NCBI GenBank assembly: GCA_006384855.1
Contig: VCJN01002354.1
Location: 1-64,000, forward strand
Reading direction: 5' to 3'
Source: Tetraselmis striata
Lineage: Eukaryota; Chlorophyta; Chlorodendrophyceae; Chlorodendrales; Chlorodendraceae
DNA length: 64,000 nucleotides
Under the pieces are notes generated by a model. The model did no database searches. It saw only the letters and a list, made by a program, of their open reading frames with translations, and was not told the DNA's origin. Position 1 is the first letter of the stretch. The number at the start of each line of letters is the position of its first letter. This document shows, piece by piece, positions 1-64,000 of this stretch. Made by a program: the position numbers and the translations under genes.

Positions 1-1360
1 GCGCGGCCGCTGCGGCCTACGCCATTGGCGTGGTGTTGCAGAAGATCAAGCACTTTGTCAGTTAGGCGGAGTTGTCCATCGTCATGCTCAACTACATCAA
101 TCCCATGGCGTTGCCGTGTGCGGCATCGTGGTAGCTCTTCGGCTGGCTTACCCCTTGGGGTGGGCCTCCAACGTACGACAGGCTGCCTGACCATGGGCGG
201 CATGATGGCAAATGCGGCCCACTATGGTTGAATGGTAGTATATATTGGTAATATAGAGGTTTGATTACACTGGGCTATTCTGTCACCGGTATTGGTACCG
301 ATAAGATTCTAGTCTGAATGTTAGCTACATGTACAGACTCGCAATACGCGTACCGCTTGGACTTCCCGATGGCATGGGCGCTAGCGACAACATGCGACAG
401 CCCTGCTACATTATTACGCACCCGCACCACGAGGGGAGTCCACCTTCTACCTTTTCTAGCGCACCTAGCGCAACCCACCCACCCCGCTATGCTACCCTTT
501 TCAATGCGGACAGTACGCCCGTGGGCCTACTCACAGCCAAAAATGTAAGAGATTCACATCTTTGCCAAATGGGGCCCCACAATGGTTAAAATCGGGAAAG
601 GCGGCGGATAGCCGGGTACCCGTACGAGGGGGTGTGTCCGCGGTTTAATTCAGGTACTCGCGTACTCGAGACGACGCATTTCGTCGTTCCCGTCACCCGC
701 GCGCGCGCCCCGCCAGTGTAGGCAGCGAACTCGACACTGTCAGTGCGGAGGTAATCGCGGGCCCGAATAACTGAAGTCTTTATCGGCCAGTCGGCCACCA
801 CCTTATAAGGCAAGACGGGTCTGAAAACTTTAGAAGGTCGAGCAGCCTTGCACGCCTGCCGGGCGCCTGGCGTGGAGGTTGTGCAAGCCTGCCCCAACAT
901 GGACGGCTGGTATACCCCCCCCCCCCCCCCCCCTCCCGTCACTCCCCGGCCCGCTCGCCCGTCTCGTTTCGAGTCAACCTGTATTATTCAATTTGTTATT
1001 ATTCTCGGCACTGCCATCACGGATACATGCGCACTATGCTGCCAACGCGCTCATCGCCCGAGCAACCCCCCAGCTAGCCGACCCTCGGTGGACTTGACGA
1101 TCGCCCGGCATTGACGAGACCAAATGCACGGTTTGCCATGATTCTCAGTCGTGTAGATTCGTTCCGCACGCTCTCGCCCTTCTCCTTCCGTGTAGTGTAC
1201 ATACGCCGTCATGCGTAGTAGCACCTGCGTGCGCTTTAAATACTCATACCACTACGACTAGCGACTTTTCCGTGCTGTGCCTCCGTAATCATCACTATTA
1301 CGTCGTCGTGCACACTTACCGGAACGCATGTCCTGGTACGCCCCTCCTGTGGGGAGGCAG

Positions 1361-1407
<47 letters not shown>

Positions 1408-1590
1408 CAGCATGGCTCATAAAGCTAGAGGTTATCCGGAGACGAACGGTTTGCAAGGTGGAAGAATGGTTATAAATCTGTCCTGCGGGGGTGACATACA
1501 TACATGTATGAGCTGGACAATCGGGTGATGATGCGCATCGGGTGACAGCGTAGCGCATCGGGTCAGGTTACGGGTCGGGTCAGGTTGCGG
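1..1590. other. Spacer with no supported gene
   Basis: No convincing gene. An open frame at 3-65 (+) ends in TAG and could be the last codons of a protein lying left of the window, but it is too short to identify. A poly-C run (915-933) and a TG microsatellite are the only clear structures. Open frames seen on both strands overlap one another and show no domain or splice logic. Confidence 0.5.
1363..1404. repeat. (TG)21 microsatellite
   Basis: An uninterrupted TG dinucleotide run of about 42 bases, flanked on both sides by the same short word (gaggcagcatg), which suggests slippage or duplication around it. Confidence 0.95.
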
Positions 1591-1598
1591 GCCGCTTT

Positions 1599-1690
1599 TA
1601 GGCGGCTTGCTGTGTTGATTTTTTAATATTACTTTTAGTAGTAGGTGAATTTGTTACTGCCTTTTTTGTAATTCACACCAGTACCCGGGT
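1599..1690. repeat. Dispersed repeat, also at 62,948-63,055
   Basis: The stretch beginning ggcggcttgctgtgt and continuing through 'ttgttactg' and 'accagtacccg' recurs, diverged, at about 62,948-63,055 in the same orientation. No coding content is seen in either copy. It may be the end of an old interspersed element. Confidence 0.55.
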
Positions 1691-1863
1691 TATTTTTAAA
1701 ATGTACATGCTTCTGGCTTCTGCTTGAAGGGATAATAGGTTTTGTAGGGTTTGGTCATCCTTACATTCCTCCACGCTGCAGAAGTATCAGCTTTTGCAGG
1801 GTGTTGATTTGGTTGATGGTTACAGGGAGAGCGGTGCAGGCTGTTCCAGGGTCGGGAGGTTCT

Positions 1864-2671
1864 TGTTACAGCCCCCTTAGGACTTAGGCCGAATAGTCGT
1901 CTAGCCATAGATAGTCCTAAAGCAGGAGCTGTGTCGAGGGCCCATTGGATCGTTATTCCACACGGCCAGGAATAATGAGCGGAGATTTGGGAAAAGGGAT
2001 TCTTACAGTACCGGAATGCCGGTAACCTGGGTGACTGGCCCGGCGGTGGTTTGCCGGCCTATTTATAGTCGCTGGTTTCCGTCATTCCGTGCGCTGCGTA
2101 TTGATTCCAATTCCCGGCACTTGTGCTGCGTGTAACTACTATGCTAATACTAAAATCGACGTGTGCGGTCCTAACCCGCGGCCCGTCGCTATTTTAGTAA
2201 CACACAACTAACTACAGACAGGTTGCTAGCACCTTCGTCTGTCCGCAGCACAGTGATGTAATATTTATCTACTATTGCTATAGCAAATGCTATAGCGTTC
2301 TAGATGGTTCCAGTAGGTTCTAGTACCTACTGGTAATACGCTCCTAAGGCAGCGCTCTATTTAACGCTAGGTATTTTACCAGCGCGCACAACAATCGCGC
2401 TCCTGCTGGTACGCAGGCGTAAGTACAGGTTACTTGCACCCCATGTGGGTACTCGTAATACTGTCCTGCACTACTAGTCGCCTGGTAGTCGCTCGTACTG
2501 ACGCCTCGTCGTCCTCATACCAGTACTTCGCCTTCACTTGTACTCGCACTCGCAATGCTCATGCTCGTATTTCGCTTGGCTTGTACTCGTTCTCGTCCGC
2601 CTCAGTCGCCAGTTCTTCGCTCCTTCGTCGGCTCCCGCAGTACAAAGTACAGCAGTGTAGGGTACATAACA
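1864..2671. repeat. LTR1 of the triple-LTR array (808 bp)
   Basis: Bounded by TGTTA...TAACA. It differs from LTR2 and LTR3 by a small cluster after 'aggagctg' (about 1,931-1,950) that makes it 4 bp shorter. At this cluster it matches the solo LTR at 44,684-45,500. A TATA-like tatttatag lies at about 2,059. Confidence 0.9.
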
Positions 2672-4450
2672 CTCTCACCCTGTTAATGAACAGCGGCCGC
2701 GCTGTTCGCCAGTACGTTCAGCAGAACTCTGTCGTCGTTATTGTAGAGTCGCGTAGCCAGAATATGTACAGATATGTACAGGTGGTGACACCCGTCATAG
2801 AGGCAGTCCCTTCGGAAAAAAAATCCTCATAGTCGAGCATCATCTGGTGGTGCAGCAAGTTGCAGCAAATCGCCACCAATGGCACCGATAGGTGTCGTTC
2901 GGTGGGTGGCCACAGAAATGCAGCATTCTTCGAGCTCAGCCTCGTCGCGTCGAACTGTCGCAAGTCCCCATTGACTCGTAGCGTGTGCGCCATCGCTCCC
3001 GCCATCGGAACGCACACTCGCGTAGTCGTGGTCTAAGATCATATACCATAGGCTCTTGCGTCGCAGTTCGCCGAGTTAGCAGGCTCGCATCTTCTCAGCG
3101 GTGTCGGCATCGGCACGCAGCGCTTCGGTGTCGCTCATCGCTTAGCAGTAGGTCGTCGCTGCTCGCGATGTCGTCGGTGCGTCACATGTCACACTCGTGC
3201 CCGTAGTCGCTCACTCGCTGAACCGTAGTCTCATGTAGTCCACGGATTTTTCTTCTCTCGATGTCGGTCAAAGCTCGTAGCAGGGCTGGTAGAGGGAATC
3301 ATCGGCCAGTACCTTATACAGTACTTCCGCAAGTAGATAACCGTCCCATACCGGATACCTCCTCGCCATTTGTACTCGTAGTCGATTTCTCATCGCAGCA
3401 GAGTACAATATCTCCGTCCCATACCGGTGATACTGTTTTCGGTTCTGATGCATTGAGTCGTAGACATACTCGTGCAAATATCCTCCTGTTTTTCCTGTAT
3501 TTTGCACTCTTGGCCTCCACTGTAGTAGATTCGTAGTCGCTGCTTCGGAGCTCCTACTGTGGTACGACGCGCTTCGTTCGGTATAGTACAGGTAGGTAAC
3601 GCGCAGCATCTCGGTCGCCTCTTCGCAACTCCCATCGCGCCATCGTCGCGTTGGCCGTCGTCGAGTCTTCTGTCTTGGCAGCAGGCAGCAGGGTCTCCTC
3701 CACCATACCGCATCATGTCGAGAGACATGCGCGCGCCCGGACATTGAGCCGTGGTCACCCAGGATTTTCACCTGACGGCTCATGTCATAATCTCGCAGCG
3801 CTCTCCTCGAATCTGAGTCTGCAGCTGTTTTGTACTCGCGTACGAAATTAATCGTACCAGCACCTCATGGTTGTACCGGTAACCACAGCTGTTCTGTCTT
3901 CTTCGTCTTCTGAGTTCGATTTTCATGTGGCAGGTTCATTCTTCATCGCAGAAAAAAAAATCTGCGGTTCTTTTCTCGTTCGCTATACCAGCTCGTTGCC
4001 AGTAGTCGCTACTATGCCGATAACGGCTGATACAGGTCGGTTCTGGTTGATGTCGCGCCATCGCCAACTCGCGTCGTCGGAACTGTAGCTGGGGTCGCGA
4101 GTCGCACGTTGCTCCGCCCTCATGGCTTCGCAGCTTGCAGCGTCATCGTTACACATCTCAGATCGAACGTTCGGCTGCTCCTTGGTACTCGCAATCTTCG
4201 TCCCTTCGCTAGTTCATAATTTCGCTCGCTCGTTGTCGCATCCTCCTCATCGTCGCTACATCGTTCTCGCCACGTCGAACTTGACTCCATCTATCAAAGC
4301 CGGTGCGCATCCTCGGTGGGCGTCCCCGCCATAGGATCCTTGACATCTGAAGTCTTCTTCTGTCCCTTTCTCGCCTCTCGCTCTCGTCGCTATGCCGCTT
4401 CTCTTGTGGAATCCGGAACTATGTGCTCCGGTCACCGCTCCGAAACCAAG
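2672..4450. other. Internal region copy 1, non-coding
   Basis: 1,779 bp rich in tcg, ctcg and gtagtcgc words. Short open frames on both strands are repeated exactly in the second copy simply because the DNA is identical. None resembles a retroelement protein. Confidence 0.85.
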
Positions 4451-5262
4451 TGTTACAGCCCCCTTAGGACTTAGGCCGAATAGTCGTCTAGCCATAGATA
4501 GTCCTAAAGCAGGAGCTGAGTCTTAGGGCCCATTGCTGGATCGTTATTCCACACGGCCAGGAATAATGAGCGGAGATTTGGGAAAAGGGATTCTTACAGT
4601 ACCGGAATGCCGGTAACCTGGGTGACTGGCCCGGCGGTGGTTTGCCGGCCTATTTATAGTCGCTGGTTTCCGTCATTCCGTGCGCTGCGTATTGATTCCA
4701 ATTCCCGGCACTTGTGCTGCGTGTAACTACTATGCTAATACTAAAATCGACGTGTGCGGTCCTAACCCGCGGCCCGTCGCTATTTTAGTAACACACAACT
4801 AACTACAGACAGGTTGCTAGCACCTTCGTCTGTCCGCAGCACAGTGATGTAATATTTATCTACTATTGCTATAGCAAATGCTATAGCGTTCTAGATGGTT
4901 CCAGTAGGTTCTAGTACCTACTGGTAATACGCTCCTAAGGCAGCGCTCTATTTAACGCTAGGTATTTTACCAGCGCGCACAACAATCGCGCTCCTGCTGG
5001 TACGCAGGCGTAAGTACAGGTTACTTGCACCCCATGTGGGTACTCGTAATACTGTCCTGCACTACTAGTCGCCTGGTAGTCGCTCGTACTGACGCCTCGT
5101 CGTCCTCATACCAGTACTTCGCCTTCACTTGTACTCGCACTCGCAATGCTCATGCTCGTATTTCGCTTGGCTTGTACTCGTTCTCGTCCGCCTCAGTCGC
5201 CAGTTCTTCGCTCCTTCGTCGGCTCCCGCAGTACAAAGTACAGCAGTGTAGGGTACATAACA
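4451..5262. repeat. LTR2, the shared middle LTR (812 bp)
   Basis: Starts TGTTACAG and ends ACATAACA. It appears identical to LTR3 by eye. It serves as the 3' LTR of the first unit and the 5' LTR of the second. Confidence 0.9.
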
Positions 5263-7041
5263 CTCTCACCCTGTTAATGAACAGCGGCCGCGCTGTTCGC
5301 CAGTACGTTCAGCAGAACTCTGTCGTCGTTATTGTAGAGTCGCGTAGCCAGAATATGTACAGATATGTACAGGTGGTGACACCCGTCATAGAGGCAGTCC
5401 CTTCGGAAAAAAAATCCTCATAGTCGAGCATCATCTGGTGGTGCAGCAAGTTGCAGCAAATCGCCACCAATGGCACCGATAGGTGTCGTTCGGTGGGTGG
5501 CCACAGAAATGCAGCATTCTTCGAGCTCAGCCTCGTCGCGTCGAACTGTCGCAAGTCCCCATTGACTCGTAGCGTGTGCGCCATCGCTCCCGCCATCGGA
5601 ACGCACACTCGCGTAGTCGTGGTCTAAGATCATATACCATAGGCTCTTGCGTCGCAGTTCGCCGAGTTAGCAGGCTCGCATCTTCTCAGCGGTGTCGGCA
5701 TCGGCACGCAGCGCTTCGGTGTCGCTCATCGCTTAGCAGTAGGTCGTCGCTGCTCGCGATGTCGTCGGTGCGTCACATGTCACACTCGTGCCCGTAGTCG
5801 CTCACTCGCTGAACCGTAGTCTCATGTAGTCCACGGATTTTTCTTCTCTCGATGTCGGTCAAAGCTCGTAGCAGGGCTGGTAGAGGGAATCATCGGCCAG
5901 TACCTTATACAGTACTTCCGCAAGTAGATAACCGTCCCATACCGGATACCTCCTCGCCATTTGTACTCGTAGTCGATTTCTCATCGCAGCAGAGTACAAT
6001 ATCTCCGTCCCATACCGGTGATACTGTTTTCGGTTCTGATGCATTGAGTCGTAGACATACTCGTGCAAATATCCTCCTGTTTTTCCTGTATTTTGCACTC
6101 TTGGCCTCCACTGTAGTAGATTCGTAGTCGCTGCTTCGGAGCTCCTACTGTGGTACGACGCGCTTCGTTCGGTATAGTACAGGTAGGTAACGCGCAGCAT
6201 CTCGGTCGCCTCTTCGCAACTCCCATCGCGCCATCGTCGCGTTGGCCGTCGTCGAGTCTTCTGTCTTGGCAGCAGGCAGCAGGGTCTCCTCCACCATACC
6301 GCATCATGTCGAGAGACATGCGCGCGCCCGGACATTGAGCCGTGGTCACCCAGGATTTTCACCTGACGGCTCATGTCATAATCTCGCAGCGCTCTCCTCG
6401 AATCTGAGTCTGCAGCTGTTTTGTACTCGCGTACGAAATTAATCGTACCAGCACCTCATGGTTGTACCGGTAACCACAGCTGTTCTGTCTTCTTCGTCTT
6501 CTGAGTTCGATTTTCATGTGGCAGGTTCATTCTTCATCGCAGAAAAAAAAATCTGCGGTTCTTTTCTCGTTCGCTATACCAGCTCGTTGCCAGTAGTCGC
6601 TACTATGCCGATAACGGCTGATACAGGTCGGTTCTGGTTGATGTCGCGCCATCGCCAACTCGCGTCGTCGGAACTGTAGCTGGGGTCGCGAGTCGCACGT
6701 TGCTCCGCCCTCATGGCTTCGCAGCTTGCAGCGTCATCGTTACACATCTCAGATCGAACGTTCGGCTGCTCCTTGGTACTCGCAATCTTCGTCCCTTCGC
6801 TAGTTCATAATTTCGCTCGCTCGTTGTCGCATCCTCCTCATCGTCGCTACATCGTTCTCGCCACGTCGAACTTGACTCCATCTATCAAAGCCGGTGCGCA
6901 TCCTCGGTGGGCGTCCCCGCCATAGGATCCTTGACATCTGAAGTCTTCTTCTGTCCCTTTCTCGCCTCTCGCTCTCGTCGCTATGCCGCTTCTCTTGTGG
7001 AATCCGGAACTATGTGCTCCGGTCACCGCTCCGAAACCAAG
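5263..7041. other. Internal region copy 2, non-coding
   Basis: Same length and, by eye, the same sequence as 2,672-4,450. The lack of divergence implies the duplication is recent or maintained by conversion. Confidence 0.85.
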
Positions 7042-7853
7042 TGTTACAGCCCCCTTAGGACTTAGGCCGAATAGTCGTCTAGCCATAGATAGTCCTAAAG
7101 CAGGAGCTGAGTCTTAGGGCCCATTGCTGGATCGTTATTCCACACGGCCAGGAATAATGAGCGGAGATTTGGGAAAAGGGATTCTTACAGTACCGGAATG
7201 CCGGTAACCTGGGTGACTGGCCCGGCGGTGGTTTGCCGGCCTATTTATAGTCGCTGGTTTCCGTCATTCCGTGCGCTGCGTATTGATTCCAATTCCCGGC
7301 ACTTGTGCTGCGTGTAACTACTATGCTAATACTAAAATCGACGTGTGCGGTCCTAACCCGCGGCCCGTCGCTATTTTAGTAACACACAACTAACTACAGA
7401 CAGGTTGCTAGCACCTTCGTCTGTCCGCAGCACAGTGATGTAATATTTATCTACTATTGCTATAGCAAATGCTATAGCGTTCTAGATGGTTCCAGTAGGT
7501 TCTAGTACCTACTGGTAATACGCTCCTAAGGCAGCGCTCTATTTAACGCTAGGTATTTTACCAGCGCGCACAACAATCGCGCTCCTGCTGGTACGCAGGC
7601 GTAAGTACAGGTTACTTGCACCCCATGTGGGTACTCGTAATACTGTCCTGCACTACTAGTCGCCTGGTAGTCGCTCGTACTGACGCCTCGTCGTCCTCAT
7701 ACCAGTACTTCGCCTTCACTTGTACTCGCACTCGCAATGCTCATGCTCGTATTTCGCTTGGCTTGTACTCGTTCTCGTCCGCCTCAGTCGCCAGTTCTTC
7801 GCTCCTTCGTCGGCTCCCGCAGTACAAAGTACAGCAGTGTAGGGTACATAACA
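7042..7853. repeat. LTR3 (812 bp)
   Basis: Same ends as the other LTRs. It is followed directly by the right-hand target duplication GTTCT at 7,854-7,858. Confidence 0.9.
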
Positions 7854-7858
7854 GTTCT

Positions 7859-8523
7859 TGTGATATTCCAGGCAACAAGCCAGGAAAATAATGATTGTGA
7901 TATTGTGTCAAATATCAACATATATTATTTGTAATATGCAATTCGAAGCTATTGTTTATTGCAAGTAATTATACTTGTTGTCAGTTTATATTTGTGGTAG
8001 TGCATTAAATGCACCGGTTGCCAGCTGGTCATCAGTCTGTTCCAGCTGACTTTCGGCCACGTTGCCGCGTTCAGATTCGGAGTGGTTCATCGTGTTGATT
8101 GGTTTATGTTTGCTCAGCCAATGAAAACGGTTGGTTGGCAGTTTAGCCAGTTGTGGCGACCCCTCAGTGGGTTGGTCGAGGTTTTGGTTTTGGTTTTGGT
8201 TTTGGGTTTGGTTTCGGTTGGGGTTGGAGTTTTTGTGTAGGGTTTGGTCATCCTCTCACCCCGCTGGTGTACGAGTACGCCAATCGTGTACGAGGTACGC
8301 CGTAACCAAACCCATCAGGTACGCCGCCGCATGGCTATTGCCGTCGCTGCATTTGCGGAAGGCATCTCTTCCGAAGGAATCTTGCCGGAAAGTATCTCGT
8401 CGCGTCACCCGCATCTCCCCGTGAAAGCAACCCCCTCAACCCCTCATCTCGGCAGCTCCACACCGCAAGGCCCCGCCTAGGAATACTCGGGGAGACATGA
8501 CGAGGTCCTGCGGTGGGCCGCAG
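7859..8523. other. Spacer upstream of the IQ-motif gene
   Basis: AT-rich at first, then GC-rich. It contains a GGTTTT-repeat tract (8,180-8,227). A 49-codon open frame starting at ATG 8,331 ends in TAG before 8,480 and could be a 5' exon or leader of the next gene, but I could not find a convincing splice that joins it. Confidence 0.4.
8180..8227 (+). repeat. Telomere-like GGTTTT tract
   Basis: Four perfect GGTTTT units followed by decayed variants (gggttt, ggtttc, ggttgggg). An interstitial telomere-like tract or a simple repeat; no other telomeric context is visible. Confidence 0.6.
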
Positions 8524-10953
8524 GGACGCCCTGCCCTCGGACGACGGCTGGAATCATGGCCACCGGCAGTCCCACTCCACCACCGGTTTCCTGGTGGAGA
8601 AGGCGGAGGAGGCATGCGACGACGCAGGTATACAGCTTCTGTGCCGGGCAATGTACCAAGTCAGCTGCGCGGCGTCCGTGATCCAGGTGAGCCTCTCTCT
8701 CGCCGTCGGGCATACTGCCGCTTTCTCGCATTTTTTTACCATGCCTTTCCGATAGTCAGCAGGCGGAGGTTACAGAAGAGAAGATTGGGACTCCAGCGAG
8801 GGCGAGATTTGGCTCTCGTCGCCAATGCACCTGTTGTTTAAGAGGTTGCGCGCTCTGCGCTCCCGCAGGCCGCCTGGCGAGCGTACAGAGCGCGGAGGCC
8901 GTGCGACACCCAGCTGCAGCGCGACAAGTGGGTGTGGGACGCGCCGCGCCTGCAGGCTCAGCCGTTGGGCTCTTGGAAGCCGAGCAACGCGCCCAGCGGC
9001 AGCTTTTTCGGCGCCTTTGCGCGGCTGGACTGGGCCGACCGCAGTGAGGCGCTGTGGCGGGCGGCGGAGTACCTGAAGGAGAAGCGATGGTGGCAGCCTG
9101 GGCGCTTCGACGAGGGGCAGCTGCGAGAGTTGCTTAAGAGGGAGGCAGGTTGGAAGGGGGCGGTGGGTGCGATACCCAGCGGCTTCGGCGCGTTCACTGC
9201 GATGAACTGGAGCTCTGTTGACGAGCCGCGCGAGAGGAGGATCTCCGTTCCGCGCCACCAGCCCGCCAAGGTCAGCGCCCCGTCCACCACCCCTTATCGA
9301 GCCGCCCAAGGGCAATTTGGCAGCGGAGCTTCGACACCCGTCCTCTCCGCCAGACCGCACCACCATGCGCCTAGGCAAACCGCTGACCGCACGTCGTCGG
9401 CGGAGGTGGCGCCGCCCTCTCCCACGCAGCCGCGCCCTTCCGCCAACGCAACCTCAGGGTTGGCGTCGCGTCGATTGGGCGCTGCCGAGGAGCCATTGCG
9501 GCGGCACTCTGCAGAGGAGGCTGCTGCCGCGGTGACGTCGTTTGGCGCACAGCGGCCGCCCTCGCTGGTCGTGGCGCCCCAGCTGCGGGACGTGGGCAAG
9601 GCGCAGCAGCCCACTGGACCGATGATGGGCGCGACGACCCGCATGAGGCCGGTATTAGGCGGTGGCCAGGCGCTCCACCGCAGCGGCAGCGGCTACGGAA
9701 GTCCCCGCGCGCAGCACCCAAACAAAACCGCTCCGAATAGGATCCCCAGGGCCGCGCTATCGGGGGCCGCGACTCAATACAGCAGCGCTCGCTCCTCCAC
9801 ACTGATTTCCCGCAGGGACGCATCAGCAAGCGACATAACTGGCGCTCAAGCTGTCCACCAGTCCCTCCAATCGAAAGGACCGGCGTCCCGGGGGTCAACG
9901 GAGCGCAGTGGTCAGCCGGCACTGACTGCCAAAATTGCAGAGTCGCGACCTCCGCTCATAGAAGCCCGTAGCCGGCGCGGAGGGAGCTGTAGCACCAGCT
10001 TTGGCGAGCGGACACTTTTGGGCGGCGGCCCCTGTAGGCCCATGGCCCGCGACGTATGGCCGGATCTAGCGGACGCGCTGCTAACCAAACCAGCGGCGCA
10101 GCGACGGGGCGAGCCGGATCCTGGATGGCGGCCCACGGACGCTGCCTCGAGGGCAATTTCCGGGCAAATCTCGCACAAAACCTCCATCCCAAGCGAAGGC
10201 AGCAAAAAGTCAGAACCGATAGGGGAAGCTACATCAGCACGCGCCCGCCATATTGTTGACGTATCCCTTTCATCATCTTCAAACGGAGCAAGTGCATGCA
10301 CCCCCTCAGCACCACACAGTGAACCTCTACGCGGCTCCAATGCAACATCTCTATGTGAGGCGCTTGAAGGCACGCCAAGCCGATCACGACTTGGGCGATC
10401 CCGTACGGCGATCGCTACGGCTGCGGCGAGCACACCACCTTCAAGGAGCTCAACAATGGCCACAGCCACGGGCACGCCGACGGCACGGAGGTCAATGGAG
10501 TCCAAGGGCCGCGGTGATGCAAGCCCATTGCTTTTGGTTTCGCGAGACGGCACAAGCGCATCTTCCACTGCTTGCGGTCGCGCCGGGCTAAGTAGCCCTT
10601 CTCGGATGAGGGCCGCGGATGCCCATATTCCCCATATTCTGGGATGCCCGGAGCGTTCCACGCATCGTACCTCTGGGGCAACCGGGAGGTTGTGTGGCGA
10701 ATGGGATGCGCAGCGGGGCAGACATGAGGCCGGCACAGACTCCCTGCTCGGGGCCCTCCTGCAAAAAGACACGCCGGCCTTGGCCACAGGTGTGGCCTGG
10801 CCGTTGGGAAACAACGAGCGGATGGCGCGGTTGCAAGAGTTGGAGGAGACGCCCACGCTACCTGTGCGTTATCGGCGCCAACGCTACAAGGGCATTGGTA
10901 CATTTGCTGGCATGAACCATCCGCCATTGGCAGGGGGGCGCCCCAAGCGATAA
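8524..10953 (+). CDS. IQ-motif (calmodulin-binding-type) protein, N-terminus unresolved
   Basis: Two exons can be joined in phase 0: about 8,524-8,686 and 8,869-10,953 (TAA at 10,951). Donor is CAG|GTGAGCC and acceptor is TCCCGCAG|GCC. The splice creates an IQ motif, SVIQ joined to AAWRAYRARR, which fits the IQxxxRxxxxR consensus; neither half is complete without splicing. After the motif comes a short ordered region rich in Trp and Lys (about 110 residues), then about 470 residues of low-complexity Ser/Ala/Arg/Pro sequence. The C-terminus contains KGIGTFAGMNHPP, echoing GFGAFTAMNW near the start of exon 2, perhaps a short repeated peptide. No in-frame ATG precedes the IQ exon except 8,650, so at least one upstream exon is probably missing. 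IQ motifs usually bind calmodulin or myosin light chains; the specific role is unknown. Confidence 0.7.
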
Positions 10954-11574
10954 CACACAGGCTGCCCAAGCTAATGATGGGATGTCTGTTCTTTTTTCAC
11001 CGCTGTAGTGTGGGTGCAGCCCACTGAAGACAACCCTCACACCACTGTTGGCTGGGGTTCGGTCTGATGTAAGAAAGAGGAGTAAGGAAAGTAAGTGTGT
11101 TCCAGTGCTGCAACAGCTGCCCCCAGCCTCTGCAATCAGGCCACATTACCCCCACAGTGACTATTATATAGTGAATGTTTGCTATAAAGGTCCGTTGGGC
11201 CTACCCCTGTGAATACCATTATATTTATCCAGCGAAGCGTCGATTTTTCGGCGGTGAGCTTTATTGCCGTACGGGTACCCGTATAGTGCAGCGGATCGGG
11301 CCTATAGGTGCATGACTAAAGCGCTTATCTACTGGAATATACTACTAAGTACTATAATCCACCCATTCACCCACCCGCCCACTCGCCCGCCCACGGTCCT
11401 TATAAATTACACAGCCGTCCGATTACGATCTCACGGTTGAGAGGCTATGAGTACTGGTACTCCCTACTCGCTGCTGGTAATGGAAAAAAAAACTCTGGTA
11501 CTTCAAAGCGCTGGCAATGCGAACGCTCGCTGCTGGTACTGGTACTCGCTACTCGCTGCTGGTTTTTTTTTCCC

Positions 11575-11674
11575 GCCCCCGGGACAGGACTGGCACCAGT
11601 GAAACCCTTGCAGCGTCTCTACGACGGCCGTTGAGGCAGCAATCCAGTTACGGAAAGCCCTGGGTAGGCGACGC
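11575..11674. repeat. Dispersed repeat family copy 1
   Basis: A block with gggacaggactggcaccagt, then gtctctacgacggccgtt and ttacggaaagccctgggtag. Related copies lie at 17,035-17,150 (with an extra insert) and, for the first third only, at 52,478-52,511. No coding content. Confidence 0.7.
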
Positions 11675-11837
11675 TCCGTTATAGTCATCAAGCAAATTGC
11701 CGAAGCATTTCGCAAGACTAATTGGAGGCCAGTGACGGAATTTCCAACACTGTTGGATCACCGTCTAAAACACTGCCATCAAAATACCCGGCACTGACCA
11801 CAAAAGGTCCGCCCTACCCGTTTGGGCGTCGGCCAAA

Positions 11838-11914
11838 CGAGTAATGCGAGTTGGGGCTTGCCCCAACTCGCATTACTCGCATTCGAGTAATGCGAGTTGG
11901 GGCAAGCCCCAACC
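11838..11914. repeat. Near-perfect palindrome plus a third arm
   Basis: Arms at 11,838-11,857 and 11,860-11,879 are perfect 20-bp inverted repeats with a 2-base centre (tt). A third copy of the arm follows at 11,884-11,903 and forms its own 8-bp hairpin (gttggggc / gccccaac, 11,896-11,913). Confidence 0.9.
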
Positions 11915-12982
11915 CGCGGAGCAAAGCATTTCGGGAGTGCGATACATGTGCAACAAAAAAGCAATGTGAGGGAGGGCCCGACGCCATAGCTGGAAAAATT
12001 TCCCATATTCCCAGTAAAATCCAGGGCGCCGTGAAGGGAGGGGGGGACCCCGCCCAAAATAAAGGCAGTTAAGTCCTCAGGCGTTGACGCACTAACCTGA
12101 CTACTAATAAAATCCCTGAACTCCGGAACTAACAACCCAAAATTATGACGGTGATACCCCCACCGCGGGCACTCGCTGCTGGTATTGCTGGTACTTAATT
12201 ACATGTTCTAGCTGCAAAATTCAAGAAATCCATGCAGAAATCCAGAAGAAAATCCAGCTACGGGCCACAAGAGGCGGGAACCGCCATGACAGCCACCGAT
12301 CAAGCATCGCCACCAGCCAGCCGCCGCTCCACGCTGTAGGGACGCTGGTACTGGTACTGGTACTCGCTACTCGCTGCTGGTAATGGAAAAAAAAACTCTG
12401 GTACTTCACAGCGCTGGCAATGCAAACGCTCGCTGCTTGTACTTCAAAGCGCTGGCAATGCAATTCATGGGACTGTAGGGCTGCTTGTAGGCCAGTGATA
12501 TGGAACCCGTTCTTTCAAAATTTTCTGAAAAATCGACGCATCGCTGATTCAACTGTCAAGTTACTTCATACCATTACACACGATTACAGCAGTGAATACC
12601 ATATACCATTGCAGCAGTAGTGAATACCATTATATTTATACTAGCGCACCCACCCGCACCTTGCAAGAGGAGGGGGGGGGGGGGGGAGATATTCACTACA
12701 GAGGTAATGTCCCTGTAAAAAGATTATTATACGACGTACCAGGTAGCGACGAACCCTTGCACTTTTTCGGGCTGTTCCTGGCTGTTTGAAATAAAAGTGT
12801 CGCCATGATATTGCTGCATGGCGTAAATGATACAAATGTATAATTACATGAGCTACCGTAGCAGCAGTAGGCGATATCAGAAAATCACCAGAAAAGGACA
12901 ATCACAAAGGTCCTCTACAACAACTTATTTACATGAGCTAGCAGCAGAAGGCGATGTCGGAAATCACCAAAATAAAAGGCAA

Positions 12983-14728
12983 TCAGAAAGGTCCTCTACA
13001 ACGACTGCGGGGTGGAAGCAGTAACATGAGAAGACGCAGAGTGGGCACGAGCACACGCATCAGACTTGGCCATCTGCACACCGGCAGAGAGAATGCCGCC
13101 CAGGGTACCATGCACGCAAGCCGAGACCCGCTGCAACATCCCCCGCCGTGTGCGCGACAGGTGACGGCGGAACTCAGCAGGTTGGCTGGCGACAAAGTTC
13201 CGAAGTGCCTGAACGGATTGACCACGAAGAAAGCAAGAGGTCGGGGCGGAAGGACCGCCGGGGAAGTTGCGCACAGCCAACAGCACCGCGAAGATGTAGA
13301 CCACCGTCAAAGCGGACTTCCCGAGACGGCCGCGGTCCTCAACCACAAAAGGGTAGTACCGGTGAACACCATGCACTGGGGCGGAAGACGCCCGGTCCGC
13401 TGCCAACTTAGCATCCTCCGCCTCGGTCGCCGCGATTCCCGGCGGGATGCACCAGCGGGGGTCGTTGCTCCAAGTGGGGGTCGTGGAGGACACGCACGCG
13501 AAGTCGATCATGTAATCGCACGCCGCCCCCCCCCCCCCCCCCCACCCCGCTAGCGTCAGGTCCGACGGCCGCGAGCGGTCCGCTGGGCGCAGCCCACTCG
13601 TCTCAAGGGTCAAGTCGCCGGCTCCCGAGCGGTCCCGGTCAATCCAAGCACCGCCCCCGCATCAATTGCCACATACAGATGCCCACAGATTCTTCAAAGC
13701 GGTATGCATGCGGTGCTTGTAGTTCGCTACGGGGCATATGGGTAGATGATCCACGATGAAATCCGTAGCGCTCCGGTTTGAGCCATCCGTAGAGCGAAGC
13801 CATAAGGGATCAATACCACACGTGGGGCCAGGGCAAGTGACAAGCGCGGAACCTCCGCGCGGGCAAAGGCCCAGTACCCCCGCAACGGCGGCCGAATAAG
13901 CAGCATATGGGGAATCTTGCGGGCGGACTCGTGATCCGACTGGAAAAGCGATAGGGAGCCCGGCCCGCACGCGCTGTACATGCGCAGGGTATCAAGTCGC
14001 GAGGCCGCTGCACCAGTACGTTGGAAGCTGAGATCGAGGGCCACGAAGTCACGCAAACGAATCGCACGGCTGAGGTGGCGTTGGACAACCATGGTCGTGG
14101 GTTGATCATCGGAGGTCGCACCCGAACCCGTACCCGAGGGCGGAGCAGTAGAACCTGGCAGCGATTCTGGGAGGGAAGCAGTCGTTGCTGACGGAGGGTG
14201 TGCCACTAATTCGCCCAGCGACGGTATCTTCAGAGCTACAAAAGCGCATGTAGTAACGGTATTGGCAGTACTCGTACCACCGATAGGAAGCGATTGCTGC
14301 GCAGCAGAGGCGGCCTCACCAGTATCAACTCCAAGAGGAGTGGCCGTAAAAGGAGATGTGGTGACGCGCAATCCTCCGCTAGTGCTCGTACCCGTACGGG
14401 TCGTAGTACCAGCTGCTGGATCCGATGCAGCGGTGGTCGTAGCATTACTGACCGTAAGTAACTCGAAGATCTCGTGGGCGTGCCCATACGCCGCGCGTGC
14501 GCGCCGCACATCTTCTTGCGGTAACGTGGTTAGGGCCCGTACAGTCTCGTACACGCGGCGCGTCTCACGCGCCCATGGCAAAGCACTCGTAGCCACAGAC
14601 GACACCTCGGCGCGGACCGCCTCGTATAAGGGGCCAAGGGCGGGCCCGTACTCCCGTACCAGCTTTGGCAGGACAACCGATTGCGCGGAATAAAACGCCG
14701 CAGGGGCCTCGGACTGCAGCAAGGCCAT
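12983..14728 (-). pseudogene. C-terminal half of R2-like protein: linker, zinc knuckle, endonuclease-like domain
   Basis: Reads from 14,728 down to 12,983 and needs at least two frame changes, one near 13,700 and one at the poly-C run 13,526-13,543. The second copy (48,264-49,596) shows the intact frame. Recognisable parts are a Cys-rich stretch (CPGPTCGIDPLW ... HLPICP ... YKHRMH) followed by RPSDLTLAGW, CDYMIDFACVS and, after a charged helix, YYPFVVEDRGRLG. This pattern matches the restriction-like endonuclease region that follows RT in R2-type elements. The frame ends in a Ser/Thr-rich tail. No catalytic RT residues are present in this piece. Confidence 0.6.
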
Positions 14729-14734
14729 ATTCAG

Positions 14735-14775
14735 ACCCGTAAAACCCGTAAAACCCTAAAATCCTAAAAACCGTA
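14735..14775 (-). repeat. Short A-rich CCCTAAA-like tract at the internal deletion
   Basis: Several degenerate acccgtaaa, accctaaa and tcctaaaa words in a row, read on the plus strand, lie exactly between the two coding halves of the R2-like element. They resemble telomere-type repeats and may mark the deletion or repair junction. Confidence 0.5.
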
Positions 14776-14809
14776 TGCCCGCCGAAAAGTTGCAGCGCCA
14801 CCCGCATGC

Positions 14810-16599
14810 TCATATACGCCGTCTCACAGCCAGCTCCCGACTGAAAGCTGCGTTGCACCAGGCCCATATGACCTCCCGCGCATCCGCACCCACTTGCCCC
14901 ACAGCGTGGGCGGAGGCCAGGCGCACCAGCACGGAGCCGACGCCAAGCGGGCGTACTCGCAGCGGCTCGCCGCTCTTTTCCCGCTCCTCGCGCGCGGCGG
15001 AGTCGTCCTTGTGGAGCGCAAAGACGGAGCCACTCGCCAAGAAAGCCGCAATACGCGAGTGGCGCCGCCCCGCCAGGCAGCGGTTCACCCACATGCGCCA
15101 TGAAGGTACGTCTAGGTCCCTGATGTGCTCCCAACGCCACCAGTCCACATGCCCTGCGGAAAGGCGGGGTGCACGACGCAGAACCCGCCGCTGGTCCTCC
15201 CCCCACCGCATAACCTCATCCGCATTGTCGCCCCACGACGGCGGCGCCCGTTGCAGGTCCGGCGGTTCTTCGGGGGGAGAGTACTCCGGGCCAGTGGCAG
15301 CAGGAGGCGGATGGAGGGCATCGAGGGCAGGGAGCGCCGCAGCGGCGTCAGACACCATGCCGAGGTCAGCATTGTCCATCGCCTGGCGAGCGCGGCGCAG
15401 CTCCTGCACACCGGTGAGTTTCGCCGCCCGGCGGAGAGCATCCACCACCGCTGGCGGCACCCCATCAGCCGCATCATCGGCGCCCCCTTCCGCAGCCTCA
15501 GCAGCAGCCGCCCGCGCCCTCGCAGATCGCCGGCGCTTCCGTCGGCGGGCACTCCGAGATGTGGTCGTCGGCAGCTCACCCGCCTCCATATGGTAATTAT
15601 GTAACTCGCTGCCATCCCGCGATTCACGCCACAGTTGCTGCATCCCGCACACCGAGAAGCCGGCGCGCACAGCATCCCCTGCCTCCCACAGCCGCACTCG
15701 CGGCTCCGCCAATTTCCGCACAACTGCGGGGCTGCTGGATGGGTAGGGTCGCAGTAGTAGCCCCGCAAATACGCAGACAGCGCCTTCGGCCCCGTACGAC
15801 CGGTCGTCGGTAGGAGGGAAGCGGTCAGCATAGGCCAGCGTACGGTCTAGCAGGGGGAAGAGGACAGGCCGAGCTGCGGGACAGACGCCGACAGCCGTGC
15901 CCCGCAGCGGCGTACGGGGCATCTTGCGGTAGACGTCGCTGGTAGCGCACCACCGAGCGGTGGCCGCGAGAGCGGCATCATGGGCGGCTGAGGCAGCAGC
16001 CGGCGCGTGCTGGCGTTGCAGCGCCCGCACGCCAGCTGCCGACGCCGGGAGAGCCACACCGAGGGGCGGAGCCGTGGGAGGAGGGGGGCTGCAGAACTCG
16101 CAGGTGGCGGCACGGGCCGCCGCTTGCGCGCCATGGAACACGTGGTGGCCCGAGCGCGGGCAGCCATCTCGTGGGACGGACCGCAGATACACAGAGGAGT
16201 CGAAAGTCGTAGCGTAGGCGAGGTGCATGGTAGCTACCTCCGGGTCGTCGGACTCCATCCCGTGGTTCACGTGCGTGCACAAGGGGGCTGGCTGCCGGTA
16301 GGTGCGTCCGCAGCCGCCATCGCAACACCGGAACTGCCAGTCAACGCCCCCGCCCGCCGGGCGTCGACGACTGCACCCGCGCCATCGCGCCCACCACCAC
16401 CGCCGCCCCCGCCGGGACCGCGACCCCCACGGGAGACACCCTAGCAGAGGGGCCTGGAGGGGCCAGAGGACGCCCCACTGTGCTGAACCCCCACCGGCCA
16501 CGCCACAGCCAGAGGCTGCTGGGGGTCGGGGGAGCTCTACAGCAACTGCGAGGTGGAAGCAGTAACAGAAGACGACGCAGAACGGGCACGAGCCCACGC
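14810..16599 (-). pseudogene. N-terminal half of R2-like protein: C2H2 finger and start of RT
   Basis: A minus-strand open frame of nearly 600 codons that continues from the element's 5' end. A C2H2 finger is visible (CDGGC ... CTHVNH), then a long Ala/Pro/Arg-rich region, a basic patch (RSARRRKRRRSARAR), and the RT entry region ending with LRVRPLGVGSVLVRLAS, which fits RT motifs 1-2. The frame stops at 14,810 before any palm motif. The first in-frame ATG probably lies just after the finger, or the protein starts at a non-ATG codon. R2-family proteins use such fingers for target DNA binding. Confidence 0.6.
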
Positions 16600-16611
16600 A
16601 ATGATACAAAT

Positions 16612-17278
16612 AGCGACTATCAAATCTCTAATCACGATCGGTCCGCCAGACAGAAGGATCCTTGCCAGGCCATCAGATCTGAGATCCTTAATACTTGCTG
16701 TCGCCCGCCGATGACCGCCCGGCCGGCGCCCGTGGGTACCTGCACGAGTATTGAGATATAGTCGCTAGTCGCTACACTAGGTGGGCGAGGTGCGCCTCTG
16801 TTCTGTCGATATATTTCGCCCGCCGTACGGGTACCGGTGCTGAAGTCATCGTAATCCGAGTAGAGGTGCAAAAAATGCTACGCCGACGATTTCGGGAGGG
16901 GCGAAATATGTGGACAGAATAGCGACGAGTGCAGCGCGGGACCAGTCTGCCACTGTGTCAGACTATCTGTGACAGTCTGGCAGACCAGTCTGCCAGCAGT
17001 GCAGCAGACGTCTATCTTTCGCCCCAGCACTCCAGCAGGGCCAGGACTGGCAACAGTGAAACCCTTGCTACAGCGTCTCTACGACGGCCGTTTAGGTATC
17101 TCTCAGGCGCAGCGATCAAGTTACGGAAAGCCCTGGGTAGGCGATGCTCGTCTGTCATAGCGGCAGACATATCGCGCTGCTGTCCCACCCCGTCTCCTCG
17201 GAGTGCCTAAGAGATCGCCCCGCCCCACGTGGCTGTCGTTGCCCCGCAGCAGCACGCCGCCGGTCCACCGTCGAACTC
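16612..17278. other. Spacer between the R2-like element and selenoprotein H
   Basis: Contains dispersed repeat copy 2 (17,035-17,150) and a short palindrome at 16,977-16,996 (9-bp arms ctggcagac / gtctgccag). The promoter of the selenoprotein gene should lie here; no clear TATA box is seen. Confidence 0.5.
17035..17150. repeat. Dispersed repeat family copy 2
   Basis: Related to 11,575-11,674: caggactggcaacagtgaaa, then gtctctacgacggccgtt, then ttacggaaagccctgggtag, with about 12 extra bases in the middle. Lies about 130 bp upstream of the selenoprotein H start codon. Confidence 0.7.
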
Positions 17279-18114
17279 ATGCCGCCCCGAAAGGCCAAGG
17301 CAGAGGCGCCGGCGGCCAAGCCTGCCCGCTCCAGCAAGCGCGTAGCCGCGGCCCCCGCCGCCGCCGAGGCGCCGCCGGCGAAGAGGGCCGCCAAGACCAG
17401 GACCGCCCCCGCCAAGGGGAAGGCCAAGCCCGCCGAGCCCGCCAAGGCCGCCGCCGCGCCCGCGACGTCCGGCAAAGTGCTGGTCATCGAGGCTTGGTGA
17501 GTCGCCGCAGTCTTGTGTGCGTCGCTGGGTGAGATGGCGGAGGGATTGGAGAACGGCCGGTGCGAGGGATCTCTGCCGACAGCCACCGAGTGCCCCCTCC
17601 CTTTGCTCCTTTGTCTCCCATCTGTTTGCAGCAAAAGCTGAGGCGCATTCAAGACACGGGCAACAAAGCTGGAGAAAGCGGTGAAGGAGGCTGTGCCGGG
17701 GGTGACGGTGAGCGTCAACCCGGAGAAGGTATGTTTATACCCGGTGTGGATGTGAACTGTGCCTACACAGGATGCACGACAGCGTCCTCTCGCGACCTGG
17801 TCTAGCCTCACCCAACTACGCTGTTTCCGCAGCCGCGCAAGGGGTGCTTTGAGGTGCGCGCGGAGGGAGGCGAGAAGCCGATCGTATCGCTTATCGTGAG
17901 CGCCCCCCCCCCCCCCCCCCCCCCCCCTTCCCACCCGCCACTCTCTGTCCTCCCCGTCTGCCCATTGCCCGCCACCCTGCAATCCCTCCCTCTAACTCTG
18001 ACAGACCCCATCTGTGCGGTGGTCACTCCTCAGGACATGCCGCGCCCATTCACCAAGCTCAAGGCGCTGGACATGGAGGCGCTGGCCGCGGAGGTGATCA
18101 CCGCGCTAGAGTAG
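17279..18114 (+). CDS. SELENOH: Selenoprotein H (in-frame UGA read as selenocysteine)
   Basis: Four exons join cleanly: 17,279-17,496, 17,632-17,728, 17,833-17,895 and 18,034-18,114 (TAG). They give 152 residues including one UGA. All introns are GT-AG (gtgagt, gtatgt and gtgagc donors). Exon 1 encodes a Lys/Ala/Pro-rich basic N-terminus (about residues 1-65) and then VLVIEA. The exon 1-2 junction codon plus exon 2 gives C-K-S-U, with UGA at 17,639-17,641: the CxxU redox motif at the end of the first beta strand of the thioredoxin-like Rdx fold. Next come AVPGVTVSVNPEK, PRKGCFEVRAEGG and FTKLKALDMEALAAEV, which follow the selenoprotein H family closely (VNP.KPR.G.FEV). Known family members are nucleolar, DNA-binding redox proteins; the basic N-terminus fits that. 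A standard annotation would stop at the UGA or skip exon 2. Intron 3 begins with a 25-base poly-C run (17,903-17,927). Confidence 0.88.
17639..17641 (+). other. Selenocysteine UGA codon
   Basis: In-frame TGA three codons after the junction Cys codon. Downstream sequence keeps the family pattern in the same frame for the remaining exons, which argues for recoding rather than a true stop. Confidence 0.85.
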
Positions 18115-18194
18115 AAGAAATGTATGTCCCATAGCCGCGGACATGCTACGCCTAGTCCCTAGTCCCGTCCAGCACGCGTCCGCCAACGCACCGC

Positions 18195-18250
18195 ATGACG
18201 CAGGCCAGCGAAAAGCCGGCGCCCCCGTGCGCCCCCGCTTGGCCCGCCGA
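18195..18250 (+). promoter_or_regulatory. Candidate type II SECIS element
   Basis: About 80 bases after the selenoprotein H stop codon. ATGA (18,195-18,198) is followed by a 9-10 bp stem (18,200-18,210 with 18,236-18,247, one mismatch and one bulge). An AAAA (18,211-18,214) lies 12 bases after ATGA, and a small upper hairpin (18,218-18,222 with 18,229-18,233) lies above it. GA (18,249-18,250) closes the 3' side. This is the type II SECIS order of core, helix II, apical AA and mini-helix. Weakness: I see little base pairing below the core for helix I, and the region is GC-rich, so chance pairing is possible. Confidence 0.45.
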
Positions 18251-19471
18251 CCCCGCCCGCACCGCCCCACGCCAGCCTCGCCGCCCTCCCGTTCTGCCCG
18301 TGTCGGGAGGCGCCGGGGAGTGGGGCGCCGCGGCGCGCTGGCAGCCGCCGCTGGGCCAACTCGAGGGCATCCCACCTCTAGCTCGTGCGACCTCTGTAAT
18401 TTCAAATTGGAAATTTCTTGCAAGTTTCTTCGTATTGGCAGTCTTCCAACTGCACAGGCCAACTGCCTTACGCCCCGCCTGGCATGAACCCGCAGAGGGT
18501 CCGCTGCCCCCGTTGGGTGGCATTGCATGTGGGTGTAGCCCTCTCAAGGCCAAGACCTGCAATACAAGCCGCAGTGCAGCCTCTCTCTCCTGGCGCACAC
18601 TCTGTCCTTGTTTTGACACTGCCATGCGTGTACGGAAGTCGAGACGTGTCAAAAGTAAAGTAATCGCCTTCCTCACTCCTTTGCTCTTGCCCTCCTTCTG
18701 TTTGAGAAGATGAATCCGGCATCATACGTTGGGTGCTCAAGCAAGCAGCTATGTGCATGCTCTCACTTATGCGGGATTGTGCAGCCGGGCCGCAAGACAG
18801 CTGCTGGCATGTAGAGCACCAACGACTAAGCAGGAACAAAGCTGTAAGATATCTCAATATTTGCATCCTCTCATCGGGGCACACTGCTGCGGCAACGGCT
18901 GCTACAGCAATGAGCCCTGCTGGGCGGCGGGCCTGCATGCCGCCATCCGAGTCATTGTGGCCGCCATGGGCGCTAAGCACGAGAGAAATTGTTGCGAAGT
19001 TGGCGGAAACATTTAGTCAATGTGTTGCGGCAAATGACAACCCGTCCGAGGAAGGATCCTGCACGGTTTCGGAGCATTTCATATGAAATATGTTGCGATG
19101 AGCCCCACGGCGTCATGCCTGCTCGTCACGGCTATCTGCGTTGCTGGGAGAACATCTGCGAGTGTTGTTCATTAATGACGTTACACTGGGCGACGCCAAG
19201 CGATGTCAGAGTTGCACCCACCGTTTGAGCAATCCAAACGACGCGCTTTGACTCGGCACAGTACATAATCGGTGATCATATCCCGCTGGAATGCATGTCT
19301 GTCCACAGCAGGCAACTAAAGACTCGTTTTCCCATCCTTTGGTGACATGGAGTAGCGCTGTGCGGGGTTGGTGTCAGACTTTGATGAAGTCAAATGCACG
19401 GGCCGGGCAGGGGGGCTGCTCACAACTGCTGAAAGGGGGGCACAGAAGCAACAGAAGCGCCGGGGTCGCAT
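18251..19471. other. 3' flank of selenoprotein H and spacer
   Basis: No gene recognised. A 9-bp inverted repeat (ttttgacac at 18,611-18,619 and gtgtcaaaa at 18,646-18,654) could form a hairpin. TGTAA at 18,394 could be a polyadenylation signal of the algal type. ORFs here show no family features. Confidence 0.5.
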
Positions 19472-22400
19472 TCAATGTGACTCCTCGCAGGGCGCTGCGC
19501 GCATGATGGCGTCGCTGCGTGTGACGAGCCACAGCGCGTGGTGCAGCGATTTGTTGTATCCGCACCGCGCGAGGGAGGCCGCGTTGGCCGCGAGCACGGC
19601 CGGCGACACCTTGATGCGCTGCCACTGGTACGCCACCGCCAGGCGCGCCACGTCCAGCAGCGCGATGTCGTAGTGCCGTCGCAGGGTGGGCAGCGGGCAG
19701 AGCGCCGCGGCGGCTCCCGCGGAGGCCGCGGCGCCAAAATCGACGAGCGCCTGCGTGAGCTGCGCGTGGTAGTGCGCCAGCAGCGCCGCCTCGCCTTCGC
19801 CGTCCATAGTGAGGAGGTCCGCGCTGGCGGAGGAGGAGATGAGGTAGGCGAGGTCCGTGGCGGCCAGCCCCCAGCCGCTCCACTGGAAGTCGATCAGCGC
19901 CGCCTCCACGCCGCCGCTGTCCAGGCTCTTCAGGAACACGTTGGCCGACTTCAAATCCCCTGCGGCGCACATCGGCCGGGGTCACCAAGTTTGTGATGCG
20001 AATGACATCGGTGCTGATGTCAAGATCGTAGGCATCAATGAGCTTGTTGCCGGTGTTGACAACATCAACATCCACTTGTCACCATAAATCTTGTCATCAA
20101 AAAGACGCCGCTACTGTTGATGTATGGGGGACGAGGATTCGAGAGCGTGGCCCTGGCGTGGCAAAACTAATCTACTAGCGCGTAAGTGGCAAAAAACTTG
20201 CGGTGCTGGTTGTTAGTAATTTGTCACCCTTCTAGCGTTCCTTGCCTTTCTATCATATTCTCTTATTCATATTTTTTGCTGAGGTTATTCCATCGTAGTA
20301 TATTCTTTAGACGCGGTGCTAAGGATCATGTGATCATACATGTGCACTGCCTGATTACACAGTCCTCACCCAACACCCTATGTAATCCTTGCCAGTATAT
20401 ATGTACGAGTTGGAAATGAGTTTATTTATTATACCTTATAAGAACTACTATCCGATCTGATGAGGATTCCAAATAGTGACGCGTATAATCGTATCTGTAA
20501 TCTCAATTGTATGTTAATCGTAATATTATCGTTGTGCATCGGCCCATGTATCGCTATCCATTGTCACACAATGTACATAGTGCTTTCCGAAATCGATTCA
20601 CAAAACGACAGATGTACCTGTCATTGTTTTTTAAATCCAAACCATCAACACCTATTCTATTCTATTACCCTATTCTATTTCTAATTGCCGCGCTTTCATT
20701 CTAATACACTGTTGAGCTATACATGCCCGAGCAAGCACATATGTACATGGGTAGTATATAAGCTTGCTGCACAGAGTATACACGGCGAGTCTCCATGTTT
20801 CTCTTTCCATTGCATCTCTCTGGTATGTCTTCCGGTTTACCGCTCTTGGCATTGAGCTTTGGGATGCTGCTCAACGGCGGGGTTCAATGTACATGGTTCC
20901 ATTGCAAATCATGGCACAGAGGAGAAGACGTGCGGGGAGGGGAGGGGCGCCCACCGTGCACCATTGTCCGGAAGGGGTTGCCCCCTGCACTGCCCTTGCC
21001 GTGCAGAAAGGCCGCCGCCTTGGGCGCCTCCGCCGCCAGCCGCTCCCCAAAGCCGTCCACATCCACGCCAGCCGCCCTCAGCGCCGGCAGCTCGCTCTCG
21101 AATGCGGACAGGAAGGCCGCCCAGCCGGGCACGATCTTGTCCATCTGGTCCGGGGGCTGCATGGAGGGCTGCCAGTACGCGCCAGAGGGCCACACCGCCG
21201 CTTCCACCTCGGCCGCCATCTCCGGCGTGGCCTCCCAGCGCGAGCCTACAGCCGTAAGGGAAGCATTGTCAATATACTGTCGGGATCAAAGTAGGCCACA
21301 CTTCGAACCGAATTAAAAAACAGGTCGGTTGCCAAGTCACATATATCTCGATTGTCTACTGGAGCTGCGAGAAATCACACTCGCTGGATGATGCCGGTGA
21401 TCGCGAGCCACCGCCTCAAGTGCCTTCCCTCGACATCATAGTCGCGAGCGCCGCCGTACGGCTGCACTACATACACCGGACCGTATAGTGACTCGACCCT
21501 GGACACGCTGACCGCGCGACGCTCTTGCCGACGAACCGACAACGACGGGTGATTCCAACAGGGCTGCCGCGAGCGCAAAGCCCGTGTTGGAGCAATGTTG
21601 TAACGGCGGCGGGGCAAGATATTGCAATGTGCTACAATAGGTTTCAAGCCCAACATAAAACCCAGAGATACTGTCACATCTTCGAAAAATGATGTAAGTA
21701 TAAGCATTAGTAACTAAAACAGCAGATGCAGGGTTGTGGCGACTAAAAGTGTCCTACTTTGCGGGCAAGTCTCTGATATTATAGCAAGTGGTACTATAGG
21801 CGTGCAACTACCGTGTCGTACTCGTCGCCGAATGCAAGCCCACGCGTCACAGTAGCACACGGCTTGACATGCGCAAATGTTATTATAGAATCGACGACCC
21901 CAGCCTGCCACTGGCCGCAAAAGTGCAATATGCCATGCGTGCACAGGGCGTTTCCCAAGCCTTTTTTCTCAGGCTTGAGGTCGCGCACCCGGCGCGGGAG
22001 CCGAGGCAGCAGCATCGCACCTGCCCAGAAGAACGCGTGCATCTTGGCCGCGGTCGCCAGGGTGGCCTCCATCTCTTGGCGGCTCAGGAAGCCCGCCTGC
22101 CGCCAGCCGGCCTTGCTGGCGAAGTCCTCTAGCAGCAGCGAGAAGCGCGAGTCGATGGGCGACTCGTCCACGGGACGGAGCTCCGCCGCGTAGGGGCGAG
22201 CCACGCGGACCCCAGCCTCGACCAGCGCGCCGCAGGCGGCCGATCCAAGGAAGGCTGCCTCAACCTGATACGATTTGACGTCGCGCGCGAGTTTAAGCGG
22301 CGCAGTGGCGGCCTTCAGGCGCGCGTGCTCAAGGTCGCCCATGACCACGCGCTTGTAGAATAGGCTGGGCGGGCAGGCGGGGTCGGTCGACGCCAGCCGC

Positions 22401-22540
22401 AGCCGCACCGCCTCCGACATCATAGCGCGCACGGCGCTGCCCTCAGGCGCGTCGTACGCCTTTACCGGCACGCCGACAGCCGCCGATAGCGCGGACACCG
22501 ACAGCGGCTGGCCACCAAGGTTGCGCGCCACGTCGGTCGC
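19472..22540 (-). CDS. CHK/EcKinase-like small-molecule phosphotransferase (5' end uncertain)
   Basis: Minus-strand exons join in frame: about 22,540-22,021, 21,245-20,955 and 19,959-19,472 (TGA). Introns are about 775 bp and 995 bp. Exon 1 ends at FFWAG and donor G|GTGCGA; exon 2 begins SRWEATPEMAAEV after CTGTAG. Exon 2 ends at MVH plus one base (donor G|GTGGGC) and exon 3 restores HGDLKSANVFL. That is the catalytic HGD...N loop of aminoglycoside/choline-kinase-like enzymes, split by an intron. ALIDFQWSGWG in exon 3 is the metal-binding DFQ typical of the CHK (EcK) family, followed by ATDLAYLI. The N-lobe contains LFYKRVVMGD and LLLEDFA. Exon 1 could extend to an ATG at 22,783 without a splice, or begin at the acceptor GACGCAG at 22,541. 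The substrate cannot be told from sequence; members phosphorylate small alcohols or sterols. Confidence 0.75.
19960..20954 (-). other. Large AT-rich intron of the CHK-like gene
   Basis: About 1 kb with clearly lower GC than the flanking exons (20,180-20,780 is very AT-rich). Nothing else is recognised inside it. Confidence 0.6.
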
Positions 22541-22783
22541 CTGCGTCGGGGGTGCCCCAGCAGGGTTACATTGAGGGGAAAGCCGTGCGGGGCAAGCAGC
22601 CGAGTTCCCCGATAAAGGGCAGCTGGCTAGAGCAAAGGAGCATTCCTTGACGGCAACTCCCGTTTGTAACACTCTAGTACCAGTAGCGACTATCTGCAAA
22701 GCGTGCAGTGTGACAAGCATTGCCGCATGCATAATACTTAGATGTATATACATATACTTATATGATGAACGATTCATGTACAT

Positions 22784-23152
22784 CCTTTCACTTTCTTTTT
22801 AGTCGCCAACCAACCAATGCATACCAACCAATGCAATCTGGTTGGTATGGAAAAGCGACATTCGTAGCACGTTACACATGCGGTCAAACCTTGTAACACA
22901 CGCACATGATATTATTGATCCGAAATGCGATTATTGCCAGGGGTGTGTGTATTAGGGCATTTGTGGTTTTCCTTTCCCGACAAGAACAAACTCCACGTAT
23001 AACGAGTTGGACCCCATACTATGCCTCCGTTCCCACCGCCCCCCCTCTCTTTTTGGCAGCTGTACTTGCCCCACTCCTTCCATGCAGCGCATTCCGGTGC
23101 TACATCCCTATCATGCTGCAACCCCCCCTGTGTGCAGTCCCTCCGTACCGAC
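22784..23152. other. Spacer between two minus-strand genes
   Basis: The 3' side of the nucleotidase gene and upstream side of the CHK-like gene. It contains a duplicated 'accaaccaatgca' word near 22,810-22,840. No gene seen. Confidence 0.5.
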
Positions 23153-26148
23153 CTACATCGGCAGCGGGCACGGCTGGCGCCTCACCTGAGCCTCCGCCCC
23201 CTCGCCAGTGGCGCGGAGGCCAAAGGGCTCCGTAAGCGGCGCCAGCGCCCCCGAGGCGCGGATGCGGGCGGCCAGCTCGGCGTGAGTCAGGCCGCGCCGG
23301 GTGGACATCGCGGCGGCGGAGGCCAGCACGCCCTGCGCGTTGATCAGCGGCGCGCCGGGCGCGTGCTCGATGCGGGCGCCGTGCAGGTCAGTCAGCGCGC
23401 CGCCGGCCGCGCGCAGCAGTGCCTCCGGGGCGCAGGTGTCCCAGAGGCTGGTGCCCAGGTGCATCAGGCCCACCTCCGCGTCACCCGCCAGCAGCGCGAG
23501 TACCTGCACGCAGCGGGGGGGGGGGGGGGGGGGGGTTCATGAGGACACATCCCACAAAAGAAAAGCTCTGATCATGCAGGTGGGAACACAGACAAAAGGC
23601 ACCCAAAAGGTTTCGGAGCACTATGTTCCCGGTGTCATGCTGGCAATACAACACATGACAGTTATTTGCCTGACAAGAGTGTGTGGAATGAAAGCGTAAC
23701 CGAAACATGTAGATGAGAATCGACACTATGTGGAACGCATCACTACCGCCGCCGGCATCGAGCTAGAGTTGCGGCGCGAGGTTTGGGAGGGAAGGGGGGC
23801 GCTACAGCATTTCACATTCGGAGTTCGAAGCTGGATTACGGGCCTGGCTCCCAGGTGCCTGACTCGGGCTTTGGGACACCGGCCTGCAGCTCATACAAGT
23901 ACTTGTCGGGTTTTGTGAAATGCTGCGCATTGAGAGTCACAGCGACAACAACCGCAGCAGGGTGTGTCGATGTCAACTACGGCCAGTTGTGAAACATTCA
24001 GCCTGGACATCCTCTTGGCTTTGCTCTCACAGCCAGAAGAGTGGCAAGATGGGGCGCGAGGTCAGTGAGCCGAGCGCCTCCATTAGGCAGCGAGTAATAC
24101 CAACCACACAGAGCCCACCCTGTGACTCATCCCGCTAGATTGGCCCAACAGAGCTCCCACTGCAGGGAGCGGCCAATACGGGGCCCTAGTCCGGACATTG
24201 ACAAAGAGCATGACAACAGGCCCCGCACACCACTGTGCGGTACATCGTGATATGTGAGACCGACCATGGTTGCCCCACGCCCTGATCCATCACAATGGAG
24301 GCTGAGGGGCAGCACGCTGTGGAAACGGATCAAAATGAGCAGCATGAGCAGCTCGATCCGACGCCCATCAGTCGCGGCCCACCTTGTTGCCCACGCCGCC
24401 CAGCCGCACCACCTCCGTGGCGCCAATGACCCCCGTCACGGCGCCCACAACTCCCTTGGGCGTCCCTGCGCTCGCCGCGAGCACCAGGCCGGCGGCGTCC
24501 GCGCAGCCACCGGGGCGCCGCGGGGCGGGAACGCCCACGAGGCCGCCGCCGGCGCAGCCGCGAACCACCGCCACCGGCGCGCCCTCGGCCGCCCACTCGC
24601 CGTGGAAGGGCAGCCCCATCACCCCCTGCCAGGTGTAGGATCCCAGTCAATGAAGGGTCAGGCACGGATGTAGACGCAGGCCCACCAGGTCCTCTAGCAA
24701 AAGAGATACGCCAGAAGACGGGGGGGGGGGGAGGGGGTTAAGACCATTTGTCCCACCCCCGCCTTGTCAAGAAAGGCTAAAACAGGGGCCACTGACAGGA
24801 CAATGGAGGACACTTTCTGACCCGGAGTATAACCTCACATAGCCAACCTGCACCCCCTCCCCCCCCCCCCCTGCCCAAACAGTGAAACGAGACTCGGGTG
24901 CGGACAGCAATGCTACAGGCGCAGCCGTGGGAGAGAGGCGTGGGGAGGGAGACATCGCACCGCGACAGCGCGCCCATACAGCGACACGCCAATCAGCGTC
25001 TGCACGGCATCCAGCCGGCCCTCCACAAACTCGCGCGTCCCGTCCTGTTTAGGCAACAGAAGCAGCAGGGAGTCATGGAGAGGGGATCCCCCTCGTGCGC
25101 TGCATTTTGAGATGATGGATTGGGATGGAAAACGTAGGGACATGTAGGCAGGGGGAAGGGGTGATGGGCGCACCAGCGGGTCCACAAACACGCACAGCGC
25201 CTCCTCCCACACGGACTGCAGCTCCGGCGGCACCTCGACCATCGCCTCGTCGAGCTGACCCCGCCAGAATAAGCGACGCACTCTCAGCCCCATGCTAGCC
25301 AATGATGCCCTTACCCCCCCCCCCACCGCTTCCATCCTGCCTCCAGAATTAAGCATCCCGCCGTCCCAGCCTACCCATGGGCGGGCAGGTGAGCTCACCG
25401 AGGGTGTCATGGCGATGCCCCTTGGAGACGCGAAGGCGGCGTCACCCTCCTCCACTCCCTCGCCCTCCCACTCTTCCTCCCCGATGATGCGCACCTTGGG
25501 CCAACGGCTGCGCAGGACGGCTATCACCGCGCGCTGCGCAGCCGTATCTGTGGTGCGGCGAGGGCGTGCATCGCATGCATCAGCGCCCGCCGTCGGCTCG
25601 CTCTTGAAGGCCCAGTGCACGGTCCGCCATGCGCCCCGTTGGATGGGGTCGCGAGACGCCGCTTGCGCAATTCTCCCTCCCACGAAAAATAACACAACTG
25701 CTTAACAAGCAGGTGGCAGTGTACCTGCCAGCGTGAGAGCGCTGCGGGGGTCGTCCGCATCCTTCAGTGTGGCACCCAGCTGGCCCTGCCCGCCCGCCTC
25801 TCGCGCGCGCTGCACCTCACGGATCACCGCGCCCGCGTCCGCCGCCGCCGCCACGCAGCTCGCGAGCAGCTCGCTCAACTGCACGCTGCCGCCTGGGCCC
25901 TCGCTGGCCAACATTGTAGCGAAGCTGGTGGAGGAAGACGACGACGCTGTTGCCGCCAGAAAGGGGGAAAGCTGCTGCCCCTTGGATGGCCGGTTCCGGC
26001 GCTCGGGGCAGAGGCGGCCGGGGGCGATCCGCCTGCTGGCGCGACCAAGCGGGTGGCCGGGGCCGTGGATGGGGACGCCGCGTCGCGCCGCCACCGCAGC
26101 CGCCGCGGTTCCGTCGCTGCTGAGGAGTAGGGAGCCCGCTGTCCGCAT
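23153..26148 (-). CDS. 3'(2'),5'-bisphosphate nucleotidase (BPNT1/SAL1-like, IMPase superfamily)
   Basis: Six minus-strand exons join in frame: 26,148-25,725, 25,547-25,399, 25,254-25,174, 25,044-24,961, 24,625-24,383 and 23,503-23,153, giving about 443 residues. The first codon is a true ATG. The first ~85 residues are Ser/Ala/Arg-rich and look like a plastid or mitochondrial transit peptide. Family landmarks in order: ALTLAD + TAAQRAVIAV, VRIIGEEE (metal-binding Glu pair), FVDPL joined by splicing to DGTREFVEG (the DPLDGT metal site), GVMGLPFHGEW, VVRLGGVGNK joined to VLALLAGDAEVG, and WDTCAPEALLRAAGG. The enzyme hydrolyses 3'-phosphoadenosine 5'-phosphate to AMP, clearing a sulfation by-product. 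The last exon has a donor-like GTGAGG before the stop, so a further small exon is possible. The last intron uses a 21-base poly-C (minus strand) as its polypyrimidine tract (23,515-23,535). Confidence 0.85.
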
Positions 26149-27531
26149 TGCCGAGCGGAGGGTCGCCGCTTTGCAGTAGCTACTGGTAGCGCGTGGAAGT
26201 GGGCGACGAGGCTTGGGTGCGGGTTGTGCAGCTGTCGGGTCAGCCCACGTAAAGAGACGAGCCCTAATTAATGAGGCATTTCCGATTTATGGTTTAAAAT
26301 ATGTTTTAGGTCCCCTCGCCCCTCGACTTTAGCGCCCCCCCCCCCCCCCCCCCCCCCCGCCTCAACTATATTTTATTAGGTCTGACAGTACTTAGTAGAG
26401 CATGCCCTCAGCTACATAAAAACTCGTCCCACTGGCATGACATTTCTGAACTCTTTCAATGCATGGCTGTATGCAAGAGCAAGGGTGTTCCCTACTATAT
26501 GCAAGCATAAAACGGAGAGGGGGTGTGACACTTTTTGGAAACATCAGCAAATTACAGTCAGCATCAAGGCAACCCAACCATATTGTGGCCCTATCCACCC
26601 CTCAGAACTACGAAGCTTGTGGTTAGCTATATATTGCATAGTCACGGTCGATCGGTCTTCACGGGGGGAAAAGTCACTCTGGCTACAGTTTCGCCGGTCA
26701 TTTGGGATGAGTGGCCTTTCATGCCCCTTTTGCAGGTGTCATGCCACCCCATGATGTTGTTGCTAAGCTGGTGTTGTAGCGCCTTGTGCTGCGTATAAAT
26801 GCACAGCAGTAGCAGCAGTGATTGCCACTTCGGGAAGATGAGTTGCACTACCTTCGGTTGCTTGGGCGCAGCGGTGGCAGAGGATGCGCATGACAAGCTA
26901 GCTGAGCTTGAGGCCTAGCGCCAGCAGTTGCAAGGCGCGTCCCCTTTCTTCTTTGTTTTCTGCTATGTATACTTTATGTATATGTATTATGTGCAGCGGC
27001 GATGCGGGCTGCATCACTGGCGGACCTGTGGGGGCAGGTCTACCCAGATCCAGCCTGATGCGTCCGCGAGCACGATACACGGCAGCAGGCCTTGGCGAGG
27101 CAGCCTAGAAATGCAGTTATCTGCAGCAAGCGCACACAATTGGGTTTTATGAAGTGTAATAATAAGGCCATTCGGACAAAATGACATGGTTTCGGTCAAT
27201 ATTATCCGTGGAAACGGAGGGGGGGTTGTTTTGTAAATTGCGAAAGTTTTGTAATTGGTACCTTAAGCATTATACAGCCTTCCAGCGCCCCCTGCGTTGT
27301 CCTTATCCTGCGCCGCCGCCGCTGCTGCCACCGTGCTCGCATGCATGCAAACCTAGCTAACTTTCACCTACTTCCTATACCGACTGACGACCGCTCCTCA
27401 TCACACTTCCAGCGCCCGCCAATAGGCATCAACCTATGTTGGCCTCCAACTCTCACATACTAGCGCATGCGCGCCACCATGGCGTCGTCGTCAGGACCGG
27501 TTCCTATGCACATGCTCTGCGCCCTTGACAG
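26149..27531. other. Spacer
   Basis: Upstream of the nucleotidase gene. Contains a 24-base poly-C run (26,335-26,358). A 26-codon open frame at 26,838-26,918 (+) is too short to judge. No supported gene. Confidence 0.55.
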
Positions 27532-27610
27532 AGGATCACCCCTTTCGCGACACCTTTGTGTGTGATGATGGTTTGACATGCGAGTCCAAGGTGAAGTGGG
27601 AGTACTTCAC

Positions 27611-27804
27611 CCACCGGAAGAAGTCTGTGGCGTGGCTCAACCCGGACATGTGTGTGCTTTACATTGGACAACTTGGAGCCGGACGGCGCCACCAAGACTT
27701 ACTAAACCCACCAGAAGAAGTCTGTGGCGTGGCTCAACCCGGACATGTGCGTGCTTTACATTGGACAACTTGGAGCCGGACGGCGCCACAAAGACTTGCA
27801 GGAC
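27611..27804 (+). repeat. 97-bp tandem duplication within an exon
   Basis: The block beginning ccaccggaagaagtctgtgg is repeated directly at 27,708 with a handful of substitutions. Period 97 is not a multiple of three, so the duplication shifts the reading frame. Confidence 0.85.
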
Positions 27805-27925
27805 GTCTATCACGTTGTGTTGCCCATCTGCGAGGTACAGCCTGCCCTTTTCGTTGTTGGCTGCAACTGTATTGTGTGTCACTGACAAATGTTGTCTTAC
27901 ATTGCGCAGGCATGCGAGGCAGATG

Positions 27926-28316
27926 AAAATTGAAATTGAAATTGATTACAACGTCTAGTATGCTGCATCCACTCGCTCTGAGTTGTTCTTAGGACATGCT
28001 ATCTCTAACCACAGTGGGTTACAAGAAGTGTTATCGCATCTCAAGCTATTGCCCATCCCCCTATGTTTCCTAGCCCCTCCTCCTTCCACTGGGCTATAGC
28101 TAAGACAGACAGCGCCCCTCCGTTGCCCCTACCTAAGTTATACCCATCCCATCCAGAGCTCAGCAGGCCCGCTAAGGCAGCCACAGGTGTCCCACTTGCT
28201 ACTACTGAGGTGTGATGGGAGAGGGGAGCTAACCGGAATAGCTGCATGGTGCTCAGAATTTACGTACCGCTGAGCCGGCTAGCTTGGTGGGGTGGGGGCT
28301 TTAATGCCCTCCATCA
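27926..28316 (-). repeat. Tail repeat copy 1
   Basis: Begins with attgaaattgaaattgatt on the plus strand and carries the words gagttgttcttagga, catcccatccagagctcagc and ccgctgagccggctag, shared in order with 28,670-29,060. Confidence 0.8.
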
Positions 28317-28669
28317 CTAGTATTTTTGGCACCGTATACTGTGTTTAGTGCTTGATGATTTCGTCTCATGCCCGTACCAAGCTCGCGGGTCGGGCGATAC
28401 ACTGCCCGTAATACTTGCGGGGAAAGTGCTGGTAAAATCGAAAACATGCATTCCGGGCGTATCGGCTACAAACGTCCGCAGTTCTTGGGTTGAGGTGCTG
28501 ATAGTCGCAGGCGTGCGTCCGGCTTGGGGTTGGGTGTCTTGCCGGCGGAGACTTTCCGCAGACAGCCCACCTGCGGTTGTAAGGGGGTCGTCCGGCGCAG
28601 GGGGCGACGGGGGCGGTGAGCCTCTGTCGCGAGCTTGGGATGGCGGGACGCTTAGGCTGTTGTGTTGGT

Positions 28670-29060
28670 CATGGAAATTGAAATTGAAATTGATTACAGC
28701 CGCTAGTCTGCTGCGTCCACTGGCCCACACTGAGTTGTTCTTAGGACCTGGTATCTCTGACCATGGTAGGGAACCTTAGGTGTAATTACAACTGAAGCTA
28801 ACGGCCTTCCTCCAGTGTGCCCAAGCCCCTCCTCCTTCCTGCGGGCTGAAGCTAGGACTACAGCGCCCCCCTGCTGTCCCTACCTAAGTCAGGCCTATCC
28901 CATCCAGAGCTCAGCAGGCAAGCTTAGGCAGCCGAAGCGTCCCGCCTGCAGCTACCAAGGTGAGATGGGGGAAGGGGGCTGACCGGAATAGCTATGTGGT
29001 TCTCAGTATTTATCCACCGCTGAGCCGGCTAGTATGATTGGTGGGGCCTGCGGTGCCCTC
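28670..29060 (-). repeat. Tail repeat copy 2
   Basis: Same word order as copy 1 with roughly 20 percent divergence by eye. Preceded on the plus strand by unrelated sequence (28,320-28,669). Confidence 0.8.
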
Positions 29061-29575
29061 CGACATGTAATTGAATGGGAAGGTGTTGCCTGTGGTGGTT
29101 GTGGGAATCAGCGGTGTGTGCTCTGTGTGCGTGGTGAGTTTCCGGGTGTGTGTTGGTGTATGAGCTGCACCGGGCACATGGTTAGTGGTGGGCGGTGTTC
29201 TTGAGTCAGCTGGCTTGGTTGTGGCTGCATTGGCTCGCTCAACAGCTTACTGGTGCGAGCTGCTGGACGGGTGTGCTGCATCATCGTCTGTTTCACATTC
29301 GCTGTCTCAGCCACGGGTGCTAGAGAGGCGTGGCTTGCTCCCGCTGCGGTTGCGGGTGGCGCCGTCCGAGCGGCTGCGGCCCCTGGGCTGCTTCTTCTTA
29401 TTTTCAGCTATTGTGGCTGCCTTGCCTTTGCCTGCTGGGGTGGGCTGGCTGGGGTGACGTTCCAGCTGAATGGAGAGGCGCTATGGGTTGCGCAGCTGGC
29501 GGGATTCCGCTGTGAGGGTGGCAAGTTGGGGGGCTATTGCGGGTTGGCTAGCACGAGAGGACTGTGCAAGCAGCT

Positions 29576-30946
29576 CTATGGCTGCGGTGTCGAGGTGGTG
29601 AAGTTCTGCCAGTCTCTCTGTGGTGCCATTAGGTGTGCCCTCCCGGTATCTGCGGTGCACTGTTGAGCGCCGGGGGGGTCAAGAGATATGTCAGCATGGC
29701 GTCTCTGCTGCCGCACCATGGGCGGTGTCCGCCTCCATGGCGCTGTCGTTTCCTTCGTAGTTGAGTTCCAGCTCCCCCTCCTCGTCCGCATGTGCTCATG
29801 GCATGGCAGTTGCCGCCGGGGCTGCGGCTGTAGGCGCATGGGCTGGGTGGGCTGCTCCGGGGACGCGCTCCGTTGCTGCTCCGCGCTGGTCGATGGCTGC
29901 CACTGCGTCTGCGGCCGCTCCGCGCCTCGGTGGTACGTGCTCGAACCCAGGGGGGGAGCGTCGCGGACCTGGGGTGCGCTCTGGGCTGCTGGGGTCGCGG
30001 GAAGTGGCAATTGGATTGGGCATGTTGGTGGTGGGGCTGGCGATGTGTCGGCGGGGCGCCTCTCGGTTGGTGCCGGAGCTGGCGCAGCCTTGATCTTCCC
30101 GCACACTGTCGACACTGTCTCGCGCCACTGGTCTGTTATGTCTGTGTTGCGGGTGCCACCGATGATGTTGTGGTGGCGGGCGGTCAGCTGTGGGGTGAGG
30201 GTGTAGATTGGGCGCCCGGTGGCTCGCAGGGCGAGGGACGCTGGGGCGGTCTTCCGGGCCTTCTTTCGCACGCCTATCGCTGCGAGTCGGATCTGGTTGT
30301 GACCAGTGTTGCCTCCCAGTTTTTCTGCCTCCCGGATCCTCTGGCTGAAGGGGTGGATGAGCAGCTCCGTGGGGTCGATCTCGGACTCCGTGAGGTAGAT
30401 GACGATGGTGCGGAGTCGTATCGGACGCAATAGTGCGACATGGGAAGTGAGGGCCACTGCCAGGCGCAGGGTGTCCGCGAGCTCCTCGTCTTCTTTGCCG
30501 AGGGAGATGGCACAGAGGTTGTCGTCTCCCACGCGCAGCAGTAGTCTCGGCTCGGTGTGGTGGTGGTATATCTCGACGCCAGCAGCTGTCATGGTGTCCG
30601 TCAGCCACTGCGCGTGTTGCAACTCTAGAGGTGTGTTGATGCGCTGGCTGATGGTAGCTGCGATGGCCTCCGCCAGCTGCTCCACCGTCGGCATCTCCAG
30701 CTTAGCCAGGGGGGCGGTGCAGATCGCTTTGGCCGTCAGTGCGCATCGGAAGAACTGTTTGGATAGCGCCGGGGGCAGTACTCCTGGGAGCGGGGTGGTT
30801 GGCTGGTCCTTGCGGTCCTCGCTGTGTTCTACTGTGACTTGGATCACTACTCGGCCCTGCGACTGGTCACCAAACGGCAGCGCCAATTCTGCGTCGCGGC
30901 ACACGTCGTAGAGTAGGCGCGCCGGCTCGCGGCAGTACTCTATCAT
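29576..30946 (-). CDS. Unrecognised 456-residue element protein, Pro/Gln-rich C-terminus
   Basis: Starts at an ATG on the minus strand (30,946) and stops at 29,576. The first ~240 residues look folded, with alternating hydrophobic strands and helices (for example LRTIVIYLTESEID and LLIHPFSQRIREAEKLGG). The last ~180 residues are Pro/Thr/Gln/Arg-rich and probably disordered. No zinc knuckle, RT or nuclease motif is seen. It lies inside the element with a 10-bp target duplication, so it may be an ORF1- or gag-like nucleic-acid-binding protein. The similar composition downstream to about 29,100 contains stops and may be decayed coding sequence. I do not recognise a family. Confidence 0.5.
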   Translation of the reverse strand: MIEYCREPARLLYDVCRDAELALPFGDQSQGRVVIQVTVEHSEDRKDQPTTPLPGVLPPALSKQFFRCALTAKAICTAPLAKLEMPTVEQLAEAIAATISQRINTPLELQHAQWLTDTMTAAGVEIYHHHTEPRLLLRVGDDNLCAISLGKEDEELADTLRLAVALTSHVALLRPIRLRTIVIYLTESEIDPTELLIHPFSQRIREAEKLGGNTGHNQIRLAAIGVRKKARKTAPASLALRATGRPIYTLTPQLTARHHNIIGGTRNTDITDQWRETVSTVCGKIKAAPAPAPTERRPADTSPAPPPTCPIQLPLPATPAAQSAPQVRDAPPLGSSTYHRGAERPQTQWQPSTSAEQQRSASPEQPTQPMRLQPQPRRQLPCHEHMRTRRGSWNSTTKETTAPWRRTPPMVRQQRRHADISLDPPGAQQCTADTGRAHLMAPQRDWQNFTTSTPQP

Positions 30947-31528
30947 CACCAGTAGAGCCGCGCCGGCTCGCCCGGATTTAGTACATACGCAGTACTTCGC
31001 CCGGTGTTAAGCGCCGGCTGGAAAGTGAGAAGTTTTTGAGGCAGATGGGCTAAGGCACATCGTACGCAGGTTCAAGCCCAACGGCCAGCAGAAGCTCAAG
31101 AACCTGGACAAGCAAGTGGCCAGGCAAGCATTGGAGCGCATGCGAGGCGGGTACCCGCAACACAGAGCGACAGCCCCGACGGCGTCAACGTCAGCGTCGC
31201 GAGACAGTACCGAAGCTGCTCGTCCCCCAGCACGCACCCTCTATCATGGCCACCCACGCCAAGCTAATTCCAAGCACCCCCTACAGTTGTGAGGCATGAG
31301 GGCATGACCATACCTCTCGGTGCTCTGTATGTGCAGCACGGGCCGCATCGTTGAGGACGTGCGGCGGGCACTGCTCCGCAGCCAGGCGACCAACAACCAT
31401 GTCCGCGTTTACCCAGAGCAACCACAGGGCGAGGACGCGTTCGGCTATGCTTTCGCGGACATACTGAACAACTGCGCTGAGCGAAAGCGGTATGACGAAG
31501 CCGGGAAGAAGCACGTGCTTGAGGCAGG

Positions 31529-31980
31529 TTTTCAAGTGTCCGATTCAGGTGTCGTCACGTTGTATTTTACCTCGTGCGTACGTATTCGGGTCGTACGTAC
31601 GTGCGCACGTATTTTACCGTGCTCGACGCAACGCGTGCCTAGATCTTGAACCCGGCACCCGAGCCCCCCCCCCCCCCCCCCCGCGGGATCTGACATGGGC
31701 ATTGACGTTAAGAACGCCTCCGTCGACGGTCCATCCCATACTCGCAACACGAGTTGGGGGCTGAAGTCAACCATGAAAGGTACACCGAGTCGGCGGGTGG
31801 CTGACATGAGTGACCGCGTGGAGGATTTGAATTTCGCATGTGTTGCCCGCCCCGTGATGCAGCGTTTTTGCTGTTGCTCATGCACCTGAATATAATAATG
31901 CGGTGCTGTCGGATGTCTTTGACGAATGTTGGCCGCGCGACACTTAGACGGGGATACCTTACCCTCTGAAGAGGACGCCG
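31529..31980. other. Stretch between exon fragments
   Basis: Contains poly-C (31,664-31,682) and the palindrome-rich acgtattcgggtcgtacgta. No coding sequence supported; it may be intron of the broken gene or a further insertion. Confidence 0.4.
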
Positions 31981-32418
31981 ATGTTTCCCATTGCCGCATT
32001 CCCGTACATCGAGCGGATATGCTACGCTGCCTACATCTACCGTGCTGGCTACACATCCGAAAACCACTTCTACGCCAAGGCGACCGTCATGGCCGCCTTC
32101 CGAGAGTACACCCCCTCCCCGCCCTTCCTCCCAACCCCACTGCAACCATCCTTGTGGGTTGTGCTGACGGTGCACCTTGTGATGCACAAGAAGCAGGAGA
32201 ACGTGAGGAACTACCTCGCTCGGTACTACTTCCAGGATGAGGCCAAGGACGGCCAAGGAGGTAGGAAGAAGGGGGCATTGATGCCGAGCGAGGACCGACT
32301 TGCGAAGGCCCTTGACCTTGCAGAGGCATGGGAGCATAGCGAGATGGGGACGTACTACCAAGCCGACAAGTGCCCCCATTTAAACGTGATGTCCAGGGAC
32401 GAGGAAGAGGTCTGCTAG
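31981..32418 (+). CDS. Hypothetical protein or 3' exon
   Basis: A 145-codon frame from a true ATG to TAG. It contains a Tyr-rich segment (PYIERICYAAYIYRAGYTSE), a hydrophobic stretch (SLWVVLTVHLVMHKK) and an acidic, Lys-rich C-terminal half (NYLARYYFQDEAKD, RLAKALDLAEAWEHSEMG). It lies downstream of, and on the same strand as, the broken gene at 27,532-31,528 and could be its 3' end. I do not recognise the family, and splicing within it (a gta at about 32,105) is possible. Confidence 0.35.
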   Translation: MFPIAAFPYIERICYAAYIYRAGYTSENHFYAKATVMAAFREYTPSPPFLPTPLQPSLWVVLTVHLVMHKKQENVRNYLARYYFQDEAKDGQGGRKKGALMPSEDRLAKALDLAEAWEHSEMGTYYQADKCPHLNVMSRDEEEVC

Positions 32419-32604
32419 GTGACGCCGCACTCGGAAGCCGCAAATGAGTCGCGTTTGTTTTCGCACTTGTTCATCGACTACACAGCCACCGCCGCCGTGC
32501 TGACAAGCAATCAACACGCATACCGACTTTCGCAGTTGCCGTGTCAAACCCCCGCCCAGTCCCTACGTTCGGCGGTAAGCCTATCGTATCGAGTGTTCAA
32601 CGCA

Positions 32605-32790
32605 ACAAATTGAAGTTGAAGTTGAAGTTGAAATTGATTACAACGTACTAGTCTGCTGCTCTCCACCGCCCAGACTTAGTTGCTCTTAGGGCATACCATA
32701 TCTAACCATAGTAGGAAACACAAATAGCGTAATTACAGCTCCGGCTTCCGGCCATCCTCTTTCGTTTCCAAGCCCCGACTCCTTCCATCA
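32605..32790 (-). repeat. Tail repeat copy 3
   Basis: ttgaagttgaagttgaaatt tail, then the same ordered words as copies 1 and 2 (ctagtctgctg, gttgctcttagg, atatctaacca). Truncated after about 185 bp. Confidence 0.7.
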
Positions 32791-35744
32791 CGTGATCAGT
32801 AGTTGTGTTACTTTCGGATAACTACGAGTAGTCGCCAGTACGAGCGACTACCGCTAATTGGCAATACGGGGATTATGAATGCAGTACACGCCCCACCCCC
32901 GAAAAGGTTTTCCTGTACATTGGCAATGCACCGGCACCGCGCAATCTTCGGTCGTCGTGCGTCCTTGCTCCACCTGCCGCCATCGCTGAAAATGTCCCGC
33001 GGGTCGCGGCGTTGATCGCCCCACTACGCCGGCTGTGGCGGTCCGCTGGCCTCGGCCGCGGTCCGCCGATGCTGCCTCCATCTCGCCCGCGTGAGCTCTT
33101 GCGGTAGGATCCCCAAGGGGGTCTGGAGGGGGAAAGGCGGGCACCAACCCCCCCCCCCCCCCCCCCCCCCCGTCCGCGTGTCGTCGCTCCGTGGTCGGCA
33201 GGCCGGTCCTGCTCGCCCGCGTGCCGCTCGCCTCCGCAGCGCGCCCCGTCGCTGTAGCCGCCCGTCCAGGGTCAGACCGCCGAGCTGACCGCCAGCTGAC
33301 TCCTCCCGCTGCATGGCTGCGACACCCTCAGGGCACTCCGGCTCCTATCTCATGGCCCCTGAGTCGCTGCCATGCCCGGCCTCTCCGCCCCCGAACGCCC
33401 CGCCGCCCCGCCTTTCAGTGCCGGGCTCATGTCTCCTTGCGCTCGCCGCCCTCGCCCGTTCTCACGGGACGGCTGAGGGTTTCCCGGGTGTTCCAAACGG
33501 GTCGGCCGCAAGGCGCCGCCGAGCACTCCGCTGTACTAGGCCGGGATTCGAGTGATTCACAGGTGGAACACATACGGGTGGGGGGTACGCCAGATCTTCT
33601 GCAGGTCGGTCGCAGGTCGTACCGAGGTACGAGAGCACAGTTTCATTTCGAACATCCCTCGCGAGTAGGCTCCCCCCGTCCAAGTCGTACATAACCCCCT
33701 CCCCACCCGTAGGCGGATCTCGGAGAGGCCGACGCAAGGCCGAGGTCGTACATGAATTATTTTTAGCAGCCCCCCGTACATGGCCGCTGACCGGCGGCGC
33801 CAGCAAGCGCTACCAGGACTACAAGTAAAAAGCCCCATGTAGGGCTCTCCGGTCGTCGCAGGATCCAAGGACCCTCCACAACCGGCCACCCCGCTCAGCC
33901 CCCTGCCGCACCCAGCCGGGTACGGGTCTTAGGGGTTACCAGCGCCCACCACGTGGAGGTGGGGGTGGTGCCGCCGGGCCTGCCGCACCCAAGATCCTCC
34001 GCTTCTGGTGGGCCGTTGCCTGGCGGCGGCCGCCTAACGCAACAAGGTCGTGTCGCTGCCGTTGGCAAGCACCGCTGCGCCACCAAAGCTCCACGGCTTG
34101 GTGGGCGTGCTGGCGCAGCAGCACAAGAGGGCGGGCGGCATCATCAAGCAAACCACCAACGCGGTCAAGAACCTGGCCGCCACGCAAGTACGTCTTTCAT
34201 TTGATACTCCGCGTGAGGCCACATGCTCGGATGTGCCATGTTCGGCCATTTTCGTGAGGCCCCATATTGAGGCAAAAACCTCTACAGTCCCCCTCGTAAG
34301 TCTTGCCATGTACGTATCTGTCCATGTCGTATCTGTCGCCATGTCAGCACCGGCGCCGCCGACCTCCGAGTGGTACAGCGGCGCATTTTTATGATATCAT
34401 TAACTTAGAATATTCATCAACGGCTTGAGATGTGATGTAGGTGGCGGAGGGGGGGCCTGCCCGTTACGCTCGCGATTCCGCTCTGCGCTAGTCCGAACCC
34501 TGCCGGGGCCCTCGGTGGAAATATAACCGAGGGGGGTTGGGGGGGGAGGGGGGGGGGGGGGGAGGGCGATGCAAATACTTCAAGGTTCTCCTACAAACCT
34601 AGTACAATGCCTTACCGCACCACCCGCATCCCGATAAAAAAGGCAATGTGCTCGCCCCGCGCGGGCGGATTTCCCCGCTTAGGGGCCCACTAGGCGCGGC
34701 CCAATAGCAGAATATGCGACCGCATTGATGACCAACCCTACCACATATCATGGACGATGCCCTAGCAGGTGACCATATGGACCGACACGGTGACTCAGGG
34801 GCTGCACCCCTGCGCAGTATGGGCTGAAGCCCGGCTCTACCAAAGGCGTATTGAATGCGGACAAGAGATGTAGCTGAGCTGGTTTTGGAGCAATGAAGCC
34901 TTCATCGCAATATTGGCCGTTTGCGGGAACTGCTCACTTGCTTGTATATATGCCGACGGTGGGGAGAGCGCGCCTTTGTAAATGTGCTATACGATGGTAG
35001 AGCTAACTCTTGGCGTGCATCCGTACTGATAGAACGCATATACGTGCGATATAAAACTCGTGCCATCGTGACATTGGGTTATCAAATTCATTACCAACCC
35101 TGAACAAGGACACGCACGCACCCGTATGGCTTTAACAACGAGAGCACAACAAACGCCAGTTAGGGCTTCCCCCACGCATGATGTGGTGTGCACGTATGAC
35201 ACATGCATGGAAGGGCGCGGCCGGAAACGACGAAGGTGAGGGCTCAAAATGGGCCAATCTACAATTGATGCTTGATAAGTGGGGCAAGACTTTTGTGGGC
35301 AGGTGTACATGTGGATGCAGCAGGAGAAAAAAAAAGGAGCTCAGAAAAAGGGCGCCGGCACCTACAACGACAAATCAAGTTGTGATGGCCTTATTTTTGC
35401 TGATTTAAACGTACGTTTACTTACATTTTTTACTGGTTTATTAATTTTCAAATGTACAGCGGAATAAATGCCCTCGCCTAGGTGTTGCTATGACCCGGGT
35501 CATTGGCTGCAAGCGTCCTCGCCGCGGCTGATAGCCTACCCCGGCGCGGGGGTCCCTTTGGTTCCTGGCAGCTAAGGGACTTCGTGGTTCCCTTGGCTCC
35601 TTCTTGGTTCTTGGCTCCCTATCCTCCTGCTCGACCTTGGTTTCAGACTTATGTCCCTCTTTTGCTGGCAACCTTTCATAGTTGATGTTAGTTCTGTTTG
35701 TTGGGCGCTTTTGTGAAAGCCCTTATGTAATTAAAAAAAATTAC
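32791..35744. other. Long spacer without a supported gene
   Basis: GC-rich patches with poly-C (33,148-33,171) and G runs (34,530-34,561), then AT-rich sequence. A frame ending at 34,187 (KLHGLVGVLAQQHKRAGG ... LAATQ before gtacgt) could be an exon ending at a donor, but nothing upstream joins to it convincingly. 33,313-33,555 is an open Ala/Pro/Ser frame with no domain. Confidence 0.45.
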
Positions 35745-36065
35745 CCAAGGAGGCACTGTTTGCCAAAGAATGTCAGCTCGCTTACATCGAAGTCTAAGAC
35801 AAGAACCACGGGCTTGGCATGGGTGTCTCCTAGCGCAAAAAAGATGGTTGAGGGTGGGTGGGTGCGCGAGCCGGTTGATGCGAGCGCAAAGCAGAGAGTG
35901 CCTGTGCCCGAGGGTGGATCCCTCAGGTCGTAGTGCTGGTGCGGGCCGGCAGGCCTTAGTCCGTGCGCCGACCTCGGGGGTCGTGCGCAGTACAACATAG
36001 CTAATGTACTGTAAACCTCTAGATGACTACATCTGACCATTTACCAAAGGCGGCACTGTTTGCCA
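35745..36065. repeat. Inserted block between 21-bp near-direct repeats
   Basis: ccaaggaggcactgtttgcc at 35,745 and a one-or-two-mismatch copy at 36,045 flank about 280 bp. The inner part 35,863-36,035 is nearly identical to 48,013-48,190. Confidence 0.65.
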
Positions 36066-36313
36066 GAGACGAAAGCCAAAGGCTAGCACAGGAAGCTTAG
36101 GCCGGCGGCCGGACGGGGACGAGCCAAGCGAAGAACCTCCAGGCCGCAGGAGTCGGGCGCATGATCGGGTCGATGTACTTCCCTGTGACCACGTCGCTGT
36201 TCTTCGACCAATCGCCCATGTGTTTGATGAGAAAAGCGCAATATACTAGCGTAAACGGTAGAGGCCACTATACTTCACTTTTGACTCACTGAAAATGGGA
36301 CAATTTACTAGCT
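36066..36313 (+). mobile_element. Remnant 3' end of a second DIRS-like element
   Basis: 36,244-36,313 is the inverted copy of 42,887-42,956 at the left edge of the DIRS-like element. Its plus-strand frame ends YTSVNGRGHYTSLLTH, almost the same peptide as the end of the recombinase frame there. No more of the element is present to the left. Confidence 0.55.
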
Positions 36314-36799
36314 CACCCGCCAAACAATGTACTACAGACATACATATACAGCGCAAAGTACTGTACTCGCCGTCGCCGCCGCCATCCCTTATCCCGCCCA
36401 CTCGAGTGGAGGGGGGGCTGCGCAGTACTGCTAGTCGCTACTAGTATACCTTTCCACCACCGCCAAGGCTGCCCAGAACCCAAACCGGGCCGTGGCAGAC
36501 AGTTAGCGACAATTCATAGGTAAGGATCCCACGCGACACAGGCATGCAGGGTCTTAACTTACACAAAAAGGCGCGAACGCCCGGATCCGTGACATGAACG
36601 GACTCCGCCTACCTTCGGCGTAGGTCTGCACGGCTGGTGAGTAGGCAGCTATAGAGACTTGCAGCTCGCGCTATCGGTTACTGCCATGCCGGCTGGGGTA
36701 GGTCCCATCGCGATGGAGGTGCCTAGCAACCCCCCCCCCCCCCCCCCCCCCCCCCCCGCTTCCCCCCCGCACGCGGCCACCCTCTCGAGAGTCTGCCAG
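36314..36799. other. Spacer before the exon array
   Basis: Contains a 28-base poly-C (36,730-36,757). No gene seen; the first exon or promoter of the array would have to lie here or further left. Confidence 0.4.
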
Positions 36800-37157
36800 C
36801 CGGTCCGCCCGACCCGCTCGACCGAGGGCTTCGTCTGCTCGACGTGCCCCCACCCAACGGTCTCGTCGCGTGGCGGCCCTTGCCGTTGGACCTAGCCGGG
36901 CCGATACGCAGTCAGTGGCGGGTCAGGGGCAGGGCCCGCCAGCGGCAGACATGTCGCCGAGCTTGGCTGTCGCTGGCGATGCGGGCGAGGGCTGGCCTAC
37001 GCATAGCGATAGCCAGGCTGGGGAGAGCGGCGGGCAGGGAGCCGGCGCGTCGGCAGCCACACCCTGTGGACTTGCGCTCGCATTAGGCGGGGGTGGGGGC
37101 GTGCCGGATGCCAGCGGCTCGGAGGCTGGTAAAGGCGCGACAACCACCATGCTCACG
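36800..37157 (+). CDS. Long exon, copy 1, of the array gene
   Basis: Open from the poly-C tract to ATGCTCACG|GTAAGAGC; the start is uncertain (a CAG acceptor at 36,797-36,799 is one option). It encodes a basic stretch RRAPTQRSRRVAAL, which could be a nuclear localisation signal, then SVAGQGQGPPAADMSPS and a Gly/Ala/Ser-rich tail ending in ATTTM. It is followed after a G-rich intron by monomer 37,318. No known domain. Confidence 0.45.
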
Positions 37158-37317
37158 GTAAGAGCTGTGGAATAGGCGGGATGGAGGGCGGGGGGCGGGG
37201 GAGGGGGGGGGGGGGGGGTTGTGGCCGTGCTGTGATGTAATGCTGTGGTAGTGTGGCGCACCTTTGCATTTTTATACGGCTTGCTAATTATGTCGCCATT
37301 ACACGTTCGACTGACAG

Positions 37318-38164
37318 CCCCCGACTCCAAAAACTAGCACGAGCAACGCACTCCCTGCCCCCGCTGCCGACGAGTTGCAGCCGGTCTCAAAAGAAGCAAC
37401 GCCAGTCGCCAAGGTGGGCGGCCTTGCTGCGATGTAAGGTTCCTGTCCTGGGCATCTGTTGTTTCCGGCTTGCTAGTTATGTCGCCATCGCGCGTTCGAC
37501 CCACAACCCCCGATTGCAAAGCACGAGCGACGCACCCCCTTGCCTTGCTGCCGACGAGTCGCAGCCGGCCTCAAATGAAGCGACGCCAGTCGCCACGGTG
37601 GGCGGCCTTGCTTCGATGTAAGGCTATGCTAGGCTGTTTTAGTTTTCGACTGTCTAATTATCTCGCCATCGCACGTTCCACCCACAGCCCCCGAGTGCAA
37701 AACGTGGCACAAGCGACGCACCCCCTTCGCCTTGCTGCCGACGAGTCGCCGCCGGCTCGCATGCGCCACCAGTCGCAAGGGTGGGCGGCTTTGCTGCGAT
37801 ATAAGGTTAAGCTAGGCTTTTGCAGTTTCCGGCTTGCTAATTATTATGCCGCCATCGCACGTTCCACCGATAGCCCCCGAGTCCCAAACCTTGCACGAGC
37901 GACGCATCCCCTCGCCCGATGCTGACGAGTCGCAGCCGGCTTCAACCGAGGCGACGCACGTCGCCAAGGCGGGCGGCCTTGCTGCGACATAATGATGTTA
38001 TCCACCTTTGCATTTTTATGGCTTGCTAAATATGTCGCCATCGCGCGTTCGACCCCCCCCCCCCCCCCCCCCCCCCGACTGCTAGCTGCACGAGCGACGC
38101 ACCCCCTCGCCTTGCTGTCGGCGAGTCGCAACCGGCCTCAAAAGAAGCGACGCCAGTCGCAAGG
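37318..38164 (+). repeat. Array monomers 1-5
   Basis: Monomers at 37,318-37,413 (96 nt, intact), 37,507-37,597 (5-nt deletion, acceptor ACAA), 37,688-37,780 (93 nt, compensating indels), 37,874-37,968 (95 nt, GC donor instead of GT) and 38,072-38,164 (acceptor overwritten by a 24-base poly-C, 38,053-38,076). A sixth, truncated at its 3' end, begins at 38,258. Confidence 0.7.
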
Positions 38165-38299
38165 GTGGGCGGCCTTGCTGCGATGTAAGGCTATGTTGAA
38201 TTTTTTAAGTTTCCGACTTGCTGATTATGTAGACGCCATCGCACATTCGACCCATACCTCCCGACTGCAAAATCTGGCACCAGCGACGCACCCGCTGCC

Positions 38300-38992
38300 C
38301 CCGCTGCAAAAGGCCTGAACGACCCTCACAGTTTGCTCACAGTTGAGGCAATCCTTTGGTGACGCCTGTGCAGGCCGGGAGAAGCAAAAAGGGGGAAAAG
38401 GCAAGGGCAAACGCGGGCAGGGTGGTGCTGGCTCCAAGCGCGGCCGTGAGGAGCGATCCCGCCGCCGATTATTGCCACTCCCGTCACTTCCTCTTCACCC
38501 ACCTCCCCCGGAGCACCGCACAAGTCCGTCCCATCCGCTGCAGTCAAGCCGCCGCGGTCCTGGTCCATCGTTCCCCAGGACGTGAGGAAGAGGGCGGAGC
38601 GCAGGATCGCCAGCTCTACTATGGGGTGGGCACCGCTGAAGTGGTGCCGGGCGCAGCGGAGCCTGAGACCCTGGTGATGTATGCAAAAGTGCCCCTCATA
38701 GATAAAGGTGGCTGCACTGCCGGCACCTTCTGGACTCGTCGCAGTCGCAGGAAACGTTGTCGCCCGCAGAAACGCACTTCAGTCGACACCAAACTCTGTG
38801 GACGGCTTGCAAGAAGCGACAAGGTTGGGGCAGCAATCCTCGCCTGCTGTTGGTATACGCGACAATGCGCGCCTGGGTGACCTGGTACTCGGAGTGGCAG
38901 TCGTGTTGTATGGTAGTCGTGTTGACGCACCCCCTCGCGTGCCTGCTGCCGAGCCGCAGCCAGCCTCGACAAGGGCGACGCGAGTCGTCAAG
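38300..38992 (+). other. Divergent middle part of the array
   Basis: Contains a Lys/Arg/Gly-rich frame (GKGKRGQGGAGSKRG at about 38,395) and a second frame (about 38,702-38,992) that runs through GLVAVAGNVVARRN and LGDLVLGVAVVLYG into a monomer-like end (ASTRATRVVK) before GTGGGTTGG. It may represent unique exons of the gene that gave rise to the array. Exact exon borders are unresolved. Confidence 0.35.
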
Positions 38993-39082
38993 GTGGGTTG
39001 GCCCCGTTGCACGTGTTGCCATTGCGCACCTATTACATTTACGGCTCGCTAATAGAGTCGAAATCGCACGTTGGCCCCGCAT

Positions 39083-39178
39083 ACCCCGAGCGCAGAGGCT
39101 TGCCCGAGCGACGCACCCCCTCGAAGCGCTGCTCCCGAGTCGCAGCCGGCCTCGACAGGGGCGCCTCATGTCGCCAAG
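39083..39178 (+). repeat. Array monomer with CAT in place of the CAG acceptor
   Basis: 96 nt, phase 0, reading TPSAEACPSDAPPRSAAPES and on to APHVAK. The sequence before it is CCCGCAT where the next unit has CCCGCAG, so normal splicing at this exon is doubtful. Confidence 0.6.
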
Positions 39179-39271
39179 GTGGGTTGGACCCGCTGCACCT
39201 TTGTTGCCGTTGCGCACTTGTTACTTTTACGGCATGCTAATTGAGTCGCCATCGCACGTTGGCCCCCGCAG

Positions 39272-39640
39272 ACTCCAAGCGCAAAAGCTGGCCCGAGCGA
39301 CGAACCCCCTCGCGGCGCTGCTCCTAACCCGCATGCCAAACGCTCTCGTCGCGTGGCGGCCCTGGCCATTGGACCTCGCTGGGCCGATACGCAGTCAGTG
39401 GCGGGTCAGGGGCAGGGCCCGCCCGCGGCAGACATGTCGCCGAGTTTGGCAGCTGCCGCTGGCGATGCGGCCGAGGGCTTGCCTACGCCTAGCGATAGCC
39501 ACGCGGGGGAGAGCGGCGGGCAGGGAGCCGGCGCGTCGGCAGCCACACTCTCTGGACTGGCGCTAGCATTAGGCGGTGGTGAGGGCGTGCCGGATGCCAG
39601 CGGCTCGGAGGCTAAAGGCGCGACAACCACCATGCCCATT
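39272..39640 (+). CDS. Long exon, copy 2, of the array gene
   Basis: 369 nt, phase 0 at both ends: after CCCCCGCAG and before GTAAGAGAT. It begins as a monomer (TPSAKAGPSDEPPRGAAP) and runs straight into the long-exon sequence (HAKRSRRVAALAIGPRWADT, SVAGQGQGPPAADMSPS), so it shows how the two exon types are related. It is followed by a G-run intron and monomer 39,791, in the same order as copy 1. Disordered composition; no domain recognised. Confidence 0.5.
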
Positions 39641-39790
39641 GTAAGAGATGCGGAAAAGGCGGGATGGAGGGCATGGTGGAGAGGGGGGGGGGGGGGGGAG
39701 GCTGGCCGTGCTGCGATATAATGTTGTGGTGCACCTTTGTATTTTTATACGGCTTGCTAATTATGTCGCCATTACACGTTCGACTGACAG

Positions 39791-42088
39791 CCCCCGACTC
39801 CAAAAACTAGCACGAGCAACGCACTCCCTGCCCCAGCTGCCGACGAGTTGCAGCCGGCCTTAATAGAAGCAACGCCAGTCGCCAAGGTGGGCGGCCGTGC
39901 TGCGATGTAAGGTTATCCTGGGCTTCAGTTGTTTTCGGCTTGCTAATTATGTCGCCATCGCACGTTCGACCCAACAGCCCCCAATTGCAAAAGCTGGCAC
40001 GAGCGACGCACCCCCTTGCCTTGCTGCCGACGAGTCGCAGCCGGCCTCAAATGAAGCGACGCAATTCGCCAAGGTGGACGGCCTTGCTGTGACGTAAGGC
40101 TATGGGTTATGGGCTCATGTAGTTTCCGGCTTGCTAATTACTATGCCGCCATCGCACGTTCCACCCACAGCCCCCGAGCGACGCACCCCCTCGCCTTGCT
40201 GCCGACGAGTCGCAGCCGGCTCGCAAGAGGCGCCGGGAGTCCCCAAGGTGGGTGACCTTACTGCGATGCTGAGTGTAAGGCTATGCTAGGTTGTTTCGTT
40301 AGTTTCCGACTTGCTAATTATGTCGCCATCGCACGTTCGTCCGACAGCCCCCGAGTGCAAAAGCTGGCACGAGCGACGCACCACCTCGCCTTGCTACCGA
40401 CGAGTCGCAGCCGGCTTGCAAGAGGCGCCGCGAGTCGCCAAGGTGGGCGGCCTTTCTGCGAGGTAAGGCTATGCTGGGCTGTTTCAGTTTTCGGCTTGCT
40501 AATTATAATGTCGCCATCGCACATTCGACCCACAGCCTCGAGTGCAAAAGCTTGCACAAGCGACGCATCTCCTCGCCCCCGCCAACGAGTCGCAGCCGCC
40601 CTCAAAAGAAGCGACGCACGTCGCCAAGGTGGTCGGCCTTGTTGCGACATAATGTTGTTGTCCACCTTTGCATTTTTATGGCTTGCTACTTATGTCGCCA
40701 TCGCACGTTCAACCCACAGCCCCCGAGCGACGCACCCCCTCGCCTTGCTGCCGACGAGTCGCAGCCGGCCTCAAATGAAGCGACGCCAGTCGCCAAGGTG
40801 GACGGCCTTGCTGTGATGTAAGGCTATGGGTTATGGGCTCATGTAGTTTCCGGCTTGCTAATTATTATGCCGCCATCGCACGTTCCACCCACAGCCACCG
40901 AGCGACGCACCCCCTCGCCTTGCTGCCGACGAGTCGCAGCCACCGGCGCCGGGAGTCGCCAAGGTGGGTGACCTTACTGCGATGCTGTAAGGCTATGCTA
41001 GGTTGTTTCGTTAGTTTCCGACTTGCTAATTATATCGCCATCGCACGTTCGTCCGACAGCCCCCGAGTGCGTCGCTCGTCGCTGGTGCTGGCACGAGCGA
41101 CGCACCACCTCGCCTTGCTACCGACGAGTCGCAGCCGGCTTGCAAGAGGCGCCGCGAGTCGCCAAGGTGGGCGGCCTTTCTGCGAGGTAAGGCTATGCTG
41201 GGCTGTTTCAGTTTTCGGCTTGGTAATGATAATGTCGCCATCGCACATTCGACCCACAGCCCCGAGTGCAAAAGCTTGCACAAGCGACGCATCTCCTCGC
41301 CCCCGCCAACGAGTCGCAGCCGCCCTCAAAAGAAGCGACGCACGTCGCCAAGGTGGTCGGCCTTGCTGCGACATAATGTTGTTGTCCACCTTTGCATTTT
41401 TATGGCTTGCTACTTACGTCACCATCGCACGTTCGACCCACAGCCCCCGAGCGACGCACCCCCTCGCCTTGCTGCCGACGAGTCGCAGCCGGCTCGCAAG
41501 AGGCGCCGGGAGTCGCCAAGGTGGGTGACCTTACTGCGATGCTGTAAGGCTATGCTAGGTTGTTTTAGTTAGTTTCCGACTTGCTAATTATGTCGCCATC
41601 GCACGTTCGTCCGACAGCCCCCGAGTGCAAAAGCTGGCACGAGCGACGCACCACCTCGCCTTGCTACCGACGAGTCGCAGCCGGCTTGCAAGAGGCGCCG
41701 CGAGTCGCCAAGGTGGGCGGCCTTTCTGCGAGGTAAGGCTATGCTGGGCTGTTTCAGTTTTCGGCTTGCTAATTATAATGTCGCCATCGCACATTCGACC
41801 CACAGCCCCGGAGTGCAAAAGCTGGCACAAGAGACGCATCTCCTCGCCCGCCGCCAACGAGTCGCAGCCGCCCTCAAAAGAAGCGACGCACGTCGCCAAG
41901 GTGGTCGGCCTTGCTGCGACATAATGTTGTTGTCCACCTTTGCATTTTTATGGCTTGCTACTTATGTCGCCATTGCGCGTTCAACCTACCCACATCCCCC
42001 CGACTGCTAGCTGCACGAGCGACGTACCCCCTCGCCTTGCTGCCGCATAGTCGCAACCGGCCTCAAAAGAAGCGACGCCATTCGCAAG
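39791..42088 (+). repeat. Array monomers 10-22 with 549-bp higher-order period
   Basis: Monomers at 39,791, 39,978, 40,171 (77 nt), 40,348 (95), 40,536 (93), 40,720 (78), 40,895 (69), 41,060 (107), 41,260 (93), 41,444 (77), 41,618 (95), 41,806 (95) and 41,996 (degenerate, with TAG). Types A (short), B (RRRESP end) and C (SQPPSKEATHVAK end) repeat in order A-B-C. The A-to-A distance is exactly 549 bp for 40,171 to 40,720 and for 40,895 to 41,444. Confidence 0.7.
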
Positions 42089-42176
42089 GTGGGCGGCCTT
42101 GCTGCAATGTATCCGTTGGTTCGACCGCAGGTGACTGCTACCTGCACGCGGAAATTATTTGACGAGGGGCAGCATA

Positions 42177-42669
42177 CCTTTGTAGCCGCCGAGGCATACA
42201 AAAATCGCCATTTAGTAGGGAGGCCTGAGATCACCGACTTGACCGCTTTGTAGTCGGCATATTCAGTGTGGCCGTCTTCGGCAGGAAGCCAGTGACTACC
42301 GATATGGTGTGGTTGTACCTCATCCTCAACCGGGGTGGGCCGTGGGGCGCCTGCAACAACCGTGTCGGAACGCCTAGCGCTGCCTTGCATGCCGGGGCTG
42401 CCTGCGGCACCCTCTTTAGACGCCACTACTTCGGCCAAAGACGCAGTGGGGCGCTGGGCACCCCCCCTTAACGACTCTTCCAAGGTCGCAACATCACGCA
42501 AGGCTGCCCCACGCGAGGAGACGGGCCGGCCAACGGCAGACCCGATACAACTTGTTGCCATCTCGAGAAGAACTTCCCTACTCATCATTCCCTCATGATC
42601 TTGAATGAGTTCCCGCACCTCCCCGAGTGCGGCGCGAAGTTCGTGTACAGCCCGCAAGGGGGAACCCAT
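42177..42669 (-). CDS. Hypothetical exon with coiled-coil start
   Basis: From a true ATG at 42,669 to a donor-like AAG|GTATGC near 42,176. It begins with a likely amphipathic helix (MGSPLRAVHELRAALGEVRE) and later has EVQPHHIGSHWLPAEDGHTE. The reading frame runs on into the exon array on the opposite strand, so the true 3' part is missing or spliced away. It lies next to the left end of the DIRS-like element and could be a truncated gag-like ORF. Not recognised. Confidence 0.35.
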
Positions 42670-42949
42670 ACTGACCCCGCAGCCCTACTTCCTACTTGTT
42701 TCAGCGAGAACTGTTAGGCAGGTGTGGGAAACGGAGAACTGCCCCGACTTCGCGGCAACCTACCTACCTACCTACCTTCGGAGAACCTGCCTCGACCCGC
42801 CGCCTGTGCCTCGTTCCGCCGCCACCAAGTGATCATGTACTTTGTGCCAGTACACGCGAACCCTAAAAACCAGCACAGGGTTTAAAGCTAGTAAATTGTC
42901 CCATTTTCAGTGAGTCATAAGTGAAGTATAGTGGCCTCTACCGTTTACG

Positions 42950-44037
42950 CTAGTATCTTGTCCCATTCCCGTGTTTGATGGCCGGCAAGGGGACGCCGAC
43001 GCAGCTTGCTGCGGAAGCGGCACCCTTGCGTAAACTGTGCGATGTCCACTTGAAACCGGTGGGAGGTCGGGCGCCTGCCGCCAGGTAGGCCTCCCGCAAC
43101 CACTCGGTAAGAGTGGCTGAACCGACCAAGTGGCAGAAGATTCCAGCGGGGAGATGCTCCAAAACTTGGGCGGCGGGCTGGCGCCGTAGAAACGGCGGCA
43201 GTAAGCGCCGCGACTGACGGTGTACCAGTCCAGCAGCTCAGCGAAGTCCGGAACGGCGGCGATGGGCAGATTCATCAGGGGCTTAGCGGAAACCCTCGTA
43301 CGCCGGTCGCCTTTCTGTTTGCGGACGTACAACAGAATGCCTCCGGACGGCCGGTCGACCACTAAATCACCGGTCTCGCAGCTAATGCCGGACTCCGCGC
43401 GGCACAGGAAGACGTACGCCGTAATCGGCGCGAGCGCGGCTCTGAAAGCGCGGATGTCCGCAATATTAGCGGGTTCCCACACCAATGTCTGCCGAAATCC
43501 AATCGCGGTGTTTAGGATGTCCGCCGCAACGGGCGCAGACAGGGCGACGCGGACGTCTTCTGCCGCAAGACGCTCTTGCTGGATGGCCAGGCCGCGGCGC
43601 GCGTCGGCCACCATTTCGCCGAGGGCGACAGGCTGGCGCTGATGGTCGCGGAAGTACTTGTTAATGGACGAGTGGTACTGTTGAAGGGACTCCGCGCCGA
43701 CGGTACCTTGCATGCCCAACCATGCAGTGTAGCGGACGATCGTGCTGGTAGTAGCTTGCAGCGGGCGTAAGCCCTCCTGCTCGCAGAAAGTAGCGAAAGA
43801 GCGCATGCCGCTGTCGTAGTTGCGGTAGGTGCCGGCAGCTAGCGAACCCGTAAGCAACCCGAGCGCCGCTTGACCAACGTCGTCGGTCCCCAACAAATAC
43901 CGGAGCTCGGCCGCCATCGATGCCGACCAGGGCGCCTCAGAGCCGGAGCGCACCGCAAGCCGGTAGCGCGCGCGTCGAGTGTGGGACAGGCGGCCCGGGT
44001 ACTGCACACTGTACTGCAGCGACGGCTGCACGGCCAT
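42950..44037 (-). pseudogene. DIRS-like tyrosine recombinase, frameshifted and 3'-truncated
   Basis: ATG at 44,037, eight bases after the RT-RNase H stop (44,046-44,048). The core-binding domain is clear (AAGTYRNYDSGMRSFATFCE, YTAWLGMQ, SINKYFRDH). The catalytic domain changes frame near 43,165 and then shows WTSHSLRKGAASAA, the H-x-x-R box. The end differs from the related recombinase at 57-59 kb: after IKHGNG the frame runs into the element's left end, so the catalytic Tyr segment is missing. Related to the 56-59 kb protein by the shared TTSTIVRYTAW / ATATVVRYVAW region. Confidence 0.7.
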
Positions 44038-44045
44038 AGCCCGGC

Positions 44046-44678
44046 CTAGCGACCCACGGCGGAGGTGCAGCCATGCCGGCGTGGTAGCCGAAAGGCCACG
44101 ACGCTCCAGCCGGGCCGTCCGACCCCCGCGCGCGTTCCCCGCCGCCCAGGAAAGAAGAGGTCGCGGGTAGGCGGGTAGACAATCGTCTCGGTGGCGAGGT
44201 CCTGCAGCAGCTGGTACCAACGCCGTCTTGGCCAGTGAGGCGCGATGACCGTGGCGGACGCGCCCGACTGTCGCAGTTTGTCCGCCAAATCGTCCAACAA
44301 ACCCCACGGGGGATTGCAATAATTGTGTTCCCTGCGCCAGAACTCGTCCGGCAAATGGAGAGAATCCACCGCTTCGCAATGCGGGTCGCGCCAGCGGGAA
44401 TTGTACTGTGGAAGTTGCGTATTTTCCATAGACGCAAATCTGTCGACGGTGTGCGGACCCCACAAGCGCTGCAGGTACGCGAATATCCGCGGATTGAGCT
44501 GCCAGTCGGAGTCGTCCAGCTCCCTGCTGAGTCGGTCCGCCCAAACGTTGGCTGCAGACTGGATGTACCGGGGCCTGATGTAGATGTCGTGAATATCCAG
44601 GAGGTGCCACAGCTTGCGGAGCTCCTCCATCATGACGGGCGACCGAGAGGTAAGGTTGGTTAGCGCCGCCACTACTGC
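44046..44678 (-). pseudogene. DIRS-like RNase H and downstream domain (3' part of RT ORF)
   Basis: Same frame as the RT part on the other side of the inserted LTR. It starts in the RNase H C-terminal part and continues with IYIRPRYIQSAANVWADRLS, GPHTVDRFASMEN and HNYCNPPWGLL ... VIAPHWPRRRW, the conserved block that follows RNase H in DIRS and PAT elements. Ends with TAG at 44,046. Confidence 0.75.
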
Positions 44679-44683
44679 CGTGT

Positions 44684-45500
44684 TGTTACAGCCCCCTTAG
44701 GACTTAGGCCGAATAGTCGTCTAGCCATAGATAGTCCTAAAGCAGGAGCTGTGTCGAGGGCCCATTGGATCGTTATTCCACACGGCCAGGAATAATGAGC
44801 GGAGAGTTGGGAAAAGGGATTCTTACAATACCGGAATGCCGGTAACCTGGGTGACTGGCCCGGCGGTGGTTTTGCCGGCCTATTTATAGTCGCTGGTTTC
44901 CGTCATTCCGTGCGCTGCGTATAGAGTCCAATTTCCACCACTTGTGCTGCGTGTAACTACTATACTAATACTAAAATCGACGTGTGCGGTCCAAACCCGC
45001 GGCCCGTCGCTATTTTAGTAACACACAGCTAAATACAGACAGGTTGCTAGCACCGTCGATATAATATTTATATCTACTATTGCTATAGCAAATGCTATAG
45101 CGTTCTAGATGGTTCTAGTAGGCTCTAGCTACTACTACTAACACTCCACTAAGGCAGCGCTCCATCATCTCACGCTTGGTATCATCATCCTCTATTAACA
45201 GGTGACACCATAGCGTACGACAATCGCGCTCCTGCTGGTACGCAGGCGTAAGTACAGGTTACTCGCACCCCATGTGGGTACTCGTAATACTGTCCTGCAC
45301 TACTAGTCGCCTGGTAGTCGCTCGTACTGACGCCTCGTCGTCCTCGTACCAGTACTTCGCCTTCACTTGTACTCGCACTCGCAATGCTCATACTCGTACT
45401 TCGCTTGGCTTGTACTCGTTCTCGTCCGCCTCAGTCGCCAGTTCTTCGCTCCTTCGTCGGCTCCCGCAGTACAAAGTACAGCAGTGTAGAGTACATAACA
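44684..45500. mobile_element. Solo LTR of the 1.9-kb family, 5-bp TSD
   Basis: 817 bp from TGTTA to TAACA, homologous along its full length to the LTRs at 1,864-7,853 with scattered differences. Flanked by CGTGT on both sides (44,679-44,683 and 45,501-45,505). It lies inside the RNase H domain of the DIRS-like element. LTR plus duplication add 822 bp, a multiple of three, so the frame is the same on both sides, although the LTR itself contains stops. Confidence 0.92.
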
Positions 45501-45505
45501 CGTGT

Positions 45506-46907
45506 TGTCCTCGTGCAACAAGACGCGCCGTCCTCGGAGCTGCGGCAGGAACGATTCGACCGCGTGACGTACCGCGCGAAGCTCCTTCCACGTGATGTGA
45601 TGCGAGCGGTCGTCCTCGTACCAGAAGCCGCGCGCCTGGTAAGCGCTGTTGTTGTTCAGCACAGCCCCCCAGCCATACGAGCTGGAGTCCGCGTGCAGAT
45701 ACGCGGTCTCCACAGGCTTGTATATAGAGCGACCGTTGTGCTGCGCAGGTACTTGGGTCCACCATTCTAGGTCGCGGCGCAGCTGGTTTGTCATCTTGAC
45801 GCGCCCGCCCCAGCCCTGCCGGGTTGCGAGGACGCAGTGCAGCTCTCGCAAAAAGAAACGGGCCGGCGTAACTGCCAAGTACAGGAACTGCGCCTTGCCC
45901 GCAAAGGACGCCAGCTGCCGAGCTGGGAGCCAGCGCTTGTTGGAGGTTGCTCGGCCAAGGAGAGAACGGGCGGCCTTGGCTAGCGCGATGAGCTTCTCCT
46001 CGGGGGCGCGGAACTCGCCGCGCTGCAGCTCGATGATCAGGCCCAGGTGAGGGCCGACCTGGGTGGGCTCCCAGACTCCCTTGTTGGGGTTGCGCAGCAG
46101 GCCCAGGCGGTCCAGCAAGGTGCTTAACCGGACGAGTAGCTCCAGGGCTGTCTCGCGGGAGTCCGCGAGGAAAAGGAAGTCGTCCATATAGGGTAGGAGC
46201 CGCTCGCCCCGCCAGCGAGTGTTGCGCATGAAACGGCGCGTAGGCTTGGACGGGGCCGTGGGAGCCAACGCTGGGTCGCGCCGCTTCAGGGGCGTCCGCA
46301 GGTAGTCCGTAAAGGCCGCCGTCAACTTGCAGAAGTAGTACGACGAGCCTGTCCAACCCATCGGTAGGCACGCAAGTCGCCACAGCTCCCCTCGGTAGTT
46401 CACGGTAAAGAAGTCGCGGTCCTCCTCCCGAATCCCAAGGGCGTAGTAGCCATCGGCCAGGTCCATCGACACGAACCAATCTCCCACGCGCGCAAGGTGC
46501 CGCAGGTGCTTGAGCGTTTCGTAGGACATCGTGAAAGTCTTGTACCACTTGTTGAGCTCCCGTAGGTCGATGATGAGGCGCCACTTGTTGGTACCGGGCT
46601 TGGGGACTAGAAACATTCTGGATACCCACTTGTTGCAGTGTCCTCGCTCCCACGCGCCAATCGCCTCGAAGCGGGGCAGTGCTGTAGCCATGAAGTCCAG
46701 TTGTGCCTGAGTGGCGTCGCGCATAGAGACGCCGTGGTTGTAGGGGCGAGGGCGTCGCCCGTTCTTGAAGCGTATCCGGACCCCTTGGCGGATCCAACTC
46801 AAGACTTGCCCGCTCGCGCCGATGCTTTCCCAGTCGCGCCATCTTCTCCGCACGCGGTGTCGCATGTAGAGGGAGGTAGGCGTACATGAGTCGGCGCGGC
46901 GGGCCAC
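45506..46907 (-). pseudogene. DIRS-like reverse transcriptase and RNase H (5' part)
   Basis: Minus strand from an ATG at 46,907. RT landmarks: WVSRMFLVPKPGTNKWRLII (motif 1-2), SMDLADGYYALGI (motif A), LPMGWTGSSYYF (motif B), LPYMDDFLFL (YxDD box, YMDD, catalytic) and HLGLIIELQRGEFRAP (motif E). RNase H begins at YLHADSSSYGWGAVL and reaches LLHEDN just before the inserted LTR. The ORF start overlaps the gag ORF end by about 109 bp in another frame. The RT itself looks intact up to the insertion. Confidence 0.88.
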
Positions 46908-47503
46908 ACCGTCATTTGGTGACCTTGCTTGGCCTTGGCCTTGTCGGACGCTGCGGCTGCCGCTGCGGCCTTCCGCGCTGCAGCGGCTTGCTCGCGTTGC
47001 TTGCGCCTCTCGGCGGACTCTGTGGGGGCGGGCTTGTCGGGGGTAGCCTTGGCGAACGCGGCCGCGGCACGGGCCTTGCCGGCTGCGGAAAGGCTGATCT
47101 CGAGGGTCTTGTCGTCGAACGCTCGGCGGAGTTGGTCGAGTTGCCCGGACACGGCGATGCGCCGTGGGGTGCAGAACTTTGCGTGGGCGAGCTCGGCGAA
47201 AACGCGGTCCGCCTCTGTAGCCGTTGGTCCATTCTTGGCGAGCTGGAGGTAGCCCAACCGGGAACGGGTGGCCTCCTCCGTCGCCAAGTGGGTGCGGTAG
47301 CAGGCGCGGAGCTCGGCAAGGGCCGCAGCCTTGCTTGCAGGCGTAGCAGACTCGGTCGAAAGCGACTCCAGAGCGCCGCGCATCGCCTCGTTGGCGCAGC
47401 TACTGAAGACGGCATAGCAGCCTAGGTGCAGGTATTCGTCGTACGCTGCCTGACTCCGCTTCTCCGCGAGGGCGCGGGCGGTGTCGTCGGTCAGGGTCCA
47501 CAA
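46799..47503 (-). CDS. DIRS-like gag-like ORF, C-terminal part
   Basis: 234 codons, helical and Ala/Lys/Arg-rich, with QAAYDEYLHLGCYAVFSSCA, LAELRACYRTHLATEEATRS and a highly charged tail (AERRKQREQAAAARKAA). No zinc knuckle. It overlaps the RT ORF by 109 bp. The first codon shown is not ATG; the protein continues upstream across a G-run. Confidence 0.6.
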   Translation of the reverse strand: MWTLTDDTARALAEKRSQAAYDEYLHLGCYAVFSSCANEAMRGALESLSTESATPASKAAALAELRACYRTHLATEEATRSRLGYLQLAKNGPTATEADRVFAELAHAKFCTPRRIAVSGQLDQLRRAFDDKTLEISLSAAGKARAAAAFAKATPDKPAPTESAERRKQREQAAAARKAAAAAAASDKAKAKQGHQMTVWPAAPTHVRLPPSTCDTACGEDGATGKASARAGKS

Positions 47504-47940
47504 GCGGGGCTCGTCGACGTCGCGCGGGGGGCGCTCCAGACCGGGGGGGGGGGAGGGACTCGGCCGTAGTAGGCAAAGTCGACGTACTCGAGCTCGTTGT
47601 CGGGTGCGTCTAGCTCAGCAGGAAGGGGCTCTTGCGCTCCTTGCTCACCACCCTCGGGCGCAGACGTGCCCACGGGGTTGGCTGGCTGGGTGCCTTCGGG
47701 AGGAAGCGGGTTAGTGGGGGGGGGGGGGGGGCGAGTCGAGCGAGCAAGGCAGCCGTAGCAGCCTCAAACTGCCCGGCCAGCCGCTTCTCCAGGGCTTCCG
47801 CTTGGGCCGTCAGGCGTTTTTCCAATTCCGCGACAGATGCCGCCGTGGCGCCGCCCGGGCGTCGTCCACTAAGGCGTCTTCCGGTACAGGGCGAGGGGGC
47901 ATCCTGCTGTCGCGGGGTGGGGAAGGTGTAGCGTCTCGGG
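47491..47940 (-). pseudogene. DIRS-like gag N-terminal part, broken at G-runs
   Basis: Two overlapping frames: one with EKRLTAQAEALEKRLAGQFE (coiled coil) and one with DAPDNELEYVDFAYYGRVPP. They are separated by poly-G runs at about 47,717-47,731 and 47,547-47,558, where length changes shift the frame. Confidence 0.5.
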
Positions 47941-48012
47941 AGGATGAGGCTCGGGTCCGAGTCGGCATAGAGTAAGCTGACACTCTGCTCGACTGCTAGA
48001 GTCGAGACTGCT

Positions 48013-48186
48013 TGCGCGAGCCGGTTGAGGCGAGCGCAAAGCAGAGAGTGCCTGTGCCCGAGGGTGGATCCCTCAGGTCGTAGTGCTGGTGCGGGCCGGC
48101 AGGCCTTATAGTCCGTGCGCCGACCTCGGGGGTCGTGCGCAGTACAACATAGCTAATGTACTGTAAACCTCTAGATGACTACATCT
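48013..48186. repeat. Copy of the 35,863-36,035 block
   Basis: gcgagccggttgaggcgagc through cctctagatgactacatct, with only a few differences from the first copy and the same orientation. It sits at the right edge of the DIRS-like element and is probably part of its terminal region. Confidence 0.8.
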
Positions 48187-48197
48187 GACCATATAAT

Positions 48198-49596
48198 TAC
48201 ATGAGCTAGCAGCAGAAGGCGATATCGGAAATCACCAAAATAAAAGGCAATCAGAAAGGTCCTCTACATCGACTGCGGGGTGGAAGCAGTAACATGAGAA
48301 GACGCAGAGTGGGCACGAGCACACGCATCAGACTTGGCCATCTGCACACCGGCAGAGAGAATGCCGCCCAGGGTACCATGCACGCAAGCCGAGACCCGCT
48401 GCAACAGCCCCCGCCGTGTGCGCGACAGGTGACGGCGGAACTCAGCATGTTGGCCGGCGACAAAGTTTCGAAGTGCCTGAACGGATTGACCACGAAGAAA
48501 GCAAGAGGTCGGGGCGGAAGGACCGCCAGGGAAGTTGCGCACAGCCAACAGCACCGCGAAGATGTAGACCACAGTCAAAGCGGACTTCCCGAGTCGGCCG
48601 CGGTCCTCAACCACAAAAGGGTAGTACCGGTGAACACCCTGCACTGGGGCGGAAGACGCCCGGTCCGCTGCCAACTTAGCATGCTCCGCCTCGGTCGCCG
48701 CGATTCCCGGGATGCACCAGCGGGGGTCGTTGCTCCAAGTGGGGGTCGTGGAGGACACGCACGCGAAGTCGATCATGTAATCGCACGCTGCCCCTCCCCA
48801 CCCCGCCAGCGTCAGGTCCGACGGCCGCGAGCGGTCCGCTGGGCGCAGCCCACTCGTCTCAAGGGTCAAGTCGCCGGCTCCCGAGCGGTCCCGGTCAAGC
48901 ACCGCCCCCGCATCAATTGCCACAGATGCCCACAGATTCTTCAAAGCGGTATGCATGCGGTGCTTGTAGTTCGCTACGGGGCATATGGGTAGATGATCCA
49001 CGATGAAATCCGTAGCGCTCCGGTTCGAGCCATCCGTAGAGCGAAGCCATAAGGGATCAATACCACACGTTGGGCCAGGGCAAGTGACAAGCGCGGAACC
49101 TCCGCGCGGGCAAAGGCCCAGTACCCGCGCAACGGCGGCCGCATAAGCAGCATGGGGAATCTTGCGGGCGGACTCGTGATCCGACTGGAAAAGCGATAGG
49201 GAGCCCGGCCCGCACGCGCTGTACAGGCGCAGGGTATCAAGTCGCGAGGCCGCTGCACCAGTACGTTGGAAGCTGAGATCGAGGGCCACGAAGTCACGCA
49301 AGCGAATCGCACGGCCGAGGTGGCGTTGGACAACCATGGTCGTGGGTTGATCATCGGAGGTCGCACCCGAACCCGTACCCGAGGGCGGAGCAGTAGAACC
49401 TGGCAGCGATTCTGGGAGTGAAACAGTGGCTGCTGACGGAGGGTGTGCCACTAATTCGCCCGGCGACGGTATCTTCAGAGCTACAAAAGCGCATGTAGTA
49501 ACGGTATTGGCAGTACTCGTACCACCGATAGGAAGCAATTGCTGGGCAGCAGAGGCGGCCTCACCAGTACCAACTCCAAGAGGAGTGGCCGTAAAA
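48198..49596 (-). mobile_element. 5'-truncated R2-like element copy 2, 11-bp TSD
   Basis: Homologous to 12,926-14,340 of copy 1. Flanked by GACCATATAAT at 48,187-48,197 and 49,597-49,607. Truncation at the 5' side and a precise target duplication are the signature of target-primed reverse transcription. It inserted next to the 48,013-48,186 block. Confidence 0.88.
48264..49596 (-). CDS. R2-like C-terminal polypeptide, open frame
   Basis: About 440 codons open from the truncation point to the stop at 48,264. It shows the full linker, Cys/His knuckle (CPRGGSALVTCPGPTCGIDP ... HLPICP) and endonuclease-like region (RPSDLTLAGWGGAACDYMID ... VVEDRGRLGK) without the frameshifts seen in copy 1. The RT is absent because of 5' truncation, and there is no native start codon. 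It is the better template for defining the family. Confidence 0.7.
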
Positions 49597-49607
49597 GACC
49601 ATATAAT

Positions 49608-50023
49608 GCCCTCGCCGTGTGCTAATACCATGAAAGTACTTGTGTACGAGAATACATACAGGTACGCCGCGTGTACACGTCATGCTGACGCGGACAACCC
49701 TTATTTGCCAGGTACTAGGGTGAATTACAGAAAGGCCGGTAACAAATCCACCAGCACTTATACAGCAGTACCAGTACTGACTAAAAGATTAATACGTCAG
49801 TACGTATAGCAAGCAGCGCCGCGCCTATATAAAAGCGGGACGTACCCGCACCCGTACCCACGACTGCAGCAGCTGATGAGCGCGCGCGCTACCAGTACTA
49901 TATCCATACTGCTCGTCGATCGTAGATTCGTAGTCGTCGCGCGCGCTAGTACCGTCGATGAACTATACGACGACTACCGGTACTGGCACTGGTATGTAGC
50001 GCGGATTACAATAAGGCCGTTTT
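49608..50023. other. Spacer
   Basis: Rich in tac, gta and cgtac words (accagtactgactaa, gcgcgcgctaccagtac). No gene seen. Confidence 0.5.
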
Positions 50024-52593
50024 GATCTAAACGTGTTTATGGGGTTTCCTGACGGACTGAATCTGTCCTAGTGCGACCCGTACGGTCTGTTAGTGGTTTC
50101 AAGCGTTTAAGTAACTGCTCCCATCGGGTTTTGGTACGGACTGCCCCATCGCCCGCGAGCCCTGCGCTCCCGGCCAGGGAGCTGCTTATTAGGACAGCCA
50201 CCAGCAGCTCGTCTGCCATCTTCGAGCTCGCGCGATCGCTGCCTTCGGCAACGCCTTCGCGTACTAATTGTGCGTGCGAGGGTCATAGAGGCTGAACAAG
50301 TCTGCACCGAGGTTCATCCACCTGGTATTGAGTCGTCGTGCCGCGCACATTCGTTACAACATCAGACAGAGACAGACAACCCCTCGGTAATGTGGGTTTC
50401 CCTACACGATCGTGCGCCCGGGGGCGTTTTCCGTTTTTGCCATGGCTTTGCAGCTGGGACGTTTTTGGGTAGCGATGCGCACGGCAAGAAATTATAGATG
50501 GGGGTTTCCCGTTGGGTGGTTTAAACCTCAATACCCGAAGTCGATTCGCAGTACATGCCTTCGGGGCTCTCGTAGTGAAGCGCCCTCTCGCAGTAGCCAA
50601 CTCTGACTTGAGGTTTAGGTGAGGTGGACGCGCTTGGCACCATGGCCGCTGCTCGTCACGGTTGTCAACGACGACAACTACGCCCACCGCAACAAATCGG
50701 CGCGGACGGAGGAGGACATCGAGGACGTCCGTGTCGTCGGGGCGACCACTTGTTGGCCCGCAAGACACTGCAACCCAGTCCGCGTGTCCTTGCAACATGG
50801 CGTCGTGGCATCAACGGTCGTTACATGCTGTGGTTTTCCGGAACTACTCGCGAAATTGGTATGTTACGGGGGTGGCGCCGCTCATGCGCCGGTGTTTTGA
50901 GAGGGCTCGTTGCCCTCGTCCCAATCATGCGTCAGCAACGTTTGTTGTGGTCGCAGTGGGAGGCGTTTGTGTGGCTCGTGCCGATGCGTCTCCGACCTCC
51001 TACTGCAACGTCATCGTCACAAGGACCACGACAACATGCAACTGCCCGCCGGGGGGCAGCTCTACCACCTGTCGTGCCTGGCGTCTCATGGTGTACGTAA
51101 CTACCCCTGGTCAACTCTGGGTTTGGAACCTACCTCGGCGACCGTCGCTGGTGCATCAGCAGCGGCTCCCTCGTCGTCACCCTTGCCCCGACATCATTGG
51201 CATCGTTACGGGCCGGCATAGATAGGCCACAAGGGCCTCTATGCCGGCCAACCCGCTTCCAACGTCACGGCAACGCCTCTGTGACAATACGAGCTGCCCG
51301 CCGGGGGAAAGCTCCGCCACCTAACGCGACTTGTGCGTTTCGTGGCATCATCCTTAGCCGGCGCTTTGCGGGGTGGTCAACAACCGTCGCTGGTGCAGCA
51401 GCGGCGGCCGGCTCACCGCTCTTCGCGAAGAAAAACCCACGGCGACAGCTTACTGAGTAGGCGGGTCTTCTGCGACGTCGCCGACAACCGACCCCGACAC
51501 ACCTAAGAGCCGGTACGACACGACCACACAAGGTCCCACGTTCCCGCGCCCCTCGGCGTTGTGCGTTTCACTCGCCGCTCTTCGCGCAAAGGGGCGAAAC
51601 AACCACCGCTGGTGATGGCTGCAACATTACATAGCTGTCTTCGCGCGTTGATGCGTGTCCACCCCTCGTAACGTGCATCGCCAGTACATGTACATAGTTA
51701 CCATCGCGTCGGGTACATCGTGCCAGTACTTCAACTAGCTGTACGCGGCGCGCTCGCGCTCTCGTGCACGCAACTGCACACGTCCTACTGTGCCACTGCT
51801 TTGATGGGCGCTCGTCGCCAACTTGGCCACTTCTACCCCTGCTTCTACTGGTCTGCAGTTCTGGCTCGTGCCGCACGTCACCATGGCGCGCGGTCAATGC
51901 TAATATAGGGCACCGTCGGGAGACGGCGCCTTGATTCCGCGACACGTACTGCATATGTGATACCGGGGTCAACATCTCCCGTCCGCGTCTAATGCGCCTC
52001 CGCCTCGATCGAGGACCTCTCGGCGCGAGACCCCTTCTACAACTCAAGCACGACATCTTCCGCCTTCATCTGGTCGGCACGACTGCCGACTGCCTACGCT
52101 CGCAATCGTAAACGAACCGCGTGTAAACTGGCAAAACCAGACTCGGATGCATGATTGAAATGATCTCAACGTGTTTACGGGGTTTCCTGACGGATTAAAA
52201 CTGTCCTAGTGCGACCCGTACGGTCTGTTAGTGGTTTCAAGCGGTTAAGTAACTGCTACCGTCGGGTTTTGGTACGGGCTGCCCCAGCCATCGCCCGCGA
52301 GCCCTACCTGCGCTCCCGGCCGGGGAGCTACTTAGGACAGCCACCAGCAGCTCGTCTATCTGCCATCTTCCAGCTCGCTGCCTTCGGCAGCGCCCTCCCG
52401 TTTTCCGCCTCCGCCCTGCGGGCTCCTCCTCCGACATCCCCTCCCCTTTCGCTGAACCTTCCTAGCATTTTTTCGCCCCCGGGACAGGACTGGCACCAGT
52501 GAAACCCTTCCTAGCCATACAATGGCGCTTTTACGTGTAAAAACGCCTCCGCACTCTTTTTGGCAAAACCAGACTCGAATGCATGATTGCAAT
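50024..52593 (+). mobile_element. Split-direct-repeat element 1, no intact ORF
   Basis: A1 starts at 50,024 (gatctaaacgtgtttatggg). B1 (tggcaaaaccagactcgg..., 52,129-52,161) abuts A2 at 52,162, and B2 lies at 52,561-52,593. This is the A1 ... B1-A2 ... B2 order of Ngaro/PAT-type tyrosine-recombinase elements. The inner 1.8 kb has only broken frames with repeated cgtcg and acaac words, so it is a non-autonomous or decayed member. Confidence 0.65.
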
Positions 52594-52977
52594 AACAAAT
52601 CCACCTGTGAAAGCAGTACCGGGGTACTTTCATAAGAGCAATACAACAAGCCGCTTGGTGTTGAGACTACATGTATGATCTAAACGTGTTTATAGGGCTT
52701 CCTCCCTTGACCTAGCCGCTTTTCAGCTACAAGTGCTGCTCAATGGTACGGGAACTAGGCACATGTTGTTGCGCCCTTCTTGGGTGCAACACGAGTAGAC
52801 ATAAAAGCAGCCATAACAGCTGAGCTTGCCATCTTCCAGTTTTCATTGCGTTACACGCAACGATGTCAAAACTGTCTCGTAACATGGTGCGAGCAAGGTC
52901 ACCCCAGGTTGTTCAAGACCACACCCGGCTCACCACCCGAGCGTGATATTCTCATCCGTACGTCCGTGCGTTACCAT

Positions 52978-53851
52978 GTCAGATGGAGAAGAACCCGTCG
53001 TTGAGCCAACGCTCGAATCGCTACAAGGAGACGTGAAGGCCCAATCTACACTGCTGCGCGAGCTTACAACAGCGTTGACCTAATTGATCGCTCGTGACCG
53101 TGTTGTTGATTGAGATGGGGCACATGGCTCCGGTTCCGGGCAGCGCATCGCGGGACAGCCGACAGGCAGCGGGGGAGCCGCAGAGCGCCCCGACTTGCTA
53201 GAGCTAACCCAGAGCGGCCGTGTCGGAGCAAAATCCGCGAATGACGAGGATGACTACCTCGCGGTGCCAGAGCTACTGCAGAGAGCAGAGTCTGGTTACG
53301 AGGCCGTTCGACCGTTCAGCCGAGTGCCGGGACTCTTCCCCCTGAGCACCGACCTAACGTACGAGTACCTCAAGCAGAATGACCGGCGTCTGCCGGCCCA
53401 GGAGGAGTATTTATGGATGTCATGTTTCGGCGCCCACATGGCCGCACTTTTCGTAGCTCTCGACGAGCTGTTGCCCTACGTCCCTGCTGCAAGTCGGGAC
53501 TTCACCCCGTACCTCGCGCGAGCTCGGAACCACGCCGAAGCCATCGACAAGGCGTTTCGCTCTCGTTTGGCCTTCCTACGGAGGCTTAATGAGGTCAAGC
53601 GTGTGCACGGTGACCAAGGTGTTCTGGACGTGCTGCGAGCCCATCACTTTCAGCTTGCTTCTGAGCATCTGGGTTCTGCGATTTTTGGGGACCTCATGAG
53701 GGACTAAGAGCGTCGCGTCTTCGCGGCGACAGTTGCCAGCAACGCAAAAGCAACCGCTACTGCTTGGGTAGCGGCAGCGGCTGCATGGCGCGGGCGTGGA
53801 CGAGGACGTGGTGGTGGACGCGGGCGTGGCAGCGAGGGTGAGCACGAATGA
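52978..53851 (+). pseudogene. Degenerate gag-like gene of element 2
   Basis: Aligns with 56,362-57,237. Starts ATGTCAGATGGAGAAG as in element 3. Stops occur early (TAA at about 53,081, TGA at about 53,113) and where the intact copy has Tyr (TAA at 53,705). The terminal context gag-TGA-CGG is conserved at 53,849-53,854. Confidence 0.75.
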
Positions 53852-53972
53852 CGGTGTGGGGCGCCTTTCGTCGGAGCTGCTAGAGCTTTGCGAGGCCATC
53901 TGTCGGTGACCGCCTCAAAGCGCACCCCGGCAGCTCAACGACGGGATGAGCGCCTTATTGTGTCAGGACCTG

Positions 53973-55520
53973 CCCCCCCCCCCCCCCCCCCCCCCACCTT
54001 ACAGACTTCATTTAGACCTTCCTCGGTGCGGCGCTTCTTACAACTATAGCCGAGTGCGGTTCAACCATCCGCATATCTGCACATGGCGGTTCAGCCAACC
54101 GCCACCCGTACCATTTCATCACTCAGTCAGCGTCCGTCGGTTGTCACACCGCGTGTTACAACTGGTTCGCAACGACCAAGCTTCGCGCGCGTACGTTACG
54201 CGCGTGACATGCGCTACGAGCGCGAAGGGCGCGTGGGGCGGCCCTCTTACCTGAACCTAGCCCCGCAAACCCGTAGTGGTGATGTTGCAAACCCTTCCAG
54301 CAACTACCGGCCAACCGCCGGGAACCTAACCGCTGCTGCCGAGTTTGCTAACAATGTTATTAACCTAACTTTGCTAACAATAGTCGCCCCCCTGTCAATC
54401 TGCCGGTGAAGCGGCGTACTTACGTAATTGACGAGCCCGAAGCCGTCGCGTCCTACGCTGCTTCACTGCGATCTCGACTGCATGATGCTTTCGGCTCAGA
54501 CGAGTTAGGTAGGGCAGCGGATGCTCGTTATGCTCTCCAACTCTCTCACCGCTCAGACACTCAAGATGAGTTACGCCGGCAGACTCTCCCAGTTCGCGGA
54601 GTTCTGCCCACTGGAGGCGACCACTGCTACTGTCGTCCGGCACGTCGCCTGGATTGGTGAGCGGGGACACATTGGGGCTAAGTCGCTGCAACTCTACCTC
54701 TCTGCAATCAACACGTTCTTCGAGCTGCTCAACCTCGACCCAATCGCCAAGGACAGCCTACACCTTACTGCAGCTAGGCGTGGGCTGATGCTGCGGCAGC
54801 GCCGTCTGAAAGCCGCCCCTTTGCGAGTTTCTCTGCCTGCTGATGTAGCTTACAGCTTCGTCGAGCGGGCCGAGTCTGCTCCCGAGCCCTCGTGGCATCG
54901 GTTTTCAACTTCATGTTCTTTGCCAATGGACTTACTGGCGTGTCCTGCCGAGTGCGGGATGTGCATGTCGACGATTACACCAGTACCCTGCAGGTGTACC
55001 GCGAGAAAGGTCGCGCTGGCCGACGGCGGGGTCCCGACGACCTGCGCATGCTTCTCCTTTCGGTGTCAGATCACCCCCGAGTTGCACGCCTCATGCACCA
55101 CTTCATCGACCACGTACAGTCTGTCCTCGTGGCTCCAGTTGCCTTGGCCGAAACAAACTTCTGAGCGGTCACCCCAAGCGAGCAGTCCAAATCTTGGACC
55201 GCCGCTACAATGTCGGACTGGCTGTCTGCAGCCGTTCGTCTTGTCGGTGCCGCCCCTCCCGCCGGCACTTCCTGGACCTCACACAGCCTTCACAAGGGAG
55301 CAGCGTCTGCCGCTAACGCCATCGGAGCTCCGTTGTCCCACATTCGCTACCAAGGCGGCTGGGCCACTAACTCCGACGTCGTTCTGGACTGCATCGACCC
55401 CAACGTTCTTCCTTCACCTGGCGCATGTTGGTTCTTCTTTGGCCATATCGCGCCCCTCCGCCACTTCCAAGTCCAATAGGACTCCGCAGCGGTGGCCTTC
55501 CCGGTGCCTCCTTCATGACA
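53973..55520 (+). pseudogene. Degenerate tyrosine recombinase of element 2
   Basis: Several frames cover the homologue of 57,360-58,899. A seven-base C run of element 3 has grown to 23 (53,973-53,995). Active-site residues are lost: the second catalytic Arg box reads SHSLHKGAA instead of SHSLRKGAA, and the catalytic Tyr codon is TGC (VVLDCIDP instead of VVLDYIDP). Confidence 0.75.
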
Positions 55521-56063
55521 TGGCGCTACCCCTTCTCCGTCAATCCGCCGCTCTCTCCGTTCGCTCATGACTGGCAAAACCAGCTCAACTTTGAAATGAT
55601 CTAAACTAGTTTATGGGGTTTCCTCGCTCCCTTGTCCTGACCGCTTTTCAGCTACAAGTGCTGCTCAGTGGTACGGGAACTAGGCACCTGTTTTTGCGCC
55701 CTTTTTGGGTGCAGCACGAGTAGACATAAAAACAGCCATAACAGCTGAGCCTGCCATCTTCCAGTTTTCGCTGCGTTACACGCAGCGCCCCCTCTGACTC
55801 CGTTTTCCCTCCACTCTTTCACTTTATACCTTCCTGCCAATTTCGGCTCTTGATAGTGTAAAACAGCCTGCGCGATCGTTTTGGCAGAATCAGACAACTT
55901 TGAAACGACTGCTGTAATATTTTATGTGTTTTACTGAGTAGTACACGTGGCAATACCCAAACCAGCACAACCCCCTAGCAGACAAGGATTGGATTTTATT
56001 TCACTTTATCGCCATGTTTTATTTAAACATCAACGTAGAGGGCCGCCATATTAATAAAAATAT

Positions 56064-56248
56064 GATCTAAACTAGTTTATGGGGTTTCCATCCTTGACCT
56101 AACCGCTTTTCAGCTACAAGTGCTGCGCAGTGGTACGGGAACTAGTAACTGTTGTTGCGCCCTTGTTGGGTGCAGCACGAGTAGACATAAAAGCAGCCAG
56201 AACAGCTGAGCCTGCCATCTTCCAGTTTTCGCTGCGTTCCACGCAGCG
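56064..56248 (+). repeat. A1 split direct repeat (185 bp)
   Basis: gatctaaactagtttatggg to acgcagcg. Matches A2 at 58,980-59,164 along its whole length. Contains the terminal 8-bp-arm hairpin at 56,230-56,248. Confidence 0.9.
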
Positions 56249-56361
56249 ATGTAAAAACTGTCTCGTAACCCGTTGCGAGCAAGGTCACCCCAGGTTGTTC
56301 AAGACCACACCCGGCTCGCCACCCGAGTGTGATATTCTCGTCCGTACGTCCGTGCGTTACT

Positions 56362-57237
56362 ATGTCAGATGGAGAAGAACCCGTCGCTGAGCCGACGCTG
56401 CAGTCGCTGAACGCAGATATGAGGGCCCAGTCTTCATTACTGCGAGAGTTGGCTACAGCTGTGGCACAATTGACGGCTCGTGATCGCGTTGTTGATGGAG
56501 AAGGGGCACATGGCTCCGGCTCAGGGCAGCGCTTCGCGAGACAGCCGACAGGCAGCGGGGGAGCCGCAGAGCGCCCCGACTTGCTAGAGCTAGCCCAGAG
56601 CGGCCGTGTCGGAGCAAAATCCGTGAGTGCCGAGGATGATTACCTCGCGGTGCCAGAGCTACTGCAGAGAGCAGAGTCTGGTTACGAGGCCGTTCGACCG
56701 GTCAGCCGAGTGCCTGGACTTTTCCCTTTGAGCACCGACCTAACGAACGAGTACCTCAAGCAGGATGACCGGCGTCTGCCGGCCCAGGAGGAGTACTTGT
56801 GGATGTCGTGTTTCGGGGCCCACATGGCCGCCCTTTTCGTGGCGCTCGACGAGCTACTGCCCTACGTCCCTTCCAGCAACCAGGACTTCACCCCCTACCT
56901 CGCGAGAGCCCGGAACCACGCCGAGGCCATCGACAAGGCGTTTCGGTTTCGTTTGGCCTTCCTACGGAAGCTCAATGAGATCAAGCGTGTGCACGGTGAC
57001 CAAGGTGTTCTGGATGTGCTGCGAGCTCAGCATTTTCAGCCTGCTTCGGAGCACCTGGGTTCCGCGATCTTTGGGGACCTCATGCGGGACTACGAGCGTC
57101 GTGTTTTCGAGGCGACCGTTGCCAGCAGCGCCAAGGCGACCGCTACTTCTCGAGTGGCGGCTGCAGCTGCAGGTCGCGGGCGTGGGCGAGGACGTGGCGG
57201 GGGACGTGGACGTGGCCGCGAAGGTGAGCACGAGTGA
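56362..57237 (+). CDS. Gag-like protein of the RT-less element
   Basis: ATG at 56,362, TGA at 57,235-57,237, 291 residues. The N-terminus is a likely coiled coil (LNADMRAQSSLLRELATAVA). The middle (about residues 90-255) is helical and contains EYLWMSCFGAHMAALFVALD, DFTPYLARARNHAEAIDKAF and HLGSAIFGDLMRDYERRVFE, a capsid-like pattern seen also in the broken copy. The C-terminus is an RG-rich tail (GRGRGRGRGGGRGRGREGEHE region) that could bind RNA in place of a zinc knuckle. The next codons after TGA stay open in the same frame into the recombinase ORF. Confidence 0.7.
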   Translation: MSDGEEPVAEPTLQSLNADMRAQSSLLRELATAVAQLTARDRVVDGEGAHGSGSGQRFARQPTGSGGAAERPDLLELAQSGRVGAKSVSAEDDYLAVPELLQRAESGYEAVRPVSRVPGLFPLSTDLTNEYLKQDDRRLPAQEEYLWMSCFGAHMAALFVALDELLPYVPSSNQDFTPYLARARNHAEAIDKAFRFRLAFLRKLNEIKRVHGDQGVLDVLRAQHFQPASEHLGSAIFGDLMRDYERRVFEATVASSAKATATSRVAAAAAGRGRGRGRGGGRGRGREGEHE

Positions 57238-57240
57238 CGG
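57235..57240 (+). promoter_or_regulatory. Candidate UGA-CGG readthrough site
   Basis: The only stop between the gag-like and recombinase frames is TGA followed by CGG. The frame is unchanged on both sides. UGA followed by CGG is a known leaky context in several viral readthrough sites. The degenerate element 2 keeps the same TGA CGG. No stem-loop was verified downstream. Confidence 0.5.
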
Positions 57241-58899
57241 TGTGGGGCGCCGTTCGTCGGAGCTGCAGGAGCCTTGCGAGGCCACCTTTCGGTGACCGCC
57301 GCAAGGCGCACCCTTGCAGCTCAACGACGGGATGAGCGCCCTGTGTCAGGACCTGACCCCCCCACCTTACAGACTTCATTTAGACCTTCCTCGGTGCGGC
57401 GCTTCTTACAGCTACAGCCGAGTGCGGCTCAACCATCCGCACACCTGCACATGGCGGCTCAACCATCCGCCTTTCTTACAACCCCATCTCTGCGTTCGTC
57501 GGTTGTTACACTACGAGTTACAACCGGTTCGCAACGACCAAGTTTCGCGCGTGTACGTTACGCACGGGACAGGCGCTATGAGCGCGAAGGGCGCGCGGGG
57601 CGGCCCTCCTACCTGAACCTAGCCCCGCAAACCCGTACTGGAGCTACTGCAAACCCGTCCAGCAACTACCGGCCAACCGCCGGGAACCTAACCGCTGCTG
57701 CCGAGTACTTTGCGAACAGTAGCCGTCCCGGTGGCACTCTGTCAGTAAAACGACGCACTTACGTAATCGACGAGCCCGCAGCTATCGCTCCGTGGGCTGC
57801 GTCACTGCGATCCCGACTACAGGACGCGTTCGGCTCAGACGAGCTAGGCCAGCGGACGCTCGACCTGCTCTCCAGCTCCCTCAGCGCTCAGACCCTCAAG
57901 AGCTACGCTGGCAGGTTGGCTCAGTTCGCTGAGTTCTGCCACGACTCCGAGAACATCAGCCCGCTAGAGGCGACTACTGCTACTGTTGTTCGGTACGTTG
58001 CCTGGATCGGGGAGCGAGGGCATATCGCAGCTAAGTCGCTGCAGCCCTATCTGTCTGCCATCAACACCTTCTTCGAGCTGCACAACCTCGTCCCGATCGC
58101 CAAGGACAGCCTACACCTCACTTCGGCAAGACGTGGGTTAATGTTACGTCAGCGTCGACTGGACGCTGCCCCTTTGCGTGTCCCTCTGCCTGCGGATGTA
58201 GCTTACCGCTTCGTCTCAAAGGCCGAGCTAATTGTGTCTGCTCCTTACCCAGAGTCCCACCTCGACTACCGAGCCCTCTTGGCCTCGGTTGTCAACTTCC
58301 TGTTCTTTGCCAGGGGCCTTACTGGCGTCTCCTGTCGAGTGCAAGATGTGCATGTCGACACCTACAACATCACCTTGCAGATCTACCGCGAGAAGGGTCG
58401 CGCCGGCCGGCGGGGACCTGACGACCTGCGCGTACTTCTCCTTCCAGTGTCCGAGCACCCTCGAGTGGCACGTCTCTTGCGCTACTTCATCGACAACGTC
58501 CAGTCTGTCCCCCTGGTTACTGTTGGCTTGGCTACCTCCAACTTCTGGGCTGTCAATGTGGCTGAGCAGTCGAAACCTTGGACTGCTACTACGATGTCAG
58601 ACTGGTTGTCTACAGCAGTCAACCTAGTCAACGCCGCCCCCCCTGCTGGCACTTCCTGGACTTCACACAGTCTACGCAAGGGCGCAGCCTCTGCAGCAAA
58701 CGCCATTGGAGCGCCACTGTCCCACATCCGCTACCAGGGCGGTTGGGCCACTAACTCTGATGTCGTTCTGGACTACATCGACCCCAACGTTCTTCCTTCT
58801 CCTGGCGCGTGGTTCTTCTTTGGACACATCGCCCCTCTCCGCCACTTCCAAGTCCAACAGGACTCCGCAGCGGTGGCCTTCCCAGTGCCTCCTTCATGA
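57238..58899 (+). CDS. Tyrosine recombinase of the RT-less element
   Basis: Open from the gag stop to TGA at 58,897-58,899. If translated on its own, the first ATG is at about 57,451. The N-terminal ~150 residues are basic and disordered. Core-binding domain: LSAQTLKSYAGRLAQFAEFC, ATTATVVRYVAWIGERGHIA, LSAINTFFEL. Catalytic domain: first Arg in GLTGVSCRVQDVHVD, a Lys-bearing strand LQIYREKGRAGR, then the H-x-x-R box SHSLRKGAA (His codon 58,666, Arg codon 58,675), GGWATNS (the His/Trp position) and the nucleophile VVLDYIDP (Tyr codon 58,774-58,776). All catalytic residues are present. Recombinases of this group integrate circular DNA without target duplications. Confidence 0.85.
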   Translation, partial: RCGAPFVGAAGALRGHLSVTAARRTLAAQRRDERPVSGPDPPTLQTSFRPSSVRRFLQLQPSAAQPSAHLHMAAQPSAFLTTPSLRSSVVTLRVTTGSQRPSFARVRYARDRRYEREGRAGRPSYLNLAPQTRTGATANPSSNYRPTAGNLTAAAEYFANSSRPGGTLSVKRRTYVIDEPAAIAPWAASLRSRLQDAFGSDELGQRTLDLLSSSLSAQTLKSYAGRLAQFAEFCHDSENISPLEATTATVVRYVAWIGERGHIAAKSLQPYLSAINTFFELHNLVPIAKDSLHLTSARRGLMLRQRRLDAAPLRVPLPADVAYRFVSKAELIVSAPYPESHLDYRALLASVVNFLFFARGLTGVSCRVQDVHVDTYNITLQIYREKGRAGRRGPDDLRVLLLPVSEHPRVARLLRYFIDNVQSVPLVTVGLATSNFWAVNVAEQSKPWTATTMSDWLSTAVNLVNAAPPAGTSWTSHSLRKGAASAANAIGAPLSHIRYQGGWATNSDVVLDYIDPNVLPSPGAWFFFGHIAPLRHFQVQQDSAAVAFPVPPS

Positions 58900-58952
58900 C
58901 TTGGCGCTACCCCTTCTCCGTCAATCCACCGCTCTCTCCGTTCGCTCAAGAC

Positions 58953-59284
58953 TGGCAAAACCAGACTCAACTTTGAAATGATCTAAACTAGTTTATGGGG
59001 TTTCCATCCTTGACCTAACCGCTTTTCAGCTACAAGTGCTGCGCAGTGGTACGGGAACTAGTAACTGTTGTTGCGCCCTTGTTGGGTGCAGCACGAGTAG
59101 ACATAAAAGCAGCCAGAACAGCTGAGCCTGCCATCTTCCAGTTTTCGCTGCGTTCCACGCAGCGCCCTCCCTGACTCCGTTTTCCCTCCACGCTTTTCGC
59201 TAAACCTTCCTGCCAATTTCGGCTCTTGACCGTGTAAAACAGCCTGCGCGACCTTTTTGGCAAAACCAGACTCAACTTTGAAAT
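58953..59284 (+). repeat. B1-A2-B2 right end
   Basis: B1 58,953-58,979 (tggcaaaaccagactcaact plus ttgaaat), A2 58,980-59,164, an 93-bp spacer, then B2 59,258-59,284. Confidence 0.88.
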
Positions 59285-59626
59285 CCTTAATGTAAATGTT
59301 TACATCAGCGGCAGCGAGAACAGTATCAAAAGCCAAAATAAACTACAGACAAAAATGACTCGGCAGAAGTGATCTGATCATCAGATTTCGTCTGATCCCG
59401 CCAGGAGTTTGATCCACCGACCTTTCGACATCTGATCTCGAGATGAGCCCATCGTCATCTCGGCAGACCTTCCATTGGAAGCTTTTCTCAACAAGCCCGT
59501 ACAGTCGTACACCTCCGTGCGCCGCGCCGCGGCGTTGCCATAACAACCGCCGCCCGCGCGTCGATCTACTGCGCTACTAGCCAGTACTCCTCCAAGCCCG
59601 CGCGTCGGCACGACGCAGCCGACGGC
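59285..59626. other. Upstream region of kinase copy 1
   Basis: From about 59,460 (cagaccttccattggaagct) the sequence matches the upstream region of kinase copy 2 from about 63,352, so the duplication includes at least 160 bp of 5' flank. Confidence 0.6.
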
Positions 59627-60758
59627 ATGCAGTACCTCATAGTCGAGCCGAATGCACCAGGTCCATTCCGCTGGCCGGATATCCCGCCAGGTAAGGTCTC
59701 GCACTGGCTGCGTGGCTGGTTTGGCGGCAGCGGCCACGTGGAGCCGAAGCCGCCAACTGCGACTGACCAGCTGGCGCCGGCGCAATGCCACGCGGTCGAC
59801 CCCGCACCACCCTCGCCGGCGAGCGCCCCCAAGGAAGTCGACCCCAGCCTTCCCTGCATTTTCGACGAGTTTGAGCTCAGCGAGGAGCAGCTGGGCGCGG
59901 GCGCCTCCAGCGTGGTGGTCCGCGCCCGGGCAAAGGGTGGCAGCGGTCAGCAGCAGTACGCTGTGAAGATAATCACCCTGGACGGCCACTACTCGGAGGC
60001 GGATGCCGCTGAGGAGTTCGCCCTGCAGCAGCGACTGACGCACCCAAGGCTGGCCACCGCACTGGGATCCTACCGCGGCGACCCCGGTAAGTACTACCTG
60101 CTCTTCGAGCTGCTGGAGGGGGGCAGCCTGAAGGACCTCCCGCCGCTGGCGGCGGAGGCGGATGTGGCGCGCATTATGGCGGGCGTTTTTGGCGCGCTCA
60201 GCATGCTCCACCGGGAGAAGCTCATCCACTGCGACGTGAAACTCGAAAACCTAATACTACAAACGCCGGGCGACTTTTCGTCCGTGCGCCTGACAGACTT
60301 CGGCCTCTGCCACGACATGCGCAAGGGGTTCTGGGGGACCACCGCGTCGGGCACGCCATCGTACTTTGCGCCGGAACTGGCGCGCGTGTTTCGGCGCGAG
60401 CGCGGCGCGGTGTTCGGGCAGCACGTCGACGTGTGGGCAGCCGGCGTCGTCCTGCACCAGCTTCTCAGCGGCGAGAAGCCCTTCGACGGCTTGCACTTCA
60501 AGACGCTGTTTCAACAGATCGACGAGCAGCCGGTGGAGATGTCGAGCCCCGCCTGGGTGGGTATCAGCGACGGAGGCGAAGGACCTGGTGCGCCGCTGCC
60601 TGACTCGCGACTTCCACGCCCGCCTCTCGGCGCGCGACGCCGCGCGCCACCCCTGGCTGCGCCCCTACCTCGACAAGCGCCCATCCCCCATGGATATCGT
60701 GAGTAAGATTCTGGGCCGCAATTCGCCGAAGCTCGGCTCTTCGCCCACTCGTCAATGA
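59627..60758 (+). CDS. Ser/Thr protein kinase, C-lobe frameshift
   Basis: Intronless from ATG 59,627. Residues 1-80 form a Pro-rich leader; the kinase domain follows: G-loop GAGASSVV (90-97), AVKII with Lys114, catalytic loop LIHCDVKLENLI (Asp203; Cys replaces the usual Arg of HRD), DFG at 224-226, SGTPSYFAPE (248-250 is APE) and DVWAAGVVLHQLLSGEKPF. After Trp310 the frame must shift by one base (near 60,557-60,567) to reach VSATEAKDLVRRCLTRDFHA and ARHPWLRPYL, the expected C-lobe end, with a stop at 60,756-60,758. Without the shift the C-lobe is replaced by a Pro/Arg-rich tail. The HCD variant is typical of kinases without Arg-dependent activation-loop control. Substrate unknown. Confidence 0.8.
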
Positions 60759-61793
60759 GTACGGTTTCGCGGGCTCGAGACCACAAACGAACGCACGAGA
60801 CCCCCCCCCCCCCCCCCCCCCCCCTTTGAGGATTAGCCTTTTCAGCCCCAAGTACAGCAACGAAACGAGACGCGTAGCTAACGAAATGAGAAATGATCAC
60901 TATGAAATGGGCCTTTGCCTTTTTATGAACGAAAAGCAGCAGCGATAACGCAGCATGAACTGCCAGGCCCGCGCAATGAATGTAACGTTGAAATGGCCAG
61001 TTGCGCTTTGCCATTTACACCAAGGAGTTAGAGGGTTTGTATGTTGGAACGGTTGATTGTCACAATAATTATTAACCTCCACTACGTTTATATTTTTCAA
61101 AAACCGAATTAGCAAAATGTATCTCCTTCGTCTTAAGCCGAATATGCCAGAACAATTAATTATGTGTCTCCACCATTAGTAATATTTCTTCTTCTGCTTC
61201 ATCATGTTTTACCCATTACTCACATTTGGAAGGAGAATTCACTACAGGAAAGGGAGCAACATCGCACACGAGTAAAAATAATTTATCTCATTTTGCTTAC
61301 ATAGATAAGGAGGCAAATTATTCTGAATGGCAGTTTCAAAAGTATACCCGTAGGCTGGAGTATGACCAATCCTATGCTGGCATGCATACATTTCATCAGG
61401 AACTACATAATTAAACACGTGTGATGCAGGGAGGGGGAAGAAGTTTGGGCGGGCGCCTCAGAGCCCCCACCCTGAGTACTTCCCAGCGTATCACGCCATG
61501 TCGGCAGTATAGTCGCGCCGCTTCTACACCACAGCACAGGAGCGGGACAAATGGTGCCGCAAGACTGTATGTGCAGTCAGCAGGACTTCCGTGGACAGAG
61601 TAGGGGGGGGGGGGGGTTGTTGTGAGACACCAGAATGAATGATGGCATGCCACACATGCTGGACTCATTAAGCAGGTGTACCAGTGGGTTCACCTGCCAT
61701 GGCTCGGCGCATCATTCAATGAAATTCCCGTAATAGTATGCGCTGCCGCAAGTCTTCGGGTGGTCAGTGTTTCATACGACAGTCTCCGCAATA

Positions 61794-61827
<34 letters not shown>

Positions 61828-63351
61828 CCAAAAGGGGCATCGCGTGCAGAGACTGAAGGAGCCAGGTCAATTTCCGCATGCGTGGGAAAATAATAGTTCA
61901 TGAGGAACACCGCATCACGGAATCACGCTGATTGCTTATGTTGTAAATATGCACCGCAAGCCGTTCATCCGGGCGGAAAGAGTTAAGACTTATTGAAGCG
62001 ACATAAGCTGTGCCGCCGTACCAGAGGCCAAGGTCAAAGGTCCACATGGTTGTCAGCGTTATTAACCCAATGTGCCACTGACTCTGGAGCTCATCGCCCA
62101 TATCATGGTTGCTGCACACGCTACGCCTATGTTGGGGCTTGCGAGGCGGGTCATAGCACACTTTATTCACCTTCATCCGGTTTGAGGGCAGTGCTTTGGC
62201 AGCCTCCACTGTGCCCCTGATGTCTTGCCAGGAGCCGTTCCCCATCAGCTGGCCGCCAAGAGAAAACCGTTCGATTTGTTGCTCCAATCGGCTTAATTGA
62301 TGTTCTCCGCCTCCAAAAATGGGCACGGATCTCGTCGGCAACCGCCACAAAGCGGGCCTTCAAGCGCTTGTACCCCAGGCGATCTGTTTCTCGGTCATTG
62401 AGTCGCGCCTCTCGGACATGGCTCTATGCAGCGGCGGATGCTATTTCCGTTCCGAAGAGAGTTAGAGACGAGCATTCCCCTGTGTACGAACTCACACACC
62501 ATCGGGATCTTCATGTGAGCCGTGCGACAACGGCGGGACTTGCGCACCATCACGAATCCGACCGACGCCGAGAGGACTGCGCGACACCGGAAGTGGCCTA
62601 CGGTAGTAGGCTGGGGCGACCATGACGACGGGTAGCAGGAGGACGGAACGTACCAGGATGCTGCTAATCTGACGTGTAGTCGTCACACCCTTGAATTTCA
62701 AATGCTGCTATTTGCGCCATCAGCGCAGTAGTATCCCGTACCGGCACTCATCATCCAACGTGGCTGGGGTACACGCATACATCGTAGTCGGAGAGCGCGC
62801 AATATTATACCATACAGAGTCGCTTTATACCCAACACGAGTAGTGGTACATACGTACCAGGTACCGGGAAGTATCGGTGTCCGACGCGGCAACGACGGCG
62901 GGTACAGGTACCCTTTTATATTTTGCGAAATATACTCCGCCGATAGTATTTGGCGGCTTGCTGTGTGATCTTTGGTACTGCTTTTAGCAGTACTGTAGGT
63001 GGACTTGTTACTGTCCTTTTTGTTCATACCAGTATTCCTGTCAGTACCCGTATCCTACTTGCCCGACTTCGCTGAGCCCTGCCCGCCCGCGAATCTACTT
63101 GAACCGACGAGCAGACGACGTATCCTACCAGTAGCGCTGAATACCGACTGCCTGCCCAGGTACCCGTAGTCGCTGCTACCCGTATTACTTGCAGCACCTC
63201 GCAGCACAGGGCGCATAAGCGCCGCGCCGCCAAGAAAAGAACACAGTGCCCTGACGGTGCAGCGACAAAGTACAAAACAGGTATGACTCATCAGCGAATT
63301 ATTATGACCCCGTAGTCTACAGCCGGCGGTAGTCGCTACTCATCAACTCGA
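60759..63351. other. Spacer between the duplicated kinase genes
   Basis: AT-rich first half. Poly-C at 60,801-60,824 and 61,797-61,826 (30 bases, the longest in the window) and poly-G near 61,604. A dispersed repeat copy lies at 62,948-63,055. No gene supported; ORFs at 61,898-62,350 (-) and 62,368-62,625 (+) lack domain or codon evidence. Confidence 0.5.
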
Positions 63352-63533
63352 CAGACCTTCCATTGGAAGCTTTCCTCAACAAGCCCGTACACTCCCGCGT
63401 GCCGCCCCGCGGCGTGGTCATACACCGACCGCCCCCCACGCGTCCACTGCTTGCTGTAGCGAGTTCTCCTCCGCTTTACTAGCGGTACCTGTACCCCTCT
63501 ACGCCCGCGCGTCGGCACGACGCAGCCGACAGC

Positions 63534-64000
63534 ATGCAGTACCTCCTAGTCGAGCCGACAGCACCGGGTCCATTCAGCTGGCCGGATATCTCGCGAGGCA
63601 AGGTCTCGCAGTGGCTGCGCGGCCGGTTCGGCGGCGGCGGCGGCCTCGGGGAACCGAAGCCGCCAACTGCGACTGACCAGCTGGCGCCGGCGCAATGCCA
63701 CGCGGTCGACCCCGCACCGCCCTCGCCTGCGAGCGCCCCCAAGGAAGTCGACCCCAGCCTTCCCTGCATTTTCGACGAGTTTGAGCTCAGTGAGGAGCAG
63801 CTGGGCGCGGGCGCCTCCAGCGTGGTGGTCCGCGCCCGGGCCAAGGGTGGCAGCGGTCAGCAGCAGTACGCGGTGAAGATAATCACCCTGGACGGCCACT
63901 ACTCGGAAGCGGACGCCGCTGAGGAGTTCGCCCTGCAGCAGAGACTGACGCACCCAAGGCTGGCCACCGCACTGGCAGCCTACCGTGGTGAACCTGGCCA
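63534..64000 (+). CDS. Ser/Thr protein kinase copy 2 (cut by window edge)
   Basis: ATG at 63,534. It encodes the same leader (MQYLLVEPTAPGPFSWPDIS) and kinase N-lobe as the gene at 59,627: GAGASSVVVRARAKGGSG, YAVKIITLDGHYSE and LQQRLTHPRLATAL. From about residue 45 the two proteins are almost identical, while the leader differs by several residues and the Gly stretch by length. It continues beyond 64,000, so whether it has the C-lobe frameshift cannot be seen. Confidence 0.8.
   Translation, partial: MQYLLVEPTAPGPFSWPDISRGKVSQWLRGRFGGGGGLGEPKPPTATDQLAPAQCHAVDPAPPSPASAPKEVDPSLPCIFDEFELSEEQLGAGASSVVVRARAKGGSGQQQYAVKIITLDGHYSEADAAEEFALQQRLTHPRLATALAAYRGEPG

Follow-up and report, generated by a model that had tools for sequence, protein, structure and literature searches.

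A probable family of tyrosine recombinase retroelements in Tetraselmis striata that lacks a reverse transcriptase and keeps its own gag-like and recombinase genes

Described tyrosine recombinase (YR) retrotransposons encode gag, reverse transcriptase–RNase H (RT-RH) and YR, the short derivative SIRE apart, as far as the excerpted sources cited here go. The PAT-like elements of chlorophytes (TOC3, Kangaroo) are the closest to the element reported here, and the excerpts of their descriptions agree with it in the A1..B1A2..B2 repeat order, a gag-like ORF without a zinc finger, a YR and a green-algal host (PMC4157794, PMC3266345). Ngaro and VIPER-like elements share this repeat order along with Gag-like and YR ORFs, and in some of their copies the repeat pairs are identical; unlike our element both encode RT/RH, and the excerpted text mentions no readthrough signal (PMC8547959, PMC6681497). 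The VIPER derivative SIRE is likewise RT-less, spans A2-B2 and may need help in trans, but it is described in the excerpt as a short truncated version (PMC6681497), whereas our element keeps gag and YR, both under selection. Cryptons encode a YR and no RT, as does our element; however, their excerpted description gives 4–6 bp or no terminal repeats, and includes neither a gag-like ORF nor split repeats (PMC3212892), compared with repeats of 185 and 27 nt here.

The element occupies positions 56064–59284 (+) of the first 64,000 nucleotides of Tetraselmis striata contig VCJN01002354.1 (the window), and carries split direct repeats (SDRs) in the order A1-X-B1A2-Y-B2. The 185-nt A1 (56064–56248, +) and A2 (58980–59164, +) have the same sequence, over 187 nt if the AT just before is counted in, and the T preceding A1 is invariant between A1 and A2 across the copies compared. 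The 27-nt B1 (58953–58979, +) abuts A2 and is identical in this window copy to B2 (59258–59284, +, 27 nt), which forms the right end of the element; a 93-nt spacer, Y (59165–59257, +), lies between A2 and B2. These coordinates were re-derived, and all agree with the repeat order and the identical 185-bp A and 27-bp B copies proposed in a first-pass annotation. A TGTAA motif at 59233 in Y, which we take to be algal poly(A)-signal-like, is found at the corresponding position in each of the three SDR elements that the window contains. The two ORFs anticipated between the repeats, one gag-like and one for a recombinase, are present, and no RT match was found inside the element by ORF and Pfam scans. 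The Pfam scan also gave no RNase H or methyltransferase match, in contrast to PAT-like elements, and gag and YR adjoin across UGA-CGG; searches for Rfam families at gathering scores and for tRNA found none.

ORF1 (56362–57237, +) encodes 291 aa with an RG-rich C-terminus and ends with TGA. It has no Pfam gag match, no zinc knuckle was seen by eye, and no significant similarity to the ORF1 of the RT-bearing family described below was obtained by profile, pairwise or profile-profile comparison, in which shuffled sequences scored equally high. The name gag is thus a putative one, resting on position, the RG-rich tail and the architecture in common with the RT-bearing family. The YR ORF (57238/57274–58899, +) continues the gag frame without interruption after the UGA, with its first ATG at 57451, and supplies a tyrosine recombinase in place of an integrase. 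It contains a SAM-like domain (Phage_int_SAM_1, E = 6.5e-8) followed by the catalytic domain, for which the Phage_integrase match (E = 0.0013) is below the Pfam cut-off. All catalytic residues had been reported as present: the HxxR, W and Y align with those of Cre, while the first R and the K were identified by visual inspection alone. Compared with the older copy upstream, ORF1 gives pN = 0.066 and pS = 0.295 (pN/pS = 0.22) and the YR body pN/pS = 0.21, and on these substitution ratios both ORFs are under purifying selection.

The gag and YR ORFs lie in one frame, separated by a single UGA (57235–57237, +) in the context UGA-CGG, which is a type II readthrough context as defined in the excerpt of PMC3542737. 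A predicted RNA hairpin, a candidate readthrough stimulator, spans 57244–57342 (+). The fold of 57229–57360 has an energy of –70.7 kcal/mol (z = –4.07; equalled by 0 of 200 shuffles), the lowest of 312 windows scanned within the element. In the old copy the fold is weaker (z = –1.90), with 3 of 40 hairpin pairs broken; covariation could be assessed from two sequences only, and its shuffle control gave no information. TGA is found at 56 of the 57 gag-stop sites listed and the preceding base varies in 8 of 57, the search pattern itself having fixed the CGG after TGA. According to the excerpt, type II viral readthrough combines UGA-CGG with an extended stem-loop about 8 nt downstream, as here, and was described for RNA viruses, whereas here the host is a retroelement, the predicted stem starts after 6 nt, and readthrough would append a recombinase to gag (PMC3542737). 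We regard the junction as a candidate for UGA readthrough joining gag to YR, based on predicted signals.

Exact B-A junctions number 643 in the genome (reversed-pattern control, 0) and gag-stop sites 799 (control, 0), the junction counts being lower bounds since they are exact matches. These numbers establish a lineage rather than one deletion, and, together with copies that have different flanks, rule out both a unique deletion and an assembly duplicate. At least 134 gag matches (99–100% identical) and at least 80 YR matches (98–100% identical) were scored genome-wide, the element's own copy included in each. Among the 30 best-scoring copies (L035–L064, of which L038 is the window's own element), 28 have A1 and A2 with 0–2 differences over 185 sites, all 30 match the start of A (its first 30 nt) twice with at most two errors, and exactly two B copies occur in 27, with one copy having three and two having one. 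The length is 3221–3226 nt in 26 of the 27 two-B copies, counted by script from two bases before GATC. In total, three A1/A2 differences were counted across 28 copies × 184 sites, with the first, target-derived base excluded and L035 left out. The near-zero A1/A2 divergence points to recent activity, and the family is young, with several hundred copies. No target-site duplication was seen by eye in the listed flanks, and 28 copies show an apparent, loose insertion-site bias, G-[T/A]-T-N.

The gag end lies exactly 40 nt upstream of YR in 58 of 80 YR matches, both taken among the matches listed, and no RT lies between the two proteins in those 58. Similarly, 194 of the 256 gene models listed match both gag and YR, at most 77 aa apart, with no RT between them. 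Among the 17 long gene models, gag and YR are matched next to each other in 13 and singly in 4, and no RT stands between them in any; P0080 and 5 of the 17 were rescanned with Pfam, and the others were judged from precomputed domain annotation and adjacency. The proposed RT-less lineage with its own gag and recombinase is therefore supported by hundreds of copies, many near-identical, with both ORFs under purifying selection, and the converse expectation, that all other copies carry RT, is contradicted by the gene models and matches listed. Three models contain RT sequence N-terminal to gag, which we attribute to neighbouring elements: a Ty3-type RT by our own reading in P0080, a match below the cut-off (E = 2.2e-5) in P0243, and in P0072 an initial piece 62% identical to the RT-RH ORF of the RT-bearing family. 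A 15-base pattern with 34 matches was taken as chance, and no relatives were found in viral contigs, prokaryote genomes or phages.

Two older relatives had been placed directly upstream. One, at 52677–55905 (+), is a decayed gag and YR copy with the same A1..B1A2..B2 layout, ~84% identity and in-frame stops; the other, at 50024–52593 (+), has the repeats without detectable gag, YR or RT, and has in common with the family only the start of A, the core of B and the end of Y. In this third SDR element A1 and A2 differ at 11 of 181 sites, and A is largely unlike that of the family beyond the first 25 nt. In the old copy there are 7 sites at which its A1 and A2 agree with each other against the young A, and 16 at which only one agrees with the young A. 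Concerted A1/A2 change is thus not evident in the old copy, while the repeats of the third element support it; young copies have too little variation for a test.

An RT-bearing PAT-like relative, missed by the first-pass annotation, lies in the same window at 35741–48195 (–), split by insertions at 44687–45500 and 36230–42970. Its A1 is at 48013–48195 and its RT-RH within 45501–47399 (both –); YR pieces fall within 44686–42971 (–), with a frame change near 43.12 kb, and within 36229–36109 (–), the right end lying past the 6.7-kb insertion. Copies of this family that were read are about 4.9 kb long, with A1 (181 nt), B (27–30 nt), A2, Y (91–95 nt) and B2, and in the three copies read A1 and A2 are 98–99% identical. 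They have long open frames, although a further gag-frame stop precedes the locus end in 17 of 29 loci. Exact B-A junctions number 105, versus 643 for the RT-less family (both lower bounds), and a B2-A1 tandem is present. The family has an RVT_1 match (E = 9.7e-12), whereas RNase H matches and a weak Dam match (E = 0.0067) are below cut-off; with its RT-RH and this weak match, it fits the PAT-like group. Its gag is followed by UGA-CGG and a hairpin (z = –3.40), with YR in the gag frame, and its YR is 39% identical to that of the RT-less family (E = 1.7e-75); the A sequences of the two families are unlike and the B sequences alike only over a short stretch. The same layout, UGA-CGG, hairpin and gag/YR frame, together with the YR similarity, suggest common descent of the two families.

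The element was originally suggested either to borrow RT or to move as DNA. As a DNA-only transposon, its YR would excise and insert a circle as in Cryptons, and ORF1 would assist by binding DNA; the split repeats would arise secondarily from tandem insertion at the B-A site, where an A-X-B circle joining an A-Y-B unit would give A-X-B-A-Y-B. The absence of RT and the complete YR fit this scheme, as do units spaced 2916 nt apart at C2249 and at C348 (the latter by junction and stop coordinates), although such tandems could come from unequal A1/A2 exchange. Cryptons, in the excerpted account, are YR-only DNA elements with proposed circles, but their terminal repeats are short (4–6 bp) or lacking (PMC3212892). 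Insertion beside a resident unit predicts neither the near-identical A1/A2 of 28 of 30 copies nor the retained resemblance between A1 and A2 in the third element, where A otherwise departs from that of the family. It also leaves aside that ORF1 is maintained by selection and that an RT-bearing family has the same layout and UGA-CGG; we consider movement as DNA unlikely, and less likely than a borrowed RT.

Non-autonomous derivatives are usual among mobile elements, and the copies might be simple deletion derivatives for which an RT-bearing family with the same gag, YR and repeats supplies everything in trans. Some inserts are left unexplained: among the 82 listed B-A junctions that were examined, an exact gag-stop site is lacking from the 8 kb upstream of 38, and for 2 others the site lies 5.0 and 6.6 kb away. 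Nevertheless, 0 of 69 RT matches listed lie within 6 kb of the gag/YR matches listed, none of the 17 long models has RT between the proteins, the RT family that was found has different repeats and the 39% identical YR, and selection on gag and YR is unexpected if both came in trans, which together make this explanation improbable. Public gene models differ on another point, joining gag and YR by splicing that skips the UGA rather than by readthrough; one such cluster has 92 member sequences, and by our own reading the introns they imply start with GT and finish with AG in the window. The same reading shows that the models require a second intron cutting conserved gag, with one stretch in another frame, and the UGA itself is conserved and recurs with CGG and a hairpin in the RT family. 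No spliced genomic copy was found for the two implied introns with up to 3 mismatches, which speaks against splicing, an unlikely account overall, and lends no independent support to an RNA step.

We consider it likely that the element is a member of a semi-autonomous YR retroelement family without RT, derived from a PAT-like ancestor of the form gag-UGA-[RT-RNase H]-YR, which would have lost RT-RH while keeping the gag/YR frame and now obtains RT in trans. Transcription would run from A1 to the poly(A) site in Y, so that the RNA would lack B2 and part of A1. Ribosomes would make gag and, by UGA readthrough aided by the hairpin, a minor gag-YR fusion, through which the recombinase would enter gag particles. 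RT-RH would come in trans, and its likeliest source would be the RT-bearing PAT-like family that shares the genome. Such borrowing is plausible because that family is present with long open frames and closely similar A1 and A2, its use by the RT-less element being what we infer; against it stand the unlike A sequences and the short B likeness, which leave recognition of the RT-less RNA by this helper conjectural. The internal B1A2 would serve as the template restoring both ends and giving a circle with a B-A junction, as suggested by the near-identity of A1 and A2 and by B2-A1 tandem junctions (exact B2-type-A1 junctions, 2 in the genome). The element's own YR would then integrate the circle without target duplication at the loosely preferred G-[T/A]-T-N site.

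Split repeats, gag and YR are known from PAT-like elements; what appears to be new is an abundant RT-less YR family that keeps gag and YR. TR-GAG LTR retrotransposons are also non-autonomous and keep gag without RT, but lack an integrating enzyme of their own. Should the gag-recombinase fusion and the repeats instead copy and insert the element without any RT, for which we see only a slim chance, split direct repeats would not be confined to retrotransposons. How the recombinase enters the particles of YR elements is a poorly understood step, and the gag-UGA-YR signal suggests how this may be achieved. A family that keeps gag and integration and outsources reverse transcription alone would separate the functions required in cis from those that can be shared, and the RT-less and RT-bearing families would form a natural pair for trans-complementation.

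The element at 56064–59284 is bounded by split direct repeats, in which A1 (56064–56248) shows no difference from A2 (58980–59164) and B1 (58953–58979) none from B2 (59258–59284), all on the plus strand. The identical repeat pairs of the first-pass annotation were borne out. The 93-nt plus-strand Y spacer between A2 and B2 contains a TGTAA motif, located at the equivalent place in 3/3 repeat-bearing elements of the window. The interior encodes a gag-like ORF1 (56362–57237, plus strand; 291 aa with an RG-rich tail), for which no gag match was detected in Pfam, and ORF2, a tyrosine recombinase (YR) with a SAM-like N-terminal domain followed by a catalytic domain (Pfam match below cut-off) whose HxxR, W and Y residues line up with those of Cre. 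No reverse transcriptase (RT) match was detected within the element, in agreement with the initial reading. The best-matching proteins are gene models named Tetstr1/TSEL, read as Tetraselmis striata, in which the aligned portion of the query reaches 100% identity.

The annotation had also proposed a lineage rather than a single deletion, and searching the whole genome for the repeats, both proteins and RT between the ORFs revealed many copies of the same content. Exact matches to the 35-nt B-A junction number 643 (324 + 319; reversed-pattern control, 0), and matches to a 27-mer at the gag stop, four of its bases left free, number 799 (407 + 392; control, 0). Gag and YR were both matched in 194 of the 256 gene models listed, with a gap of ≤77 aa between the two. 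The best 80 of 7684 candidate YR matches are all 98–100% identical; for gag, the best 134 of 4774 candidate matches were scored, and both sets include the window's own copy. Gag ends exactly 40 nt upstream of YR in 58 of the 80 YR matches listed (the partner being sought among the gag matches listed); in 1 it is 3243 nt away, and 21 are without gag among the matches listed. Of the best 69 of 6800 RT candidates, none lies within 6 kb of the listed gag and YR matches. When 82 among 100 listed junctions (up to contig C385) were compared with 99 among 100 listed stop sites, 42 of the 82 had an exact gag-stop site 1.6–1.8 kb upstream. In 2 others it lay 5.0 and 6.6 kb away, and the remaining 38, which may represent mutated or non-coding versions of the element, had none within 8 kb upstream.

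Examination of the 30 best-scoring YR loci, a choice biased towards intact copies and including the window's own (L038), revealed two A-like stretches in 30/30. B is present in exactly two copies at 27 loci, and 26 of these 27 measure 3221–3226 nt (counted from two bases before GATC). A1 and A2 have 0–2 differences in 28 loci, the exceptions being L035 (39, located at the A2 end) and L042 (133). With these two omitted and the first, target-derived base not counted, only 3 differences were found over 28 copies × 184 sites. The RT-less family has moved very recently.

Gag and YR share one frame with a single UGA between them. The young copy has 553 open codons after the UGA, the old copy upstream has one stop between the UGA and the YR ATG, and mononucleotide shuffling keeps this stretch open in 18% of cases, so that frame openness alone is weak evidence for readthrough. 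The stop context is UGA-CGG, as in type II readthrough, which in the review PMC3542737 comprises UGA-CGG or UGA-CUA and mostly an extended stem-loop ~8 nt downstream; the stem predicted here starts after 6 nt. The most stable of 312 windows scanned across the element starts at 57244. The predicted fold of 57229–57360 has −70.7 kcal/mol (z −4.07; 0/200 shuffles as good), and the shorter piece 57238–57300 is not unusual (z 0.49), indicating that the fold needs the full hairpin. Counting against readthrough, the old copy keeps 37/40 hairpin pairs and breaks 3 (the covariation shuffle control is uninformative with two sequences), and its own fold is weaker (z −1.90; 6/200 shuffles as good). Between the two copies, the UGA-to-ATG stretch has diverged at only 17/213 sites with little codon-position bias, compared to a synonymous divergence of 0.30–0.46 in the ORFs, as expected for an RNA element. 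Genomic stop sites displayed, found with a pattern that fixed the downstream CGG, carry TGA in 56/57 and TCA in 1, and the preceding base varies in 8/57; the 30 best-scoring loci read TGACGG (28) and TGATGG (1), with 1 unread by the pattern. Gene models crossing the site in another frame have S, N or I before Asp-Gly in 66/66, in a search that itself demanded Asp-Gly, which fits TGA-YGG without forcing it. Public gene models imply splice forms, and no spliced copy was found in the genome.

Two older relatives had been placed directly upstream. That at 52677–55905 is indeed a decayed gag and YR copy, ~84% identical to the young element, whereas gag, YR and RT were undetectable in 50024–52593. 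Comparison of the young and old copies gave pS 0.295 and pN 0.066 for gag, and pS 0.420 and pN 0.090 for the YR body; because the old copy has also decayed neutrally, which accounts for part of the divergence, the true constraint is, if anything, stronger than these values suggest. The old A1 and A2 differ at 17/186 sites; they agree with each other against the young A at 7 sites, and only one of them agrees with it at 16. The start of the old A1 (52677–52693) resembles the A of the third element, with GTG and not TAG at nt 10–12, and the A2 start resembles that of the young family, possibly through template switching. The third element (50024–52593, plus strand) has its own A1/A2 and B1/B2. 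It has the A start, B core and Y end in common with the RT-less family, the rest of A being largely unlike, and was perhaps mobilised by that family's YR.

The window contains a further, RT-bearing relative, not included in the first-pass annotation. This PAT-like sister copy (minus strand, 48195–35741) is interrupted by insertions at 44687–45500 and 36230–42970, and its three pieces are 94.6–97.0% identical to L095. Three other copies (L095–L097), each 4.9 kb long, comprise A1 (181 nt), B1 (27–30 nt), A2, Y (91–95 nt) and B2. The ORF before the UGA, measured stop to stop, has 355 codons in L095 and L096 and 293 in L097, and ends UGA-CGG-UGU-GG like the RT-less gag; YR lies downstream of the UGA in the gag frame. 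The RT-RNase H ORF (849 codons; RVT_1 E 9.7e-12; YMDD) occupies a frame overlapping gag/YR, and the RNase H and Dam matches are below cut-off. The wider stop context is present in 29/30 RT loci; in 12 of these the gag frame has no later stop before the locus end, and in 17 it is closed by another one. Folding downstream of the UGA is likewise significant (z −3.40; 0/200 shuffles as good), and the sister B-A junction has 105 exact occurrences in the genome. Insertion 44687–45500 lies inside the sister RNase H, and the RT ORF end running into it recurs at 2537–2671, 5128–5262 and 7719–7877. A satellite-like array occupies 40800–42111 (spacing ~188–192 nt in 41500–42111; extension to 40800 by eye). 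Pfam gave no match for the ORF at 48264–49631 (minus strand, 455 aa), whose product is in part similar to the N-terminal region of chimeric gene model P0245; this sequence is repeated at 12942–13661 and is perhaps another retroelement.

The YRs of the two families are 39% identical over ~350 aa (E 1.7e-75). Their A repeats are unlike, their B repeats have only the short TTTGGCAAA in common, and comparison of the two ORF1 products gave no significant score. An origin of the RT-less lineage by recent deletion from the sister family was rejected, because YR and repeats differ widely. The common layout, UGA-CGG, hairpin, gag/YR frame and homologous YR point to common descent. Chlamydomonas TOC1 is an RT-less relative. 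Among the papers listed on YR retroelements, on non-autonomous and RT-less variants of these, on algal PAT elements and on readthrough, none was recognised as a description of an RT-less gag and YR family. With the exception of the short derivative SIRE, the YR retrotransposons in the literature consulted carry RT, so that the simpler direction is a loss of RT-RNase H from an ancestor with the plan gag-UGA-[RT-RH]-YR.

The annotation had suggested that the lineage borrows RT or moves as DNA. A DNA-only route is the less likely one for the RT-less family. The old copy's A1/A2 pattern gives no help to an RNA route. As possible traces of circles, two exact head-to-tail B2-type-A1 junctions occur in the RT-less family (one displayed), and one in the sister family, in L097. 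At C2249 and C348, units recur every 2916 nt, which may reflect A1/A2 unequal exchange rather than circles; at C764:26382–34410 (plus strand), three near-identical YR copies lie exactly 3203 nt apart, a period that approaches but does not match the length of the full element. Integration flanks show no target-site duplication by eye, with T at the second base outside the element in 21/28 and G at the fourth in 18/28 (counts without background control). An RNA route with RT supplied in trans, by which a terminally incomplete RNA would regenerate both ends from B1A2, is supported by the repeats, by the third element, whose A1 and A2 stay alike (11/181 sites different) though its A is largely unlike that of the RT-less family, and by a gag kept under selection. 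The RT-bearing family provides a candidate helper in the same genome, from which the RT-less family would borrow its RT.
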